Shown here one piece after another: positions 1 to 64,000 of a stretch of 64,000 bases of DNA; position 1 is the stretch's first letter; every line of letters starts with the position of its first letter. A model generated the notes under the pieces. That model worked only from the letters and a program-made list of their open reading frames with translations, was not told the origin of the DNA and ran no database searches. Where the stretch lies: the NCBI GenBank assembly GCA_030374765.1, contig JARGXX010000004.1, forward strand, positions 620,001 to 684,000, in the 5' to 3' direction. The stretch comes from Agarophyton chilense (taxonomy: Eukaryota; Rhodophyta; Florideophyceae; Gracilariales; Gracilariaceae). A program made the translations under genes and the position numbers.

Positions 1-429
1 GTGGTAGCACTCTGGTTGACAGAGGGGTGGATGAACTAACGTGCGACAGGCGCTCACGCAGTATGCGGTGAAGACGCGCCGAAGGCGAAAAGTTCAGAGC
101 CAAGACTCCCTCCTTGGTCTCCCAAGAGAGTGTTTACTGTGGAGCAGTGCTCAACCTCCTAAGTAGTGTGGCGCGCGGCCCCTGACAGTGGGCGCGCGCC
201 CGAAAAATAGACACTAAATAGCGATAGCGTAGCTAAATATATACTAAATAATACTAAATAATACTAACCATTAGTTAGAATCCGGGCCACGTGTGGCACG
301 CCTCGCACTCGAGCGTCGGCATCCGTGCAGTCCACGTGTTCCACCAGTGTGCACTTCCGGTTCTAACCGGCCGTCAGCACGCAAAAGTGGTATAGCTTGT
401 CATAGACCAAGCTAGTCCTCAAGCGAGCG
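1..429. other. Unassigned repeat-like sequence at window edge
   Basis: No coding region is supported here. The stretch has a short AT-rich tract with repeats of tactaaata at about 235-265, and a CACGTG-containing GC-rich part. It could be the end of an LTR or the left part of the Tc1/mariner element that follows. No terminal repeat could be matched elsewhere in the window. Confidence 0.3.
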
Positions 430-1032
430 AACTCTCTAATTCCTGCGAAGAAACCCCCTTGGAAGGGCAATGTCCTTCATAACTTTGATGGTCCAGATTG
501 CTATAACTTTTATTGGCATGATTTACGAAAAGAAAAGAAAGAATTTCTGACCAGACATTCAGGAGGCGCATCAGTAATGGTTTGGGTTGGAATCTCTACG
601 AAAGGAGCAACTGGTATGGCTTTTGTTGAAACTACAATGAACTCTGAGAAGTATGCTGAGGTTCTAGAAAACTATCTTTTACATTTTGCATACCGTATGC
701 ACGGAGAAGAATTCATTTTTCAGCAAGATAATGCACCTGTGCATAAGTCCAATTCTATGAAACAGTGGTTCAATAGTCTAAATATGTCGGTTATGGAATG
801 GGCTGCGCGCTCTCCTGTCCTCAACACTATCGAAAACATTTGGGGAATGTTGGTTAGAATGGTTTATGGGCAAGGAAGGCAATTTGATACAGTTTTTGAT
901 CTAAAAAATTGTATCAAAGATTGCTGGGAAAAAATTGACTGTAATGCTATCAATCCTTTTATAGAATCAATGCCAAAGCGTTGTATAAGTGTTATACATG
1001 CTAAAGGAGCAAAAAAACTCGCGTTAGAATAA
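430..1032 (+). pseudogene. Tc1/mariner transposase, 5'-truncated
   Basis: This is the C-terminal two thirds of a DDE transposase that cuts and pastes a Tc1/mariner element in the nucleus. The frame is open from about 430, upstream of the first in-frame ATG (577), and reads DGPDCYNFYWHDL, then GGASVMVWVGIS, both typical of Tc1. The second catalytic Asp lies in QQDNAPVHKS and the final acidic residue in NTIENIW, with 34 residues between them (DD34E, as in Tc1). The usual motif WPARSPDLNPIENIW reads WAARSPVLNTIENIW. The first catalytic Asp, normally just before the DGPD block, and the DNA-binding N-terminus are missing, so the copy is inactive. No terminal inverted repeats were found. The family call is secure. 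Confidence 0.85.
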
Positions 1033-1107
1033 AAAGGATGCAATAAAGGTTATGTTTTTGAAACAGTGTTTTTACTTGAAAATTTTTTCACACTGATTTT
1101 GTTAGTT

Positions 1108-1999
1108 TTACTGTAGCCAAAACGTCGATTTTTGGAAAATTTGGGCGAGGGATATGATTTTTAAACAGACTTTACGATATTTGCAGGTGGCCGTTTTAAT
1201 TACGACTGTGAACCGCAATATCAAGCCCAACAATGCTTCAGCGTACTCCACGGAAGAAACGTAACTATCTGCATCCACTATTCTCTCTTTTGTAGTCCAT
1301 AGTTCGTATAAATCAACCAATATGTTTTTTCCATCGTTGATATTTGAATCTTTTTTTCATACCGCTTTTACTATTCTAATGTGGCAAGTTTAAACCACAT
1401 ACAATTTTCGACTTTCGGCACGCGATATCTTCTGTCTCAAGGCCGCTTTCTGGCTTTCGGTTTAATGACACATAGTTAGTGTCTCCTACATCAACCCAAG
1501 AACCTCTAAGACCGTATCAACGACTCAGAGGTTCATCAACACACAAATGATAAGAAGTGGTGAAATTCTGCTGTCTGTGAGTGTTAATGGACCTGACCAA
1601 ATTCTCGAACTTACTCCACTCCTTTGCCTCGCTGTACTCTATACTATTGTCTTTATTGTAACAGCTGAATTTGATACAATGTCGCAGGTCTTCCCAACGA
1701 CCTCTGCTTAGAAATTGAGAGAAGTAGGCTGGTTTTAAAAGGTATGTCATACCATTTCGCTTCCAAAGATCACGACGATCAGAAAAATTGTAGGTCGTCA
1801 TTAATACCAAAGTGACTAAAAACTTAATGACCTCGCCTAAGTCTGTTTCGATAATTCCACTCTTTTTGAGCTCCATATTTGTCATTGGCACCATTTCAGT
1901 CAGGAATGCCATCGGAAACACCCACAGAAAGTAGTCGAAGATTGTTATGTGCTCGAGAGCAGTGCCTTCTCGAATAATAGTTCCATATGGCCCATGCAT
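1108..1999 (-). pseudogene. piggyBac-like transposase (DDE_Tnp_1_7), decayed
   Basis: Read leftward from 1999, the first 160 codons carry a piggyBac core: FPMAFLTEMVPMTN, a conserved SRGRWEDLRHCIKF block, and CVDEPLSR holding the first catalytic Asp. After a stop at about 1517 the protein continues in other frames: a YGLRGSWVD block and a KPESGLETE block lie near 1400-1510, and codons 1320-1108 encode IVDADSYVSS (second catalytic Asp) and VVIKTATCKY. These three blocks occur in this order in piggyBac transposases. At least two frame changes or stops break the gene, and the N-terminus and C-terminal cysteine-rich region were not seen. No TTAA-flanked ends were found. Confidence 0.8.
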
Positions 2000-4934
2000 T
2001 GACCAGTTTCAAGGAATGATTGGTCCATTTAACTCTCTAATGGGTGCTTCGTTAGAACAAGACAATCCATGGGCTATTAAAAGCCCTTCATTTTTGTTTC
2101 TATTTTAAGTAACAAGGGCTGTATAAAGCTGAATCGGGCCATCGAAACGCATTTCACAAACTATTTTAGCCACATCATGACTGCCAGTACCCACGGGAAT
2201 AGAGGGGGCGCTACCGCCATGATCCGAGGAAATGACAATATGGTCATGTGACTCATCATCTGTTGATAAGTGTAGCATTCTGGATGCACTTGAGTTCGAC
2301 CGTTCGAAATACTACGAAGTCGCCATACGGCATTCATAAGCTATTGCTTGAACGATAATCGATGACGATAAGTTATGAGAAGAATTTCTCATGGAAACGA
2401 TTGGACAGGAGAAACTTAATAAGCAAGTACTGTATTTGGTGTACACTGTAAGGTGACATCAACAAATATTTTATTTGGTATTATTTAGATAATTGTGTAA
2501 TGGCATGCCACCTGTATGCATTACTGTACAGTATTTGCTTGGCCTCTTGGCACATTAAAGGGCGCAAGGCCGAGGTGAGGACGGCGGAAGGCCAACCAAC
2601 CTAAACACCATCTTGGTGAGTCCTACAAATCCTAAAGTGGTTCAACACAAAGGGGAAACTGTAGTATCAGTTCTTAACTGTTCTGAACTGTAGCTCTTCT
2701 TCCGAGGATACCCCCTACTGTTGCGCATTTACCGCCCTTTTTCTACAGCTTTCTGTGTGTGTGTGTGTGTTTGTGTTGTTTCTTTGTTGTTTTCTCTATT
2801 GTTACCTGGTTATTTGTGTTATCACAAGGGTTGTCGAGCCGATCTCGAGTGCATTACGTACCCCCGTATCTGTAAATCCGCCACGTGAATACACGTATTA
2901 TCCCCATTGTTTAGGCACACCTGGTTGCTTTCCGCACACTCTCTTCTTAGCAAAGAATCGTCGCTCGTAAGGCGACAACTGCTCTTCGCGGTTATTTCTG
3001 TGGATACCCACTGCACCGAGACCTCTACAGTCTCCAGTGGAATATCACAATAACGGCGGGAAATACTCCTTTAATATGCGGTGAGGGTCTTATGAGGGCT
3101 CTTGGGCAATTTAATCAATATATTGGATGCTGATAAACACAAGCGCAAGCGTCTTGACCTTCTTTGTTGTGACATCAAGTGCAAACACGCATCGCTAATG
3201 TTGGTAATTGCTTGATGACAGTTTGAATCACCTCAATAACCCTTTCTTGCAGTTTTACTATGTGATAATGTGCTCCATAGAGGTTCTTCGCATCCTGCTT
3301 CTTCACGATAGGCGGGAGAAGAGCAGTAACGAACGCTCCCTGCTCCAGCCGTGCGTGTATGGGCATGTCGTTGCTGCCAATATAGCACAGAGCGTTGCAG
3401 GTTAAGTGCTTTCCGGGTGGATCCCGTTCGCTTTATGAGGATGTCTGACGTGGTCCATGCATCTAAGAACCTTAAGCTGTCTTTTGGCGCGGTCTTTGTA
3501 TTCTAGTTTTATTGTTATCATGGTTTAAGAATGGCCCCAAAACTTGAGCAATTGAGTCTCTTGGGCTCAATTGAGCAAAAATGTCGAAAAGACACTAGAG
3601 AAAGTTTAGTGTTCTCAGAGCGCGAAAAACGAAAAGCAACAAGGCTACTCTATGCTATTCCAAGCAGAAAGCAGAAAAAGCCCTTTTAGAATATACCCGC
3701 TCACTGAATTTCTTACCTTCTATAGAGAATTCCATTTCCATTATTTTCTGCCCGATGTAGTTTTTCAAGCATCTGTTAAACAAAAAAGACATTTCTTCTA
3801 ACGCTGTGAAATTTCAACTCATACAAAAAAGATAAAAACTTACTTTAGACGTGTAATTCTTTTAGCATCGCCTTTGGCTTCCGTGACCTCCAAAACGCGC
3901 CTCTTCATACAGTGAAACGAAGTCAGGATATTTCGTCGAGAGAGCCCTTCCGACACCATACTCTTATCACAAACTCCGCCGAAGTAGCTGTCGTTCAAAA
4001 GAGTTACGTTATGCTGAAGAATTGACTTGTATATTCAAGACAGTGGTAAGGCTTGAGTTTTTTAAACGCGTCTCTTCGCGTCTGGCAGAAACAACCTATG
4101 GTGTGGGAAGGAAGCAGGAAAACGAGAAAGGATATCGAAGTGGGCCAGTTATACGCAATGAACAGCGCACAGAATGGCTTTGAGTCTATGTCTGCAATTG
4201 AAATGTATACTTTTCAGAGTAGAGCGTGGAAAAAAGTCAAGTTTTCGGTAAAAGTGTAGACAGGAAATTAGAAGAAACTGGTAGTGCCAATGCCACCGAA
4301 ACTAAGCATCCACAAAAAAGGAAATTATTGTCGTGCCAATGTTGTGATTCGAATAAAACTGAAAGAATGGTGTCTAGAGCACCCTAGGTTTTCGATCGCC
4401 AAGGTAGGACCTGGTTCTAGGGGTGCAAGCGAACGCACGAAGCGGCACTTCAAATCTGGGAGTGTGAAGGTAATCGGAAGAAGAATGAGCGGAAACAGCC
4501 TTATCTTCTCCATCTTGAATGCGGCGACAAGGTTGTTGGGCGAACAGGCTAGTGTCTAGACGATCATTGGCCTCATATGAGGCCAAAATTACAACATCGA
4601 TAATTTTTGCAAACTTTGTCAATTTCCTTAAACTTTTGTGCATAGAAGTTTTCAACACTCTCTTCTTCTCTGGCGTCAACCTCAAAGATCACGAACGAAC
4701 GTCCACAACCTGTAAACAACATCATCTTTACTTCATTCTTTCATAATTTATCAAATATGTCGTCATCTATGGATCCCCTTCGTGTAGTGGGAAACACAGT
4801 AAACACCCGCGCACGTCTCATCACATCAAAGAGCGACTGTAATTGATTCTTTTGCCCGTAATGGAAGACGAAACTGGTCATCGGAAGTGTTAAAAAAGTG
4901 GACGTTGATGTCAAAAATAATCGGAGACACACTT
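2000..4934. other. Intergenic DNA, no supported gene
   Basis: Only short open frames are present, with no recognisable domains. Part of the left end may belong to the piggyBac element. A TG microsatellite lies at 2754-2771. An imperfect palindrome of the type TTGAGCAATTGAG / CTCAATTGAGC lies at about 3544-3583. On the minus strand at about 4740-4570 a short frame (MMLFTGCGRSFVIF...) looks mildly protein-like but matches nothing I know. Confidence 0.4.
2754..2771. repeat. (TG)n microsatellite
   Basis: Nine TG units in a row, in a T- and G-rich stretch that continues to about 2820. Confidence 0.9.
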
Positions 4935-4967
4935 TTGTCACTATAAACTTCGAGCTACCACGGAGAA

Positions 4968-5100
4968 GCAACTAGATGTCTACTGGATGTTGGGTAGATG
5001 TCCCAATGACGTACAAGTGATATTTCGGACGTTCCACAGATGTCTATATGGTGTTCAAAATATTTTAATTCAGAATATGGCTTGACACACGGATGTCCGC
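4968..5100 (+). repeat. Left subterminal repeats of the CACTA element
   Basis: Four GATGTC motifs (near 4974, 4993, 5038 and 5093) plus diverged relatives such as GGATGTTGG. They are the inverted counterpart of the motifs at 39470-39722. In CACTA elements such motifs bind the accessory transposition protein; that role is inferred here. Confidence 0.55.
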
Positions 5101-5836
5101 GGGAAAGTGCATCCGATTACTTGATGCACACTTGATATTCTTGGGATATTGTTTGTACATCTTGGTTTCCCGGTTGTGACCTTATTGCTATACAGTACGT
5201 TTCAAATCGGAAAATTTATGCTCTCGCATTAATTTTTGCCGTTTATCTGTCACCTGCTCTCCAATAATTCAATTCTGAGAGGTGTGACAGTTTTAAGCCC
5301 CTCTTTCTTGCGGCCAGCTGGCTTCTTCTATTCTCCGCTGAGCCAGTGCTCCCCATCCGCACGAGCACGACGCCTCACGCCATCACACACAGACCGAGCC
5401 GCCCACCATACAACCGCTTCTTCTCATCCGCAAGGTGTTAGCTCGCAATGAAATCGATTGGATGCTTCGAAAGTTTTTATTTCTGGAAACTCGCGAGAAA
5501 ATGAAAATTAAGTACGCATGGGCGTCCAAATTTCTACCGAAAAGATAGGAGTTGCAAATAAATCGTTTTTATTCACGAGTGCCAAAAATAGTGCGACAGC
5601 CGCCAGGGGTGTGAAGGATAAATATACGAGCCTTAAGGAGCTCTGGAAACTAAAGTTCATACCGCAGCACATATTCCATCACAATAGAATTCACGGTTCT
5701 CACATAATGTTGTAGATTTCAACGCAGAACGACTATTGTCCATCACAATGAAAAACAAAAAAGAAGCGGAACAACATCTGTCCCAAGAATTGTGGTGTAC
5801 GATCAACATGATGCGTACCGTGGTACTCGATCATAC

Positions 5837-6274
5837 TGTGAAGGAGCGATGATAACGGTTGATCTCTGTAAGCCGCCGGGCCCTGAGGTATCTTACAGGC
5901 GACACGTGGACAGGTCGACCTCAGGTGGACTCATGTAGATTTTTTTTTTTTAATTAGTGTAATATATTAGCATTACAGTGCCAGGGAGATCTCAGCGCCT
6001 CACCAGTACTATTTACTTGAGTAACGCTTCTCCTTTAGAGTACGGTAGGCACCGTTAGGATACTAAATAGGCCCCTTTGGTATATTAGTTCCACCAATTG
6101 GTCTTCAAGCCATCGATTCCGTAGCTCCAACCTGTAGGACTACGAAGTAAACGCCAGCCCATTGCACCAAGTACTATGGGAGTGCCGCCGTCAAGGATTC
6201 GAACCTTAGGACCCGCTCTACCACGCTACCACCGGTCGAGACCCGTACGCTGACCCAACAGTCATTGCGTTACA
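5837..6274 (+). repeat. 5' LTR of gypsy element A
   Basis: Starts TGTGAAGG and ends GCGTTACA (TG...CA). Two further copies lie at 32791-33236 (same strand) and 39746-40171 (inverted). It carries a T-run at 5940-5951 and a tRNA-like module on the minus strand (6195-6233). A PBS-like TGG begins 3 bp after its end. Confidence 0.85.
6195..6233 (-). promoter_or_regulatory. tRNA-like D-arm/T-arm module in LTR A
   Basis: On the minus strand GTAGCGTGGTAGAGCGG (D-arm, box A-like) is followed after a few bases by GGTTCGAATCC, a perfect pol III box B with a short T-stem (AAGG/CCTT). The anticodon arm is absent, so this is not a functional tRNA gene. It recurs in all three LTR copies. Confidence 0.5.
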
Positions 6275-6277
6275 TTT

Positions 6278-6293
6278 TGGTCTCCCGACTTAG
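6278..6293 (+). other. Primer-binding site of element A
   Basis: TGGTCTCCCGACTTAG starts 3 bp after the LTR and is identical to the site of element B at 7502. TGG pairs with the CCA end of the primer tRNA. The implied acceptor end, CGGGAGACCA, resembles that of eukaryotic tRNA-Tyr; the tRNA assignment is an inference. Confidence 0.75.
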
Positions 6294-6352
6294 AAACCTT
6301 TGGAATAATTGAACGGACCACTGGAACGAAGAATTATCCGGATTCTAACCTT

Positions 6353-6864
6353 TTGTTTAATTCCCCAACGGACCAAAAGTACAGAAGCAACCGCCATTGT
6401 GAATCCAGGGAAACACACCCAACCGACCCGACCATAGGACCCCCACGGCAAAAACAGCTGCCACTGCAACGCTGGCGATGTCGCCTGACCCTCACGTTGA
6501 TACCGCTAGCGACCGCAGGAGCACGAGGAGCCAGCTGCAAGAAGTACTGACCCCCCTGGATAACCCTGAAAGGAGTCGCCGAGAACCCACGGTGGCACCG
6601 CTGTTACGAGAACGCCTCACTAGGGCCACTTCTAGGCCAGCAACATCTCAAGGAGAAACCCACCAGACCGAAGAAATGAGAGGCAACATGCCCGCAGGGC
6701 TTGCCGACCTTCTCTGGCCCCATCTCCGTGAGCTCTGCTCAGCCCATGTGGATTCCACTATTGACGTGCGACTCGCTACGGCGATCGCTGACCATACGGA
6801 TTACCTCATCGCGTGAATCGACCCTAAGGTAATGGAGTTTGAATTATTAATAGACCCCCTCCTA
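6353..6864 (+). pseudogene. gag: Gypsy A gag, N-terminal part
   Basis: Structural capsid polyprotein, first part. The frame from 6478 (MSPDPHVDTASDRR...) runs to a TGA at 6814 and continues in frame up to the element B insertion at 6865. It is rich in Arg, Ser and Pro and contains a helical stretch (LADLLWPHLRELC) that matches in position and style the equivalent part of B gag (AAEELWPQLEERA). The coding region resumes at 18680 after element B. The start codon is uncertain. The call rests on position behind the PBS and similarity to B. Confidence 0.6.
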
Positions 6865-7498
6865 AGTCGTATAGTGGCGGAAGGGCTGACCTTTGAGGTG
6901 TCGGATACACTACGCTGACCTTGTAGGTGATGGGTGCGAGGAATCATCGGCCACGTGGCTCCGGGCGAGCTACCATCTAGGTGTTGTCAGCCACGTGTAG
7001 TGTTGACATGTACCTTCTGGTTGAGTAATTGTTAGTGACAGTAATTGTAATTATGCGTATTTTAGTACAGTAGTTGAGTGGCCACCTGGCACTGTAGCCA
7101 GTGTTGGCCAGGTCTCTGACACTAGGTCAGAGACCGTGCCTTGCTGGCACCTCCCGGGGGATCTGGAGACTGCAGTCCAAGGCATATAGGGAACTGCACC
7201 TCCCCCATCCTTATCTGATAAAGCCAGGAATCACTTGGGTCAAGACTATACCTTTTGGTTTATTGTTTCTCAACTACCACACAGGCTTTCCCGCGCGTCG
7301 AAGCCTACCATCGTTTACCTGCACGGTATAGGATAGTCGCCCCGCCGTTTGCCCCTGCGGGTTTTCACGGTGCCCTGTTACCATCGAGGTTTACTACGTC
7401 TACCTTCAAAGGTTGAGCGTCAACACGCTCCCTACAGTTGAGCGTCACTACGCTCCCGAGACAAGACAATAGCATACCCCAGAGGTGATTGTACGACA
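6865..7498 (+). repeat. 5' LTR of gypsy element B
   Basis: Matches 18067-18679. The 5' copy has an extra stretch at about 7180-7200. It contains a strong hairpin at 7111-7135 (GGTCTCTGAC, 5-nt loop, GTCAGAGACC) and two small hairpins with arms GAGCGT/ACGCTC at 7415-7430 and 7440-7455. All three are kept in the 3' LTR. Confidence 0.9.
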
Positions 7499-7501
7499 CT
7501 T

Positions 7502-7517
7502 TGGTCTCCCGACTTAG
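7502..7517 (+). other. Primer-binding site of element B
   Basis: TGGTCTCCCGACTTAG, three bases after the LTR end; identical to that of element A, so both use the same primer tRNA. Confidence 0.8.
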
Positions 7518-7619
7518 AAAGTATTTTTAGGTTTCGTCGTACCTTCACAGTTCACACGATATTCTGAGAAAAATTGGACGCTCGTACACCTATTTGGTTT
7601 CAGGAAATCCCGCAAAGCA

Positions 7620-9970
7620 ATGCAGCATACCACGATTGGTCACAAAATGGAACGACCTAAAAGGAATACACGTGGTGCGAGCGCCCCGCCGAGCCATAAA
7701 GGTCTTGAAGGAGCCCCATGGGCTCAACCGATTCTGGAAAACCCCGAGGAACTGCTCCGGCACCCTCGACACAAAACCGGAAAGGTACATGGTCCGCCGC
7801 AAAGGGCAACGGAACCTCATAGGGAATTACCAATTGAGGTTGCAGCGGAGGAGCTATGGCCTCAGCTCGAAGAGCGAGCGAAAGCGCTCGTCACCCTCGC
7901 GGTCGAGGATGCATAAACCATAAAGGAGAAGTCGGATACCCGGATGGTTCCGCCCTCAATGGACGTCGATGCATTTACCCGTATTGTGGTTGACCGAGCA
8001 GCTCAAGAGCTATCGGAAAGGATACCTGAAATGGTGAAACAGCATCTCTTTACAGATGCTAGGGAGCATGTTTACCACGCTGTGCAGGACCTTTGGGTTT
8101 CCAAGGGATTCGCAGAATCCCGACCTACACAGGTGAACATCGCAAAGCGCATACCACAAGGGTTCCAAATGGGTCATTCCACCCATTCCAAACACTTGCC
8201 TACTGATAGTGAGTACCTACAAGGTCCAAGGCAGAGTCAAGAGGTCCCGTGGAAGGTAGATCCTCAAGACATTTAGCTGCCACCAATTACTGGTTCCGTT
8301 CAAAAGGATATCCATGGAGGTGGTCCCAAGAACGATTCGTCTGACTCGTTGGATGAGCGACGAAGAAACCGAAAAGGGAAGAAGCGGATGACGAAGAGGG
8401 GAAAAATTCGAGAGGATGATTCAGACCCCGACTTGCCAGACTCCAGTTTCGATACGAGTTCATCGTCGGATGATGACCGTAAAGGTAAGAAGAAGAAGAA
8501 AACGAGCAGGTCAACGAAGAAGTCGTCGAAAAAGAACCGAAAGGGTAAAAAGCGATACAATGAGTCGCCAGACTCTGAGTCGGACACCGAAATGGACCTG
8601 GATGGGCACCAACCGTTGAACAATGTGTTCACCAAAGCGGTTGACTACAGGACTTATCGGTTGATCAACATGTCTTCTGAATACACCCAAGGGGTGGCTC
8701 AGAAGATTAATAAGCACCACAAGAAGCTCAGCTTCCAAATGGGTGACACAACCTTCACAGGTACAGATTCTATTGCGATAATTGAGTTTCTACAGAAGTT
8801 CAGCTTGCATGTGACCAAAATGGTTTTTCCGAGGGCGCTGCGATGTGGCTGTTTCAGTTTTACTTTAAATGACAAGCATAATACTTGCTGCACGGTAGGC
8901 TCCGCGGCAACAGCTTAGCGATGGATGAGGATAGCACAGAGATGTTGGAGTCATACCCAGAAGTTGTCAATTTCCTTTTGGAAACATACGCCACCGATGA
9001 GGTTAGCCAAGAGGCTTACTCGGAATTCCTCGCTTACCATCAAAGGTCTGGGCACACCGAGTCGGAGTTTTCGCTTGTGCTTTGGAATCTGGCAACCCGT
9101 TGTGGTAATGTGTTCACTACCTCGAGGTTAAAGTCGCTATTTGCCGACAATGTCGACAAAGCGCTCCGTTCCCAAGTACGCAATTACCTGGCCACTAACC
9201 GAAAGGTAGGCGACAATGGGCTGGCTCGATACTCCAAGGGCCTTGGAGATACCCTTCGGCTGGGAAACCGACCAGCCATGTCTCCAACCTCGAAGGATAA
9301 ACCGAAAAGGTCGGTCTTGGAAATTGAAGACAAAACAACCTCAGAGGGTAGCTCGCACATCGAAGTACATACAGGAACCGCTATCCACTGGGTAGCGACC
9401 CAGGGGCGGTTCTCAAAACCTTCGACGGTAGGAAATTGGTCGTCAACGCGTACACCACACTCGGTACAATCGCCGCCAAGTTCGGTAAGCTCGCATAGGT
9501 TGCCATGAGCGAGCTCCCATAACTCGCCACCCACATTCTACGTCACTGCTCCTACCAACCAGGTTTCGAAGCCCCCCTCAATGGTTACGCGAGACCCTCC
9601 AAATGGAGTCCTCGTTTGCTGGTTTTGTCTCGCGACAGAGTATTTGGCAAACAATTGCGCTAACTTACCTCCAGGGATGAGAGACCAGTTGATTCAGGCT
9701 CCCATGCAGAATCACCAACGCCTCTATGGGTCTTCAACGCAAGCACCAAATAGATTCCAACCCCGTACACCGGTACAGGTCAATACCATCGAGGAAACAC
9801 CAAACTTGGACTCAAGCCCTCCCGTGTACAGGAGGAAAACCCCGAGCAGGTGGCGTAATGGCCGAACCCAACCTGCAATCGGAAGGCCAATCGATACCCA
9901 GAACCTTGAAGGTGGAAGAGAACACGTCACACCCAGTTCCGGTTTGTCATATGAAGTAAAACAACTATAA
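7620..9970 (+). pseudogene. gag: Gypsy B gag
   Basis: Capsid/nucleocapsid precursor. From 7620 to about 8850 one frame (phase of 7620) is used with stops at 7914 and 8274. It holds a helical N-terminal part, a highly charged Lys/Arg/Ser/Asp segment at 8349-8600 (DRKGKKKKKTSRSTKK) and the start of the capsid region (FTGTDSIAIIEFLQKF). A frameshift near 8850-8885 leads to 8885-9508, the rest of the capsid (ESYPEVVNFLLETYATDEV, SEFSLVLWNLATRCGNVF). The 9581-9970 part has CWFCLATEYLANNC, a zinc-knuckle remnant without its His. The matching blocks in A (FLSLSRAACDQNG, LLRSYPQLFDCLPETYA) confirm homology. Confidence 0.75.
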
Positions 9971-9983
9971 AGTACGTGCTTCA

Positions 9984-11059
9984 ATGTGTTTCTCCCATCG
10001 TCTTGAGGTTCCGGTCACCTGCTTGTTGGATACGGGGGCCGACCCAAACGTGCTGAACTCCCGCGTCATACCTGAGGCGTTGCTTCAGAACTCGAGCCGA
10101 CGTTCCGACAACAACCCGCTGGTGGATGCAAATGAGCGCCCATTAAACCTTCGAGGTATGCTCACCACTGTGGTGCAGCTCGGACACCTCAAGGTAAGAC
10201 TGCAATTCTTTGTTGTCGACCGTTTACCAACAGACTGCCTACTAGGTACGAACTTCATCGACAGACATGTCAAAGCAATCCTTCCTGGTTCCCATACCGT
10301 CGCCCTACGTCACGGGGGACGAATTTCCATTTTTGGTAGTACGGAAACCAAACGGGGAGGGTTCTCCAAACCGAAGAAGAGGATATCCAACGAAACGGTC
10401 TCCAACAAAGTGCGCATCACCAAACAGGTTGTTATCCCGCCAATGCACCAAATATTGGTACTGGTGTCGTGTGCGACCCTCGGGCTGGTCATACTACAAA
10501 ACCATCCGAGGTAGCACATCGACACCTCACCTTGATGGCCAACGGGATTGTCGAAAACATCCCAAATGAACCCTTTAAGGTGTGTCTCAGTAACATCAGC
10601 ATTCACGACGTGAGGTTGCCGAAAAATACCAATGTAGGCATCGCACTACCGGAACCACAAGGGGTCTTCACCGTAGCTCACACTGATCTCGGCGAGGTCG
10701 CCTTCGATAAGGAAGGGGGGTGCGCAAATGCGTCGACAACCACAAATGTATCGATAAATACCACCTTGGAAGCAAACCTAACGGATAAGGCATCGGTGGT
10801 TAAAGAAAAGGAACCTGACCCTGAGTGGCAATTGCGAGATACATTCCAGATCGGTGAAGACAACGGCGAACTGCGGGGCCGTATTCTCGACCTTCTGGAG
10901 GAGTTTAAAACTATGTGGTCAGGCCATTTGGGCCAAATTAAGGCCACGCAGCATCGCACCGAGCTCCTCCCTGACTCGAAGCCGATTTATCAGCAACCAT
11001 ACCGTGCAGGTCCGAAGGCGAGAGAAGTAGAACTCAAAGATGTGGAGCGACTGCTCTAA
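9984..11059 (+). pseudogene. pol: Gypsy B protease and protease-RT linker
   Basis: Retropepsin that matures the polyprotein. CLLDTGADPNVL (about 10020-10055) holds the catalytic D-T-G, and CLLGTNFIDRHVKAI lies some 60 residues on, the usual second retropepsin block. The frame changes near 10470-10514, then 10469-11059 continues into the region before RT (YQQPYRAGPKAREVE) and stops with a TAA at 11057, which the RT frame reads through in phase. The product would act in virus-like particles. Confidence 0.85.
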
Positions 11060-11101
11060 AAAGGGGTAGTAGAACCAGCCAACTCAGATTGGGCTAGTCC
11101 C

Positions 11102-12238
11102 ATGGTTCTGGTTCAGAAGAAAGGGGGTAACCGTATGAGGTTCTGTGTGGACTACAGGAGGTTCAATAGTTTGACCGTCAGGGATTCGTACCCGATACCT
11201 AGAATGGATGAGTGCATCGACTCCTTGGGAGATGCACAGATATTTACCACGTTGGATGCCAATTGTGGTTATTGGCAGGTACCTGTAGGTGAGGAAAATC
11301 GAGACAAAAGGACCTTCACGTTCCATGCAGGTTTGTTTCACTTCACGCGGATGCCACTCGGGTTGTGCAATGCTCCAGCCACCTTTCAAAGGGCGCTGGA
11401 CATCATCCTTTCGAAGGTTAAATGGACAACCGCCTTGGTATACATCGATGATGTAATCATCTATTCAAGATCGGTAGAAGAGCATTTTGCTCACGTACGC
11501 ACCGTACTAACCCTCCTAGCTGAGGCGGGGGTGACGCTGAAGCTACGCAAATGCGTCTTCTTTACCAGAACGGTTGAATACCTGGGACACATCATAGGCC
11601 CTGGTACCCTAGAGGTTGCGCCGAGCAACATTAGAGCCGTACAGGAGGTCAACTTGTCACGATACCAGACAGACATACGATCCTTCATAGGTTTATGTAA
11701 CGTCTATCGTCGCTTCGTGAAGGTATTCGCAAAAATAGCGGCTCCCCTCAACAAGAAGCTCCAGAAAGGTGAACCTGAACGGTTTGAGAATCTATCGAAC
11801 GAAGAAATGGACACCTTAAAGGAATTGAAACGAGCGCTGTCGTCGCCGCCAATCTTAGCGTCACCGAAAACAGGTCTACCATACACGCTGGATACAGATG
11901 CATCCCATGCTCAAATTGATTGTTCTCTCATGCAGGAGCAGCACAACGGAGACAAATTACCTGTAGGGAACTGGAGCCGCGCTATGAATGAGGCGGAGCT
12001 GAACTACACGATAACCGAGAAGGAATGTCTAGCAGTAGTGTGGAGCATGTTGATGCTCCGTCCATACCTTTATGGTGAGCGCTTTACGTTGCGCACGGAC
12101 CACGACGCCTTAAGGTGGATCCTCGGACTCGCAGATGCGTCTGGTAGACTTGCTCTTTGGAGGCCGAGACTGTCGGAGTTTGAATACGACGTACAGTACC
12201 GTCCATGTATCAAGGAAAACATAGCTTACGCTATGTAA
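11102..12238 (+). pseudogene. pol: Gypsy B reverse transcriptase and RNase H
   Basis: About 378 codons with the full RT order: WASPMVLVQKK (starting just upstream of 11102), RFCVDYRRFNSLT, FTTLDANCGYWQVPV, FTRMPLGLCNAPATFQ, and the catalytic YIDD at 11441-11452. The RNase H part begins at LDTDASHAQ and includes YTITEKECLAVVW and LRTDHDALRW. All RT catalytic Asp residues are present. It ends at a TAA (12236) in the linker to integrase. It copies the element's RNA into DNA from the tRNA primer. Confidence 0.93.
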
Positions 12239-12271
12239 CGCGTAAACACCTCAGGGTTAGAGACAGAACCG

Positions 12272-14105
12272 GTGGACGATGACATCCCTTGCTTTTTGGT
12301 GTCATCAAACCGAAGTGGTACCGGCGAACACCTAGAAGGATGTTGGGACTTACTTGAAGAAGGTGCTTTGCGGAACACCGACATGTCAACGCAGATACTG
12401 ACCCTAGAGGAAACGAACGTCATGCCCGTAACCCGAGAGGAATTCCCACGACAACAGGCCCAGGATGCGTACTGCAGAACCCTGGCTGATCAAATTGGTT
12501 TCAAAGGATCACTGTTCGATGTGGACCACAATGGGTACATCGTGAGAAGTTCAACCTTGGATGGTAGCCGTCAAAAGGTGGTTACGAAGGCACTGCGCCA
12601 GAGAGTCTTGTATCTCGCGCACTACCCGCGACTATCGGGACACCCCGGTGCCACCAGGATGTATTACACCTTGAGGCAACAGTTCTATTGGCCTCATATG
12701 GCCCATGATGTCTATACCTTTGTAGGTCAGTGCGAATCTTATGTTCGTACCCGCGGTGGTATTCGAAAGCATCGAAAGTACCTCAAGCTGTTTCCAGCAG
12801 CGGGTCCACTGGAGTTTGTTGCGATAGACCTTCTAGGACCACTTCCCAAAACCAAGAATGGGTATCAGCACATTCTAATGATCGCCGACAGGTTCTCGAA
12901 GCTCACGAGAGCGATACCTTTTTAGGAGACGAAGTCAACCACGCTGGCCAGCGCGTTTTTCAACAATTGGGTCTACCCGTATGGCGCACCACTGTACCTA
13001 CTTACCGATAATGGTTCAAACTTGGCATCGAAGTTCTTCGAAGCAGTCTGTAACCTATTGGGTATTAAGCACTATTTCACTACGGCCTACCACCCGCGGC
13101 CGAACGGACAGGTCGAGTGCTTTAACCACATTGGTATCAAGGCTACGACACTATACGGAAGAGCACCAAACTGGGTGGGATGAGCTGGTTCAACCGCTCA
13201 CCCACTCCGTTATCCTTCAGGTACACCGGTCAACACAGACCACTGCCTTTGATTTGGTTCTCTCGCGACACCCCCCAGGTATTGTAGTGCAGGGAGATCA
13301 TACCACCAGGACTGCAGCTGGCACACTCACCCCTGCCCAGGTCAAGCTAAATACCAATGTGAGGTTGAGGAGGGCTCTTAAACACGCAGAGAGCCGCCTC
13401 ACTGCAGCCCAGAAGCGGTACAATGCCGACTATGACCGTAGGGTAACCAAAGTGTTCTCTGTATCGTCGGGACAATATTTCTACATAGACAACCCGCGTT
13501 CAGGTAAAAGACCACGACTGGGTAATGAAACGGACGATGAAGCTTTTGATAGAGACATCAATTCGAAGCTTCTACCCAAATCATGGGGACCTTATGAGGT
13601 ATTGAACGCACCAGACCACACCGTTACGTTTGACCAGGACGGAATACCAAATACGATATCAATTGACCGTATTACGGTAGCACCTGAAACGGTTCAACAT
13701 CGCATTGAGGCAGGGACCACAGCCCGAGAGCCCAAAGCTGTAGCTCTGTGCACTCGACCCTCGGAGGACCCCACCCAAATGGAGGTGAACGATGACCTAC
13801 CAAGGGATAATCCCGATTACAACCCTCTAACAGGGACGGAAATGCAACCTCAAACGGTAGCAGCGGGAGCTCCCGACCTGGCTCCCACATACGAAGCTCA
13901 CAACTCGGAGCATATGAACACTCACGGTGGCGTTCCTCCGAAAGATCAGGACCAAACCACAGAGGAATTTCCCGTTGACCGTCTGGTGGGCCACAAGTAA
14001 ACCTATAATGGTCTGAAGTACACCGTCAGGTGGTACGGCTGGGGCACAGAAGGGGACACCCTCGAACCCCCAGCCGCAATATCCCCACACTTCCGTATCA
14101 GGTAG
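12272..14105 (+). pseudogene. pol: Gypsy B integrase with chromodomain
   Basis: Inserts the cDNA into the genome; the chromodomain is thought to guide it to marked chromatin. The zinc region reads HYPRLSGHPGATRMYYTLR...YWPHMAHDVYTFVGQCESY: the H-H pair is present but the last Cys is Tyr. The core has VAIDLLGP, then a TAG at 12923, then LLTDNGSNLASKFF and NGQVECFN in the same frame, so D-D-E is kept. A frameshift near 13140 moves to the frame of 12981-14000 (GWDELVQPLTHSV...), with a GPY-like WGPYEVLN. The chromodomain (FPVDRLVGHK, then YTVRWYGWGTEGDTLEP) runs to about 14105 across a TAA at 13998. Confidence 0.88.
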
Positions 14106-14304
14106 TGGCGCCGTCGCAAGGAGCCGATGTCTGCAGACGGCTAACCTTAGACCTTCGTGGTACTCAGGCCTAAGGAAGGGGGAGAAAAGACGTCGTTTTC
14201 CACAGAAGGTGGACGCATATGCGTGTCAGATTACCTACAAGGGAGGACACGAAAGAACAACCATATGTAACAGTAGAGGAGACAAGAAGAGACAACAATT
14301 TACT

Positions 14305-16906
14305 TTAAGAAGGACCTGTCAGTTCAGGAGCAATGGAATCAGGAGGACCCGTGTTTTTGACTACCCACGGAGGAAAAACTGCGGAAAGGCTAGGAGCCAT
14401 CAACCTAAGAGGTAGCGAAGGAGCGGTAGCCCCGCCGCTGTGGAGAGGAGTCGAAACCATAAGAGGATGAACGAAAGGAACCGCCGGAGCTGGTTGCAAA
14501 ACTGCAGAGTTCAAGTTTGCGCCTAGAATGAGATCTGTCAAAGGATCAGATGGTGCAGCAGCAGAGACGCTCGCCGGATTGGCAATCTGACGGGTGGCCA
14601 GTTGGTACATGTCCAACTGGAACTGATTCCGGAACTCACCAAGTTGGTTCAGCGCTTTCATTTATTGCGCATGGCACGGCAGCAAACCTTCAAGGAGCGT
14701 CAATGCAGCGACCACGGAGGTAGGCCCAGCCCTATGAAAGTTGGTGACGCAAGACTGGCGAATTCGAGCCAGCAAACCCACCACGGCCGGAGAATCCATC
14801 ATAAGTTGAGGCGGAGGCCGAGCAATACCCGCCAACAGAGGTCAAACTGGACCAGCAACCCTCGAGGAGCTCGGTTGAGTAGGAGTCACACCCGTAGGGA
14901 TAGGCGACTTACGACCTTGAGGTAACGGCTCGGACGGGAAGGGAACAGCAAATCGACCAACTGGTGTTTCCACAGTACCGTGATAATGTTCGGGGCTCGC
15001 GGGAGCTCTATAAACAGGAGGCTCCCCGGGATAGAATTGGGCGTGGCAAGGCAAAATCTCCGAAGTTGCAGGATCGAATGCCTGCCAACCTTGATGGGAA
15101 TCCCAGTGGTAATTCTTGCTCTGCTCGAGATACGAGTCCAAATCCTTCACGGTATAATCGGTCCCCTCCACGATCTTCTCGTCACCAAATCGGGAAATAT
15201 TCTCGGCAACCCTCGGAGGTATGAAGAAGATGCGACCTACAGGTTGAACACCATCTCGGTATATGTCAGAGTCGGTATTGCGACAATCCCAATCGACACC
15301 GTAACGGGCGGCCTCCAGAGCCAGGATGGCAACCGATACGGTCCACTCCGAGAGGGCAATGGACTAAATGAGGTAATACCGCTCTAAATTCCGGGAAATC
15401 TGACTTCTGAAGTACGCCAAAACCGGCGGAGTGGGCACGCTCAGTGATAACGGAACATCATAGAACTCCCACCACTCTGGTCGAAGCACGTACCAATCGC
15501 GTCTATCCTTCGTAGGTTGTGAGAAGTACTCGACGTTAAGAAACATATGCATAACGCTAGTGTACGAGTTGCGAGTGCGAACGCGACTCTCCGTCGCTGC
15601 ATCCTCGCCCCACCTACAACGGTCAACCCAATTGATAGTGGTGAAAGGCTGATTCAGGGAAACCAAGTCAGGTGAAACCGGAAGGTAAGTCTCCGGAATA
15701 GACGGGTACTGGCACACTTGCACCACCAATCGACGGTTAATAATTCAGCTCTGGTTCAATGCGCATATACGGCAAGTCGCTCGGATATATCGGCGGGATG
15801 AAATACCTCATAGGTGTCTGACGCTGCCGACTCTGGAAACATTCCAGTCGACCCTGACGAGGTTAAGACTCTTGGTCCCTTTTCTTCAAGAGCAAGGGAA
15901 CGGAGCGAAGTCGCTCGCAGTCCCAACGAGACATTTCCTCTCATTTACTATATGACAGCTCGCTACGCTCGTACTATTACGCTTCGCATTTTTAACTAAG
16001 TACTATTGACAAGGTAAAAAATAATTTTTTGACAACAACATTTCAATTTTTAATACGAAGCTATAGTGTTTTAAACTACCACGCGATGGCATCCGAGCGA
16101 CTTAACCAAAAAAATATCTAAGTCCCAGCCAGCTCACCCCCACTCCCCAAAAACCAATCCTAGACCAAAACCCATTAAATTCCTACAACCAAGTCCACTA
16201 CTACTATCCAAACTAAACTTCCTTCTGATATAGATTCCAAGCTCTAAGTTGATATTCCAGGAGACAGTTTTCTGTTATAATAATTTTTTCAGAAAACTGA
16301 TTCCGAGTGTAAGAATTCTGACGAACTGACTTAAACGAAAAACGATTTTCGGCTTAGGTTTCCACATGATAATCCACCTGTCCTTTTACAAGACTTCCCG
16401 CAGGGTTAAAGGAGAGAGCTACGATCGATCCAACTGTGGGGACGGGGGCGAGTATTCGACCAAACGCAGAGGCGTCAATTTTTCGTCAAGTCTCCGGAAA
16501 TAATAATCCCTACGCAGGCTCTGGATTAAAGCAAACCCAAGTAGGTATCTAATTGTGGTCTGGTAAGAGCTGCCGGCAATGACGAACTCCCTACCGCCAC
16601 AGGCCAATCGTGCTTCAACAGGTCATTGTTTTTCACCTGGTTGAAGGTAATACCAAAAGGTCCATACTGACTCGTCGTCCGGTTCGCCGCATCAAACACG
16701 AGATTGTGAGCCCAATTTGTTTGGGTCGTCGAAGGAAGTCCACCACTGCGTTAGTACTGGTCAGCCGGAGTCCCAGGGGAGAACTCAGTCGCAGGGACAG
16801 GCATACTGCGAAACCCAATGTTGGTAGGCGTTTGCGAAGTCGAGCGAGTTACCCTCTTGGTAGTACCACCGCGTCCACGGCCACGAAATGGGCCGCTACC
16901 TGACAT
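14305..16906 (-). pseudogene. Antisense accessory ORF of gypsy B (aORF-B)
   Basis: Protein-like reading region opposite to gag-pol, between the chromodomain and 3' LTR. From a likely ATG at 16906 (MSGSGPFRGRGRGG) it runs leftward: QTNWAHNLVFDAANRTTSQ (about 16720), a deleted DIRS-like insertion (15934-16534), YTSVMHMFLNVEYFSQP and ERRDWYVLRPEWWEF-like text (15729-15364), KIVEGTDYTVKDLDSYLEQ with WQAFDPATSEI (15180-15060), and a Pro/Ala-rich C-terminus with NQFQLDMYQLATRQIANP (to 14305). Several stops or frame changes break it. The motifs line up in order with aORF-A and aORF-D. No known domain was recognised. Confidence 0.6.
15934..16534 (-). mobile_element. Deleted copy of the DIRS-like element inside aORF-B
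   Basis: Reverse complement of the two ends of the element at 48881-54265. Its left end (reading from 16534 leftward) gives IQSLRRDYYFRRLDEKLT, as at 48886-48950. It then jumps to the end of the recombinase gene (DYHVET) and carries the whole 3' region to the terminus GAATGAGAGGAAA-like end at 15934. The central 4.8 kb (ORF1, RT, RNase H and most of the recombinase) is gone. The twin-hairpin arms CAGTTTTCTG/CAGAAAACTG are kept at 16265-16274 and 16290-16299. Confidence 0.8.
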
Positions 16907-16945
16907 GGTTGGGAAAGCCGTAGCTCTACCCAACGACTGAGGTAA

Positions 16946-17371
16946 TTACTCGACCTCCACCGCCACGGTAAACACCAGCGAATATTCATCCTTCTGAAGT
17001 AGAGCCTCCTCGGTCCGTTCTGAGGAGACGGCCCACGGATCCAACCTTTCCGGTAGTACCGACACTGACCTTTCGGGTACAACAGTGGCCGGCGTGCGGT
17101 CGCGAGCGGGTCCAGACCTTTGAGTTATCGTGGAACGGGACCAATCAGACCTTAAAGGCATAACTGCAGGGGTATCAATCCCCTCGGAATCTCTAACTTC
17201 TTCGACCTCAATGGTAACTGGCATCTCACGTCTCTCGAGCGCTGGTGCTGCTTGTGGGGACGAACCACCCCTTCGAAGTATCGATGACGAATCCACAATG
17301 CGGCGCGAGGTGCACCGAAGTGGTACCGAGTGGGTTGGAACGCGTGCGTGGAGGTGGCACGATCCTGTCAC
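16946..17371 (-). CDS. Hypothetical ORF upstream of aORF-B
   Basis: Open frame of 141 codons on the same strand as aORF-B, ending 40 bp before its ATG. It is rich in Arg, Ser, Pro, Glu and Val (REMPVTIEVEEVRDSEGID, FTVAVEVE). No domain recognised. It may be an N-terminal part of aORF-B joined through a frame change, or an unrelated open frame. Region 17372-18066 between it and the 3' LTR has no other supported gene. Confidence 0.3.
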   Translation of the reverse strand: MTGSCHLHARVPTHSVPLRCTSRRIVDSSSILRRGGSSPQAAPALERREMPVTIEVEEVRDSEGIDTPAVMPLRSDWSRSTITQRSGPARDRTPATVVPERSVSVLPERLDPWAVSSERTEEALLQKDEYSLVFTVAVEVE

Positions 17372-18066
17372 TACCTTGATGGTAAACCGGAATGTAAAAC
17401 TGGAAAAAGGTCGCGTACTTACCGACGGGGCTGCTCAACACCAATAAGGTCTCACAACCGGAAGCTGCCAGCACGGACCCAGGCCAACACCTCAATGGTT
17501 GTATCGACGCAAGCTTAGGCCCCACCTGCGCCACGAGTCAATCCTTACAAGGTAGCCAAGACCTGAAAGGTGGAGAAGCCAGGAAACCTACAGGGAAAAG
17601 CCGGAGAGTACGGTTACGGTCGCGACGCCGCCAATTAAGGGCAGTACTACGTGAAGGGTTGTCGAGCCGTGAGAACGACCAGGCGGGACGGCGCTGCGCA
17701 GGGACCTAGGAGAAGATTGAAGTTGAAGTAACCAGGAAGGATGCGATACCCACTTAGTTAGACAGTGGAAGATGCGGAAGCCGAATCGCAGGCAAGCAAA
17801 GCCACTACAGAAAAGGTGTCCGAGAGCGTGCTAGGTACACTGCATCGCCCTCATGACAGTCCCTACCTGAGTGGTTGTCGCTCAATTCGTGCGCCGACGT
17901 CGTCGCGCGTCCTCCCCCAACCGATACTGGCGCCTAGTTCTGAACCTCAAGGAATCCAGCGCCACGCCCAGAAACTACTGCGATTCCCGCGCCGCTGTCA
18001 CTCGCTACAATTCTATGGTGTGATGAAGGGAGACACGGGGCTTGTCTCGTGGGTAGGAAGGGGGTC

Positions 18067-18679
18067 TGTCGTATAGTGGCCTAAGGGCTGACCTTTCAGG
18101 TGTCGGATACACTACGCTGACCTTGTAGGTGATGGGTGCGAGGAATCATCGGCCACGTGGCTCCGGGCGAGCTACCATTTAGGTGTTGTCAGACACGTGT
18201 AGTGTTGACACGTACCTTCTGGTTGAGTAATTGTAAGTACTTGTAATTGTAATTATATTTATTTCAGTACAGTAGTGGAGTGGCCACCTGGCACTGTAGC
18301 CAGTGCTGGCCAGGTCTCTGACACTAAGTCAGAGACCGTGCCTTGCTGGCACCTCCCGGGGGATCTGGAGAGAGCAGTCCAATGCATCCTTATCTGATAA
18401 AGCCAGAAATCACTTGGGTCACGACTATACCTTTCGGTTTATTGTTTCTCAACTACCACACCGGCTTTCCCGCGCGTCGACGCCTACCATCGTCTACCTA
18501 CACGATATATATGATAGTCGCCCCGCCGTTTGCCCCTGCGGGTTTTCACGGTGACCTTTTACCATCCAGGTTTACTACGTCTACCTTCTAAGGTTGAGCG
18601 TCAACACGCTCCCTACGGTTGAGCGTCACTACGCTCCCGAGACAAGACAGTAGCATACCCCAGAGGTGATTGTACGACA
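18067..18679 (+). repeat. 3' LTR of gypsy element B
   Basis: TGTCGTA...TACGACA, preceded by the polypurine tract AGGAAGGGGGTC. Hairpins at 18313-18337, 18596-18611 and 18621-18636 match those of the 5' LTR. A-element gag resumes directly after it. Confidence 0.92.
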
Positions 18680-20433
18680 TCTTGCAGGCCGCTCGAGGAG
18701 CAGACACCCGCCAGGCAGGAAATTTGGTCCCTAGGACCACCCCACCACAAATAAACCATCCGGTCTCCATATGGCAACCCCTTACCGAACCCCCAGAAGT
18801 GGCGGTGCTATCCGCCCCTCGCCGGGAATACCATCAGGAAAACCCAATGGTGGGACAATCTAGGTGCAGAAGAGAAGCTCCGCGTCTAGATGACAGACAG
18901 GTAGCCCATCAGGAGAATCCAAGGGAGGGATAAGTGAGGAGCAGAATAGAAGCTCCGCGTCTAGAAGAGAGACTGCTTGCCACACCCGACAGATTATATG
19001 AGGTACAGCTACCTCAGGGCTCCATCCGATCAGATAGAGAGATCGATACTTGAGGTCCCTATTCAGCTGGAAAGAAAAGAAGCAACCGCAGGAGAAAGAA
19101 GAACATAAAAAGTGAAAGAAGAGACCATTCGGACACCAGTGATTTCGAATCGGCCTCGACCGAATCGACCGACTCGGAAGTGGATGAGGCTACCGTTTGA
19201 GGCCACAGACCACTGACAACCACAAACGAACTTTTCCTTAAGGTTCTAGACTACCAGAATTACCGGCTGGCCGATAGGTCCGCGAAGTATTCTGGTTCGG
19301 TGGCTCGCAGTGTCTCCAAATGAAGCAGAAGGATGCAACTAACCATTACTAACAAGTTCTCGCGTCTCGATCCCATTGATGTCCTTAGATTTCTCAGTTT
19401 GTCCCGTGCGGCCTGCGATCAGAACGGTGTCCGCAAGGGCGCCGCTCTGTATCTTTTCCAATTCTTCCTTACAGGACAGGCGCGTGACCGAATGGTTTCG
19501 AAGATATCTGGCACAACTGAACTCTTGGATGCTCAAGACCGTGAGCTCCTCAGGTCATACCCTCAGCTTTTTGATTGCCTCCCGGAAACTTACGCCATGG
19601 ATGACGTTATAATGGATGCCTACCAGGAAGTAATCTCGTTTAGGCAGAGCTCCAACATGACCGAATCGTCTCTCGCAGACGACCTATGGAAGAGGCCTTA
19701 CACAGGTGGAAACGTGTTCTTCGAAGGACGGCTTAAACGTCACTTCATCACGGGATTGCTCCCTGCCATTCGGACACATGTGCGCAATTACCACACGGAA
19801 AACCGGTAATACTCCTTCCGAAGGCTCGTTACCTACGCCGAGGCCCATGGGAAAACCTACAGGACCTCCAAGCGCAACGCTGATATAACCAGAGAACACG
19901 CAACTCCATTGAGTACACCCAGCCAAGCCCATTTGGTTAGCTCCACGAAGTCGGACATGGATGCATCACTCCATTACGCCGACTTGGGAGATATCCTCAC
20001 GGTCAATTTCAGCGCTCCTCCGTCCGGCCCCCCATCATATACCTTTCAGGTAATTACAGCGACCACTGTACCACCCACACCCAAGTATTCTCGCTTTACG
20101 CCACGCAACGACGTTTTTGTTCGCTCCCAAACGGCTTGCTTCCTCTGCCTTTCCGTGGCCCAACCTTGTGATACTACGAGTTATCTGCCTGAGGACGCAC
20201 GTAAAAACCTCCTAGCCCTAAGGAAAGAGAATTACCGGGTGCGGAGATCCGAAGGAATGTATAACAGGGCACAGCCACGAACCACAGGGACCCCGGGAAG
20301 ATCACGCTGTGCCTCGCCTCGGGATACTCCGATCAAAGCCCCACCGGTCCACGCCATTGTAGACCCTACAGACGACCCTGTGGAAGAATCCTATGCTCAG
20401 GAAAAAATGGAAACCCCATCGGAAAATTCCTAG
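18680..20433 (+). pseudogene. gag: Gypsy A gag, C-terminal part
   Basis: Continuation of A gag after element B. A Pro/Arg-rich stretch (18680-18933) leads to a Ser/Asp/Glu segment (STESTDSEVDEATV), the conserved RPLTTTNELFLKVLDYQNYRL, and the capsid core at 19333-19809 (DPIDVLRFLSLSRAAC, LLRSYPQLFDCLPETYA). The frame stops at 19807 and 20431 but stays in phase. The C-terminal CFLCLSVAQPC is a decayed zinc knuckle. It aligns throughout with B gag. Confidence 0.75.
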
Positions 20434-20559
20434 AGAGATACTCGAGGCAATCTTCCCTCTTTGAGCCCTTGCCTCAACCAATTGGACGGTCATGAGCCAA
20501 AGAGCTCTTCACCTCCTAATACGAACCACCCACAATAGACCACTCAGAATGAACCACAG

Positions 20560-21505
20560 TTGGAACACAGTAACGTCCCCGTCTGTATCCTCAGGAAAGA
20601 GAACTATAAAGTTCAATTAACCGTAGGAATTCGTTCCAAAAACTCTCGAGTGACCACAGCTGTATTTGACACAGGTGCTGGTCCCAACTTGGTCCAACCT
20701 AAGCTACTCCCACTTGGGTGGCAAGACTCCGTTCAAGAAAGGAAGACCCCAAAGATTACCGATGCATCCCGTAGATCAATGGACATTAAAGGGATGATAC
20801 CACTTTAAGTCCTGTTAGGACAATTCAAATTCCGCACGTGGTTCCTTGTATCTCCTAACTTGGGCGCTGAGACAATCCTAGGGAGTTCCTTTATCGACCG
20901 ATACACAAAGTTCATTTATCCAGGCCTTAGGACAGTCGCGTTCTACCGCCCAACTTCGATCTCCATAACTGGTTCCGATCCAGGGCCAGAAGTTAACCGC
21001 AAACGAGCGGTTGTCTCCGAAAACACGAAGTCCAATAAGGTTCGCCTGTCAATGGCCATATCGATACCCCCGATGTCCCGAATCGCTGTATCGCTCCATT
21101 ACCAGTCGTCAGGTCTCGTAACTATTCAGGACCACCCGAAAACGGTTCTCAAGCACCTTACCTTGATGGCCAATGGAGTAATGGACGTCCACCTCAACAG
21201 GTCTTTTTTGGTCACAATCAGCAATTCCCGAGATAAACCCGTGCGGGGACCTAAAGATATAGTGATTGATATCACTCTACCCACGCCCGTGGCCATTATG
21301 GAGGCCCAAACGGATAACCTCGAAACGGCAACTCCCGACGAAAACGTCGACTCTTGGGAGGGGACGGTCGTAATCGGCACAGAATTCGAATCCTACAGGC
21401 CCCAGGTACTTGATCTTCTCAAGAAACACCAGGCCATGTGTTCAGGTAGATTGGGTACAATCAAAGCCACTACACATCGCATTGACCTTCACGATGATGG
21501 TAGAC
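20560..21505 (+). pseudogene. pol: Gypsy A protease and linker
   Basis: Retropepsin with AVFDTGAGPNLV (catalytic D-T-G) and, after a TAA at 20806 read in phase, AETILGSSFIDRYTKFI. The linker carries KHLTLMANGVMDV, also present in B (RHLTLMANGIVEN), and ends in CSGRLGTIKATTHRIDL, just before RT, where element C is inserted. The sequence GGTAGAC continues exactly at 26895 after C. Confidence 0.85.
21501..21505. repeat. Target site duplication (left) of element C
   Basis: tagac, repeated at 26895-26899. A perfect 5-bp duplication, as expected for Ty3/gypsy integration. Confidence 0.95.
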
Positions 21506-21732
21506 TGTGGTGTTTAGTCCTTTTAGAATGCGAGCGCAGGCGCGCGAGCAAGCGATGAGTTTTCGATAGTGAAATGCGATGTTTCCTGTGAAAGAAAGCG
21601 TCGTGCAGTATATATATGCGACGACGGTGAGAATATGAGATATCATAACTATCTAATCCTTACAGCTGGAGATGTTGATTGTTGCTGTAAGGCATGGCAC
21701 ATCCGACATGCCTGTGTGACGTAGACACTACA
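21506..21732 (-). repeat. 3' LTR of gypsy element C
   Basis: TGTGGTGTTTAG...GACACTACA as read on the plus strand. Flanked by the tagac duplication outside and the polypurine tract inside. Confidence 0.95.
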
Positions 21733-21742
21733 GTTCCCTCTT

Positions 21743-23145
21743 TTAAGACAGCTCTAGCTGAAGTTTTGTTTTTGCAGCAAGAGCTTGAGGCGTTGACTTG
21801 CGGGCGAGTAGGAGCTTGACTAGGCGTGGTGCATCTTCAAATATGTTTTGAAGTGGCTCGTCGGTATCTTGTTCTGGTAGAAGACCGTACCAGCGGACGG
21901 TGATAAGGAGATTGCCGGTCAGAGATTCCTTTAGCTTGAGTAGACGGGATATTTCCATACCGCGCTCAGAGTATAAGACGTGCGACATGATAGCTTCAGT
22001 GTCGAGATTCTTATCGCAGTAGTAACGTAGGCGGGTAGAATGGACGTCTTCAGTGATTCCCGTGCGCAAATCTTCAACTGTATAAATGAACTTGCTGATT
22101 TCCTTGAGTACACGTCGTGGTCCGCGCCAGCGTAGAGCTAGTTTCTGTCCGGCGTTGAAGTCTTCTTTTGCAACTAGGACGAAATCACCTTCAATAAATT
22201 CAGCGGGGTTCCCCTTTGAGGCAGCATTACGAGAGCGATCGCGCTGGTAATTGAGGTGGATTTGGACGACAGGATGAAGTTCAGATATGAGGTTTTCGAT
22301 TTCATCGAGGTGAAGGTGTCGTTCACGGTTAACTTCGGGAAGAGTTACAATGTCTCCATTCGACGTTCGTAGAGAAGCGCTTACCGATCGGGAAGGCTTT
22401 TTGCCAGTGAAGATAGTCACTGGTGCAAAGTTTCGGCGCTGCGGCGAAGGCGCATTGTTCAACGCAGATTGAACAAGTGGCACGAGAGTTGGCCAGTCCT
22501 CGATCGGGAGTTGTAGTTCTGAGCATGTTGCTCGTAAAATACGTAGTACTTCTTTTCCCATACGTTCGATAGCACCGTTAGACCACGGTGTGTAGGAGAG
22601 GGTGAAGTGATGATGTATGCGGAGGGATTTAGCAAGCTTGCTAAGAGTTTCATTTTCAAAATGAGTGCCTCCGTCGGACATAAGAGCAGTAGGGGTGGTG
22701 AATGATGTACACCATTCGAGAATTGCAGATGCGGCGTTAGTAGAATCGGCTTCGACGAAGGGGAAGAGCCATACAAAGGAGCTGAAATCGTCGCGTAGCT
22801 TAAAAATGTATTTCGAGCCCGAGGTGCTTGGTCCTATTTCGAGGTAGTCGAATCGTTGGAGGTCGTTCTCCGATGTTCCATGAAAGGCAGGTCCGAATGG
22901 GCGCGGCTCCTTGTCGCCTCCAGTTGTATAAACGCAGTGTATGCATGCTCGAACGAAATTACGAATGTCATCTCGTAGGGTTGACCAGAAGAAATGCTCG
23001 CGAATTCTCCTTTCAGTTGCGTTGGTACCGCGATGTCCTGCGGTAAGATTATGTTTGATGATACAGATTCGGAGTTGCAGGTCGCCGGGGCGTCCGGGAT
23101 CCAGATAGCTCCGTCTTTGTTGCGGAGTAGATCCCCTGAACGCAC
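21743..23145 (-). pseudogene. pol: Gypsy C integrase with chromodomain
   Basis: The N-terminal part (23145-22834, GAIWIPDAPATCNSESV) and the core lie in different frames; the frame changes near 22950. The core shows YLEIGPSTSG-type text, LMSDGGTHFENE and SNGAIERMGKEV, with the second Asp and the Glu in the long frame 22681-21743. C-terminal: FVLVAKEDFNAGQKLALRWRGPRRV (GPY/F region) and a chromodomain-like end (ISRLLKLKESLTGNLLITVRWYG...LLPEQDTDEPL). The C-terminal 312 codons are uninterrupted. One frameshift inactivates the gene. Confidence 0.85.
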
Positions 23146-23367
23146 AAACTGGCTCGATCGATCCGCTTGATGTTGCGTTTGTATTTCATCGATTTCCTTT
23201 TCGGAAGGCCATAAAAAACCATCAGCGGACGCGGATGATAGAGCCCGTATGTTGACTAGACGTCGTACCGTTTGTGTAGAGTCCCATCTTCTTAGTAGAT
23301 CAGCCTATACGTTTTCAACGCCTGATATATGGAAGCACGTATAGTTATACCAAGACATTGCAACTGC

Positions 23368-25401
23368 TCATCGTAGCACTTTTCGGACAGAACTGGCCGA
23401 AAGATCAGGGAGATATCGGAGAGGATCGAAGATGAAGACGATATTGTTATGGTCGGTATGTAGATTAAATCCAGCTGGATCACCAAGTAGCCACCTCATA
23501 CGCTCGCAGCTTGCGAGGATTGCGAAAGCCTCCTTTTCGAATATAGACCACCCACATTGGGTTGCGTTGAACTTGCCCGATAAGAAGGCAAGAGGTCCAT
23601 GGCGTTCTTTATCGAAAGGCAGTTTTAGATCTTCTGAAGGTACTTGAGTAACAATACCTGACCAGACGCGGTCGCATGCGTCGGTGAATAAGCATAGGCG
23701 GTGCTTGGGATTGCGGTGCACCAACATGCATTGGTTGGCTAGCGCTTTTTTGCAATCTTCATAGCTATTAAGATGTTCGATCGACCATCCTATACTTGAG
23801 AGCGAGACTTTTGCGGCAGCACACGATGTGCGCTTGCCTGAGATCTCGTATGATTTTTCGAGAACATCGTTGAGAGGATTCACGAGTTGCTGAAACTGGG
23901 GTATGGCCATGCGCGTCCACTGCATGGCGCATAAGAATTGTTGTAGATGTACCGCTGTTGTTGGAGGTTCCATCGATAGCAGACCGTGTAAACGACGAGG
24001 GTCATATTTAATTCCGCTAGGTGATATGGAGCGACCGCACCACGTCAATATACGGGTGAATAAGTCGCATTTCTCGGGATAGAGTTTGATATTTTTCTCG
24101 CGACACATTACGAGAAATGTGCGTATAGCGTTGAGGAGTTCTAAATCCGTAGTAGCCTGCATGAGAATATCGTCAAGCCAGGTGATGAGATATTCTTCGA
24201 TAGATTTTGGAGTAGCAGCTTGTACGGAGGATTGTAGATAGGCAACGGCGTTGGAAGTTCCATGTAAAACGCGCGTTGGTGTGTAGACTCCGTGTGGCGT
24301 TATGAAGGATTGACAATCCTGGCTTTCAATCGAAAGTGGGAGTTGCCAGTAGCCATGAAATAGGTCGAAGTTTTCGTAGCAAGTAGACTTCGCCAGTTTG
24401 GTGAGTTCGTGTTCTAATATCGGCATTGGATAAGCGAACTTTTCGGTGTAGTTGTTGACAGCTCTCAGGTCAACAGTGAATCTGAACTTCGATGGTCCAG
24501 GTTTGGGTACGATCAGTGGACAAGATGCCCATCGTGATGTAGGATTTTCGTAGACATGACCTTTGGATTCTAGTTTGCCAACGAAAATTTTTAGGAAGAC
24601 AGCTTGTTCCGGGTTGTACTTTCGTAGTTTAGCGCGTATCGGCTTGGCGTCCTTAGTCAGAGGTATTTTCAACCGCGGTAGCTTTGCTGGGTTACCGTTG
24701 GTGAGATTGAGATGAAATACATCTTCAAATTCATTGACGATTTTGTCGAGGAGTTGGTGATGTTCAGATGACAGATTTTTCTTCGCGCGTTTCTTCATAT
24801 CAAGGATTGCTTCCTTGCGCCTTAATTCTTCTTGGGAACCGATCGGGTCCAAGAATGAAGGGTCAGGAAACGGATCTTCTTGAGTTTTTACCTCATAGTA
24901 GTTCACATGAGGTCTGAATACGTCGCCTTGAACTTTGTTTCTGCGGTGAGGGACGAGGCGGGATATATATCCGCCGGTGGTTATCGGGTTTCCAACAATA
25001 GAATAATCAGTTCCGGTTAGTTCTGGTAACTTCACGTCGATGATGGAATTGGTATCCACTTTGAGGTGTCGAAGTACAGGGTTACCGATGATTAGAGGTT
25101 CCGATATTATTTTGTCGTCGGCAACGAGGAACGATACATTTCGCAGAGCCATTTAGCCAGAATTCATTTCCATAATGATTTCAGGAATTTCCCAGCGTCG
25201 TGAAAACGTGAACTTCGGTCCGCCTTCCTTCTTCTGCAAGGGGACTTGTAGTTCGACGGGTTTGATCTTGCGAAAGCAGCCGACTCCTTTCAGTGCAGCT
25301 TCTTCTGCTACAGTAGGGCAGCTAAGTGAGTCGTCGGCTCCATCGTCCAGTCGACCGACTGTCGAAAACATAGCGTCAGCATCTTTTAAACATACCTTCA
25401 A
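23368..25401 (-). pseudogene. pol: Gypsy C protease, reverse transcriptase and RNase H
   Basis: From 25401 the protease part includes RLDDGADDSLSCPTV, where a D-D-G replaces the usual D-S/T-G. A TAG at 25153 separates it from 594 uninterrupted codons (25152-23368) in the same frame. RT blocks: WASCPLIVPKPGPSKFRFTV-type start, DLRAVNNYTEKFAYPMP, NFDLFHGYWQLPL, and catalytic TWLDDILMQ. RNase H: LFTDACDRVWSGIV and FEKEAFAILASCERM. Gag (ending 25428) is in another frame, so expression would need a frameshift. After 23368 scattered stops lead to integrase. Nearly intact. Confidence 0.9.
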
Positions 25402-25427
25402 CGATGCGTATGAAGTGTATGGATCAT

Positions 25428-26354
25428 TTAGACGACCAGCGTTCGGGTTTGTTGGCGGCGAGTTCCGCCGGAGGGTCCCGGTGTAGCTTTAAGTTCCTTG
25501 AGTTTGTCGAATAGAACTTGGCGGTCGGAATTGTTTTTGAATTTTGGGCAGTCCTTGATATAATGATTTCTCTTCGGACCTTTATGTTCCTTCTCACATT
25601 CGGAATGGGGGCATGGCGGTACTTTCCTCTTTTTCTTCTTCGGCTCAACGGGAGTATCTGTTTCACCGTCTTCGTCGTCGCTTTCAGAATCAGAAGTTGC
25701 ACCGATCGGGGCCTTCTTTGTTTCAATGTACCTGCAAGTTTTTGCGAGGTTGACGCAGTGGTCGCGGAAACCTAAGAAGTTCTCTTTGAGATTCAAATGT
25801 GCTCGTCGTAGGTCACTCTTGATGATATCTTTCAAACCTACCGGTCGGATGGCCTGAAGGATGTGCTTGACAGCAACGCGTGGTGCGTCGGTGCTTACCC
25901 ATTCGCAATCAAGCTTCTCAAGAATAGTGTAGCAGTCGATAAACAAATTGAACATACGTGACTCGATCGAATCATTGTTCATGTTCATGCAGAGCTTTTT
26001 CTTGACTTGCTTGTCGAGAGTTGCGACGTCGGTATTGCTTTTGTCAGTTTTGGCTTGCGCTTCGAGATATAGTCGAAGCGTCATGTCATCAAGTTCGCTT
26101 ACGGAAGTTAATTGTTTTCCCTGGGGGTCATTGAAGATACCCATGAATGTTGCGCCTTTCAGCCAGGCAGCATCAAGGCAGAATTTCATCGAAACAGCGC
26201 TTGCAGGTTGTATCGCGCTTTTATCCTCGAGCGTGGATGTACGTTGTGCATGTCGCTCAGTAATCTCTAGTACGTATTGGTCGTACTCGCCGAGGAAGGT
26301 TCTTATGTTTCGAGGAGTTACCGTGCGCAATCGGGGATACTCGGTTGCAGGCAC
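25428..26354 (-). CDS. gag: Gypsy C gag
   Basis: Uninterrupted 308-codon capsid/nucleocapsid gene starting MPATEYPRLRTVTPR. The middle is helical (SELDDMTLRLYLEAQAKT, HLNLKENFLGFRDHCVNLA). The C-terminal third has an acidic/basic switch (SDSESDDEDGETDT then EPKKKKRKVPP, also a good nuclear localisation signal) and a Cys/His region CPHSECEKEHKGPKRNHYIKDC, a zinc-binding nucleocapsid-like finger. It lies about 315 bp after the 5' LTR. Gag and the protease frame differ by one phase. Confidence 0.85.
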   Translation of the reverse strand: MPATEYPRLRTVTPRNIRTFLGEYDQYVLEITERHAQRTSTLEDKSAIQPASAVSMKFCLDAAWLKGATFMGIFNDPQGKQLTSVSELDDMTLRLYLEAQAKTDKSNTDVATLDKQVKKKLCMNMNNDSIESRMFNLFIDCYTILEKLDCEWVSTDAPRVAVKHILQAIRPVGLKDIIKSDLRRAHLNLKENFLGFRDHCVNLAKTCRYIETKKAPIGATSDSESDDEDGETDTPVEPKKKKRKVPPCPHSECEKEHKGPKRNHYIKDCPKFKNNSDRQVLFDKLKELKATPGPSGGTRRQQTRTLVV

Positions 26355-26669
26355 AGCAAAGGTGTTTGATCAACCACCTTTACGCGGCGACGTGGTGAAG
26401 GAATCTTCTTTTTTCATGTCGGCTATGCGTTCTTGATTTAAGGTCGATAAAGTTTCGGAGCGTCGGTGTTGCTCGCGAATGAGTTAGCTCAGTTGAACGA
26501 TGAGCAAAGAGTCGATAGAAGAACTGCTTCGATCGAAGTAGTTCAGCGAATGTTTCCGGTGATCGCGTACCAGCGTAGCGGGGGTGATTTCCGCAAATTA
26601 AGTTCCGTCGGTTATGTCGCGGATAGATTGATGAGATCAACCGTAAAGGTTTATTACCGTATTGATCAA

Positions 26670-26894
26670 TGTTGTGTTTAGTCCTTTTAGAATGCGAGCG
26701 CAGGCGCGCGAGCAAGCGATGAGTTTTCGATAGTGAAATGCGATGTTTCCTGTGAAAAAAAGCGTCGTGCAATATATATGCGACGACGGTGAGAATATGA
26801 GATATCATAAATATCTAATCCTTACAGCTGGAGATGTTGATTGTTGCTGTAAGGCATGGCGGATCCGACATGCCTGTGTGACGTAGACACTACA
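26670..26894 (-). repeat. 5' LTR of gypsy element C
   Basis: Near-identical to 21506-21732. The sequence just inside it (ttgatcaatacgg on the minus strand) does not start with the usual TGG, so the primer site is not clear. Region 26355-26669 is the untranslated leader. Confidence 0.95.
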
Positions 26895-26899
26895 TAGAC

Positions 26900-28290
26900 C
26901 ACAGTTCCAGCACCCATACCGTACCGGCCTTAAGGATAAGGAAGTTTTCGCCGACCAGATGGACAAGATGCGCAAAGCTCAAGGCATAGAGCCGGTGCCT
27001 CCAAACCAATCCGAATGGGCCAGTCCTCTTGTGCTCGTGGTGAAGAAAGATGGCGCCGTCAGGTTCTGTTTCGACTACAGGAAGCTGAATGCAGTAACCA
27101 GGAGGGACTCATACCCAATACCCTCCATGGACGACTGTCTGGATTCCTTAGGCGAAACTGTCGTATTTACCACACTGGACGCTAACTCTGGATACTGGCA
27201 AATCGCTTTGGCAGAAGATGCCAGAGCGCTGACAACCTTTACCACCCATGAAGGTCTGTTCAGATTTACTCGCAAGCCCTTTGGTTTGAAGAATGCACCA
27301 GCCACTTTCCAACGGGTAATGGACATTATACTGTCCATAGTCAAATGGAAGTTCGCCCTGGTCTGTTTGGATGACGTTATAATCATCTCACGGATTGTAA
27401 AGGAAGATCTTCGCCACGTGAAGAAGGTGCTAACAATCCTACAGGACGCTGGAGTAACACTGAAACTCCGCAAATGCGCTTTCTTCTAGGCCTCAGTAGA
27501 CTATCTCGGTCACGTCGTCCTCCCAGGAATGCTAAAGGTGGCCACACGGACCACAAATGAGATTCGCCAGGCCAAGCCTCCTAGGACCCACACGGAACCA
27601 CGATCCTTCGTGGGCTCGTGCAACGTTTACCGACCGTTCGTCCAAGGGTTTGCCAAGATCTCGGCCCCTCTCCACGCGATGCTAAAGAAGGGAACAACTT
27701 CAGAGTTCGAAGCCCTTACCGACGACCAGTACGAGGCATTTAAGACCCTAAAAGACAAATTGCTGAACCCACCCATTTTGGCTTTACCAAAAGCCAATCG
27801 GCCATTTTACCTGGATACAGACGCCTCTGATGTCCAAGTGGGATACGCACTGCTACAGAAACAGGAGCCACCGAAGGACCATCGACCTATTGGATACTGG
27901 AGCAGAATGCTCACCATCGCGGAGCGAAACTACAGTACTACCGAAAAGGAATGTCTAGGCATCTTATGGTCTATATTGACACTCCGTCCGTACCTCGAGG
28001 GAACCAAGTTTAACATTAGGACAGACCCCGATTCTCTCCGCTGGCTACTCCATATGGCCGATGCAACAAGTTGCCTTGCTCTGTGGCGCCTCAGGCTGTG
28101 AGAATATGACTACGAGATAACCTATAGGCCGGGCATCAAGCACCATGCAGCAGATGCCCCCTCGCCAATCATTACCGACGGAACTGACGACACTTCATTG
28201 GACTACCTAATTCCTACCACTTTTCCAGACGATGGACTTCAGGACTATACGGAAACGGATGACCTTATGGGTAAGGTGCAATAGGAAGAT
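26900..28290 (+). pseudogene. pol: Gypsy A reverse transcriptase and RNase H
   Basis: Continues A pol directly after element C: QHPYRTGLKDKE, then RT blocks WASPLVLVVKK, RFCFDYRKLNAVT, FTTLDANSGYWQIAL, FTRKPFGLKNAPATFQ. The catalytic box is CLDD instead of Y-x-D-D. RNase H starts YLDTDASDVQVGYALL and includes STTEKECLGILWS and IRTDPDSLRWLL. In-frame stops at 27487 (TAG), 28099 (TGA), near 28282 and near 28312 break it, with no frameshift. Confidence 0.9.
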
Positions 28291-28464
28291 CCTGAGGTAA
28301 AGGAGAACAAATAATAACTATTAGACTGGGAGACAGTACCTCCCAATTCGGCACCACCTCAGGTTAATGCGATAGACCCGGAGGAAAAAGAACTCCTCCC
28401 TATAACTATTGAGAAACTCCTACAGGTACAGGTGGTAGACGAGTAATGCAAGGAGACAGCCGAA

Positions 28465-30106
28465 TTGGTGGGAACCCCTGGATGCCTGTTTGACTATGAC
28501 CGATTTGGACTACTATGTCGCCGCTCACCGCTGGATGGCGCACTCCAACGGGTAGTACCAACTTCGCTAAGGGCGCGATTCCTATACCTCGCCCATTCCC
28601 CTCGCTTAGCTGGTCACCCTGGAGGCCGAGGAATGTACCGGACCCTAAGGAAGTTCTTCTACTGGCCACTAATGGCGCAGGACCTATGGCAAACTGAAAG
28701 GAACTGTACATCGTGCGCACAAATCGGAGGGGCTCGCGAAAACAATCAGGCCAAATTAAACCTTTTCCCCGCCGCAGGTCCGATGTAATTTGTAGCGATG
28801 GATATACTTGGGCCTTTGCCTAAGTCGTCCCATGGGAAACGGCTTGTTTTCTTCATAAACGATTGGTTTACCAAACTTACCCGAGACCCACCCCTTGGAA
28901 AGACAACGGCCACAGATGTCGCCACGGCCTTCTTGTCCCACTAGGTTTACTCATATGGCATGCCACTCTACCTCTTTATGGAAAATGGCAGCCAGTTTGT
29001 ATCCAAAATCTTCTCACACGTTTGTGCTACCTTAGGCATCAAGCATGTGACCACCACGGCGTACCACCCACAAACCAATGGACAAGCCGAACGCTTCAAC
29101 CACATCCTTCTGGACAAATTGGCACACTACGTATCGGAGCATCAATTGGACTGGGACGCCTACGTTGAGCCACTGGTTTATGCATACAACACGCAGGTGC
29201 ACGCTTCCACGGAGACAACACCTTTCGACTTAACGCTAACGAGAGCCCTGCCGCCGATAGCTATTGACATTCAGAAGTCTATCATACCCCAGGGCATAAC
29301 CGAAGGGATGACTTCAACCCAGGCCAAGCGCTACTCGCGCCAACGCATCGACCGCATTATCCAATCAGCTAGAACTGTACCGACCAAAGCCCAACGGCGC
29401 TACAAGGTCATTTTCGACAAAGCCGTTTGGAACAAACCGACCTTTGGGAAAAGGGAACTTGTTTCTTTGGACCAGCCACCGAAGGACAGTGAGTAACCGA
29501 GGACACTACGCGGACTTTGTATGGTCCTGTAGAAAGGGGATCTTACCCTGCTCTACAGGACCATACAAAGTCCTTAACGCCAATCAACATAATATTACGT
29601 TACTAATTGACGGCCTACAGGACACGGTATCTACTGATCGGGTGACACGAGCTCCCAGCTCCCCCGCATCACCAAAGTCCCAGTCCCTTGGCCCAACGGA
29701 ATCACTACGACCTCAGGTCGACGCTCAAGTCCCCACACACCCTAAGGAAGTTTCCGTAGACCTGACTATCCCAATGGACCCGATGGTCAATGACAACGAC
29801 GACAACCCATCTCTTCCAACCGACTCCGATGGATTCGCCCCTCTGAACCACACTCTTTTGCCGGAGAATGAATACGAACCGGAATATGTGATTGAGCGCA
29901 TCATCTCCGCCGGCCGGGGAGAAGATGTAACAATACGCTATCGCGTCCGTTGCTTCAGCTACACACCTGAGAAAGACACTTGGCAAGAGCCTCAAACCAT
30001 TCAAATTAATTTTATCACCCGCTATTTGTGCGAAATCGGCAGCACGGAGCGCAGCCTTCAGGAGGGGACAACCATTGGCCCGAGAAATCCCAAAACGCCT
30101 CTCTAA
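28465..30106 (+). pseudogene. pol: Gypsy A integrase with chromodomain
   Basis: The zinc region is complete: HSPRLAGHPGG...NCTSCAQ (H-H-C-C). Core: VAMDILGPLP (first Asp, after a TAA at 28786), FMENGSQFVSKIF where the second Asp is replaced by Glu, and NGQAERFNH (Glu). A stop at 28942 and a frameshift near 29490 follow. The 29444-30106 frame has STGPYKVLN (GPY/F) and a chromodomain: EPEYVIERIISAGRGED, then KDTWQEPQTI. It would insert cDNA but is dead. It converges with aORF-A, whose end lies 270 bp on. Confidence 0.9.
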
Positions 30107-30375
30107 ACGCCTCCTGACACGAAGGTTCGCCGGAGCACGACGGTTCACCGTAGCTCCGGCATCAGAGAACAAATTCAGTCCTAAGGCGACACATGAAGAA
30201 GACCCAGGACGCTTTCAATGTTCGACACCGTCCCGGGGCACGCACGTTTGAGATACAAGAATAACCTTGGGAAAGCAAAAGCATTACATTATTTGACTCA
30301 CAAACACCATGACCTCAAGGTTCGCCGAAGCGCGCCTAACACCAACAAGACTCACGGGGGCAACGCAGGAGTAAC

Positions 30376-32242
30376 TCAGTCGTCCTCATTGGAGCCTGGA
30401 GGAGCGAAACCAGGACTCGGGTCACCCGAGGAGCCAACTGAAACACCAGAACCGGCCCTAGCGAGCCGAGTACACTTCTTTGGAGGAGATTCACCTGAAG
30501 AACTATCGTCACCATCGGAAGCCCCCCAGTCACTCAAAATTAGACCATAGCGGACATCCAAGCCGGCAGTAACCCTCTGGGACATCATTTGGGCATTCTG
30601 CTGCAGGATATTGACCATGGCGGTTTTCAGTTCCTGACGCTGTTGGACAACCGCGGCGTAGCGCGCCGAGCGACGCGCCCAAGAGCAAGCTTCCCTCAGG
30701 ACTGTCGCGATGTCCATAGAGGCCGTAATACTAACGATACGGCAGACATGAGAAAAATCCGAAGACGCAGCCCTGACCGAAGCGGGACAGTGTGGCAACG
30801 GAGAGGACAGAGCGATGTCTTCGCTCCCAGTGGACGTTTGAGCCGGCGCATCACCTATAGGACCTTCGATCGCCACAGTAACCTCGCCAGGAGGGATGTC
30901 CACTTGGGCGACGGATAGCTCATAAGAGAGCTCATCCTGAGGAGCATGGTAGGACGAAGGAATCTTCACCGAAGGGTTCCCGATCGGACATGACAGCAAG
31001 AACCAACGGCGTGGCTTCCACATCAGGCTCGAAGCACAGGGGATCGAAACCGATGGCCTTCGGATAGTAGTCGGGCACATGACGCCTCGCGATATCCGAT
31101 GGTTGATTCCTAAAAGGCTTGGCGGGATAGACACAAGCGTCGTCCTGACCCTGCAGATGTAGCGGAGTCGCTGTGAATGAGTCTGTATCGTGGTCATACC
31201 AAAAGAACCCGGGAGTTTTGCCCCAATTCACCTGCAAGACATGATCCAAAAGGGCCTCCGTCTCCTCGACGTCGAACTGGGTCCCATAGACGATATTCTT
31301 GATGCCCAGGTTTCTTAGGAAAGGGATCATGATGTCGGGGAGCGGTATTAGGCGACCTCGAGGACCGGGTCTGCTCTCGACGTACCATACCCTTCAATGC
31401 TCCGAGCGGACATGACCACGGATTCCGTATTCCGCGGAATCCAGGAAGGCCATAAGGGAAATCACGCCGAACTCAAAGAAGAGTACCTCCCAGGACAGCC
31501 ACGACCTTCAGTCATTGTCATCGCCCAACAGTTGGGACGAGTGGTACGTCACCACAGACGGCTTGCGAACCAAAAGGAGCGGCGAAACACGCCAACACAT
31601 GGAGCATTGGTTGTCATCCTCATGGGGAAGCGAAAGATATAACGGAAGACGTTTTTCTGCGCCCATGTCGTGAAACTCCACCTGGTACCAACAGAAGAAG
31701 ATCCCTAGGGATTGACGCAAACGACCATCGGGCTCTTTCCTCTCGTTCCAATAGATCTTATTGGACATCTAAAACACGCAGTCCCACGGCGGCCGGAAGC
31801 ACATAAGCGCCAAGAGGTTGTGACCCGCTGGAGGAAATTGCACATGAGGCGAGATGAAGTCGGTCTATAGGTCATAAAGGAGTTGGTTAACCCTAAACGG
31901 GTATTCGACTTCCTTCTTTCATCGGACGTACTGTATGTCCGCTTATATGAGGGTGTGACATCGCGTCTCCGAACGCGGATCCAAAGGACAATGCAACCAT
32001 CGGTTATACCACGACACGCTGCGCGCGTTCTTGCTGCCCCTCCGGAAATCGGGTATCTCAGCAAACCTTCTGGCATCGAGATACACATGGCAGAACCTTT
32101 GGTATTCTTCCACAGAGAACGGAAGAATGACATGAGGCACTGCCCCCGGATTCCGTCCCACGGTATGGTCATTGCGATCCCTGGGACGTTTGTAAGCCAC
32201 TTTCTTTCGCGAGGAGCTCCCCGCTTGGTTGTTCGAAGCCAT
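30376..32242 (-). pseudogene. Antisense accessory ORF of gypsy A (aORF-A)
   Basis: Protein-like region of about 620 codons opposite to gag-pol, between the chromodomain and 3' LTR. Likely ATG at 32242 (MASNNQAGSSSRKK, good context CACCATGG on its strand). Then LPFSVEEYQRFCHVYLDARR, KNARSVSWYNRWLHCPLDP, stops near 31943, RLRQSLGIFFCWYQVEF (31760-31690), frame changes near 31500, RVWY at about 31385, IVYGTQFDVEETEALLDH (31294-31241), FFWYDHDTDSF, ARRHVPDYYPKAIGFDPLC, and in a further frame a C-terminus with MDIATVLREA, MVNILQQNAQMMSQRV and an acidic tail ending at 30376. The copy in A' confirms the whole length. Broken by several stops and frameshifts. No known domain. Confidence 0.65.
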
Positions 32243-32777
32243 GGTGCCGCTGCCCACAGGCAGGTGCGCTTTGAAATGGATGGGGAAGCCGAGGGAGGTG
32301 ACATAGACCGAAGGGAGAACGGCGTATCCGACGGGCTTATAAGCCGAGTTCGGCATCGCGTGCGACAAATGGAAAAGTACCACCAAGGGAAGACGAGGTG
32401 ACGGAGTCGACCCGAACGGACTGACAGGCGTGAACCATGGTGGACGAAGCGTAGAGGGTCGCCAAAAGAAGAACGGAGACTAAGAAAGGCCTCAATGACC
32501 CTCAGAGAAGAAGAAGCGAATAGACCGCCTCGGCAACGCGACGCAAAACATACGCCGGCGATGCACCTTTAGCCAGCGCTCACGGCGCGTGGGAGTTTCC
32601 GTCCTTAGGCAAATTAATTGCCCTTCGGCGCCAATGGTCAGCTCACGCTTCCCCGCATCCCTGCATGCAATGACGACGCGACGTCCCGTCGCGCCCAGTT
32701 ATCCGGGAGCAACGAAGTGCTCGCGTCCCCTGCGGCAAGCATGAGGCCATATGAACTTCGCCTGACGGCCGAATCCT

Positions 32778-32788
32778 GAGAAGGGAGA
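32778..32788 (+). other. Polypurine tract of element A
   Basis: GAGAAGGGAGA directly before the 3' LTR (TGTGAAGG), the expected plus-strand primer. The stretch 32243-32777 between aORF-A and this tract shows no gene. Confidence 0.8.
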
Positions 32789-32790
32789 TA

Positions 32791-33236
32791 TGTGAAGGAG
32801 CCATGATTACGGTTTAGCTCTGTAAGCCGCCGAGACCTGAAGGATATTACAGACGCCACGTGGACTGGTCGACCTCAGGTGGACTCATGTAGATTATCAA
32901 TTTATTTTAATTAGTGTAATAGATTAGCATTACAGAGACAGGGAGATCCCAGCGCCTCGCCAGTACTATTTACTTGGCTCGAGTGCCGCTTCTCCCTTAG
33001 AGTAGGGTAGGCAACGTTAGGATACTAAATATCTCCCTTCGGTATATTAGTTCCACCATTTGGTCTTCAAGCCATCGTTTCCGTAGCTCCAACCTGTAGG
33101 ACTACGAAGTAAACGCCAGCCCATTGCACCAACTACTCTGGGAGTGCCGCCGTCAATGATTCGAACCTTAGGACCCGCTCTACCACGCTACCACCGGTCG
33201 AGACCCGTACGCTGTCCCAACAGTCATTGAGATACA
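32791..33236 (+). repeat. 3' LTR of gypsy element A
   Basis: 446 bp, homologous to 5837-6274, TGTGAAGG...GAGATACA. Many point differences from the 5' LTR indicate an old insertion. Confidence 0.85.
33157..33195 (-). promoter_or_regulatory. tRNA-like module in 3' LTR of A, facing aORF-A
   Basis: Same D-arm/T-arm module as at 6195-6233: GTAGCGTGGTAGAGCGG then GGTTCGAATCA. On the minus strand it points from the 3' LTR into the element, towards the aORF-A start at 32242. A promoter role is inferred only. Confidence 0.4.
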
Positions 33237-34508
33237 GAGTCAACTCCAACGCAGCCAAACATGAAACGCCACCAGTCGAGAACGACGATGCGCCAAGGCG
33301 TCTTTTGAGTCACACATGTACTGTAACAATCCGTGAATCAGATGGACAGAAGCAACCGAGGAGACAAATATGTGACGCAATTTTCTCTGCTGCTGTTTCC
33401 CAGATCACAGTTACCGCCGTACCCTTCGTACGACTTTAAAATGCCCCGTATTTCATTTCCCCATTTCTGCGAGGGTTTCACCTTGTGTGAGCTGCGCGTC
33501 AAAGCTGATTTAACAAAAGCCCCCATATATATATACCGCAAACCACGATTCCGAAAACCTGGACGGTTTTCCACCCTCACCGCCCCGCAGCCAGAACACA
33601 GACACTTCGCAGCTCCGCCTAAACCCACTGCTGCACCCCCATGAAGCACTAACGCCGACTTAGTGCACCATCTTCATGTCCCAGCGCCAACAAAACTATC
33701 GCCGACTAAACGCACAACCGTCAAGCCCCAATGCCCAACTTTCACATCTATAACACTTCATACTTTCTCACCTTCACACACCCGCTCCGCTTTCAAACTC
33801 CAACTTCTATTCTCCGCACTGGCGTACTGCCTCAGACCACACCGCTGACACGCTGCAACGTTTATCCGCCGCACTGTCGACACACCAAACTGCCGAAAAG
33901 TCGCAACGACTCACCGTCCTCGGGCTCGAACACCGACATGCATCAACAACGAAATGCAGCCGACCCAATACATTGACACTCCACCAGACCTAAGTGCGGC
34001 ACGTAACCACCAAAGTATACCCGCATCCTCCCAATACTGCCAAGCCCCGCTACCGACACGATGCACCCCACCAGTAAGTTGTAACGCCTAAATCGCAACC
34101 TCCAAACAATGAAAAGCCTCTCAAAGTCCGCATCTCGAAAACTAATTCCTATTCCCTGCAAGTGGCAGCTACAAAGTGCCAGAGATCCATAAACACTGAA
34201 CAAAAGACTGTCGTGTACTTGCATAGGTAAGCTCTTTGAGAAGTGGAACATATAAACTCCGCGGGTTTTGCTTTGTATAATCGTCGTTAAGGCTCTGCCG
34301 CACGCCATCGCTGCGGCAATTCAATAATGTAAGGCTACTACCTTCTATCTCAAAATCAAATCAACATGCCTTGGAGGTGCCCGTATGCCACAATTCTGTA
34401 TGACGCATAATGTGACCCAGTCTCTCAAGATGATTTACGCAGACAGGACTAATGAAGATATCATAACAATAGTGTACCTACCGACAAAATTTGATGAATA
34501 ATGGGGAT
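33237..34508. other. CACTA interior, unassigned
   Basis: No recognisable protein. A TATATATATA run at 33525-33535 is followed by a C-rich, G-poor plus strand to about 34070, which looks like a promoter and leader. A frame through 33676 (MSQRQQNYRRLN) and TADTLQRLSAALSTHQTAEK (to about 33985) has one stop. A GTAAGT donor-like site lies at about 34073. Confidence 0.3.
33525..33535 (+). promoter_or_regulatory. Possible TATA box
   Basis: Ten alternating T/A bases in CCCCATATATATATACCGC, upstream of a C-rich leader-like stretch. It could drive the CACTA transposase region. No start site can be verified. Confidence 0.25.
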
Positions 34509-36054
34509 CTAGATACGAATCATTCCATAACGTTCCGTGAGACAATGACAGCAAAGTACGAAATGCGTGTAGGCGCATCGGGAAGTGTGAAAACGAACTA
34601 TATCCATTGTTACAAATATCCTACGTGGTGTATAAAGCAGTTCTAGAAACTCTTCGTTAGCGTACTTCTGCCATGAATCTAACGCCTTCCTCTTGATTTC
34701 CCAATTGCTCATCTCACCCTCGGATGCGCCGTACGATGAAGAATTCTATTTGACCTCTCCCGCGAGCAGCTATGTCGTGTACCTCGAAGGGCATGAGATA
34801 CAGTCCTCGAGGATGGTGTTAGACGCTGTAAGGGACTATCCGTCACTACGTTACGTTCGACAGAGTGGAAGCGAGTCGCTGTGCGTTGGATAGGAGCTGA
34901 GCCTGGAGTTCTCTCATTCTCATCTGCAAGCAGTGTATCTTCTTCCAAGGTTGAAGAAATTGCGATTTGAAAACAGAAATTTTCGTCTGTAGTACCTGTA
35001 AAAATGTCTTTCGTTTTCGATACCGTTCCAGTGCGAGTTTAAAAGTGCTGACTTCCTTCCTGTGTTGGTATTTTGTGATCTAAAAGATCATTCGGGCCAT
35101 CACTTTCGGACTGGCGTGTAGTTTCCGGAACGAATCGGGGAGCAACACGCTGAGGTTGGCGCCCAATCTCGGCGGTCCCATAACATATATTACCAGTCGC
35201 GTATTTTGAAGCATCTGAATCATCACCATGAGTTTGGTTCGCATGTTCGTGGCTACTTCCTACGAAAAGAGTTGTAATGTTCGGGAACAGCTGGCGGGAA
35301 GGTACAGGCCCTGAACGTGTTGTGGCATTTCCCCTACTTCTTAGACCAGTGTAAATCCGGTCCCACCTAAATGCTTCTTGTATAAGCATATTTATAGCCC
35401 ACTGGCCCTCTGCTTTTCAAAGTACCCTGTAGTGCTTTTATATCTTCGTGCACACCTCAACCAGAATGGTAGGGTGTGTATGTTGTAAACGGCGATACGT
35501 AATTGTACCGTTCTCAGCCACTTTTAGAATATCGTACACATGCTCTTGTACGCTCTTCATTGCCGACCGGATGAATTCCTCGCTGAGCGGGCCTTGGGGA
35601 TCATATACTGTACCATTTATAGCAGCCACCTTGCCGTTGAAGATCTTTCTCATTTTCTTCTGGGATCCCTGACTTTGTACTCCGGTCTTACCTGGACGGT
35701 GCAACTCCAATCTAGTAGGGATCGGAATGCAACGCTCCGAAAGTGAATTGTTCTCAGCGGAGGAGCTTTGCATTTGATCATTGGTTTCCGATAGCTACGG
35801 TATTGCTGCTTGTTATATACGAAATCACAGAATGGAATATAGGAAAGCCAAGAGAGAAAACTGATATATTCGGCGGCCGAGATGGAAGAAAGAAAGAAAC
35901 TTGGGAGATACCGGGATGCAGGGGAGGGAAGAATGTGAGACGGAGTTTGCATCGCTGTTTTGCACGAAGAGTGATGCACTACAGTTCGGTTTCGTGACGG
36001 CGGGAAAAGACGGGCACGAGAAATGAAAAGAAAAGCACAACCACTGGGAAACAA
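34509..36054 (-). pseudogene. Hypothetical minus-strand ORF cluster in CACTA
   Basis: Several adjoining minus-strand frames look protein-like but are broken: 35773-35438 (MQSSSAENNSLSERC..., GPLSEEFIRSAMKSVQEHVYDILKV would be helical), 35389-35039 (GNICYGTAEIGRQPQRV), 34948-34709 and 34712-34509 (ALDSWQKYANEEFLELL). They run opposite to the TNP2 gene. CACTA elements usually carry a second, poorly conserved DNA-binding gene; this could be it, or separate captured sequence. No domain recognised. Confidence 0.3.
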
Positions 36055-36319
36055 AGGGTACTAGTGTGTGCAATGTTTCTCATTCCCAACAGTTGCCTTC
36101 TCTGATGGGTCACCAAAAACGTGAAAGGAAGAGAGCAGCCTCACAGTCAATTGACTCAATACAGGGCAAAATTCAGGATGAAGGGCAAGAGGTTACTGCA
36201 TAGACTAAGTCGAAGTACAACAGCTCATGGATCACAGAACTTAAGAATGGTTACGGCTCCGCCCTGCGGTACATTGAATACTGGCGTTTACAAAGTCGAC
36301 TTGAAAATCTAATGAATGT

Positions 36320-39170
36320 CGTTAAGATCCGAAATGAACGACCCTCCACCGGTTTACCGAGAGCCAACAAACGCATGTCGACGGGAGCACAACAAGCTCA
36401 ATCTGCCCAGTTCATGGAGGATTGGGAAGAGGACGAAGGAGAGCACAGCCACTTTAGTGATGCACACATAGCAACCCTTTGAGAGATTGATAGAAGAGTT
36501 TTCCAAGGACAACAAGCGGTAGCTACTCATTCAGAGCGAGTTTACCGCCATACATATGACGTTCACGAACGAAGCGAACGCACCGCACACTATAATGTTA
36601 CGAATGAAACTTGATATACTTGCAGAACCCGTTCGTCTTCTGCTCAACTTGATGTGAGCGAGAACTTGTTCGAGATGCACAACCCGAATGAATGTGAGAA
36701 GGACGTCGAGATAAGGCGGGTTAGACAGGTTTCACACATTATTGAAACAGGTGGTTCATCGCAAAGCCAGGCAGCCGCTCTACTTGAAACTGATGTTGTT
36801 CGGTCTAAATTCAGCTATGATGACCTTGTCCGGTATGCAGTACGCAGGTCTGTTGTAAGAAAGCAGTTTGGCTTCATGTGCTCTTCAGAACACGCTCCGC
36901 TATACAAAGTCCAAGAGCATAAGACATGTCCTTGGCAGTCATGTGACAAGAAGGAGTCTGAAAGTCACAAGTACTGGTATATGACTGTTTCCTAGCAGTT
37001 ATCCGCGCTTTGCAAAGAAAAGATGTCGTTTGAATACTTAAAGAGGGGATGTGAGGAAGCATGGGAAGCCAATAGCGGGAGAGATGAAGCCCATGGATCA
37101 CTTCATGAATACTACTGTGGTGATTACTTCAAGGAAATGTTTCAGGGTTTGGTGGGCACTTGGAAAGAAAGCGAAGAACTCCATGTCTTTTTGAAGTTCT
37201 TACCGGACGGGTTTGAAGTATTTCGAAGTCGCAGACTCAGCAGGTCGGCATGGCCGCTCGTTTTTGTCGTGCTTAATCTAGATCCAATGATAAGATTTCA
37301 TGCCTTCAACAGTATCTTGGCAGTTTTTGTGCCAGGTTCTCATGATCAAGATGAATTTGATATATATTTTTTATCTATTGTAAATAACCTCAAAGAGTTT
37401 GAGTCTCGAATGAACTTTCTTTGCGCGGACGGAAGATAAAAGACAGTACACGGACACTTGATGTTTGTAAAACCTTACTGGCCTGCTGCCAGTAAGCTCA
37501 ATGGTATGAAGGGGCAAAAGGCAGTGCATCCCTGTCGGAGGTGTGTGAAGCGAGGAAAGAGATCAGTTGCAGCTGGTACCAGATTGCGGATGCTTCCAGA
37601 AGATGGAAACTATCTTCGTGAACAGTATAGTTCAGTATGGCTTGACGGAGAATGAAGATTTTGGATTTACAGAGAATGTCCTGCACTTCGAACAGCAGCA
37701 GATATGGAGAGTATCTGGAAGATACTTGAGAGCAGAGGAAGAAGTTCTGGGGCGTCTATGAAGGCAACCGGAGTTCGTCGAAGGCCTTTGCTGTCTACCC
37801 TTTCTGTTGAAATCGTAAAATGCTCTCCGTATGACCCTATGCATTTTTTAATATTCAGCAGTGTCAAACATTCGGTATCTTTGTTTATCGGCTCACAAAA
37901 GAAGTGTATGTCATCTCCGTACCCATTTGTGCTTCAGCCTCCAGTTCTGGGTGAAATGAATGAAGCTCTAGCGCATAGGGCAGCGGGAATTTCAGCTCAC
38001 TGGGGACGACCACCGGAGTCATTTCGCTTTATTCGAGGGTACAAGGCAGAAGATTATCTAGACCTCGCATTGTATTACGCACCGTTTTTCTTTGGTAACG
38101 TTAGAGAGGACAGAAGAATAGTTCAACTATGGGCTGCTACGTCCACTGTATCCTACATATTGATGGATACGTCTCCCACGACTGCAGAGTTCGTCCAACT
38201 TTGTCAAGCACTTCAGATGGAACACATATTGTTTGTAAGGGTTTTCTACAGCACGCTAGCGCATGCGTTTTGTCTGACGCCTACTACTCACGCTGTCCTG
38301 CATATACTTCAAATGCTTCAGAAGTGTGGGTCGTTGAGGAATGTATCACAGTTCATGGTTGAAAGGCTTGCAGGGAAGCTGGGCGAGATAGAAAAGTCTC
38401 GTCATCGTCCGGAATCGAATCTTTTTCACAAGACTCACACGCTTTTCTCACTGCGCATGCTGGAAGGTGTCGTCGAGAGGTCATGAAACAAAACTCATCT
38501 GGGAATAAGATTAAAGGAAGCAGCATACAAAGTTAACAATCCTGCGGTAAACAGAAGTCCAAGTGCGGCATCAGAAGTTCAAAGAGTGCATGAAGATGCA
38601 AACAGCACTACGGAGAGAGCAGATGCATGGCTAAATTCTGGAATGAGGTTTCGCTTTTCAGGAACACCATGTCATCAAAATGGGGTGGCGCTGCAGACTG
38701 CAGTTATGCATTATGTTCCAAAAGAGCTCTCTCACGATTTCTATGATGTTTGTCTGAAAACTTTAAAAGCATATGGAAAAGTATCAATATCTCAGGGGGA
38801 TAGCTCTCCAATAGTTGAAAGGCAAGCAGAGTTTAAACGGCGAAGACGAAATGAAACATTCAGAACAAGACAGAGTTGTTGGATAGCGTCTAAGTTTGAA
38901 GCAACCCCCAGAAGTGATCGAGTTGAGACAGAAGAAGACTTGTATGAAGTGTACTATGGCTGTGTAAAAGACATAATCGAAGCCAATATTGAGTATTGTA
39001 CTCAAGAAGAGGTGACCAGTCGGGGGTGTGAGTATCTCCTTGTTTCAGTCCGGTGGCAGTATGGGCTTCAACAGAACTCAGTAAATGATGTCCCATCCGT
39101 ATCAATTCGAACAAGGATGCGGCGCGGAAGTATTCGCGACACGAAAACGACAATAGAAGATATGAGATGA
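36320..39170 (+). pseudogene. CACTA transposase (TNP2-type)
   Basis: One phase is kept from about 36320 to 39170, broken only by stops (near 36479, at 36993, 37437, 37653 and 38484). The N-terminal part runs to 36995. Then the TNP2-like core: DGFEVFRSRRLSRSAWPLVF, VVLNLDPMIRF, FVPGSHDQDEFDIYFL, LNGMKGQKAVHPCRRC (the G-x-K-G...C-x-x-C block) and SPYDPMHFLIFSSVKH (acidic residue of the core). The last third (GRPPESFRFIRGYKAEDYLDLALYY..., CGSLRNVSQFMVERLAGKLGEI) is the helical region typical of CACTA/Plavaka proteins. The product would cut and join the CACTA ends. Inactive copy. Confidence 0.75.
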
Positions 39171-39469
39171 ATTTCTCATCTAGTTGCATTTATGGTCTAT
39201 GGGGAGCGGAGTCATTTTCTAGATCCCATGCGTCGTTGCATATCATCTGGAATTGAGATTCTTGGGGGCCTACTTCAGTAGTGACTGTTATGTCACTTAG
39301 TATCAGAACGTGATTTAATGCTTCTTTGTACAGAAATGTGATGTCACGTCGTTCTAAAAAATATCCGCGTGATATTTGAAATGTGCTGCATGATTCGTTT
39401 AGAAAAAAAAGAAAAAATGTACTGAGAAACCAACTAAATTCGAAAAAGTATAGAAGTTTGTAGAAATCT

Positions 39470-39722
39470 CTTGGACATCTCCTGAGAATCAGAAATTGAT
39501 TAAAAACCCTTTAAAACGATCATCACTTGGGCATCACCTGGTATATCAGCTAGGCCATCAACTGTATAAATTGTGAAGATATTTTGTGAATCCGAATATA
39601 CATCAGACGGACATCTTTCGCACATCATACGTGTATCGCAAACGTCCCTAAAAACCCCCCATAATGGTAGAATCTATTGCGCATCATAAGGACATCCAAT
39701 GGACATCTCGATGTCTCTCTGA
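39470..39722 (-). repeat. Right subterminal repeats of the CACTA element
   Basis: GGACATC motifs near 39473, 39609, 39691 and 39702, plus GATGTC at 39711 and several CATCA(C/T) relatives. The region 39171-39469 has no gene. Inverted counterpart of 4968-5100. Confidence 0.55.
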
Positions 39723-39745
39723 GTACTTGGTCGCGAGATAGATTG

Positions 39746-40171
39746 TGTAACGCAGTGACTGTTGGGTCAGCGTACGGGTCTCGACCAGTGCTAGCGTGGT
39801 AGAGAGGGTCCTAAGGTTCGTATTCTTTACGGCGGTACTCCCAGAGTAATTGGTGCAATGGGCTGGCGTTTACTGCCTAGTCCTACAGGTTGGAGCTACG
39901 GAAACGATGGCTTGAAGACCAATTGGTGGAACAAATATATCAAAGGGGTTATATAGTATCCTAATGGGGCCTACATTGCTCTAAGGGAGAGGCGGCACTC
40001 GAGCCAAGTAAATAGTACTGGAGAGGCGCTGGTATCTCCTTGGCACTGTAATGCTAATCTATTACTCTAATTAAAATAAATTAATAATCTACATGGGTCC
40101 ATCTGTCATCTTCAAGATCCATCAGGGCCCGGCAGCTTACAGGGCTCAACCGTTATCGTCTCTCCTTCACA
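39746..40171 (-). repeat. LTR of gypsy A'
   Basis: 426 bp; reverse complement homologous to 5837-6274 and 32791-33236. Ends TGTAACGC (39746) and CCTTCACA (40171) on the plus strand. Confidence 0.85.
39788..39825 (+). promoter_or_regulatory. tRNA-like module in LTR A', facing aORF-A'
   Basis: GCTAGCGTGGTAGAGAGG then GGTTCGTATTC. Box B has two changes from the other copies. It points toward the antisense ORF at 40194. Confidence 0.35.
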
Positions 40172-40193
40172 CCAGCCTGTGGGCAGCGGCACC

Positions 40194-42159
40194 ATGGATT
40201 CGAACAACCAAGTGGGGACCTTCTCGGGATACTAAGTGGCTTACGAACGTCCCAGGGACCGCTATGACCATACCATGGGACGAAATCCGCGGGCAGTGCG
40301 TCATGCCATTCTTCCGTCTTCTGTAGAAGAATACCAAAGGTTCTCTCATACGTATCTCGACGCCAGAAGCTTTGCAAAGATACCCGATTTCCGGAGAGGC
40401 AGCAAGAACGCGCGCAGCGTGTCGTGGTATGACCCATGGTTGCATTGTCCCTTGGATCCGCGTTCGGCGACGGGATGTGGCGCCGTCATCCAAGCGGACA
40501 TGCCACACGTCCCCTGCGAGGAGGAAGTCGAATACCAGTTCAGGGCGAACAAACTCCATTCGGACCTATACACGGACTTCATCTCGCCTCATGTGCGATT
40601 TTCTTCCGCGGGTCACAACTTCTTGGCACTTATGCGCTTCCGGCCGCCGTGTGACCGCCTGTTTTAGATGTCCAATAGGATCTATTGAAACGAAATGCAC
40701 GAGCGTGATGGTCGTTTGCGTCAATCCCTGGGGTTCTTCTTTTGTTGGCACCAGGTGGAGTTTCACGCCATGAGCGCAGACAAACGTCTTCCGTTATATC
40801 TTTCGCTTCCCCACGAGAATGAGAACCAATGGGCCATGTATTAGCGTGTTTCGCCGCTTTTTTGGTTCCCAAGCCGTCTGTGGTGGCATACCACTCGTCC
40901 AAACTCATGGGCGGTGACAATGACCGAAGTTCGTGGCTGTCCTGGCAGGAACTGTTCCTTGAGTTTGGCTTGATGTCCCTTATGGCCTTTCTGGATACCG
41001 CGAAATACGTAATACGTGGTCATGTCCGCTGGGAGGATTGGAGGGTATGGTGCGACGAGAGCAGACCCGGTCCTCGAGGTCGCCTAATCCCGCTCCCGGA
41101 CATCATGATCTCTTTCGTAAGAAACCTGGGCATCAAGAATATCGTCCGTGGGACCCAGTTCGACTTCGAGGAGACCGAGGCCTTTTTGGATCATGTCTTG
41201 CAGGTGGAGTGGGGCAAGACTCCCGGGTTCCTTTTGGTATGACCACGATACCGACTCATTCACGCCGATTCCGCTAAAACCGCAGGGTCGGGACGACGCT
41301 CAGGCTTATCCTGCCAAGCCTTTGAGAAATCAACCATCGGATATCGCTAGGCGTCATGTGCCCGACTACTATCCGAAGGCCATCGTTTTCGATCCCCTGT
41401 GCTTCGAGCCTGATTTGGAAGCCAAGCCTTTGGTTCCTGCAGGTATGTCTGATGGGGAACCCTTCGGTGAAGATCCTTTCGTCCTACCCGAGGGCGTTCA
41501 TTTTCCGGTCGAATAAGCTGTGGTGTTGCCGACGGCTTTCCCTCCTCCAGCTCATCAGGGCGCGGCTCCTCAGGATGAGCTCCCTTATGAGCTGCCCGTC
41601 GCCCAAATGGAAATCCCTCTTGGCGAGTTTACTGTCGCGGCCGAAAGTCCTGTAGGTGATGCGCTGGCTCAAACGTCCACTGGGGGCGTCTACATCGCTC
41701 CGTTCTCTCCGTTGCCACACTTTCCCGCTTCGATCATGGCCGCGGCTTCGGAATCTCCTTCATGTCTGCCGTATCGTTGGTATTACGGCCTAGATGGACA
41801 TTGCGACAGTCCTGAGGGAAGCTCGCTCCTGGGTGCGTCGCTCAGCGCCCTACGCCGCGATTGTCCAACAGGATCAGGAACTGAAAACTGCCATGGTCAA
41901 TATCCTGCAGCAGAATGCCCTAATGATGTCCCAGAGGGTTACTGCTGAATTGGGTGCCCAGTATGTCCTAAATTTGAATGAACTGGAGGCTTCCGATGGT
42001 GACATTAGTTTCTCAGTTTAATCTCAGCCGAAGAAGCGTGATCGGCTTGCTAAGGCGGTTCGTAGTGGTCCAGTTGGCTGCTCGGGTGACCCTAGTCCCA
42101 GTTTCGATCCTGCAAGTTCCAATGAGGACGATGGAGCTACTCTTGCGCAGCCCCAGTGA
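40194..42159 (+). pseudogene. Antisense accessory ORF of gypsy A' (aORF-A')
   Basis: Second copy of aORF-A, opposite to the A' integrase. ATG at 40194 (MDSNNQVGTFSGY, context CACCATGG), only 22 bp from the LTR. Blocks in order: SSVEEYQRFSHTYLDARS, KNARSVSWYDPWLHCPLDP, EVEYQFRANKLHSDLYTDFI (intact here, broken in A), RLRQSLGFFFCWHQVEF, SWLSWQELFLEFGLMSLMAF, RPGPRGRLIPLPDIMISFV, IVRGTQFDFEETEAFLDH (41139-41192), WYDHDTDSF, ARRHVPDYYPKAIVFDPLC, then MDIATVLREARSWVRR and MVNILQQNALMMSQRV to a TGA at 42157. Stops at 40233, 40665, 40842 and frame changes near 40850, 41230 and 41780. Function unknown. Confidence 0.65.
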
Positions 42160-42364
42160 GTCCTGTTTGGGTAAGGATTGCTTTCGCGAACCCTGAGGTC
42201 ATCGAAAGGGCTGGTAAAGCTCTGCTAGTTAGTCAAAGAAAGTAATGCTTGTGCTTTCCCAAAGTTGCTTCTGTATTTCTCAAATGTGCGTGCCCCGGGA
42301 CGGCGTCCGAAACTTGACAGCATGTCAGGTCTTCCTCATGTGTCGCTTGAGGACTGACTTTGTT

Positions 42365-43830
42365 TCATGATGTTGGCTCTATGGCGAGTCGTTGTTTCGG
42401 GAGGGGTTGGAGAGGCGTTTTGGGACACGTTTTGGTATTATTCGGGCCAATGATTACCCCCTTCAGAAGGCTGCGCTCTGTGCTGCCGATTTTGCGCCAA
42501 TAGCGGGCGATAAAATTAGTCGGAACTGTTTGAGGCTCTCGCCAAGTGTCTTTCTCAGAGGTGTTGCTGAACCAACGGGCGCGATAACGCATAGTTCCAT
42601 CTTCTCCCCAACGAGCAGAGATGATGCGCTCAATCACGTATTCCGGTTGGTATTCATTCTCCAGAAGGAGAGTGTGGTCCAGAGAGGCGAATTCATCGGA
42701 GTCGAATGGAAGAGATGGGTCATCGTCATTGGCATTGACCATCGGGTCCATAGGGCTAGTCGGTTCCGCGGAAACTACATTAGGGGGTGTGGGGACTTGA
42801 GCGTCGACCTGAGGTCGTAGTGATTTCGTTAGGCCAGGGGGCTGGGACGTTTGGTGATTCGAGAGAGCTGGGGGCTCGTGTCACCCGATCAATAGATACG
42901 ATGTCCTGTAGGCCCTCATTTAGTAACTTAATGGTGTGTTGATTGGCCTTAAGGACTTTCTACGGTCCCGTACAGCTGGGTAAGAGCTTCTCCGTAGTGT
43001 CCTAGAGTACATCACTGTCCTTCGGTGGCCGGTACAGATAAACAAATTCTCCATTCCCGAAGGTAGGTGTGTTCCAGACGGCTTTGACGAAATTGACCTT
43101 GTAGCACCGTTAAGCGTTGATCAGTACAGCTCTAGCCCAGTGGATAATGCGGTTGATGCGTCGACGCGAGTAGCGCTTCACCTGGGTAGGAGTCTTTCCT
43201 TCGGGTATGTCCTGGGTTATGATGGACTGCTGAACGTCAACAGCTATCCGCGACGGCGCTCTCGTCAGCGTTAAGTCGAACGGTGTTGTCCCTGTGGAAG
43301 CGTGCACCTGCGTGTTGTGGGCATAAACCAGTGGGTCAACGTAGTCGTCCCAGTCTAATTGGTGCTCCGTTACGTAGTGTGCCAATCGGTACAGAAGGGT
43401 GCGGTTGAAGCGTTCGGTTTGGCCATTGATTAGCGGGTGGTACGCCATGGTGGTAACATGTTTGATACCTAAGGTAGCACAAACGTGTGAGAATATTTTG
43501 AATAGAAACTTATAGCATCCGCTGTAACGGAGAGAGCAGAAACCTGCGACAGTGTTCGGGACTGCAAAATGGGTACTTGCGGCTAAGGAGAAGATGCGGT
43601 AGAGCACAACACTAGCGAGCTAGAATGGGGTTTGTAAGGCCCCACTTGCCAATGAGGGTGGTTGGTACTATGGAACGGATAACTACTTGTTGTAGCTCGT
43701 CCGGATCTCCGGTTAAGGAATCCTGGACAAGGAACAAGTCAGTTGTGAACCCGTTGTTGTCTACTTTACTTCGGAGTCGGCCCTCCCCTCTGTTCCATCT
43801 ATACTGTGCACAGGGGTGAGCGCCGCACAT
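42365..43830 (-). pseudogene. pol: Gypsy A' integrase and chromodomain
   Basis: 43830-43612 reads DNNGFTTDLFLVQDSLTG, the segment before the integrase zinc region, after which about 0.5 kb is missing. 43607-43110 gives KIFSHVCATLGIKHVTTMAYH, INGQTERFNR (catalytic Glu), DWDDYVDPLVYAHNTQVHAS. 42751-42365 gives a chromodomain (QPEYVIERIISARWGEDGT, KDTWREPQTV). Close in sequence to element A. The first two catalytic Asp positions are lost. Confidence 0.85.
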
Positions 43831-45138
43831 AATAATATCTAGATATAAAATTGGTTAGCCAATAAACCCCTCTACAGTACAGGATAACTAGCTCTTAATG
43901 GGCTTCCGTCTACGAAGGGCAGATTGGGTTGCCACGTGGCTATCCACTATATGCGCCGTTGCCAATCCGGTATTTTCCTACAAAGGGTCGTATCGTATAC
44001 GGCGTGGCAGACCGAGTTCCCACGTGTAACATACCACCTCGCTGGCTATTTGCGGGATTCCGCTTCATAGCTTCATATCAGCTGTTGCACTCACCTATGA
44101 GTATCGTCGTACTTAGACGAAAAATATTCCATCGGCATTCCGACAGTAGTAGAATACTACACATCCTCATCTTAAGCGCATAGCACGGGCGATACAAGAC
44201 GTCTTTATATACCCGAGCATGCATCGGCTTTCCGAAATTTCCTCGTCTCCACGAAAGTACACCAACGTCTGCTTAACGTCTGTAGAGCAACGTGTGCGCG
44301 TATAACCGGTCGGGGCACCATTCATATGGCGTCCGATAAATCGGGGACTACGTTGACGATTTTATGAGTAATCTTAGTTTTTAGTATTTTAGACACCTTA
44401 GAAGGTATTTTAGTTAAGTCTCTACAGTAGCATCAAAGTGGACGGATGGACGTGCGAGGCGGGGGTTACACGCATGATACGTGTATGGACCAGAATTGGT
44501 TTACACTACTAGAGTCTACACGTGTAGATCACTGTCTAGAATAGACTTAAGCGATGGCTTCACCCCCATCGCTACCACCAAGTAAATGGTAACCGAGTGC
44601 TTGGCTCTAGATTATGTCGCCTACGCGACTCTTTATCTCTTAACGGGAGGAATCGCGACCAGTTTGCCTAATCTATCCCCTCGAGAAGCTCAGGCGTCAC
44701 TGTACCATCGTTATTGGTGTGTTTCTTTATTTTTTGTGTTTTCCTGTGTTGAGGTCAGTACACCGCCCCTGTGTAGGGTTGTTTTTACCTGTCTTTTTTT
44801 CGCTTATCCAGTGTGGATACTTCTTTCATAGGTCTGTACGCTTGGTCGTGCGTCCTATTTCGCCCTACACTTTCGCCCTACACTTTGCCGTCGTCCGCGG
44901 AATATCTTTGTCCTTGGATCCCCCTTTGATTCTTACCCTTTTTGGGGGTTTATCACCTTAGTAGGTATTGCCTAAACCACTGTGGTCATACACCCACGCA
45001 TCAGTGGCACAAAGGCTCGTTCGTTGAGTTACCTCTATTCACGAGAGCGGGACTCGAACACCCGAGAGGTATTTTCCCATCTGGGATTGCTCTACAACGT
45101 CAGATGATTCACAGTATTCTGTTTCGCCTCGTTCAGCG
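43831..45138 (-). other. Probable 3' LTR region of element D
   Basis: No coding region. By position this should hold the 3' LTR, but without the 5' copy its limits cannot be set. A short tRNA-like segment on the minus strand (about 45098-45045: GTAGAGC ... GTGTTCGAGTCCCGC) resembles a D-arm end and T-arm. Several CACGTG(T) strings occur. Confidence 0.4.
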
Positions 45139-46842
45139 ATGAACCCTTCCGCGCTGCACAACTCCAACAACGGAGACGTACACTCAGAGGGTCCTTATGC
45201 CATCAGCGGTTTCAAATCGCAAGCTGCGGCGCCTTCGGTCTTCAGATCAACTCGGTCTCTTCGGGTGGGTTTCCACTCCTTGCTTTTATTGCCTTCATCT
45301 TCAGGTGTGATGCCAAATGCAGCTTATGTATCCTCCACTGGGACCATTGGAGCGCCATCTCGTCGGGCTAAACGCAGCTATCCAGGTTTCGTGGGCTTGG
45401 TGGGACGAGACCCTCTCAGGGATGCTGACCTCTTCGCACAGGCTCCCTGGTTTGACCCAGTCGCTCTTCGCGATGACGCGTTGATCAAGCGATACGTCTT
45501 CAGCGGTTACGTTCTCGATGGCCTTTCATATGCGGCTATCCGCAGCAACGATTGGCTTACTCACTGTGCTTTGCCAGATAACGCGATTGCCCGGTACACC
45601 AATGAAAGTATGGACAAAGCCCGAACTCGGTTCACGAAGCTAAGATACCAGCGTCTGCACCGTTTCATGAGCACGGTCGTTCTCACTGTAGATTGTAATC
45701 TGAATCCCTGGATGGCTCGCACGAATGGCGAAGGATAATCGTACATCGATACCTTATACGAATTCTACGTCGACAAATGGCGCGGCTAACGCGATGTACG
45801 CGACGCAGCACTCTGCTTTCGCCGGCTCTTGCTCCGTGCCGTCTTCCGTTTCGTCCACAAGAGGGACATGACTTATTGGACTTATCCTCGTTGGGAACGA
45901 CGTACGAGATCCCGATTGGGGTACCCGGTTCCATACCAAATGATCGAGATTGATCGAATTAGGCGGAATGCTCGCGTCGGACGCTCTGTCGCGCTACTAG
46001 AACACTGGGCGGAGATCGAGAGCCCTCGTGGATGTCCGGTGGAGCTTCCTCCTGCTATAACTTATATCGGTTCTGCGTTGATCAACGACCCTTTCTTGCG
46101 ATACTGGACGGTCGTGTTCTCCGAATTCATTGCCAAGATGGCAGCGTATAACGTCTCAGATGCATAAGATACCTATCGTGTTTGGTACATGTCACGAAGA
46201 GCGCGAAGATATAGGAGGCAACTCGATCCTTCCCTTGTGTTGGGGTCACGTGCCAATTTTGACGAAACCCTACTTTTGGTAGACTTGATCGACAGTATCG
46301 ACTAGTACTGGGTTCCATTGCAGCAATCAGCTAGAGGCATAAGGGTGCGTCATCGAGATCACTCGCCGAGACGCACAGCTAATGCTGGAGATTTTGTAAT
46401 GTACAATCCCTGAACCAGCCAGATAATCACGTCTGATCAGGCTCGTGATCTTCGTGCGAATCCTAGAGAGTTCCCTTCTAATCAGCGTACTGGATATGTG
46501 AACGAGTCCACACCTTCCCAATTTGCAGATCTGAAGTATGAAGAAGCTCCAGGTGCTGATGCAAAACTCGGTTTCGAGGATGAACCTGGACTATCCGGTA
46601 CAGCGCCTGTGAATGCTGCTTCGCCACCAACGTCTGCGACATCGGGTGTTAACCCGTCGATGGAATACTATCATAGGTTTTCCCAACAACCGAGCGATGA
46701 TAAGGATCCATTTTTTGGCACCGTTGAGGCAATTTCTCTTAGAGGCGGGTTTCCCCGATGCACAGCTGCAAGGCGATCGTGCTGCGCTTACCGCCATGCT
46801 GAATCATCGTACCAGCGGGTATGTTTTTTTGACCGACTTTAG
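45139..46842 (+). pseudogene. Antisense accessory ORF of gypsy D (aORF-D)
   Basis: Opposite to D pol, between chromodomain and LTR. One phase runs from ATG 45139 (MNPSALHNSNNGDVHSE) to about 46300 with stops at 45736, 45790 and 46165. Blocks: DALIKRYVFSGYVLDGLSYA, AIRSNDWLTHCALP, DAALCFRRLLLRAVFRFVHK, TYWTYPRWERRTRSRLGYPV, RYWTVVFSEFIAKMAAYNV, YRVWYMSRR, VLGSRANFDETLLLVDL (about 46236-46290). Then FVMYNP-x-TSQI (46390-46425) and a Ser/Pro/Ala-rich tail with FLLEAGFPDAQLQGD in another frame. The order matches aORF-A and aORF-B. No known domain. 46843-46949 holds a CTT repeat and no gene. Confidence 0.6.
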
Positions 46843-46949
46843 ATGGCGTCAATACCCTTGAGGCGATAACATAAACCAAATTCTTCTGTTTCCGTGACCT
46901 CACGTGTTCCTAAGTACTTTTTCTTCTTCTTCTTCTTGAGTCTTGTCGT

Positions 46950-47259
46950 CTACAATTCTTCTTCTAAGGGGAACGGGAATTCACACTCGTTCTGCAGAAT
47001 CGCGTCTAGAAAGCCCATCATTGCGGCGTCGATCTCCGCAGGGAGTGGTAGTCGAATGCGACGATGATAACGCAAAACCTGTGAGAGCGGGATATGAGTT
47101 ATAGGCTCCCGAGTATCCGCATCCGGAGGAACGCCTTGCCAACGGATACAATACAGTAGTCTGTGGTTGTCTTCGTCTTTGCCGTGATCGATGATGCGGT
47201 CTATGAGGTAATCGTGGGCATTCAGGCGGATGGCGCGAGGTTCCGGTTCACCGGTTTAT
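46950..47259 (-). pseudogene. pol: Gypsy D chromodomain (C-terminus of integrase)
   Basis: About 103 codons without an ATG: GEPEPRAIRLNAHDYLIDRI, then LLYCIRWQGVPPDADTREP and LSQVLRYHRR, a full-length chromodomain; the hydrophobic/aromatic core positions (Y, W) are present. It ends at a TAG (46950-46952). It is separated from the preceding integrase part by stops at about 47260-47350. Such domains bind histone tails or otherwise direct integration; the target here is unknown. Confidence 0.75.
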
Positions 47260-47350
47260 ACCGTGGAACAAACGAACGCGTTAAATCGTGACGGGATGTG
47301 AAAACGTTTTTTGTTTCCTTAAACCTCCCTATAGAGCGCTTGGAAACTCC

Positions 47351-48880
47351 CTATATCTTCAAGTTGAGCATGCGTAGTCTGGTCGGACAGCTTAGGGCTT
47401 TTTGTGCCATTGTAACGACGTTCTCGGCTTCTGATGGCATAGTCGTCGGGTCTACGGTTACCCGTTTTTCTTCACGTTGCGTGTTCTTTCTGTCTTTCTC
47501 AGGGTCCTGAGCCAGACCGGGCTTCTTCACCGAGGGTTCGGCCGGAAATGGATCCACCGCCAATGGAGGTTTAGCCTCAACTTCGTCTTCATCTCTTTGG
47601 GCTGCTGACAAGCGCGATCGCTGAGCCAGTGGCGATCCACTTGACAGTTCAACCTGAACGGGTAATGGCGTGTGCGCAGCCCATTCTGGACCGTATCTAA
47701 CTGGGCCAAAATTGAAAATATGTTTCCTGTCTTCAGCTACTGTGGTCGTACAAGAGTGCTGGCTCTGGCCACGGGGCTTATACAGATTTTTCGGACACTT
47801 GCCATTGGATGCCACTGTACTGCGGCGCAGCGAGAGATCACGAGCCGTGTCAGCGCCGTGTGCCACGGGAGGCGGGTCGTCTGATTCGACAGGTAGCTCC
47901 CGTTCCTGCTGATAAACAGCGCTTCCTTTCCCAGTTTCCTGGGGTTCAGAGCTGTCTGGTGCGGTTTCAATGCGATTGTGCGAAAATCGTTCAACGTCCT
48001 CTCCTGTCTTCAGGACTACTGTGTCATCGGTGAACTCCATTACCTTGAAAGGTCCGGATGCTACCGGTAGCAATATTTGACGTGGTTCAATTTGCTTTTC
48101 AGGTCGCTCCACGCGAAAAAACGCGTATCATCCTACCCGGAGATCTGACAACTGTCTTCGCCGTAGGGCGTCCGAATTACGTTTGTAACGAGCTTTCGTT
48201 TTTTCCGATTCTCGAACTGCTTGCTCTGTCCTTAGCCTCACGTCGCTTCTCTCGGCTTGTCTTCCTCGACTTCGTCCAACCTAATAGGTAGTGACGGTGA
48301 GCTACGTGATGACACGAAATCAAAAGGAGCCGCCTTTGTAGACTTATGCACTTGTGTGTTGTACCCATAACAGAGTGTGTTTGTGTATATATCCCACTCC
48401 TTAAGGTAATTCGCGATGTAATGCCGAAGAGCGGCTAAGAACGTACGGTTGTAGCGTTCCACTTGACCATTACACTGTGGGTGGTAAGTCTTGGTAAACA
48501 CGTTCTTGATGCCCATTATTCGGCACACGCTCTTAAAGAACTTAGCAAGAAACTGCTTTCCATTATCTGATAGCAGAATTTCCGGCGGTCGGTACACATA
48601 CACCCAGTATTTGATGAAAGTCTGAGCTATTACGAAGGCGGTTATCTTCTTCAACGCTACAGTCCGTACAAGTTTTGAGAATCGATCCGTAACGTAACTA
48701 CCAATAGGTAGCGATATCCTTGATTGGAACGAACTAGTTCTCCAAATATGTCGATGCTGAAGAATTGTAGAGGCGCCTTCGCCGGGAAAGGGGTCATCTT
48801 TTCCTCTTCTTAAAGAGCTTCATGCGATTCATCGCACACGTTAGGAAAAGATTTACCGTAGTATGGCATTCCATTGCCAG
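47351..48880 (-). pseudogene. pol: Gypsy D integrase core and GPY/F region
   Basis: Directly left of the DIRS-like insertion the frame gives LAMECHTTVNLFLTCAMNR, the second half of the zinc region (first Cys replaced by Phe), then after a frame change FFSIDIFGELVRSNQGYRYL (first catalytic Asp). 48654-48238 gives LLSDNGKQFLAKFF (second Asp) and NGQVERYNRTF (Glu). 48112-47351 has VASGPFKVMEFTDDTVVL (GPY/F) and a long charged linker. All three D-D-E residues are present. Broken by frameshifts and the insertion. Confidence 0.87.
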
Positions 48881-49864
48881 TGTTGTTTTAATCCAGAGTC
48901 TGCGTAGGGATTATTATTTCCGGAGACTTGACGAAAAATTGACGCCTCTGCGTTTGGTCGACTGAAGCTTTGCTCCACCTCCTCGTGGTGTCGACTAGGC
49001 AGCGTAAGCTGGCTAACGGAGTAAGTCAGTGAGGGATCCCTGTTGGAGAGGGAAGTCATCAGGCCTCCGTAGGCCAGTGACCCCTATCAAGTTGGTGTGT
49101 TTTCCAGAATTTTTGAGACTTGTTTCAATTTTCTGAGGAAATTAAAATTTCGGTACGTCAAGGCCGGGCGTTGCGGTATGCTGGCGAAAATTAATTTTTT
49201 AAGGCTAGGTTCGAGGAAATGCAGAGCTTAAGTGATTTCCCGTATGGTTTGTTGTTCATTGGGCTTTGATGGCGTTGCTTGTGTTAGAGTCCGGAAACGG
49301 AATTATGTAAGGTCTTTCCTTAGTTGACTGATCAGGGGGTTTTCCCACGTGCGCAGGTTTATCGTCAGTGCAATCTGGGAGCTCGCGTGAAGGTCGTATC
49401 TGGCTGGGGGTTCTGCGTGTTTTTTAATCGAGTCTTATAAAGTTTTTTGAAGTTGCATATCGGAATTAACGGTTTTTGCGATATTGGTGTTTAGTTTTTG
49501 AAAGGTTTTCTGGAAAACAATTATTCAAATTTCATTACCATGCGCCTTGCGTAGTACGTAAGGCGGGGGTGTTTAAAGCACCAAGGTCTGTCCAGTAGTA
49601 ACTGTGGGTAGTGTTGTCGAGGCACGAATCTCAGGAACCTGGTGGATACGAGGCCCGGACCTAATTCCACTTGTATGGAGGTGGGGTGACGGCTGCACCT
49701 ATTTAGGTCGCGCGCTCAGCCAGGAGCAGCCCTCCTAAAAGCGCAAGCGTGCACTGCGGGTTAAATTAGTCCCGAGGACAGAATGGGTTGACCGTCCTTA
49801 GAGGTGATGGACCTGCTACAAACAAATTTCAAACTGCAGGGCTTTCGAGCAGAAAATCGAGGGC

Positions 49865-50953
49865 ATGGGGGAAGATGCCTTGGGCGTCATAAGAGAAGCT
49901 TTTCGCGGTAGGCTTTCGGTTTACCTTGGAGAAAAGTCACAGAGCAAAAATTCTCTCCTTCGTGTAATCAGGAATGAGATTACGGGGATCCCTAAAGAGG
50001 GAGAGACGGACGTCTTGTTCCATTGCATTGAAGATAAATCATACCCACTGAGTGTCGGAGGGAGTGCGTCGAAAGCGGGGTCTGCTAAGAGAGTAGCGAG
50101 TACTCGAGTTGTAACCGTCTCGGATCAAAAACCTCGAGGGCGTTCGAAACGCGTGACTGGGAGCAAAGAGGGTGAATCCTCGAGTGAATACGAGTCCGAG
50201 TCCGCTCCAGATTATGACTCTGAGGAAGAGGCTACTACGCGCCCCAGTGAAATGCAGAAAATTATTTCTTTGATGGAGGGGTTGGAGAAGGCGGAGAAAC
50301 GCATGACTAAAGACATTAAGGAATTGAAGGGGTCGCGGTCAAAGAAGAAATCAAAGGGGGAGGATTTTCTTGTCGACATCAGACAGGCGATGAAAGAAGC
50401 TGCTGTCGATTCCAGCAATGACTCTGGCTCAGAGTCCGGCGGTGGAGATGAGGGAATTTCGAGCCTTGCGAAGAAGGCTTTGAATTCGAAGCGACAGAAG
50501 GCGAACAAGAAGTTCTGGGTTTCTGTCGCTAGCAAACCGTTTCCTGAACAATATGTTTCGGTTGACAGTCTTGAAGGGGAAGATATGCTCTGCAAAGCCC
50601 TGACGAATTATCCGACGGTCTCTGCGTTGGTTGAAGCTCGTCATTCGACGGGCATTCAGAACCGCCGGGAAGCTGCAACACTGGCTCGGATTATTCACTG
50701 CCTCGTCAGCGCTTTGGGCGTTATGCGCGCTAAAAATGAGTTGGCGGTGGAGTCGGCAATTCGTATGTTGGATGCAGTGACAATGGTTGACAAGACTGGC
50801 AACTGGGAAGCAGCCAGAGAACTCGAAGAGGAGCACGACGATTTGATAAGCGATTCAATGAAGCGAAGGCTTCACAAGTCGGAAAAACTTCGTAAGGAGT
50901 TTAAGAAGGATAAGTCTGCCTTGCGGAAGCAAGGATACGGGAACGAAAATTAA
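49865..50953 (+). CDS. DIRS-like element ORF1 (gag-like)
   Basis: Intact 362-codon frame beginning MGEDALGVIREAFRGRL. N-terminal domain about 1-65; a basic, Ser-rich linker with KPRGRSKRVTGSKEGESSSE (about 95-115) and acidic YDSEEEATTRP; a coiled-coil-like helix MQKIISLMEGLEKAEKRMTK (about 130-150); basic SRSKKKSKG; a second helical domain (230-350) ending in lysine-rich KLRKEFKKDKSALRKQ. No zinc knuckle. Position and composition fit the gag-like ORF1 of DIRS-type elements, which presumably packages the RNA. It is the best-preserved gene of the element. Confidence 0.7.
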   Translation: MGEDALGVIREAFRGRLSVYLGEKSQSKNSLLRVIRNEITGIPKEGETDVLFHCIEDKSYPLSVGGSASKAGSAKRVASTRVVTVSDQKPRGRSKRVTGSKEGESSSEYESESAPDYDSEEEATTRPSEMQKIISLMEGLEKAEKRMTKDIKELKGSRSKKKSKGEDFLVDIRQAMKEAAVDSSNDSGSESGGGDEGISSLAKKALNSKRQKANKKFWVSVASKPFPEQYVSVDSLEGEDMLCKALTNYPTVSALVEARHSTGIQNRREAATLARIIHCLVSALGVMRAKNELAVESAIRMLDAVTMVDKTGNWEAARELEEEHDDLISDSMKRRLHKSEKLRKEFKKDKSALRKQGYGNEN

Positions 50954-51146
50954 TATAAAAACAACGACAGCAACAACAACAACAATTTTTAATTCGACGA
51001 GCATGCGGGACGTGCTTCCTATGTTAGGGGCGTCTGATATACAGGACGGGGATACAAAGAAAGAAAGCGCACGACAACGACAAAAGTAGAGACGCAAGAA
51101 GAAAATCCAAAGTATACTTGAGGGTCTTCGAATTGGGCTTAATTGC

Positions 51147-52258
51147 TTGTATGCCTGGCATGTCTACCCCTTTCTACCGGTACAAGAGAGGAACGCTGTC
51201 CAAAGCCTGGAGAGCAATATCTTGCAAGGCATCGGGGAGGACTCATACCGCCGAAATTATTTCGTTGCGGAGGAGTTTGTAGGAGAGTTTGATTCTACGT
51301 TCGAATACAGTGACCCACACCAATGGGTCTGGCTGAATCTGGACCGAGTATCATTGCCAGAAAATGGTCTGGCAGCCTCGGCTGATACTATCTCATTACT
51401 ACCAGGGGATATACAGCTACTATATATGACTAGAAAAATTATCCGAGGAGATGAAGAGGTGAAAGGAGCTAAGAAGTCGTTTTGTGGAGTGAAGGCGAAA
51501 GATTACAATGCCCTGATTAGAAGACTGGTTAAAGGGGGGTTAGTAGATCTGAGGGAAAGGAAACCGAAAGTTGTTAATGGTGTTTTTGCGGTCCCTAAAA
51601 AAGAGGGAAAACAAAGGCTCATAATCGACGCTCGGAACGCTAAACTTCAGTTTACCGATCCGCCAAAAATTGAACTTCCTAACCCAGGGCATCTGGCGAG
51701 ATTACACATCCCGGAAGGACGAACGCTTTATGTTGGAAAGTCAGACATGGACAATCAATATCAACGAATGAACTTACCGGGATGGATGAATACGTATTTT
51801 GGTTTGCCACCAATCGAAGTTGAAAGGAAAAAATATTCTCCGTCATGCTCTCAATGCCCATGGGGTGGTGACACTCCGTCTTTGTGGCTCAGAAAATCCA
51901 TCCAGAAATGTTAGCTCGCGCTAAGCTCTCCATGGACGACTGGGTAGCGGATTCAATTTCCGTTGGCGAATATAAATCTGGAGCTTACGTGGACGATAAT
52001 TTTTCGTTTGGAACAAGCAAAGAGATGTCGGAAAGAAATCTGCGGGCCGTGATAAAGGAGTCTGAGCGTAGCTCTTTTCCTTCGCAGGCGACAAAAGTAC
52101 CATGGCCTGCAGAAGAAGGAAGTACAGAAGTATTGGGAATTGAAGTCGGGAAAAATGTCGTATTGATGCCAAAAAGAGAAAAAATGAGAACGATGATAAC
52201 AATTACTGAAAACATGCTAAAAAGAAGATACGGAAAGTGCAAGAAGAAAAAAGCATAA
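51147..52258 (+). pseudogene. DIRS-like element reverse transcriptase
   Basis: 51147-51830 carries LVKGGLVDLRERKPKVVNGV, FAVPKKEGKQRLIIDARNAK and the first catalytic block YVGKSDMDNQYQRMNLPGWM (Asp of SDMDN), then FGLPPIEV. A frameshift near 51835 leads to the frame of 51884-52258 with PMG-x-HSVFVAQKIHPEML (one TGA) and the catalytic AYVDDNFSFG, then a thumb region with STEVLGIEVGKNVVLMP. The wording NARNAK-like/DMDNQYQ is that of DIRS/Ngaro RTs, not gypsy. Two defects only. Confidence 0.85.
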
Positions 52259-52870
52259 TTGGAAAATGGGCGTGGTTTATACTCTTAAGGAGGCCACTCT
52301 TTTCGGTCTTCGAAAAAATATATTCCATTCCGTCCTCGACCAAAGAATATGTTGGCGGCAACGAGGTTAGCAGGAAGAAGCTGGATTTAATTTTAAAGCA
52401 AGCATCGTTGATCCAGATTATTATTTCTACGTCGTTCAACACAACAATCCTTTGTACAGACGCAAGCTTAATTGGCGGAGGAGTAGTTTATACCGGTTGC
52501 CGAGATCCTTCCAAAATTTGCGAAGGATCAGATCGGATTGAATGGATTGAAGAACAGGAGTGGAAAATTGCGATACCACATCGTTGGAAGAAAAAACACC
52601 CGATACACATTTTAGAGGGCTAAGCAGTCATTCTTGGTCTGCGTTGGCTTCTTCGAAATCGGAATAATTATCGAGCACGGATAATTATGTTTATTGCTAA
52701 CCAGTCGCTTCTTGGAGCTTTTCTAAAGGGCCGTAGCAGTAAGCGAAGCTTTAACTGGATCTGCAGGCGCGTTGCCGCGTTGGTACTCGTTGCTGACCTA
52801 ACAATGGATTTTTTTATGTCTCTAGCGGGGAAAATCCAGCCGATGAACCGTCACGGGCTTTTTGATCTAG
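52237..52870 (+). pseudogene. DIRS-like element RNase H
   Basis: Starts SIIGKWAWFILLRRPLFSVF (connection), then TTILCTDASLIGGGVVYTG (first catalytic Asp), HILEG-stop-AVILGLRWLL (catalytic Glu, TAA at 52621), and IANQSLLGAFLKGRSSKRSF, where the usual Asp before Asn is Ala. Near 52810 a shift of one frame gives YVSSGENPADEPSRAF, the last RNase H block with its Asp. A stop, one substitution and a frameshift inactivate it. Confidence 0.8.
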
Positions 52871-53811
52871 CTCACCGACGGGCAAAAGCGGCAACACTGC
52901 AGGGATACCGTAAGAACCTTGGTTATTTCGTGGAGTGGCTGGCGCAACAACCAGTCGCTCGCCGTCGATGTACGAACGCAGAAGAAGTTGATAAATTGTT
53001 CACGAGGTATTGCATTGATCTTTTTCATGGTAACCAACACTTGAAGGCAGGAGGTGTTGCTCAGGCAAAATCACCGTTTGAATTTTTTTCTCCCCGAACT
53101 TAGCGGGAAATTGGTATTGGCGAATCAAAGTATACAGGGCTGGACAGCATCGCGCCCTAACATTCATTTTGGCGTGTGTCCGGAAATCGTTGTATACGGA
53201 TTCGCATTGGATCTTTTTAAGCACGGGGATCCGGATCTGAGGGTAGGATTGATGCTGCTGTTTGGTGGGTATCTCATGTTAGGGGATTTATTGCAGCCAA
53301 AATTCTTAGAAGTCGCCATGCTGCCGCTAACCGAAAAGCGGCCGCACTATGGGATACTCAACATTGCGATAGGAAAACGTGGCCTTAATGAATCCGTCAC
53401 GATATTGTATTTTTGGCGGTTTTGTTAAACAAGTTTGTTAGAAGAAGGAAGTTGGCAGAAGCAGAATTTCTTTTCCCGTATCAACCAGCCCGGTTTCGGG
53501 CCGGTCTCCGACGAGCCTTCGAACGTCTAGGGATTCCGTTCGCGATTACTCCACACATGTTTAAGTACGGCGGGGCGACCACCGATAAGCTTTTTGTTCG
53601 CGCCGACCAGGATATTAAATGCGGAGGACTTTGGCAAAGCGATAAGAATTTTAGGGGATATATTCAACCACACAAATTATACCAAGCGCTCAACGAACTA
53701 TCCCCGGCCCAACGTCAGTCATTTGAGGCGGTTTACACCAGGGCATACACATCTTTCAACGTGCCACCGCCAGATCGGGCTGGAAGTTTGAATTATCATG
53801 TGGAAACTTAA
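52860..53811 (+). pseudogene. DIRS-like element tyrosine recombinase
   Basis: Integrates circular cDNA by strand exchange in DIRS elements. The core-binding part reads AHRRAKAATLQGYRKNLGYF and continues to 53103; a frame change near 53080 gives 53054-53428 with GGYLMLGDLLQ, where the first catalytic Arg is replaced by Met, and another near 53420 gives 53413-53811. There ITPHMFKYGGATTD is the H-x-x-R block with Arg replaced by Lys, and GLWQSDKNFRGYIQ holds the nucleophilic Tyr. His and Tyr are kept, both Arg lost. Ends LNYHVET before a TAA at 53809. Confidence 0.85.
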
Positions 53812-53841
53812 GCCGAAACTCGTTTTCGTTTAAGACAGTTC

Positions 53842-53920
53842 GTCAGAATTCTGCACCCGACTCGCCGAATTCTGACACTCGGAATCAGTTTTCTGGAAAA
53901 ACCATTATAACAGAAAACTG
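53842..53920 (+). repeat. Twin inverted repeats in the 3' region of the DIRS-like element
   Basis: First pair GTCAGAATTC (53842-53851) / GAATTCTGAC (53867-53876). Second pair CAGTTTTCTG (53886-53895) / CAGAAAACTG (53911-53920). The second pair is kept in the deleted copy (16265-16299). They lie 30 bp after the recombinase stop and could be recombination or RNA structure signals. Confidence 0.8.
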
Positions 53921-54265
53921 TCTCCTGGAATATCAACTTAGAGCTTGGAACCTATGTCAGACGGAAGTTTAGTTTGGATAGTAGTAGTGGACTTGGTTTT
54001 AGGAATTAAATGGGTTTTAGGAATTTAATGGGTTTTAGGATTGGTTTTTGGGGAGTGGGGGTGAGCTGGCTGGGACTTAGTTATTTTTTTGGTTAAGTCG
54101 CTCGGATTCCATCGCGTGGTAGTTTAAAACACTATAGCTTCGTATTAAAAATTGAAATGTTGTTGTCAAAAAATTATTTTTTATCTTGTCAATAGTAGTT
54201 ACTTAAAAAATGCGAAGCGTAATAGTACGAGCGTAGCGAGCTGTCATGTAGTCAATGAGAGGAAA

Positions 54266-56862
54266 TGGCCAATAGAAGTCCCTTCTTAGGGTCATAAACA
54301 ACTTTGTTCCTCCTGGGTGTCCAGATAGCTTCGAATAATGGGCCAAGTAGAGTACACGACTCTTCAAAGCGTGCGGAACCACGATCTGATCATGCTTCTG
54401 GACATGGCTGAGAAATGTACCTCGTGAATCGAGCGAAAAGGGCAGATTCCCCCCCCCCCGTAAGACGAGAGCGTATCGCTGTACAGAAGTTTTCTGTGAG
54501 ACGCTCAGTGAAGAGATCAGAGATCGAGATTCACTCGAGTTGATCAGCAGGTTCACTTACATGAATTGGCATGAGAGGGTTCAATTGGGAGTAATCTCTT
54601 TCATCTTCTTGATCTTCAAATTGCGTTTCATCGTTGTTCATCTCCATTTAGAAACCCGGTAAATCGTCATCGATTTCTCCTTGGGTTTCCCCTAAAGCTT
54701 CCAATCGCGATATAGCGTCGGCTTGTATGATAGCCCGTCCCTTCTTATATTTATCTTCGAAATAGAATTCAGATAGGCGTAAGCGCCAACGTGTTAATCT
54801 TCCGGAGGGGTCTGTTATTGATAATAACCATCGCACGGATGAATGATTTGTATGGATGGTAAAAGTTTCTCCCTGGAGATAGGTCGTACAGTAGTCAGCG
54901 CCCACACTACCGCAAGGCATTCTTTTTCTGACACGGAGTAATTCTTCTCTGCTGCGTTCAGCGTTCGTGACCGATAACCGATTTGTTTCCTCTGACCGTC
55001 CGGATGGGTTCGAAAAAGGGTGCACCCTACCTGATACTCAGTAGACTCGATATCCAAAGAATAGGGTAGGTTGGGTATGGTCAATGCCAAGCTTGGTGCT
55101 GTGACGATATTTGTCTTCAAAGTCTTGAAGGCTTCGTGTTCGGCGGGTCCGAACTCCTCGAACTCAACAGGCTATCCTCTACGTAACAATGCGTTCAATG
55201 GAGCTGCAATGTGCGAGTAGCGCGGTTTGAATCGTCTGTAGACGTTACATAATCCAAGCAAGGATCGCAATGGAGTCTGTCTGTGTGGACAGTGCTTGAA
55301 ATTCGCGTACTGCCGCTTTCTGAGCTTCATGAATTCCAAGCTGACCAGGCCTGATTATGTGGCCCAAATAATTCACAGTACTAGCGAACCATTCGCATTT
55401 CTTGAACATCAAGGTTATACCTGCTGTATGTAACGCTTTCATGATTTCCTCTACATGTCGCATGTGACTGTCCATATCTTGAGAGAAGATAATGACATCG
55501 TCCAAATAGAATAAACATTTTTTCCATTAATACTTCGAGAGTAATATGTCCAGGATGCGCTGGAAAGTTGCCGGAGCATTGGTATGTCCAAAGGGCATCC
55601 GCCTGAAACGGTATAGTCCAGCTCGTGACACAAATGCAGTCTTATCCTGATCTTTTTCGGCTACAGGAACCTGCCAACAGCCAGTGTTGGCGTCGAGCGT
55701 GGTGAATACGTTCGCATCGACTAAGATGTATTTACACTCGTCCATGTAAGGCAGTGGATATGTATCTCGTATCGTAACTGCGTAGAGTTTCCAGTAGTCG
55801 ATACAGAATCGTACAGAACCATCAGATTTTGGGACTAGCACCACAGGTGAAGCCCATGCAGATTGTGCTGCTTCCATTACTCCTGCTTCGAGCATCTTGG
55901 CAACATTGTACACCTTGATCTGACGAGTTCGCGGTCCTGCTCTGTAAGGTGGCTGAGAAATTGGACAAGATCCCGGAATAACATCAATATGATGTTCTGT
56001 GGCGGAGATCTCTCCTAGTTTTCCACTCCTCATAGAGGCATACTTTTTCAACGTTTGTTTGATGTTTATTCTTATATCCTTCGGGAACATTCTCGAAAAC
56101 TAGTTCTTCGACCTGTTTATCTGGGTCCTTCTGTTCTTCTGTCGGTTGCGACTGCTCTCTGGGACCTTCATGTGCACTAGTTGATTCGTCTGACACATCA
56201 GAAAACCCTAGCACTTCTGCGGTAGAGACATGAGTCAGAACCACTGCTATAGGGTGCGGCAGAGCAGCTGCAACGATCTGATTCTTCCGTAATCGATAAT
56301 CGTTATCGGTAAAACGAGTGATGAGTATTCGGAAGGGTTTGTCCGGTTCAACTTGGACAATTCCATTCGTTGCGAGAAGTCCTCGATGCTCGTACATAGC
56401 TGAATTTGGCTGGATTACCACGAGACCGTGTCGTTGTGTTATCACTTGTACCCAGGTTTGGGATTGAGACTTTAACTCTGTAGGTTTCGACACACCAATC
56501 TTTGGTTATGTACGACCATGAGCCAACTCGTATTAGAAGTGGAGCAGCTGTAGGGACTCTTTGTAGTGCTCTTCTCACTATAGGCACTGTCAAGTCATCG
56601 TCTAACATAATTATTCCACTCCGAGAGCAGATTGCTTCGACAAATCTGTAACAATAATCACATTCCAGAACAACTAGTGCGGCCAGTGACTTGCGGACTA
56701 TAAAATTCACCTTCACTAAAAAGTGTCCGAGTCGAACGACCAACTTCACTGTTCCAAGTGTTCTCACTTCATTCCTATTAGCATCCATAATATCTGACAA
56801 CGGACCGTAACGAATTCGTTCCTGATCAATGGGCCCTAGTTCGGATATCCAAATAAAGTTCG
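54266..56862 (-). pseudogene. pol: Gypsy D pol: protease end, RT, RNase H, integrase start
   Basis: From 56862 leftward: GPNFIWISELGPIDQER (continuation of the protease active site cut by the MULE), VVLECDYCYRFVEAI, the linker, then RT (56090-55245): WASPVVLVPKSDGSVRFCI, FTTLDANTGCWQVPV, FRRMPFGHTNAPATFQ and catalytic FYLDDVIIFS, with a TAA just before it (about 55527). RNase H (55120-54648): YSLDIESTEYQVGCTLF, where the first Asp context is altered, and SVSEKECLAVVWA. Integrase zinc start: HYSKLSGHPGGTKLFMTLR...FYWP, cut by the DIRS-like element at 54265. Several frame changes. Confidence 0.85.
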
Positions 56863-56871
56863 GTCCGGCGC
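56863..56871. repeat. Target site duplication (left) of the MULE
   Basis: gtccggcgc, matched by gtccggtgc at 63178-63186: 9 bp with one mismatch. Both copies encode part of the D-T-G-x-G turn of D protease. Confidence 0.85.
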
Positions 56872-57203
56872 GGCTAATGGGGAATCTACATACTGGTGGT
56901 ATGCGTGAAAACACCCCCAGATCCTTACGAAAAACGGGGGTGATCTTCACTGTATTCACCATCCACTGTAAGATACTTAGTATCCAATAAACTCATGCCA
57001 AGTAGATTGGAGCCTACTAGATCCTTACGTTCAGTTCCGCTTATTGGGTCATTCATCAAATGCATATGCGTATTACGCTTGAAGAAACTCTCATTGGTTC
57101 CGCTAGCGTTACACGCAAGCGTTACGCGCAAGCGTAGTCAACGGTGCTCATTGTGCACTGTGACATCAATAGCGCAACTCCCAAAATGCGCGCACTTTTC
57201 ATC
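56872..57203 (+). repeat. Left terminal inverted repeat of the MULE
   Basis: Pairs with 63177-62852. Long matching stretches include GTGAAAACACCCCCAGATCC and CACCATCCACTGTAAGATAC, then GCGTTACGCGCAAGCGTAGT further in. Identity falls toward the inner end. Confidence 0.9.
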
Positions 57204-57811
57204 AGAGTTCGCGTGACGATACTTTCAACAAAGCAGCGATCGCTCAACCTCGCTCAACCAGCATCCTGGGCACTTAGATGTTCACATCGTTCTCCAAGTT
57301 CAGCACCGCGACCACTTGGATATTGACACTGTCCTCCCAGAAACCACACTCTTCGAGGCCGTAGTAATTTCTCAGCATTTAATGCATCAATCTCGTCGAA
57401 GATCCCCCAAAATCTTATCAACCTGACACCGACCCAATCCTCGTTCTTTCATTCCAAATTGCTGCATTATGTATGCATCCATAGCATAATAATTTCAAGC
57501 TCACGCTTTAGCCCCGCAATCCTGCCTTCCGGCTTGAGACGACACCAATTCAATGGTCACGCTCCGCAAACCTTTCGATATAACCCTGAAATATCTGCCG
57601 GAAGATCCTCTTGATTGCTTCTTCGCGAGCTACTTCGACTCCGATAATGAGGACAGTGGTGATGATATAGACTTCCTTGAAACTCCAGAAGAACGTCTAC
57701 AGGCCAGGGAGTTCTGACGACGACATCCTCGCCGCAAACCCGACACAAAGGTCGTAAAACGCTGTACAACTTCTTTTCTGTAACAAATACAGTATAAAAC
57801 ATCTGTTAACT

Positions 57812-58840
57812 TTGATAGAACAACTGCAGTGGGCTTTACGGAACTCAAAAGGGGTTTGGTTATATCTTCACACCGCTGTTGTTAATGAAGCAAATGAAGA
57901 TGGATCCTTTGGGCATTCTCTGATATCGTCCAGGGATGAGAAGGCCTGGTTCTGTAATACTCTGTTCACTGCAGGAATCCATGAGATGGAGCCAACAAAT
58001 GGAGTTGTTCTTGTTTCAGCCGATACTGGGTGCAATATTGGGTACGTCGCCGATTTCTTGGAGATGCTTCCCGAAAAGAGGAAACGTGAACTGGATAAAT
58101 ATGTCTTCGAACGGTTAAAGAAGAAACTAATCGAGAAAGCATATCTTTCACCAGGACCAGTCCATACTGTGCTGATTCCCATGAACATAAACAACTCCCA
58201 TTGGCGCCTCGTTGTCGCCGAAAGAAGTAACGATTTGATGTGGAATATGTACTGTGGTGATAGTATCCGTGTGTCTTGTTCTACGGCAAGAAAGAAAGTG
58301 GTTTCAGCGCTTTTGGATTATGCGCTTAATGGGAAGAGACAGTGGAGCTTTCCGACTCAGAACTACATGCTAGACGTTCTAAATTACGACAGACAACGTG
58401 ATTCGTATAGCTGTGGCCCATACGTGTTATGAACAACGTCTCATTTTTGTGAAACGAGAGGGCTACTTCCCGAAGATACATTTCAAAGAAGACACTCTGC
58501 ATCATTGTCAGATCAGTGTCGCTGGGCATATGCTGAGGCGAGAGTGGGAGCAATCATAATAGGAGCAGCCCATCGGAGGCTCCCGATAACGGACGAATAC
58601 ATTATCAATCAAGAGAACCTTCGTGAGCGGGTATATGCAGAACGAAATCGGTATGAGCCAGATCAGAACCCGGTATCTCGTTACACAGTGTCAGGATCCC
58701 CACCGTCAATAGCCGCAGTCATGGAAAAAAGGAATTCTAGCGAATTATGCGGACACAATGGTAATGATAAGGATGAGAGAAAAGAAGTAGCAAGTGATAG
58801 TAGTGGTGTGGGACGTTGTGTAGACAGTGAAAAAAGTTGG
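57812..58840 (+). pseudogene. MULE-borne ULP1-like cysteine protease (C48)
   Basis: Ubiquitin-like-protein (SUMO) protease fold, as in plant and protist MULEs that carry ULP1 genes. From MIEQLQWALRNSKGV the core runs through ISSRDEKAWFCNTLFTAG, VHTVLIPMNINNSHWRLVV (catalytic His), LMWNMYCGDSIRV (Asp) and YDRQRDSYSCGPYVL (Gln and nucleophilic Cys). All catalytic residues are present. A TGA at 58430, two codons after the catalytic Cys block, is followed in the same phase by a helical C-terminus (TTSHFCETRG, QCRWAYAEARVGAIIIGAA) to a TAA at 58841. The upstream start may lie earlier; no splice signals were tested. Confidence 0.8.
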
Positions 58841-58954
58841 TAACTCTACTAGGGATGGAAGGGACTCCCAGAATGCTGGTAAAAAGGTTGGGGTGGGTAT
58901 AACGAACACGAGAACAGAGCCAAACGAAAAGGTCCAGATGATGATGAGGTTCCG

Positions 58955-61739
58955 TTGCCTCTGACGTCGGCCTCCAAAGGACAGAAGATTGTAAAAGATC
59001 TTCCAGGGCTTGTTGTTATGATGGCAAGAGAAAGCTACTTGTACGCACTCCACTTGTTTAGACTGTTTTTTAAGCCCGGGAGGTTCAAATTAAGTGTTCG
59101 TATTTGGTGTCTGAAGTACAATGCACCTCCGAAGGGAATACGGTGCAAAGATGGGTTTATGGCAAAGGCCTACACAGACAACAGTGGATTGATTATCAGT
59201 GAAATTGAAGGTCACAACCATCCTCGATTGGATGCATCGGAGACGACGAGGAAGAGGCGAATGTTATCTGTGCGTAACTCTATTAAGAAGAAGTGCCCAG
59301 GTGAGCTACGTATTCCATTTATTCACTTCACTACGAAGCAGAATGGTCCGCCAATGGACAATAAGTCCTCACAGCCTGAAGGGCAGCGCCATGTTGAGAG
59401 CATAATTTCTGAAGATGACTTCATGCCGAGCTTACCTCCTTCACATTTCCAGTTGCCCTCCCAGACGATTTCTAGGTTTCAGCAGTTGATTTCGCTCTCC
59501 CCAGTACAGGATGATCATCAGGAAATTGTGCCACGGGGTGAGGAACGGCAAGTTGTGCAACTGAAAGCTCCACAAGAAGAGCATGACGTATAAGTGGAGG
59601 TCGTGGACAAACAAGTTGAAGAGGAGGATAACGATGTCATATACGTTGGTAAGAGAACAACAATCGTTGATGGTGGAATCGATATTGAAGCATGTGACAA
59701 GCTGGGAATGGAAGTGAAGAAAAGTACTTCTCCTGTCCTTATTACATCAAAGGTAGGTTTAAAGCTTTATTGATACCGAACGAAATGCACCAAATTCATT
59801 TAACATTCTGTTTGTATGTTGCAGAGAAGTCTTGCACGAAAACTTGTTGAAGAACAGGATGTATATGCGGAGGGCTGCACCGAAGATGGTGATTACGTGG
59901 TAGTAGAGGACGGCGATGCCGAATAGCACAGCTTCGAAAGGAGCTACACCGAAGAAGAGTGCGCACGTCAGGGTTTCGCAGCGTACCTAAGTTCCATCGA
60001 ATTAACAGGAGAGGACGAGGTTCTTCGACATCTACAGTACATTGCAAGCTGTTTCTGTTTCGGTCTTGGTGTCCGCGACTCTAAGTATGAGACGAAAGAT
60101 GGAAAGGGTTTATTAATGAGAGGGTGCCTCATTTGCCGCCTACTCGGTGACGAACAATATAAATGTCCATTCTCCTTCAAAGTTCGCCGAGTTCCTGTTT
60201 GCGGGGGAGACGTTAGTGACGATCTAAAGTGGGGTTACCATTTTGATATGTTTAAAGCACATCACAATAATTCTGCAAAACGTAGCTCGTTCCAGAGAAA
60301 GTTGCCACCCCAGGAACTTGAAGCAGAACACCTTAATAGCTCTGTACATCTTAGGTTCTCTGAGATACTTAAACTTCTTGAAAACAAGTACAGCGTTAAA
60401 GTGGACCGCAACCTTTTTTGAAAACGATTGAAGTATACTTCAGACACTCGCAACCCCAAAGAAAAGGAGTGTATGCGCCTTTACAACAATTTGCTTGAGC
60501 TGCATTCGAAGCATGAAGGAACAATTGTTTATTGTTTGACAGATAAGCACTACTAACTACAGTTCGTGGCATGGAGCGTGAAGGAATGGCGAAAAGACTA
60601 CGAGCTGTTCGGCACAGTCCCTGGAGTATCTCAGGACTGCAAAGTGGTAGCAAACCGCTTTTTCCTTCCGCTTGTTTCTTTAAACGGCCGAGATCACAAT
60701 GGAAAAATGACAACGTTCTTCACGGGCTTCCTCCCAAACGAGAAGGGAGCGAGTTTTGAGTGGATCCTGAACAGGTTCAAGGAGTGTATGAGGATCTTCC
60801 CGAGCTCTTTTTCAATTGACCAGAGCGCAGCAACAATTGGAGCTCTGAAAAAGGTCTTTCATCTCTCCTACATCACCATCCACGACTGCAACATTAACCA
60901 GATTCAGAAAAGTAATGTGGCCCGGTGGTGCAAGAAGATCAAACGAATGATATGGATTGACTGTATGTAGGAAGATCTATATGAGCTACGGAGGAGCACT
61001 AATATTGAAATGCTCCAGCTGAAGCGATCACAGTTTGAACGAATGTACTTCACGAACTTCTCCCATCCCCTTCGGCGATGGTAAAAGTTCCTGTACCATG
61101 AAAATCCTTTCAATGCTCGTATCTTGCTACAAGGTCATTTATCTGCCGCGACGATTCCTATTCCAAGGCACCGGATATACTGAAAGTTCGAACGCTCTCT
61201 TTCACCGGCTTATCCTGTCCCACAAGATCCCGTTTTCTGAGGTTCCTTTGGAAATGAAAACCATGACAGACAGCCCTTATGCAGAGCGTGAGAGAGATAC
61301 ATCGGTACAGGACACAGCGATCAGGAACAAGCTGCTCGATTCATCACTTCAAACTCCCCGAGTTGCCGCGAATACCCTCGTTTCCACCAATACTACATAT
61401 ATTCTGAAGAAGTTCTTAGAGTCCGGCCTGAGACTCTCTCGGTACCTCACTGTATTGAACGCTTACATCTCCCCAGTGAGATCTGTCGATTAGAGAGTAT
61501 TCGAGACGGAGTTTGAGGGTCTTAACAGGCATCCAGATACTCTCGTTGCAATCATGACCCTAAAGTTCACATTGGCTCCTTCTTCAACAGGGAGGGTCCT
61601 GTCCGTGACGAGATTTGTCTTCTACATTTCTGTAAAAACTGACGAGGATCTGCAAATCAGAGCGAGATGTACGTGCCCCCGTTTAGCTGCAGGTAGATTT
61701 CCCTGCTGCCATAAAACACGAATCGCATGTGTTTACTGA
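58955..61739 (+). pseudogene. MULE transposase (MURA-like, SWIM zinc finger)
   Basis: 58955-59593 holds a FAR1/FLYWCH-like DNA-binding part (WCLKYNAPPKGIRCKDG, ISEIEGHNHPRLDASE, with C and H-x-H positions). A TAA at 59591 is followed in phase to a probable intron (59753-59824). After it RSLARKLVEEQDVYAEG, a TAG at 59923, and FKVRRVPVCGGDVSDDLKWG to 60418. Following stops, 60566-60970 gives the DDE-like core: FFLPLVSLNGRDHNGKMTTF, FEWILNRFKECMRIFPSSFS, IDQSAATIGALKKVFH (acidic Asp). 61035-61493 is helical, and 61554-61739 ends in CTCPRLAAGRFPCCHK, a SWIM finger. Several stops and frame changes: inactive. Confidence 0.8.
59753..59824 (+). other. Probable spliceosomal intron in MULE transposase
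   Basis: 72 bp with GTAGGT at the start and TTGCAG at the end. Removing it joins LITSK to RSLARKLVEEQ in one frame, while the unspliced frame hits a stop within a few codons. Confidence 0.6.
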
Positions 61740-61856
61740 CAAATTACCGATAGATGGCCGGATGTCGGCGAACCTTTGGGCAGTAGACTACCCATAGAAC
61801 AGTTATGGCATCCATATTGGCGAATAAATTGAAACGACTGAACGCTAGAACGTACT

Positions 61857-62477
61857 TTGAAGCTTAGGGGCGTCATGGGATCAGTGTGCAGCGAGAAACA
61901 CATCAGATCCTCAGCAGCCCCACTTGCAGCCAATGTTGATCAAACAGCAAATGAGGATCACATTGTAGATGTAGCTCCAGTCGACGTGGTAGCTGGATTT
62001 CGAAAGCAACAGCGAGAAGAAATATCGAGCTATAGCACTTATGCCAATTGTACCAAACTTTGCGAGCAGATGCATAGGGTGGCTGAACGTTTTGGTGCTG
62101 CTGCTGTCTGCAGTCTGGAAACGCATCTTGAAACCGGTCTGAACGACCTTAACAAGGGCAACTACCCTTCCAACCCTGCATGTCCCATTCCCATTCGAGA
62201 TACTCAACTGGAAGAGGTGATGACAGGAGTGCCAGATATCCCTCATCATGCGGATACAAAGAAGGATCATGGCATTGAGAACCCAAAAAGGGGATTGGAC
62301 AAATCCCGAAAGCGTAACAAGTCGTTTCTCGAGCGGAACCGAAAGAGACAAAAGCCTAATTGCTCTGGGTTCCATATCGATCGGACGCAAGATGTTCTTC
62401 AGCGTCAAACTATAGAGTCTGCAGTACAGCTGGCCGTCAATATCGTTGATAAGCCTGATGTTTACAGCAGAAAGTAG
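61857..62477 (+). CDS. MULE third ORF, unknown function
   Basis: Uninterrupted 206 codons (MKLRGVMGSVCSEKHIRSS) after the SWIM finger, so it may be the C-terminus of the transposase or a separate gene. It contains a Cys/His-poor helical stretch (YANCTKLCEQMHRVAERFGA) and a basic cluster KSRKRNKSFLERNRKRQK near residues 155-175 that would serve as a nuclear signal. No known domain. A larger open frame on the other strand over the same bases looks like a shadow. Confidence 0.45.
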   Translation: MKLRGVMGSVCSEKHIRSSAAPLAANVDQTANEDHIVDVAPVDVVAGFRKQQREEISSYSTYANCTKLCEQMHRVAERFGAAAVCSLETHLETGLNDLNKGNYPSNPACPIPIRDTQLEEVMTGVPDIPHHADTKKDHGIENPKRGLDKSRKRNKSFLERNRKRQKPNCSGFHIDRTQDVLQRQTIESAVQLAVNIVDKPDVYSRK

Positions 62478-62684
62478 GTGAAATGGAGTATGAGTTGGTT
62501 GAAAGTAAGTAAAAGGTATTTTTCTTGAACGCATACCTTTCAGAACTGTGAAACTTAATGATACCAGATGGCATATGACATTTGTATTGAATTTTGGTAT
62601 TGAAATACATATCCATGCTTGGTTTGAAATGAAACAGCCAAAAACGGTTATCTCGCTGATCGCTTCTTGACTTTTGATGCGAAG

Positions 62685-62835
62685 CATAGCCCTGAGGATG
62701 CTCCCAGTTGGTCGAAGCCGTTTACTGTAGCACCTGAAAATGCTCCCAGCTTGTGGAAACCGTTTACCGCAGCACCTGAAGATGCTTCCAGCTTGTAGCA
62801 AATGAAGATGCTCCCAGCTTGTGGAAGGCGTCTAC
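62685..62835. repeat. 42-bp tandem repeat near the right end of the MULE
   Basis: Two full 42-bp units (GATGCTCCCAG..., ending GTAGCAC/GCAGCAC), one shortened unit of about 26 bp and a fourth partial unit. The unit core is GATGCTCCCAGCTTGTGGAA. The length is a multiple of three. It lies just inside the right terminal inverted repeat. Confidence 0.75.
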
Positions 62836-62851
62836 ACGACTGTACAGCCAG

Positions 62852-63177
62852 TGATGAGTGATGCCAAAAAGCGCGCGCATGTTTCGAGTTGCGCTAGAGC
62901 TGAAGCTTTGAAATGGTGTCACAGTGCACAATGAGCACCATTGACTACGCTTGCGCGTAACGCTTGCGTGCGTAATACGAATATGCATTTGCTGAATGTC
63001 CCAATAAGCGTACCTGGACGTAAGGATCCAGTAGGATCCAGTCTACTTGGCATGTTTTTATTTGATACTAAGTATCTTACAGTGGATGGTGAGTACAGTG
63101 AGGATCACCCCCGTTTTTTGTAAGGATCTGGGGGTGTTTTCACACATACCACACAGTACGTATATTCTCCATAAGCC
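62852..63177 (-). repeat. Right terminal inverted repeat of the MULE
   Basis: Inverted copy of 56872-57203, ending ATAAGCC before the duplication gtccggtgc (63178-63186). Confidence 0.9.
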
Positions 63178-63186
63178 GTCCGGTGC

Positions 63187-64000
63187 CTGTATCAAGGACT
63201 GTCAGGCGACGGGTGACTAGATCCATGTCCGAGCTGATGTCCGCACAAACTTTATAGTTTCTCTTCTGCATTTTCGTTATAAAGTTATCCGGTTTCGACG
63301 AACAATTGTAAAGTCTACAGGGACGTTTGAGTTCACAGGCAAACTGTACTCGCTTTCCAACAAACGGTTTTAAACCGCTCGACGGAAGATGATGAGTCCT
63401 CATCAAAACCTTGGGTATCCAAGCGCAGGAACAAGAAGAAGAGTACTCCCTGGTCGGCTCTACGCGATGGAATAGGGCCGACCTTCTAGAGGTTCTCTCA
63501 CTTAGTTTTCCGAATGAGGCGGGTCGTTCTCCCTTGTGCCGTGGCTTCCAACATGCCTATTAGCCTGTGGTGCTTCAGTGTTGCAAATTACAGGAGCTCC
63601 AGATTGACGTCCAGGATGTTAGCTAAGCCATGCTTTCACCTTCCACTAGGTACCAGCCGGCACTCGGGTGCTATTCTCCATTGAGAGAGTCTCGTAATTC
63701 GTGAGGACACGAACTAAATCCTTTACAAGAAGGGTACATTCTGAAGATAGATGATGACGGCCATAGCACAGATAGAATATTAACGCTTCACGGCGTGCTG
63801 CCGACATAGGTGGTGATCCATACGCTTTTCGCATGTCCACCCATCCAGGTTTTCCCATTCTCGATCCCTTCCTCCGAGGGAATCATATACGCTCGTGATA
63901 CTGGGCGTCTGCCCTCCAGAGCCATAAGATCTTCTTTCTCTTGGGATTCTGAGTAAGGTAGTTCCTCTGTGGGCACCGATGAGTGCCAATAATCCAGAAA
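63187..64000 (-). pseudogene. gag-pol: Gypsy D gag end and protease start
   Basis: 63858-63646 holds a Cys/His knuckle remnant (LIFYLCYGRHHLSSEC, C-x4-5-H-x4-C with the first Cys pair incomplete) at the end of gag; other gag text (REKEDLMALEGRRPVSRAY-like) extends to the window edge. 63406-63187 leads to TRRLTVLDTGTG, the catalytic D-T-G of retropepsin, cut at that point by the MULE. Stops and a frame change separate the two. Region 63407-63645 carries no clear frame. Confidence 0.7.

Follow-up and report, generated by a model that had tools for sequence, protein, structure and literature searches.

Accessory genes read antisense to gag and pol are known from plants, from HTLV-type retroviruses and from one element of fungi; for those in plants, the function is called unknown (PMC7264820, PMC11963269). 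For the Retand elements of flowering plants, antisense open reading frames (ORFs) between pol and the 3′ LTR are reported as common in recently active elements, with a regulatory role proposed for them and their function described as unknown, and the TRP28 domain (Transposase_28, PF04195) as present in 97% of Retand clusters (PMC11963269). Similar examples are gene23 of Grande, which has its own promoter and a nuclear product, and Boty of Botrytis and Sclerotinia, an LTR element whose antisense ORF likewise separates pol from the 3′ LTR (PMC7264820). An antisense promoter in the 3′ LTR is described for HTLV (PMC7264820), and HBZ for HTLV-1 (PMC11963269). The available text of a paper on chromoviruses makes no mention of an antisense, extra or additional ORF (PMC3605345), and among the titles and abstracts of the open-licence literature we found none that reports an antisense ORF for LTR elements of red algae.

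Here we describe such a gene in the red alga Agarophyton chilense (Gracilariaceae), in which chromodomain Ty3/gypsy elements carry one homologous coding gene, antisense to gag-pol, in the interval that runs from the chromodomain to the 3′ LTR. These elements resemble Retand in being Ty3/gypsy elements with antisense ORFs between pol and the 3′ LTR, but Retand is a non-chromovirus lineage of plant hosts, whereas the algal elements have a chromodomain (in D, PF00385, E = 6.3e-7) and a red-algal host. The antisense proteins of Retand contain PF04195, whereas Pfam searches of 12 D-type and six A/B-type algal proteins gave no match to it at E values up to 1; a genome search for PF04195 was empty, and the control of that search was silent too. 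The parallel with plant antisense ORFs drawn in the initial annotation, the nearest being those of Retand, Grande and RIRE2, therefore holds for the layout and not for descent as far as PF04195 goes, to which no homology was detected. Grande gene23 and aORF-3R of RIRE2 are likewise antisense accessory genes in the 3′ internal region, the comparison being by description, with transcription and nuclear location known for Grande and the algal gene known from its sequence. Boty, also compared by description, is fungal and thus a non-plant element like the algal ones, with its ORF in the same place. The likeness to HBZ of HTLV-1 is one of layout only, namely an antisense regulatory protein from a promoter in the 3′ LTR. 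To our knowledge HTLV-1 is an element type unrelated to the algal gypsy elements. Features that the algal elements have in common with chromoviruses are a C-terminal chromodomain, pieces of integrase and, in B, reverse transcriptase and RNase H.

The window, by which we mean the whole stretch of 64,000 nucleotides analysed, holds elements that we call A, A′, B, C and D. The way in which the parts follow one another suggests that B and C are insertions nested in A. The LTRs of A (5′ LTR 5837-6274; 3′ LTR 32791-33236, plus strand) are 90.1% identical and those of B (5′ LTR 6866-7498; 3′ LTR 18068-18679, plus strand) 90.4%. A sequence resembling a primer binding site follows the 5′ LTR of A (6276-6296, plus strand) and is identical in B at 7500-7520. 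A′ is a second, inverted copy of family A, and D is a minus-strand element. When scanned for reverse transcriptase and RNase H, B gave Pfam matches to both (RVT_1, E = 4.5e-30; RT_RNaseH, E = 1.2e-28). The chromodomain is clearest at the pol end of D (46953-47255, minus strand, PF00385 E = 6.3e-7, above the cut-off), where it lies opposite the stop of the antisense ORF. Matches below the cut-off were found in the chromodomain region of the A′ pol (42368-42880, minus strand, E = 0.0012) and for a partial chromodomain in the B pol (14001-14102, plus strand, E = 0.036, a fragment), and a Pfam scan of the stretch 29312-30103 of A, whose pol frame ends at 30103, gave no match. Element C (21506-26894), nested in A, is a compact Ty3/gypsy element with LTRs 96.9% identical and a target duplication TAGAC; it apparently sits inside the pol of A, and differs from the others in having no match to the antisense families (tblastn, window).

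Several further fragments lie in the window. A reverse transcriptase fragment occupies 55530-56992 on the minus strand (RVT_1, E = 7.2e-11 for 55530-56099), and no match to the antisense families was found near it in the window. An Ulp1-type protease fragment at 57758-58429 (PF02902, E = 6.5e-6) is possibly part of a DNA transposon. Two transposase fragments were also seen, one at 1520-2008 (DDE_Tnp_1_7, E = 2.6e-16), which we take to be piggyBac-like, and one at 406-1029 (DDE_3, E = 4.8e-11), presumably mariner-like.

In A, A′, B and D alike we confirmed that the strand opposite gag-pol holds a gene-sized but decayed frame (hereafter aORF). Its extents were mapped by tblastn, the queries being copies free of stops at other places in the genome, and each copy in the window has 5-7 in-frame stops; 11 reversed proteins used as control queries gave no tblastn matches on the window. 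In A, the N-terminal and core part (30944-32356, minus strand) is 72.6% identical to the open copy L009, and tblastn with the same copy places the C-terminal part in a shifted frame (30370-30945, minus strand), giving one frameshift and seven in-frame stops over 653 mapped codons. This C-terminal part reads PPKKCTRL in the window and PPKKRARL, which resembles a nuclear localisation signal (NLS), in L009. The initial annotation had placed a gene-sized antisense region at 30376-32242; its size and strand stand, while the similarity begins 114 bases further upstream, at 32356, about 435 bases inward of the start of the 3′ LTR. The methionine of MASNN at 32242 is a possible start.

The counterparts that had been proposed in A′, B and D, in the same place and orientation, were recovered. 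That of A′ (40185-42153, plus strand) has seven stops and frame breaks. In B, the aORF runs from 17434 to 14311 with six stops, and comprises a core and C-terminal part (14311-15735, minus strand, 86% identical to the open copy L049) and an N-terminal part (16532-17434, minus strand), with MSGSGP at 16906 and an extension to 17434 that is open in L049. The two parts are split by an insert at about 15935-16531. The segment 15932-16376 recurs inverted at 53789-54267 (88% identical over about 450-480 bases). The aORF of D (45139-46819, plus strand) has five stops and a break near 46755, and is 72% identical to the open copy L055 and 57% to the sister family D2.

The copies in the window are part of a large population. 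In the 79.8 Mb assembly (135 contigs), the A tail query had at least 156 matches (from 141 scored candidates out of 1016, with double matches at some places), the B query at least 150 (150 candidates scored of 507) and the D query at least 150 (150 scored of 1250), many of the last, at 52-58%, belonging to D2. With D2 included under D, each of the three groups A, B and D has the aORF at no fewer than about 140-150 scored places. These counts are lower bounds for the elements, with duplicated contigs possible among them, and as copies were selected by presence of the aORF they give no share of pol copies that lack it. Stop-free frames of 560-682 codons are present, open from methionine to stop over 682 codons in A (L009), 666 in B (L049-L051), 560 in D (L055), and 560 (L052-L053) or 561 (L054) in D2. 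In L049 another 176 codons are open upstream of the MSGSGP start (corresponding to 16907-17434), so that the B protein may be some 100 residues longer than initially annotated; the mean dN/dS over codons 68-176 of this extension is 0.65, a constraint like that of the core (0.63), and 0.83 over the less constrained codons 0-68. In three database searches, those matches to the antisense products that carry a name (6 of 12, 3 of 4 and 1 of 1) were all entered as "unnamed protein product [Agarophyton chilense]", and further relatives were found at 35-51% identity.

The position of the gene relative to pol is largely constant. Considering the best-scoring pol match, 26 of 27 A copies have the 3′ end of pol on the opposite strand, facing the stop end of the aORF. 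For the exception, L015, the best match belongs to a neighbouring element; the pol adjoining the aORF is on the opposite strand here too. The same layout is seen in B in all nine stretches that reach pol, of 12 stretches in total. Among the 13 copies of D and D2, the chromodomain lies on the opposite strand in nine and was undetected in three (L042, L052 and L054); in L055 it is on the same strand as the aORF, with another pol piece opposite. In A the gene lies between the end of pol (30103) and the 3′ LTR (from 32791), with the aORF at 30370-32356. That of B lies likewise between pol and the 3′ LTR, and that of D is seen on the pol side, without a located LTR.

Though the A, B and D products are highly diverged, their profiles match. 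The initial annotation had set profile comparison as a test, and hhalign found similarity for every pair: A-B (probability 98.9, E = 3.1e-17, score 139), A-D (97.7, 2.5e-12, 104) and D-B (96.1, 3.5e-9, 79). These scores are far above those of decoys: the best of 40 column shuffles per pair scored 26.6 for A-B, 28.3 for A-D and 26.4 for D-B, and reversed profiles did not exceed 28.3 either. Single proteins also bridge the families by tblastn on the window: P0016 has matches in A (3.7e-46) as well as in B (3.2e-21), the D-type proteins P0009 and P0012 match B (2.8e-8 and 3.4e-6), and P0012 matches A (1.2e-4). In a core alignment of eleven sequences, identity is 24% for A-B, 20% for A-D, 18-21% for B-D and 36% for A-P0016, and 34-68% between the D types and P0007-P0012. 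The ordered motifs noticed at the outset, IVYGTQFDVEETEALLDH in A, IVEGTDYTVKDLDSYLEQ in B and VLGSRANFDETLLLVDL in D, followed by WYDHDTDSF, AFDPATSEI and MYNPxTSQI, fall in register in this alignment of open copies. A further motif, RVWY, said to be common to A and D, is doubtful, being paired by hhalign but not by MAFFT. We are highly confident that the three products are homologous, that is, that they stem from a coding gene of shared descent.

To look at selection, we read codon pairs from the tblastn alignments, unmended, and calculated dN/dS by NG86. Within the families A, B and D, 537 of 538 scored pairs have dN/dS below 1; the pairs share copies and are therefore not independent tests. 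Median values are 0.46 for A (below 1 in 405 of 405 scored pairs, 406 being possible), 0.64 for B (78 of 78), 0.66 for D (54 of 55) and 0.77 for D2 (3 of 3). The A median drops from 0.64 at dS 0.1-0.2 (17 pairs) to 0.34 at dS above 0.6 (two pairs), as expected of copies that were selected when active and decayed later; the exception is the single pair below dS 0.1, at 0.33. Regression of dN on dS gives slopes of 0.25 (A), 0.37 (B) and 0.14 (D). Between D and D2, dN is 0.30 and dS 1.7 (33 pairs), a ratio of 0.18 that is approximate owing to dS being near saturation. When all six frames are compared, it is the aORF frame that has the lowest dN/dS for 381 of 405 pairs in A and for 70 of 78 in B; this control is weaker in D (only 32 of 55) and in D2 (0 of 3).

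Rates of change at codon positions 1, 2 and 3 follow the order 3>1>2 in A (0.155/0.134/0.225), B (0.074/0.073/0.095) and D (0.128/0.106/0.157), with positions 1 and 2 almost equal in B. The spacers of A change at 0.35 upstream (58% gaps), more than the A aORF, and at 0.195 downstream, less than the third positions of A (0.225), and those of D at 0.25 upstream and 0.22 downstream, more than the D aORF; the downstream spacer of B (0.074) is about as conserved as the B aORF. The gene is kept by purifying selection on the antisense reading, with weaker evidence for D alone. The check on dN/dS that had been proposed accordingly gave values below 1, those within D and D2 being weak.

The proteins themselves had no credible match in Pfam, NCBIfam, PHROGs or the PDB. 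AlphaFold models are weak (P0007, pLDDT 56 and pTM 0.45; P0016, pLDDT 44 and pTM 0.33), and comparison of the weak P0007 model with solved and viral structures (Foldseek, VIA-align) gave no credible fold match. Both models nonetheless predict the same order in the core, a long helix, strand, helix, helix and strand, to which P0007 adds another short strand. A winged helix has its helices and strands in this order. The C-terminus of D-type proteins is predicted as a helix pair in the P0007 model, and one of six C-terminal pieces, that of P0007, is Ish1-like, though short of the Pfam cut-off (E = 0.0029). A has an NLS-like KRAR within PPKKRARL and B an RGRG, or RG-rich, N-terminus, and a pattern scan of the D proteins found neither of these.

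These predicted features, together with the nuclear product of Grande (PMC7264820), lead us to infer a nuclear regulator. An antisense promoter located in the 3′ LTR, or just inside it, would drive transcription of the aORF. The protein made from it would be a nuclear accessory factor. Its N-terminus would be disordered and its core rich in helices, with a predicted order like that of a winged helix; an acidic linker would lead to a C-terminus that is a helix pair in D and, in A, a helical region containing the NLS-like stretch. The protein may bind DNA or chromatin and so regulate the transcription, silencing or integration of the element, in the manner of Grande gene23 and, more loosely, of HBZ of HTLV-1. 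As a whole, a conserved antisense gene with a nuclear regulatory product is the explanation that we think probable, if by no means certain, and the regulatory mechanism by itself is put forward as a tentative proposal.

Several other explanations can be considered. The open frames might be an artefact of base composition or of coding on the sense strand, and the mirrored sense frame (-1) does show reduced dN/dS (A 0.54, B 0.78, D 0.71). However, this frame and the aORF share their third positions, which accounts for the low values, and it contains 22-37 stops in all nine copies whose antisense frame is open, with 7-37 stops across all sense frames of these copies. The stop counts refute such an artefact, to which we give practically no weight, and with it goes the sense-strand account of the conservation that the initial annotation had named as capable of overturning its proposal. 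It is also conceivable that the antisense transcript itself does the work, pairing with genomic RNA and feeding or escaping small-RNA silencing, the protein being secondary; regulatory antisense transcripts are discussed for other LTR elements (PMC7264820). We consider this unlikely, as the amino acids are under selection in the antisense frame (median dN/dS 0.46-0.66 in A, B and D) and protein similarity is kept across families at under 25% identity.

An env-like ORF of the usual kind, in sense downstream of pol, is ruled out by the aORF being on the opposite strand. A structural or entry-type (env-like) factor encoded in antisense and acting at membranes is another candidate, since the core helix is hydrophobic (Kyte-Doolittle 1.8 in A, 2.1 in B and 1.6 in P0016) and env-like ORFs fill this same interval between pol and the 3′ LTR (PMC7264820). 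These are in sense, however, whereas the aORF is antisense, and the aligned helix is charged in the D relatives (YTEFIAK, YTEWIAR), the top 19-residue values of D-type proteins being 0.9-1.5 and located elsewhere in L055 and P0011; we thus find a membrane role improbable. Lastly, the region could be a captured host gene or a nested foreign element, carried along and not needed. Gene capture is known in LTR elements (PMC7264820, PMC11963269), and no origin was found for the aORF protein. Yet three deeply diverged families hold it at the same place and orientation and under constraint, and it has no credible match to any known protein family, which makes capture very unlikely.

The proposal of the initial annotation, that a lineage of chromodomain gypsy elements has retained a single old accessory protein, is therefore borne out by dN/dS below 1, by matching profiles and by exclusion of the sense strand. 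The antisense-ORF architecture is not in itself new, being of a kind known in plants and fungi (PMC7264820, PMC11963269), but the family of aORF proteins appears to be new, as does its host, a red-algal chromovirus. A bolder reading, which we regard as possible though doubtful, is that an ancient red-algal chromodomain lineage has its own antisense nuclear regulator, with a new fold or a far-diverged winged helix, that arose separately from the antisense genes of plants, fungi and retroviruses. If this is true, antisense accessory genes would be a recurrent way to control LTR elements. The results also identify an abundant protein that is entered as unnamed products in the matching algal records. 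With its open present-day frames and its relatives elsewhere, the red-algal family provides an independent test of whether, and why, such genes arise repeatedly.
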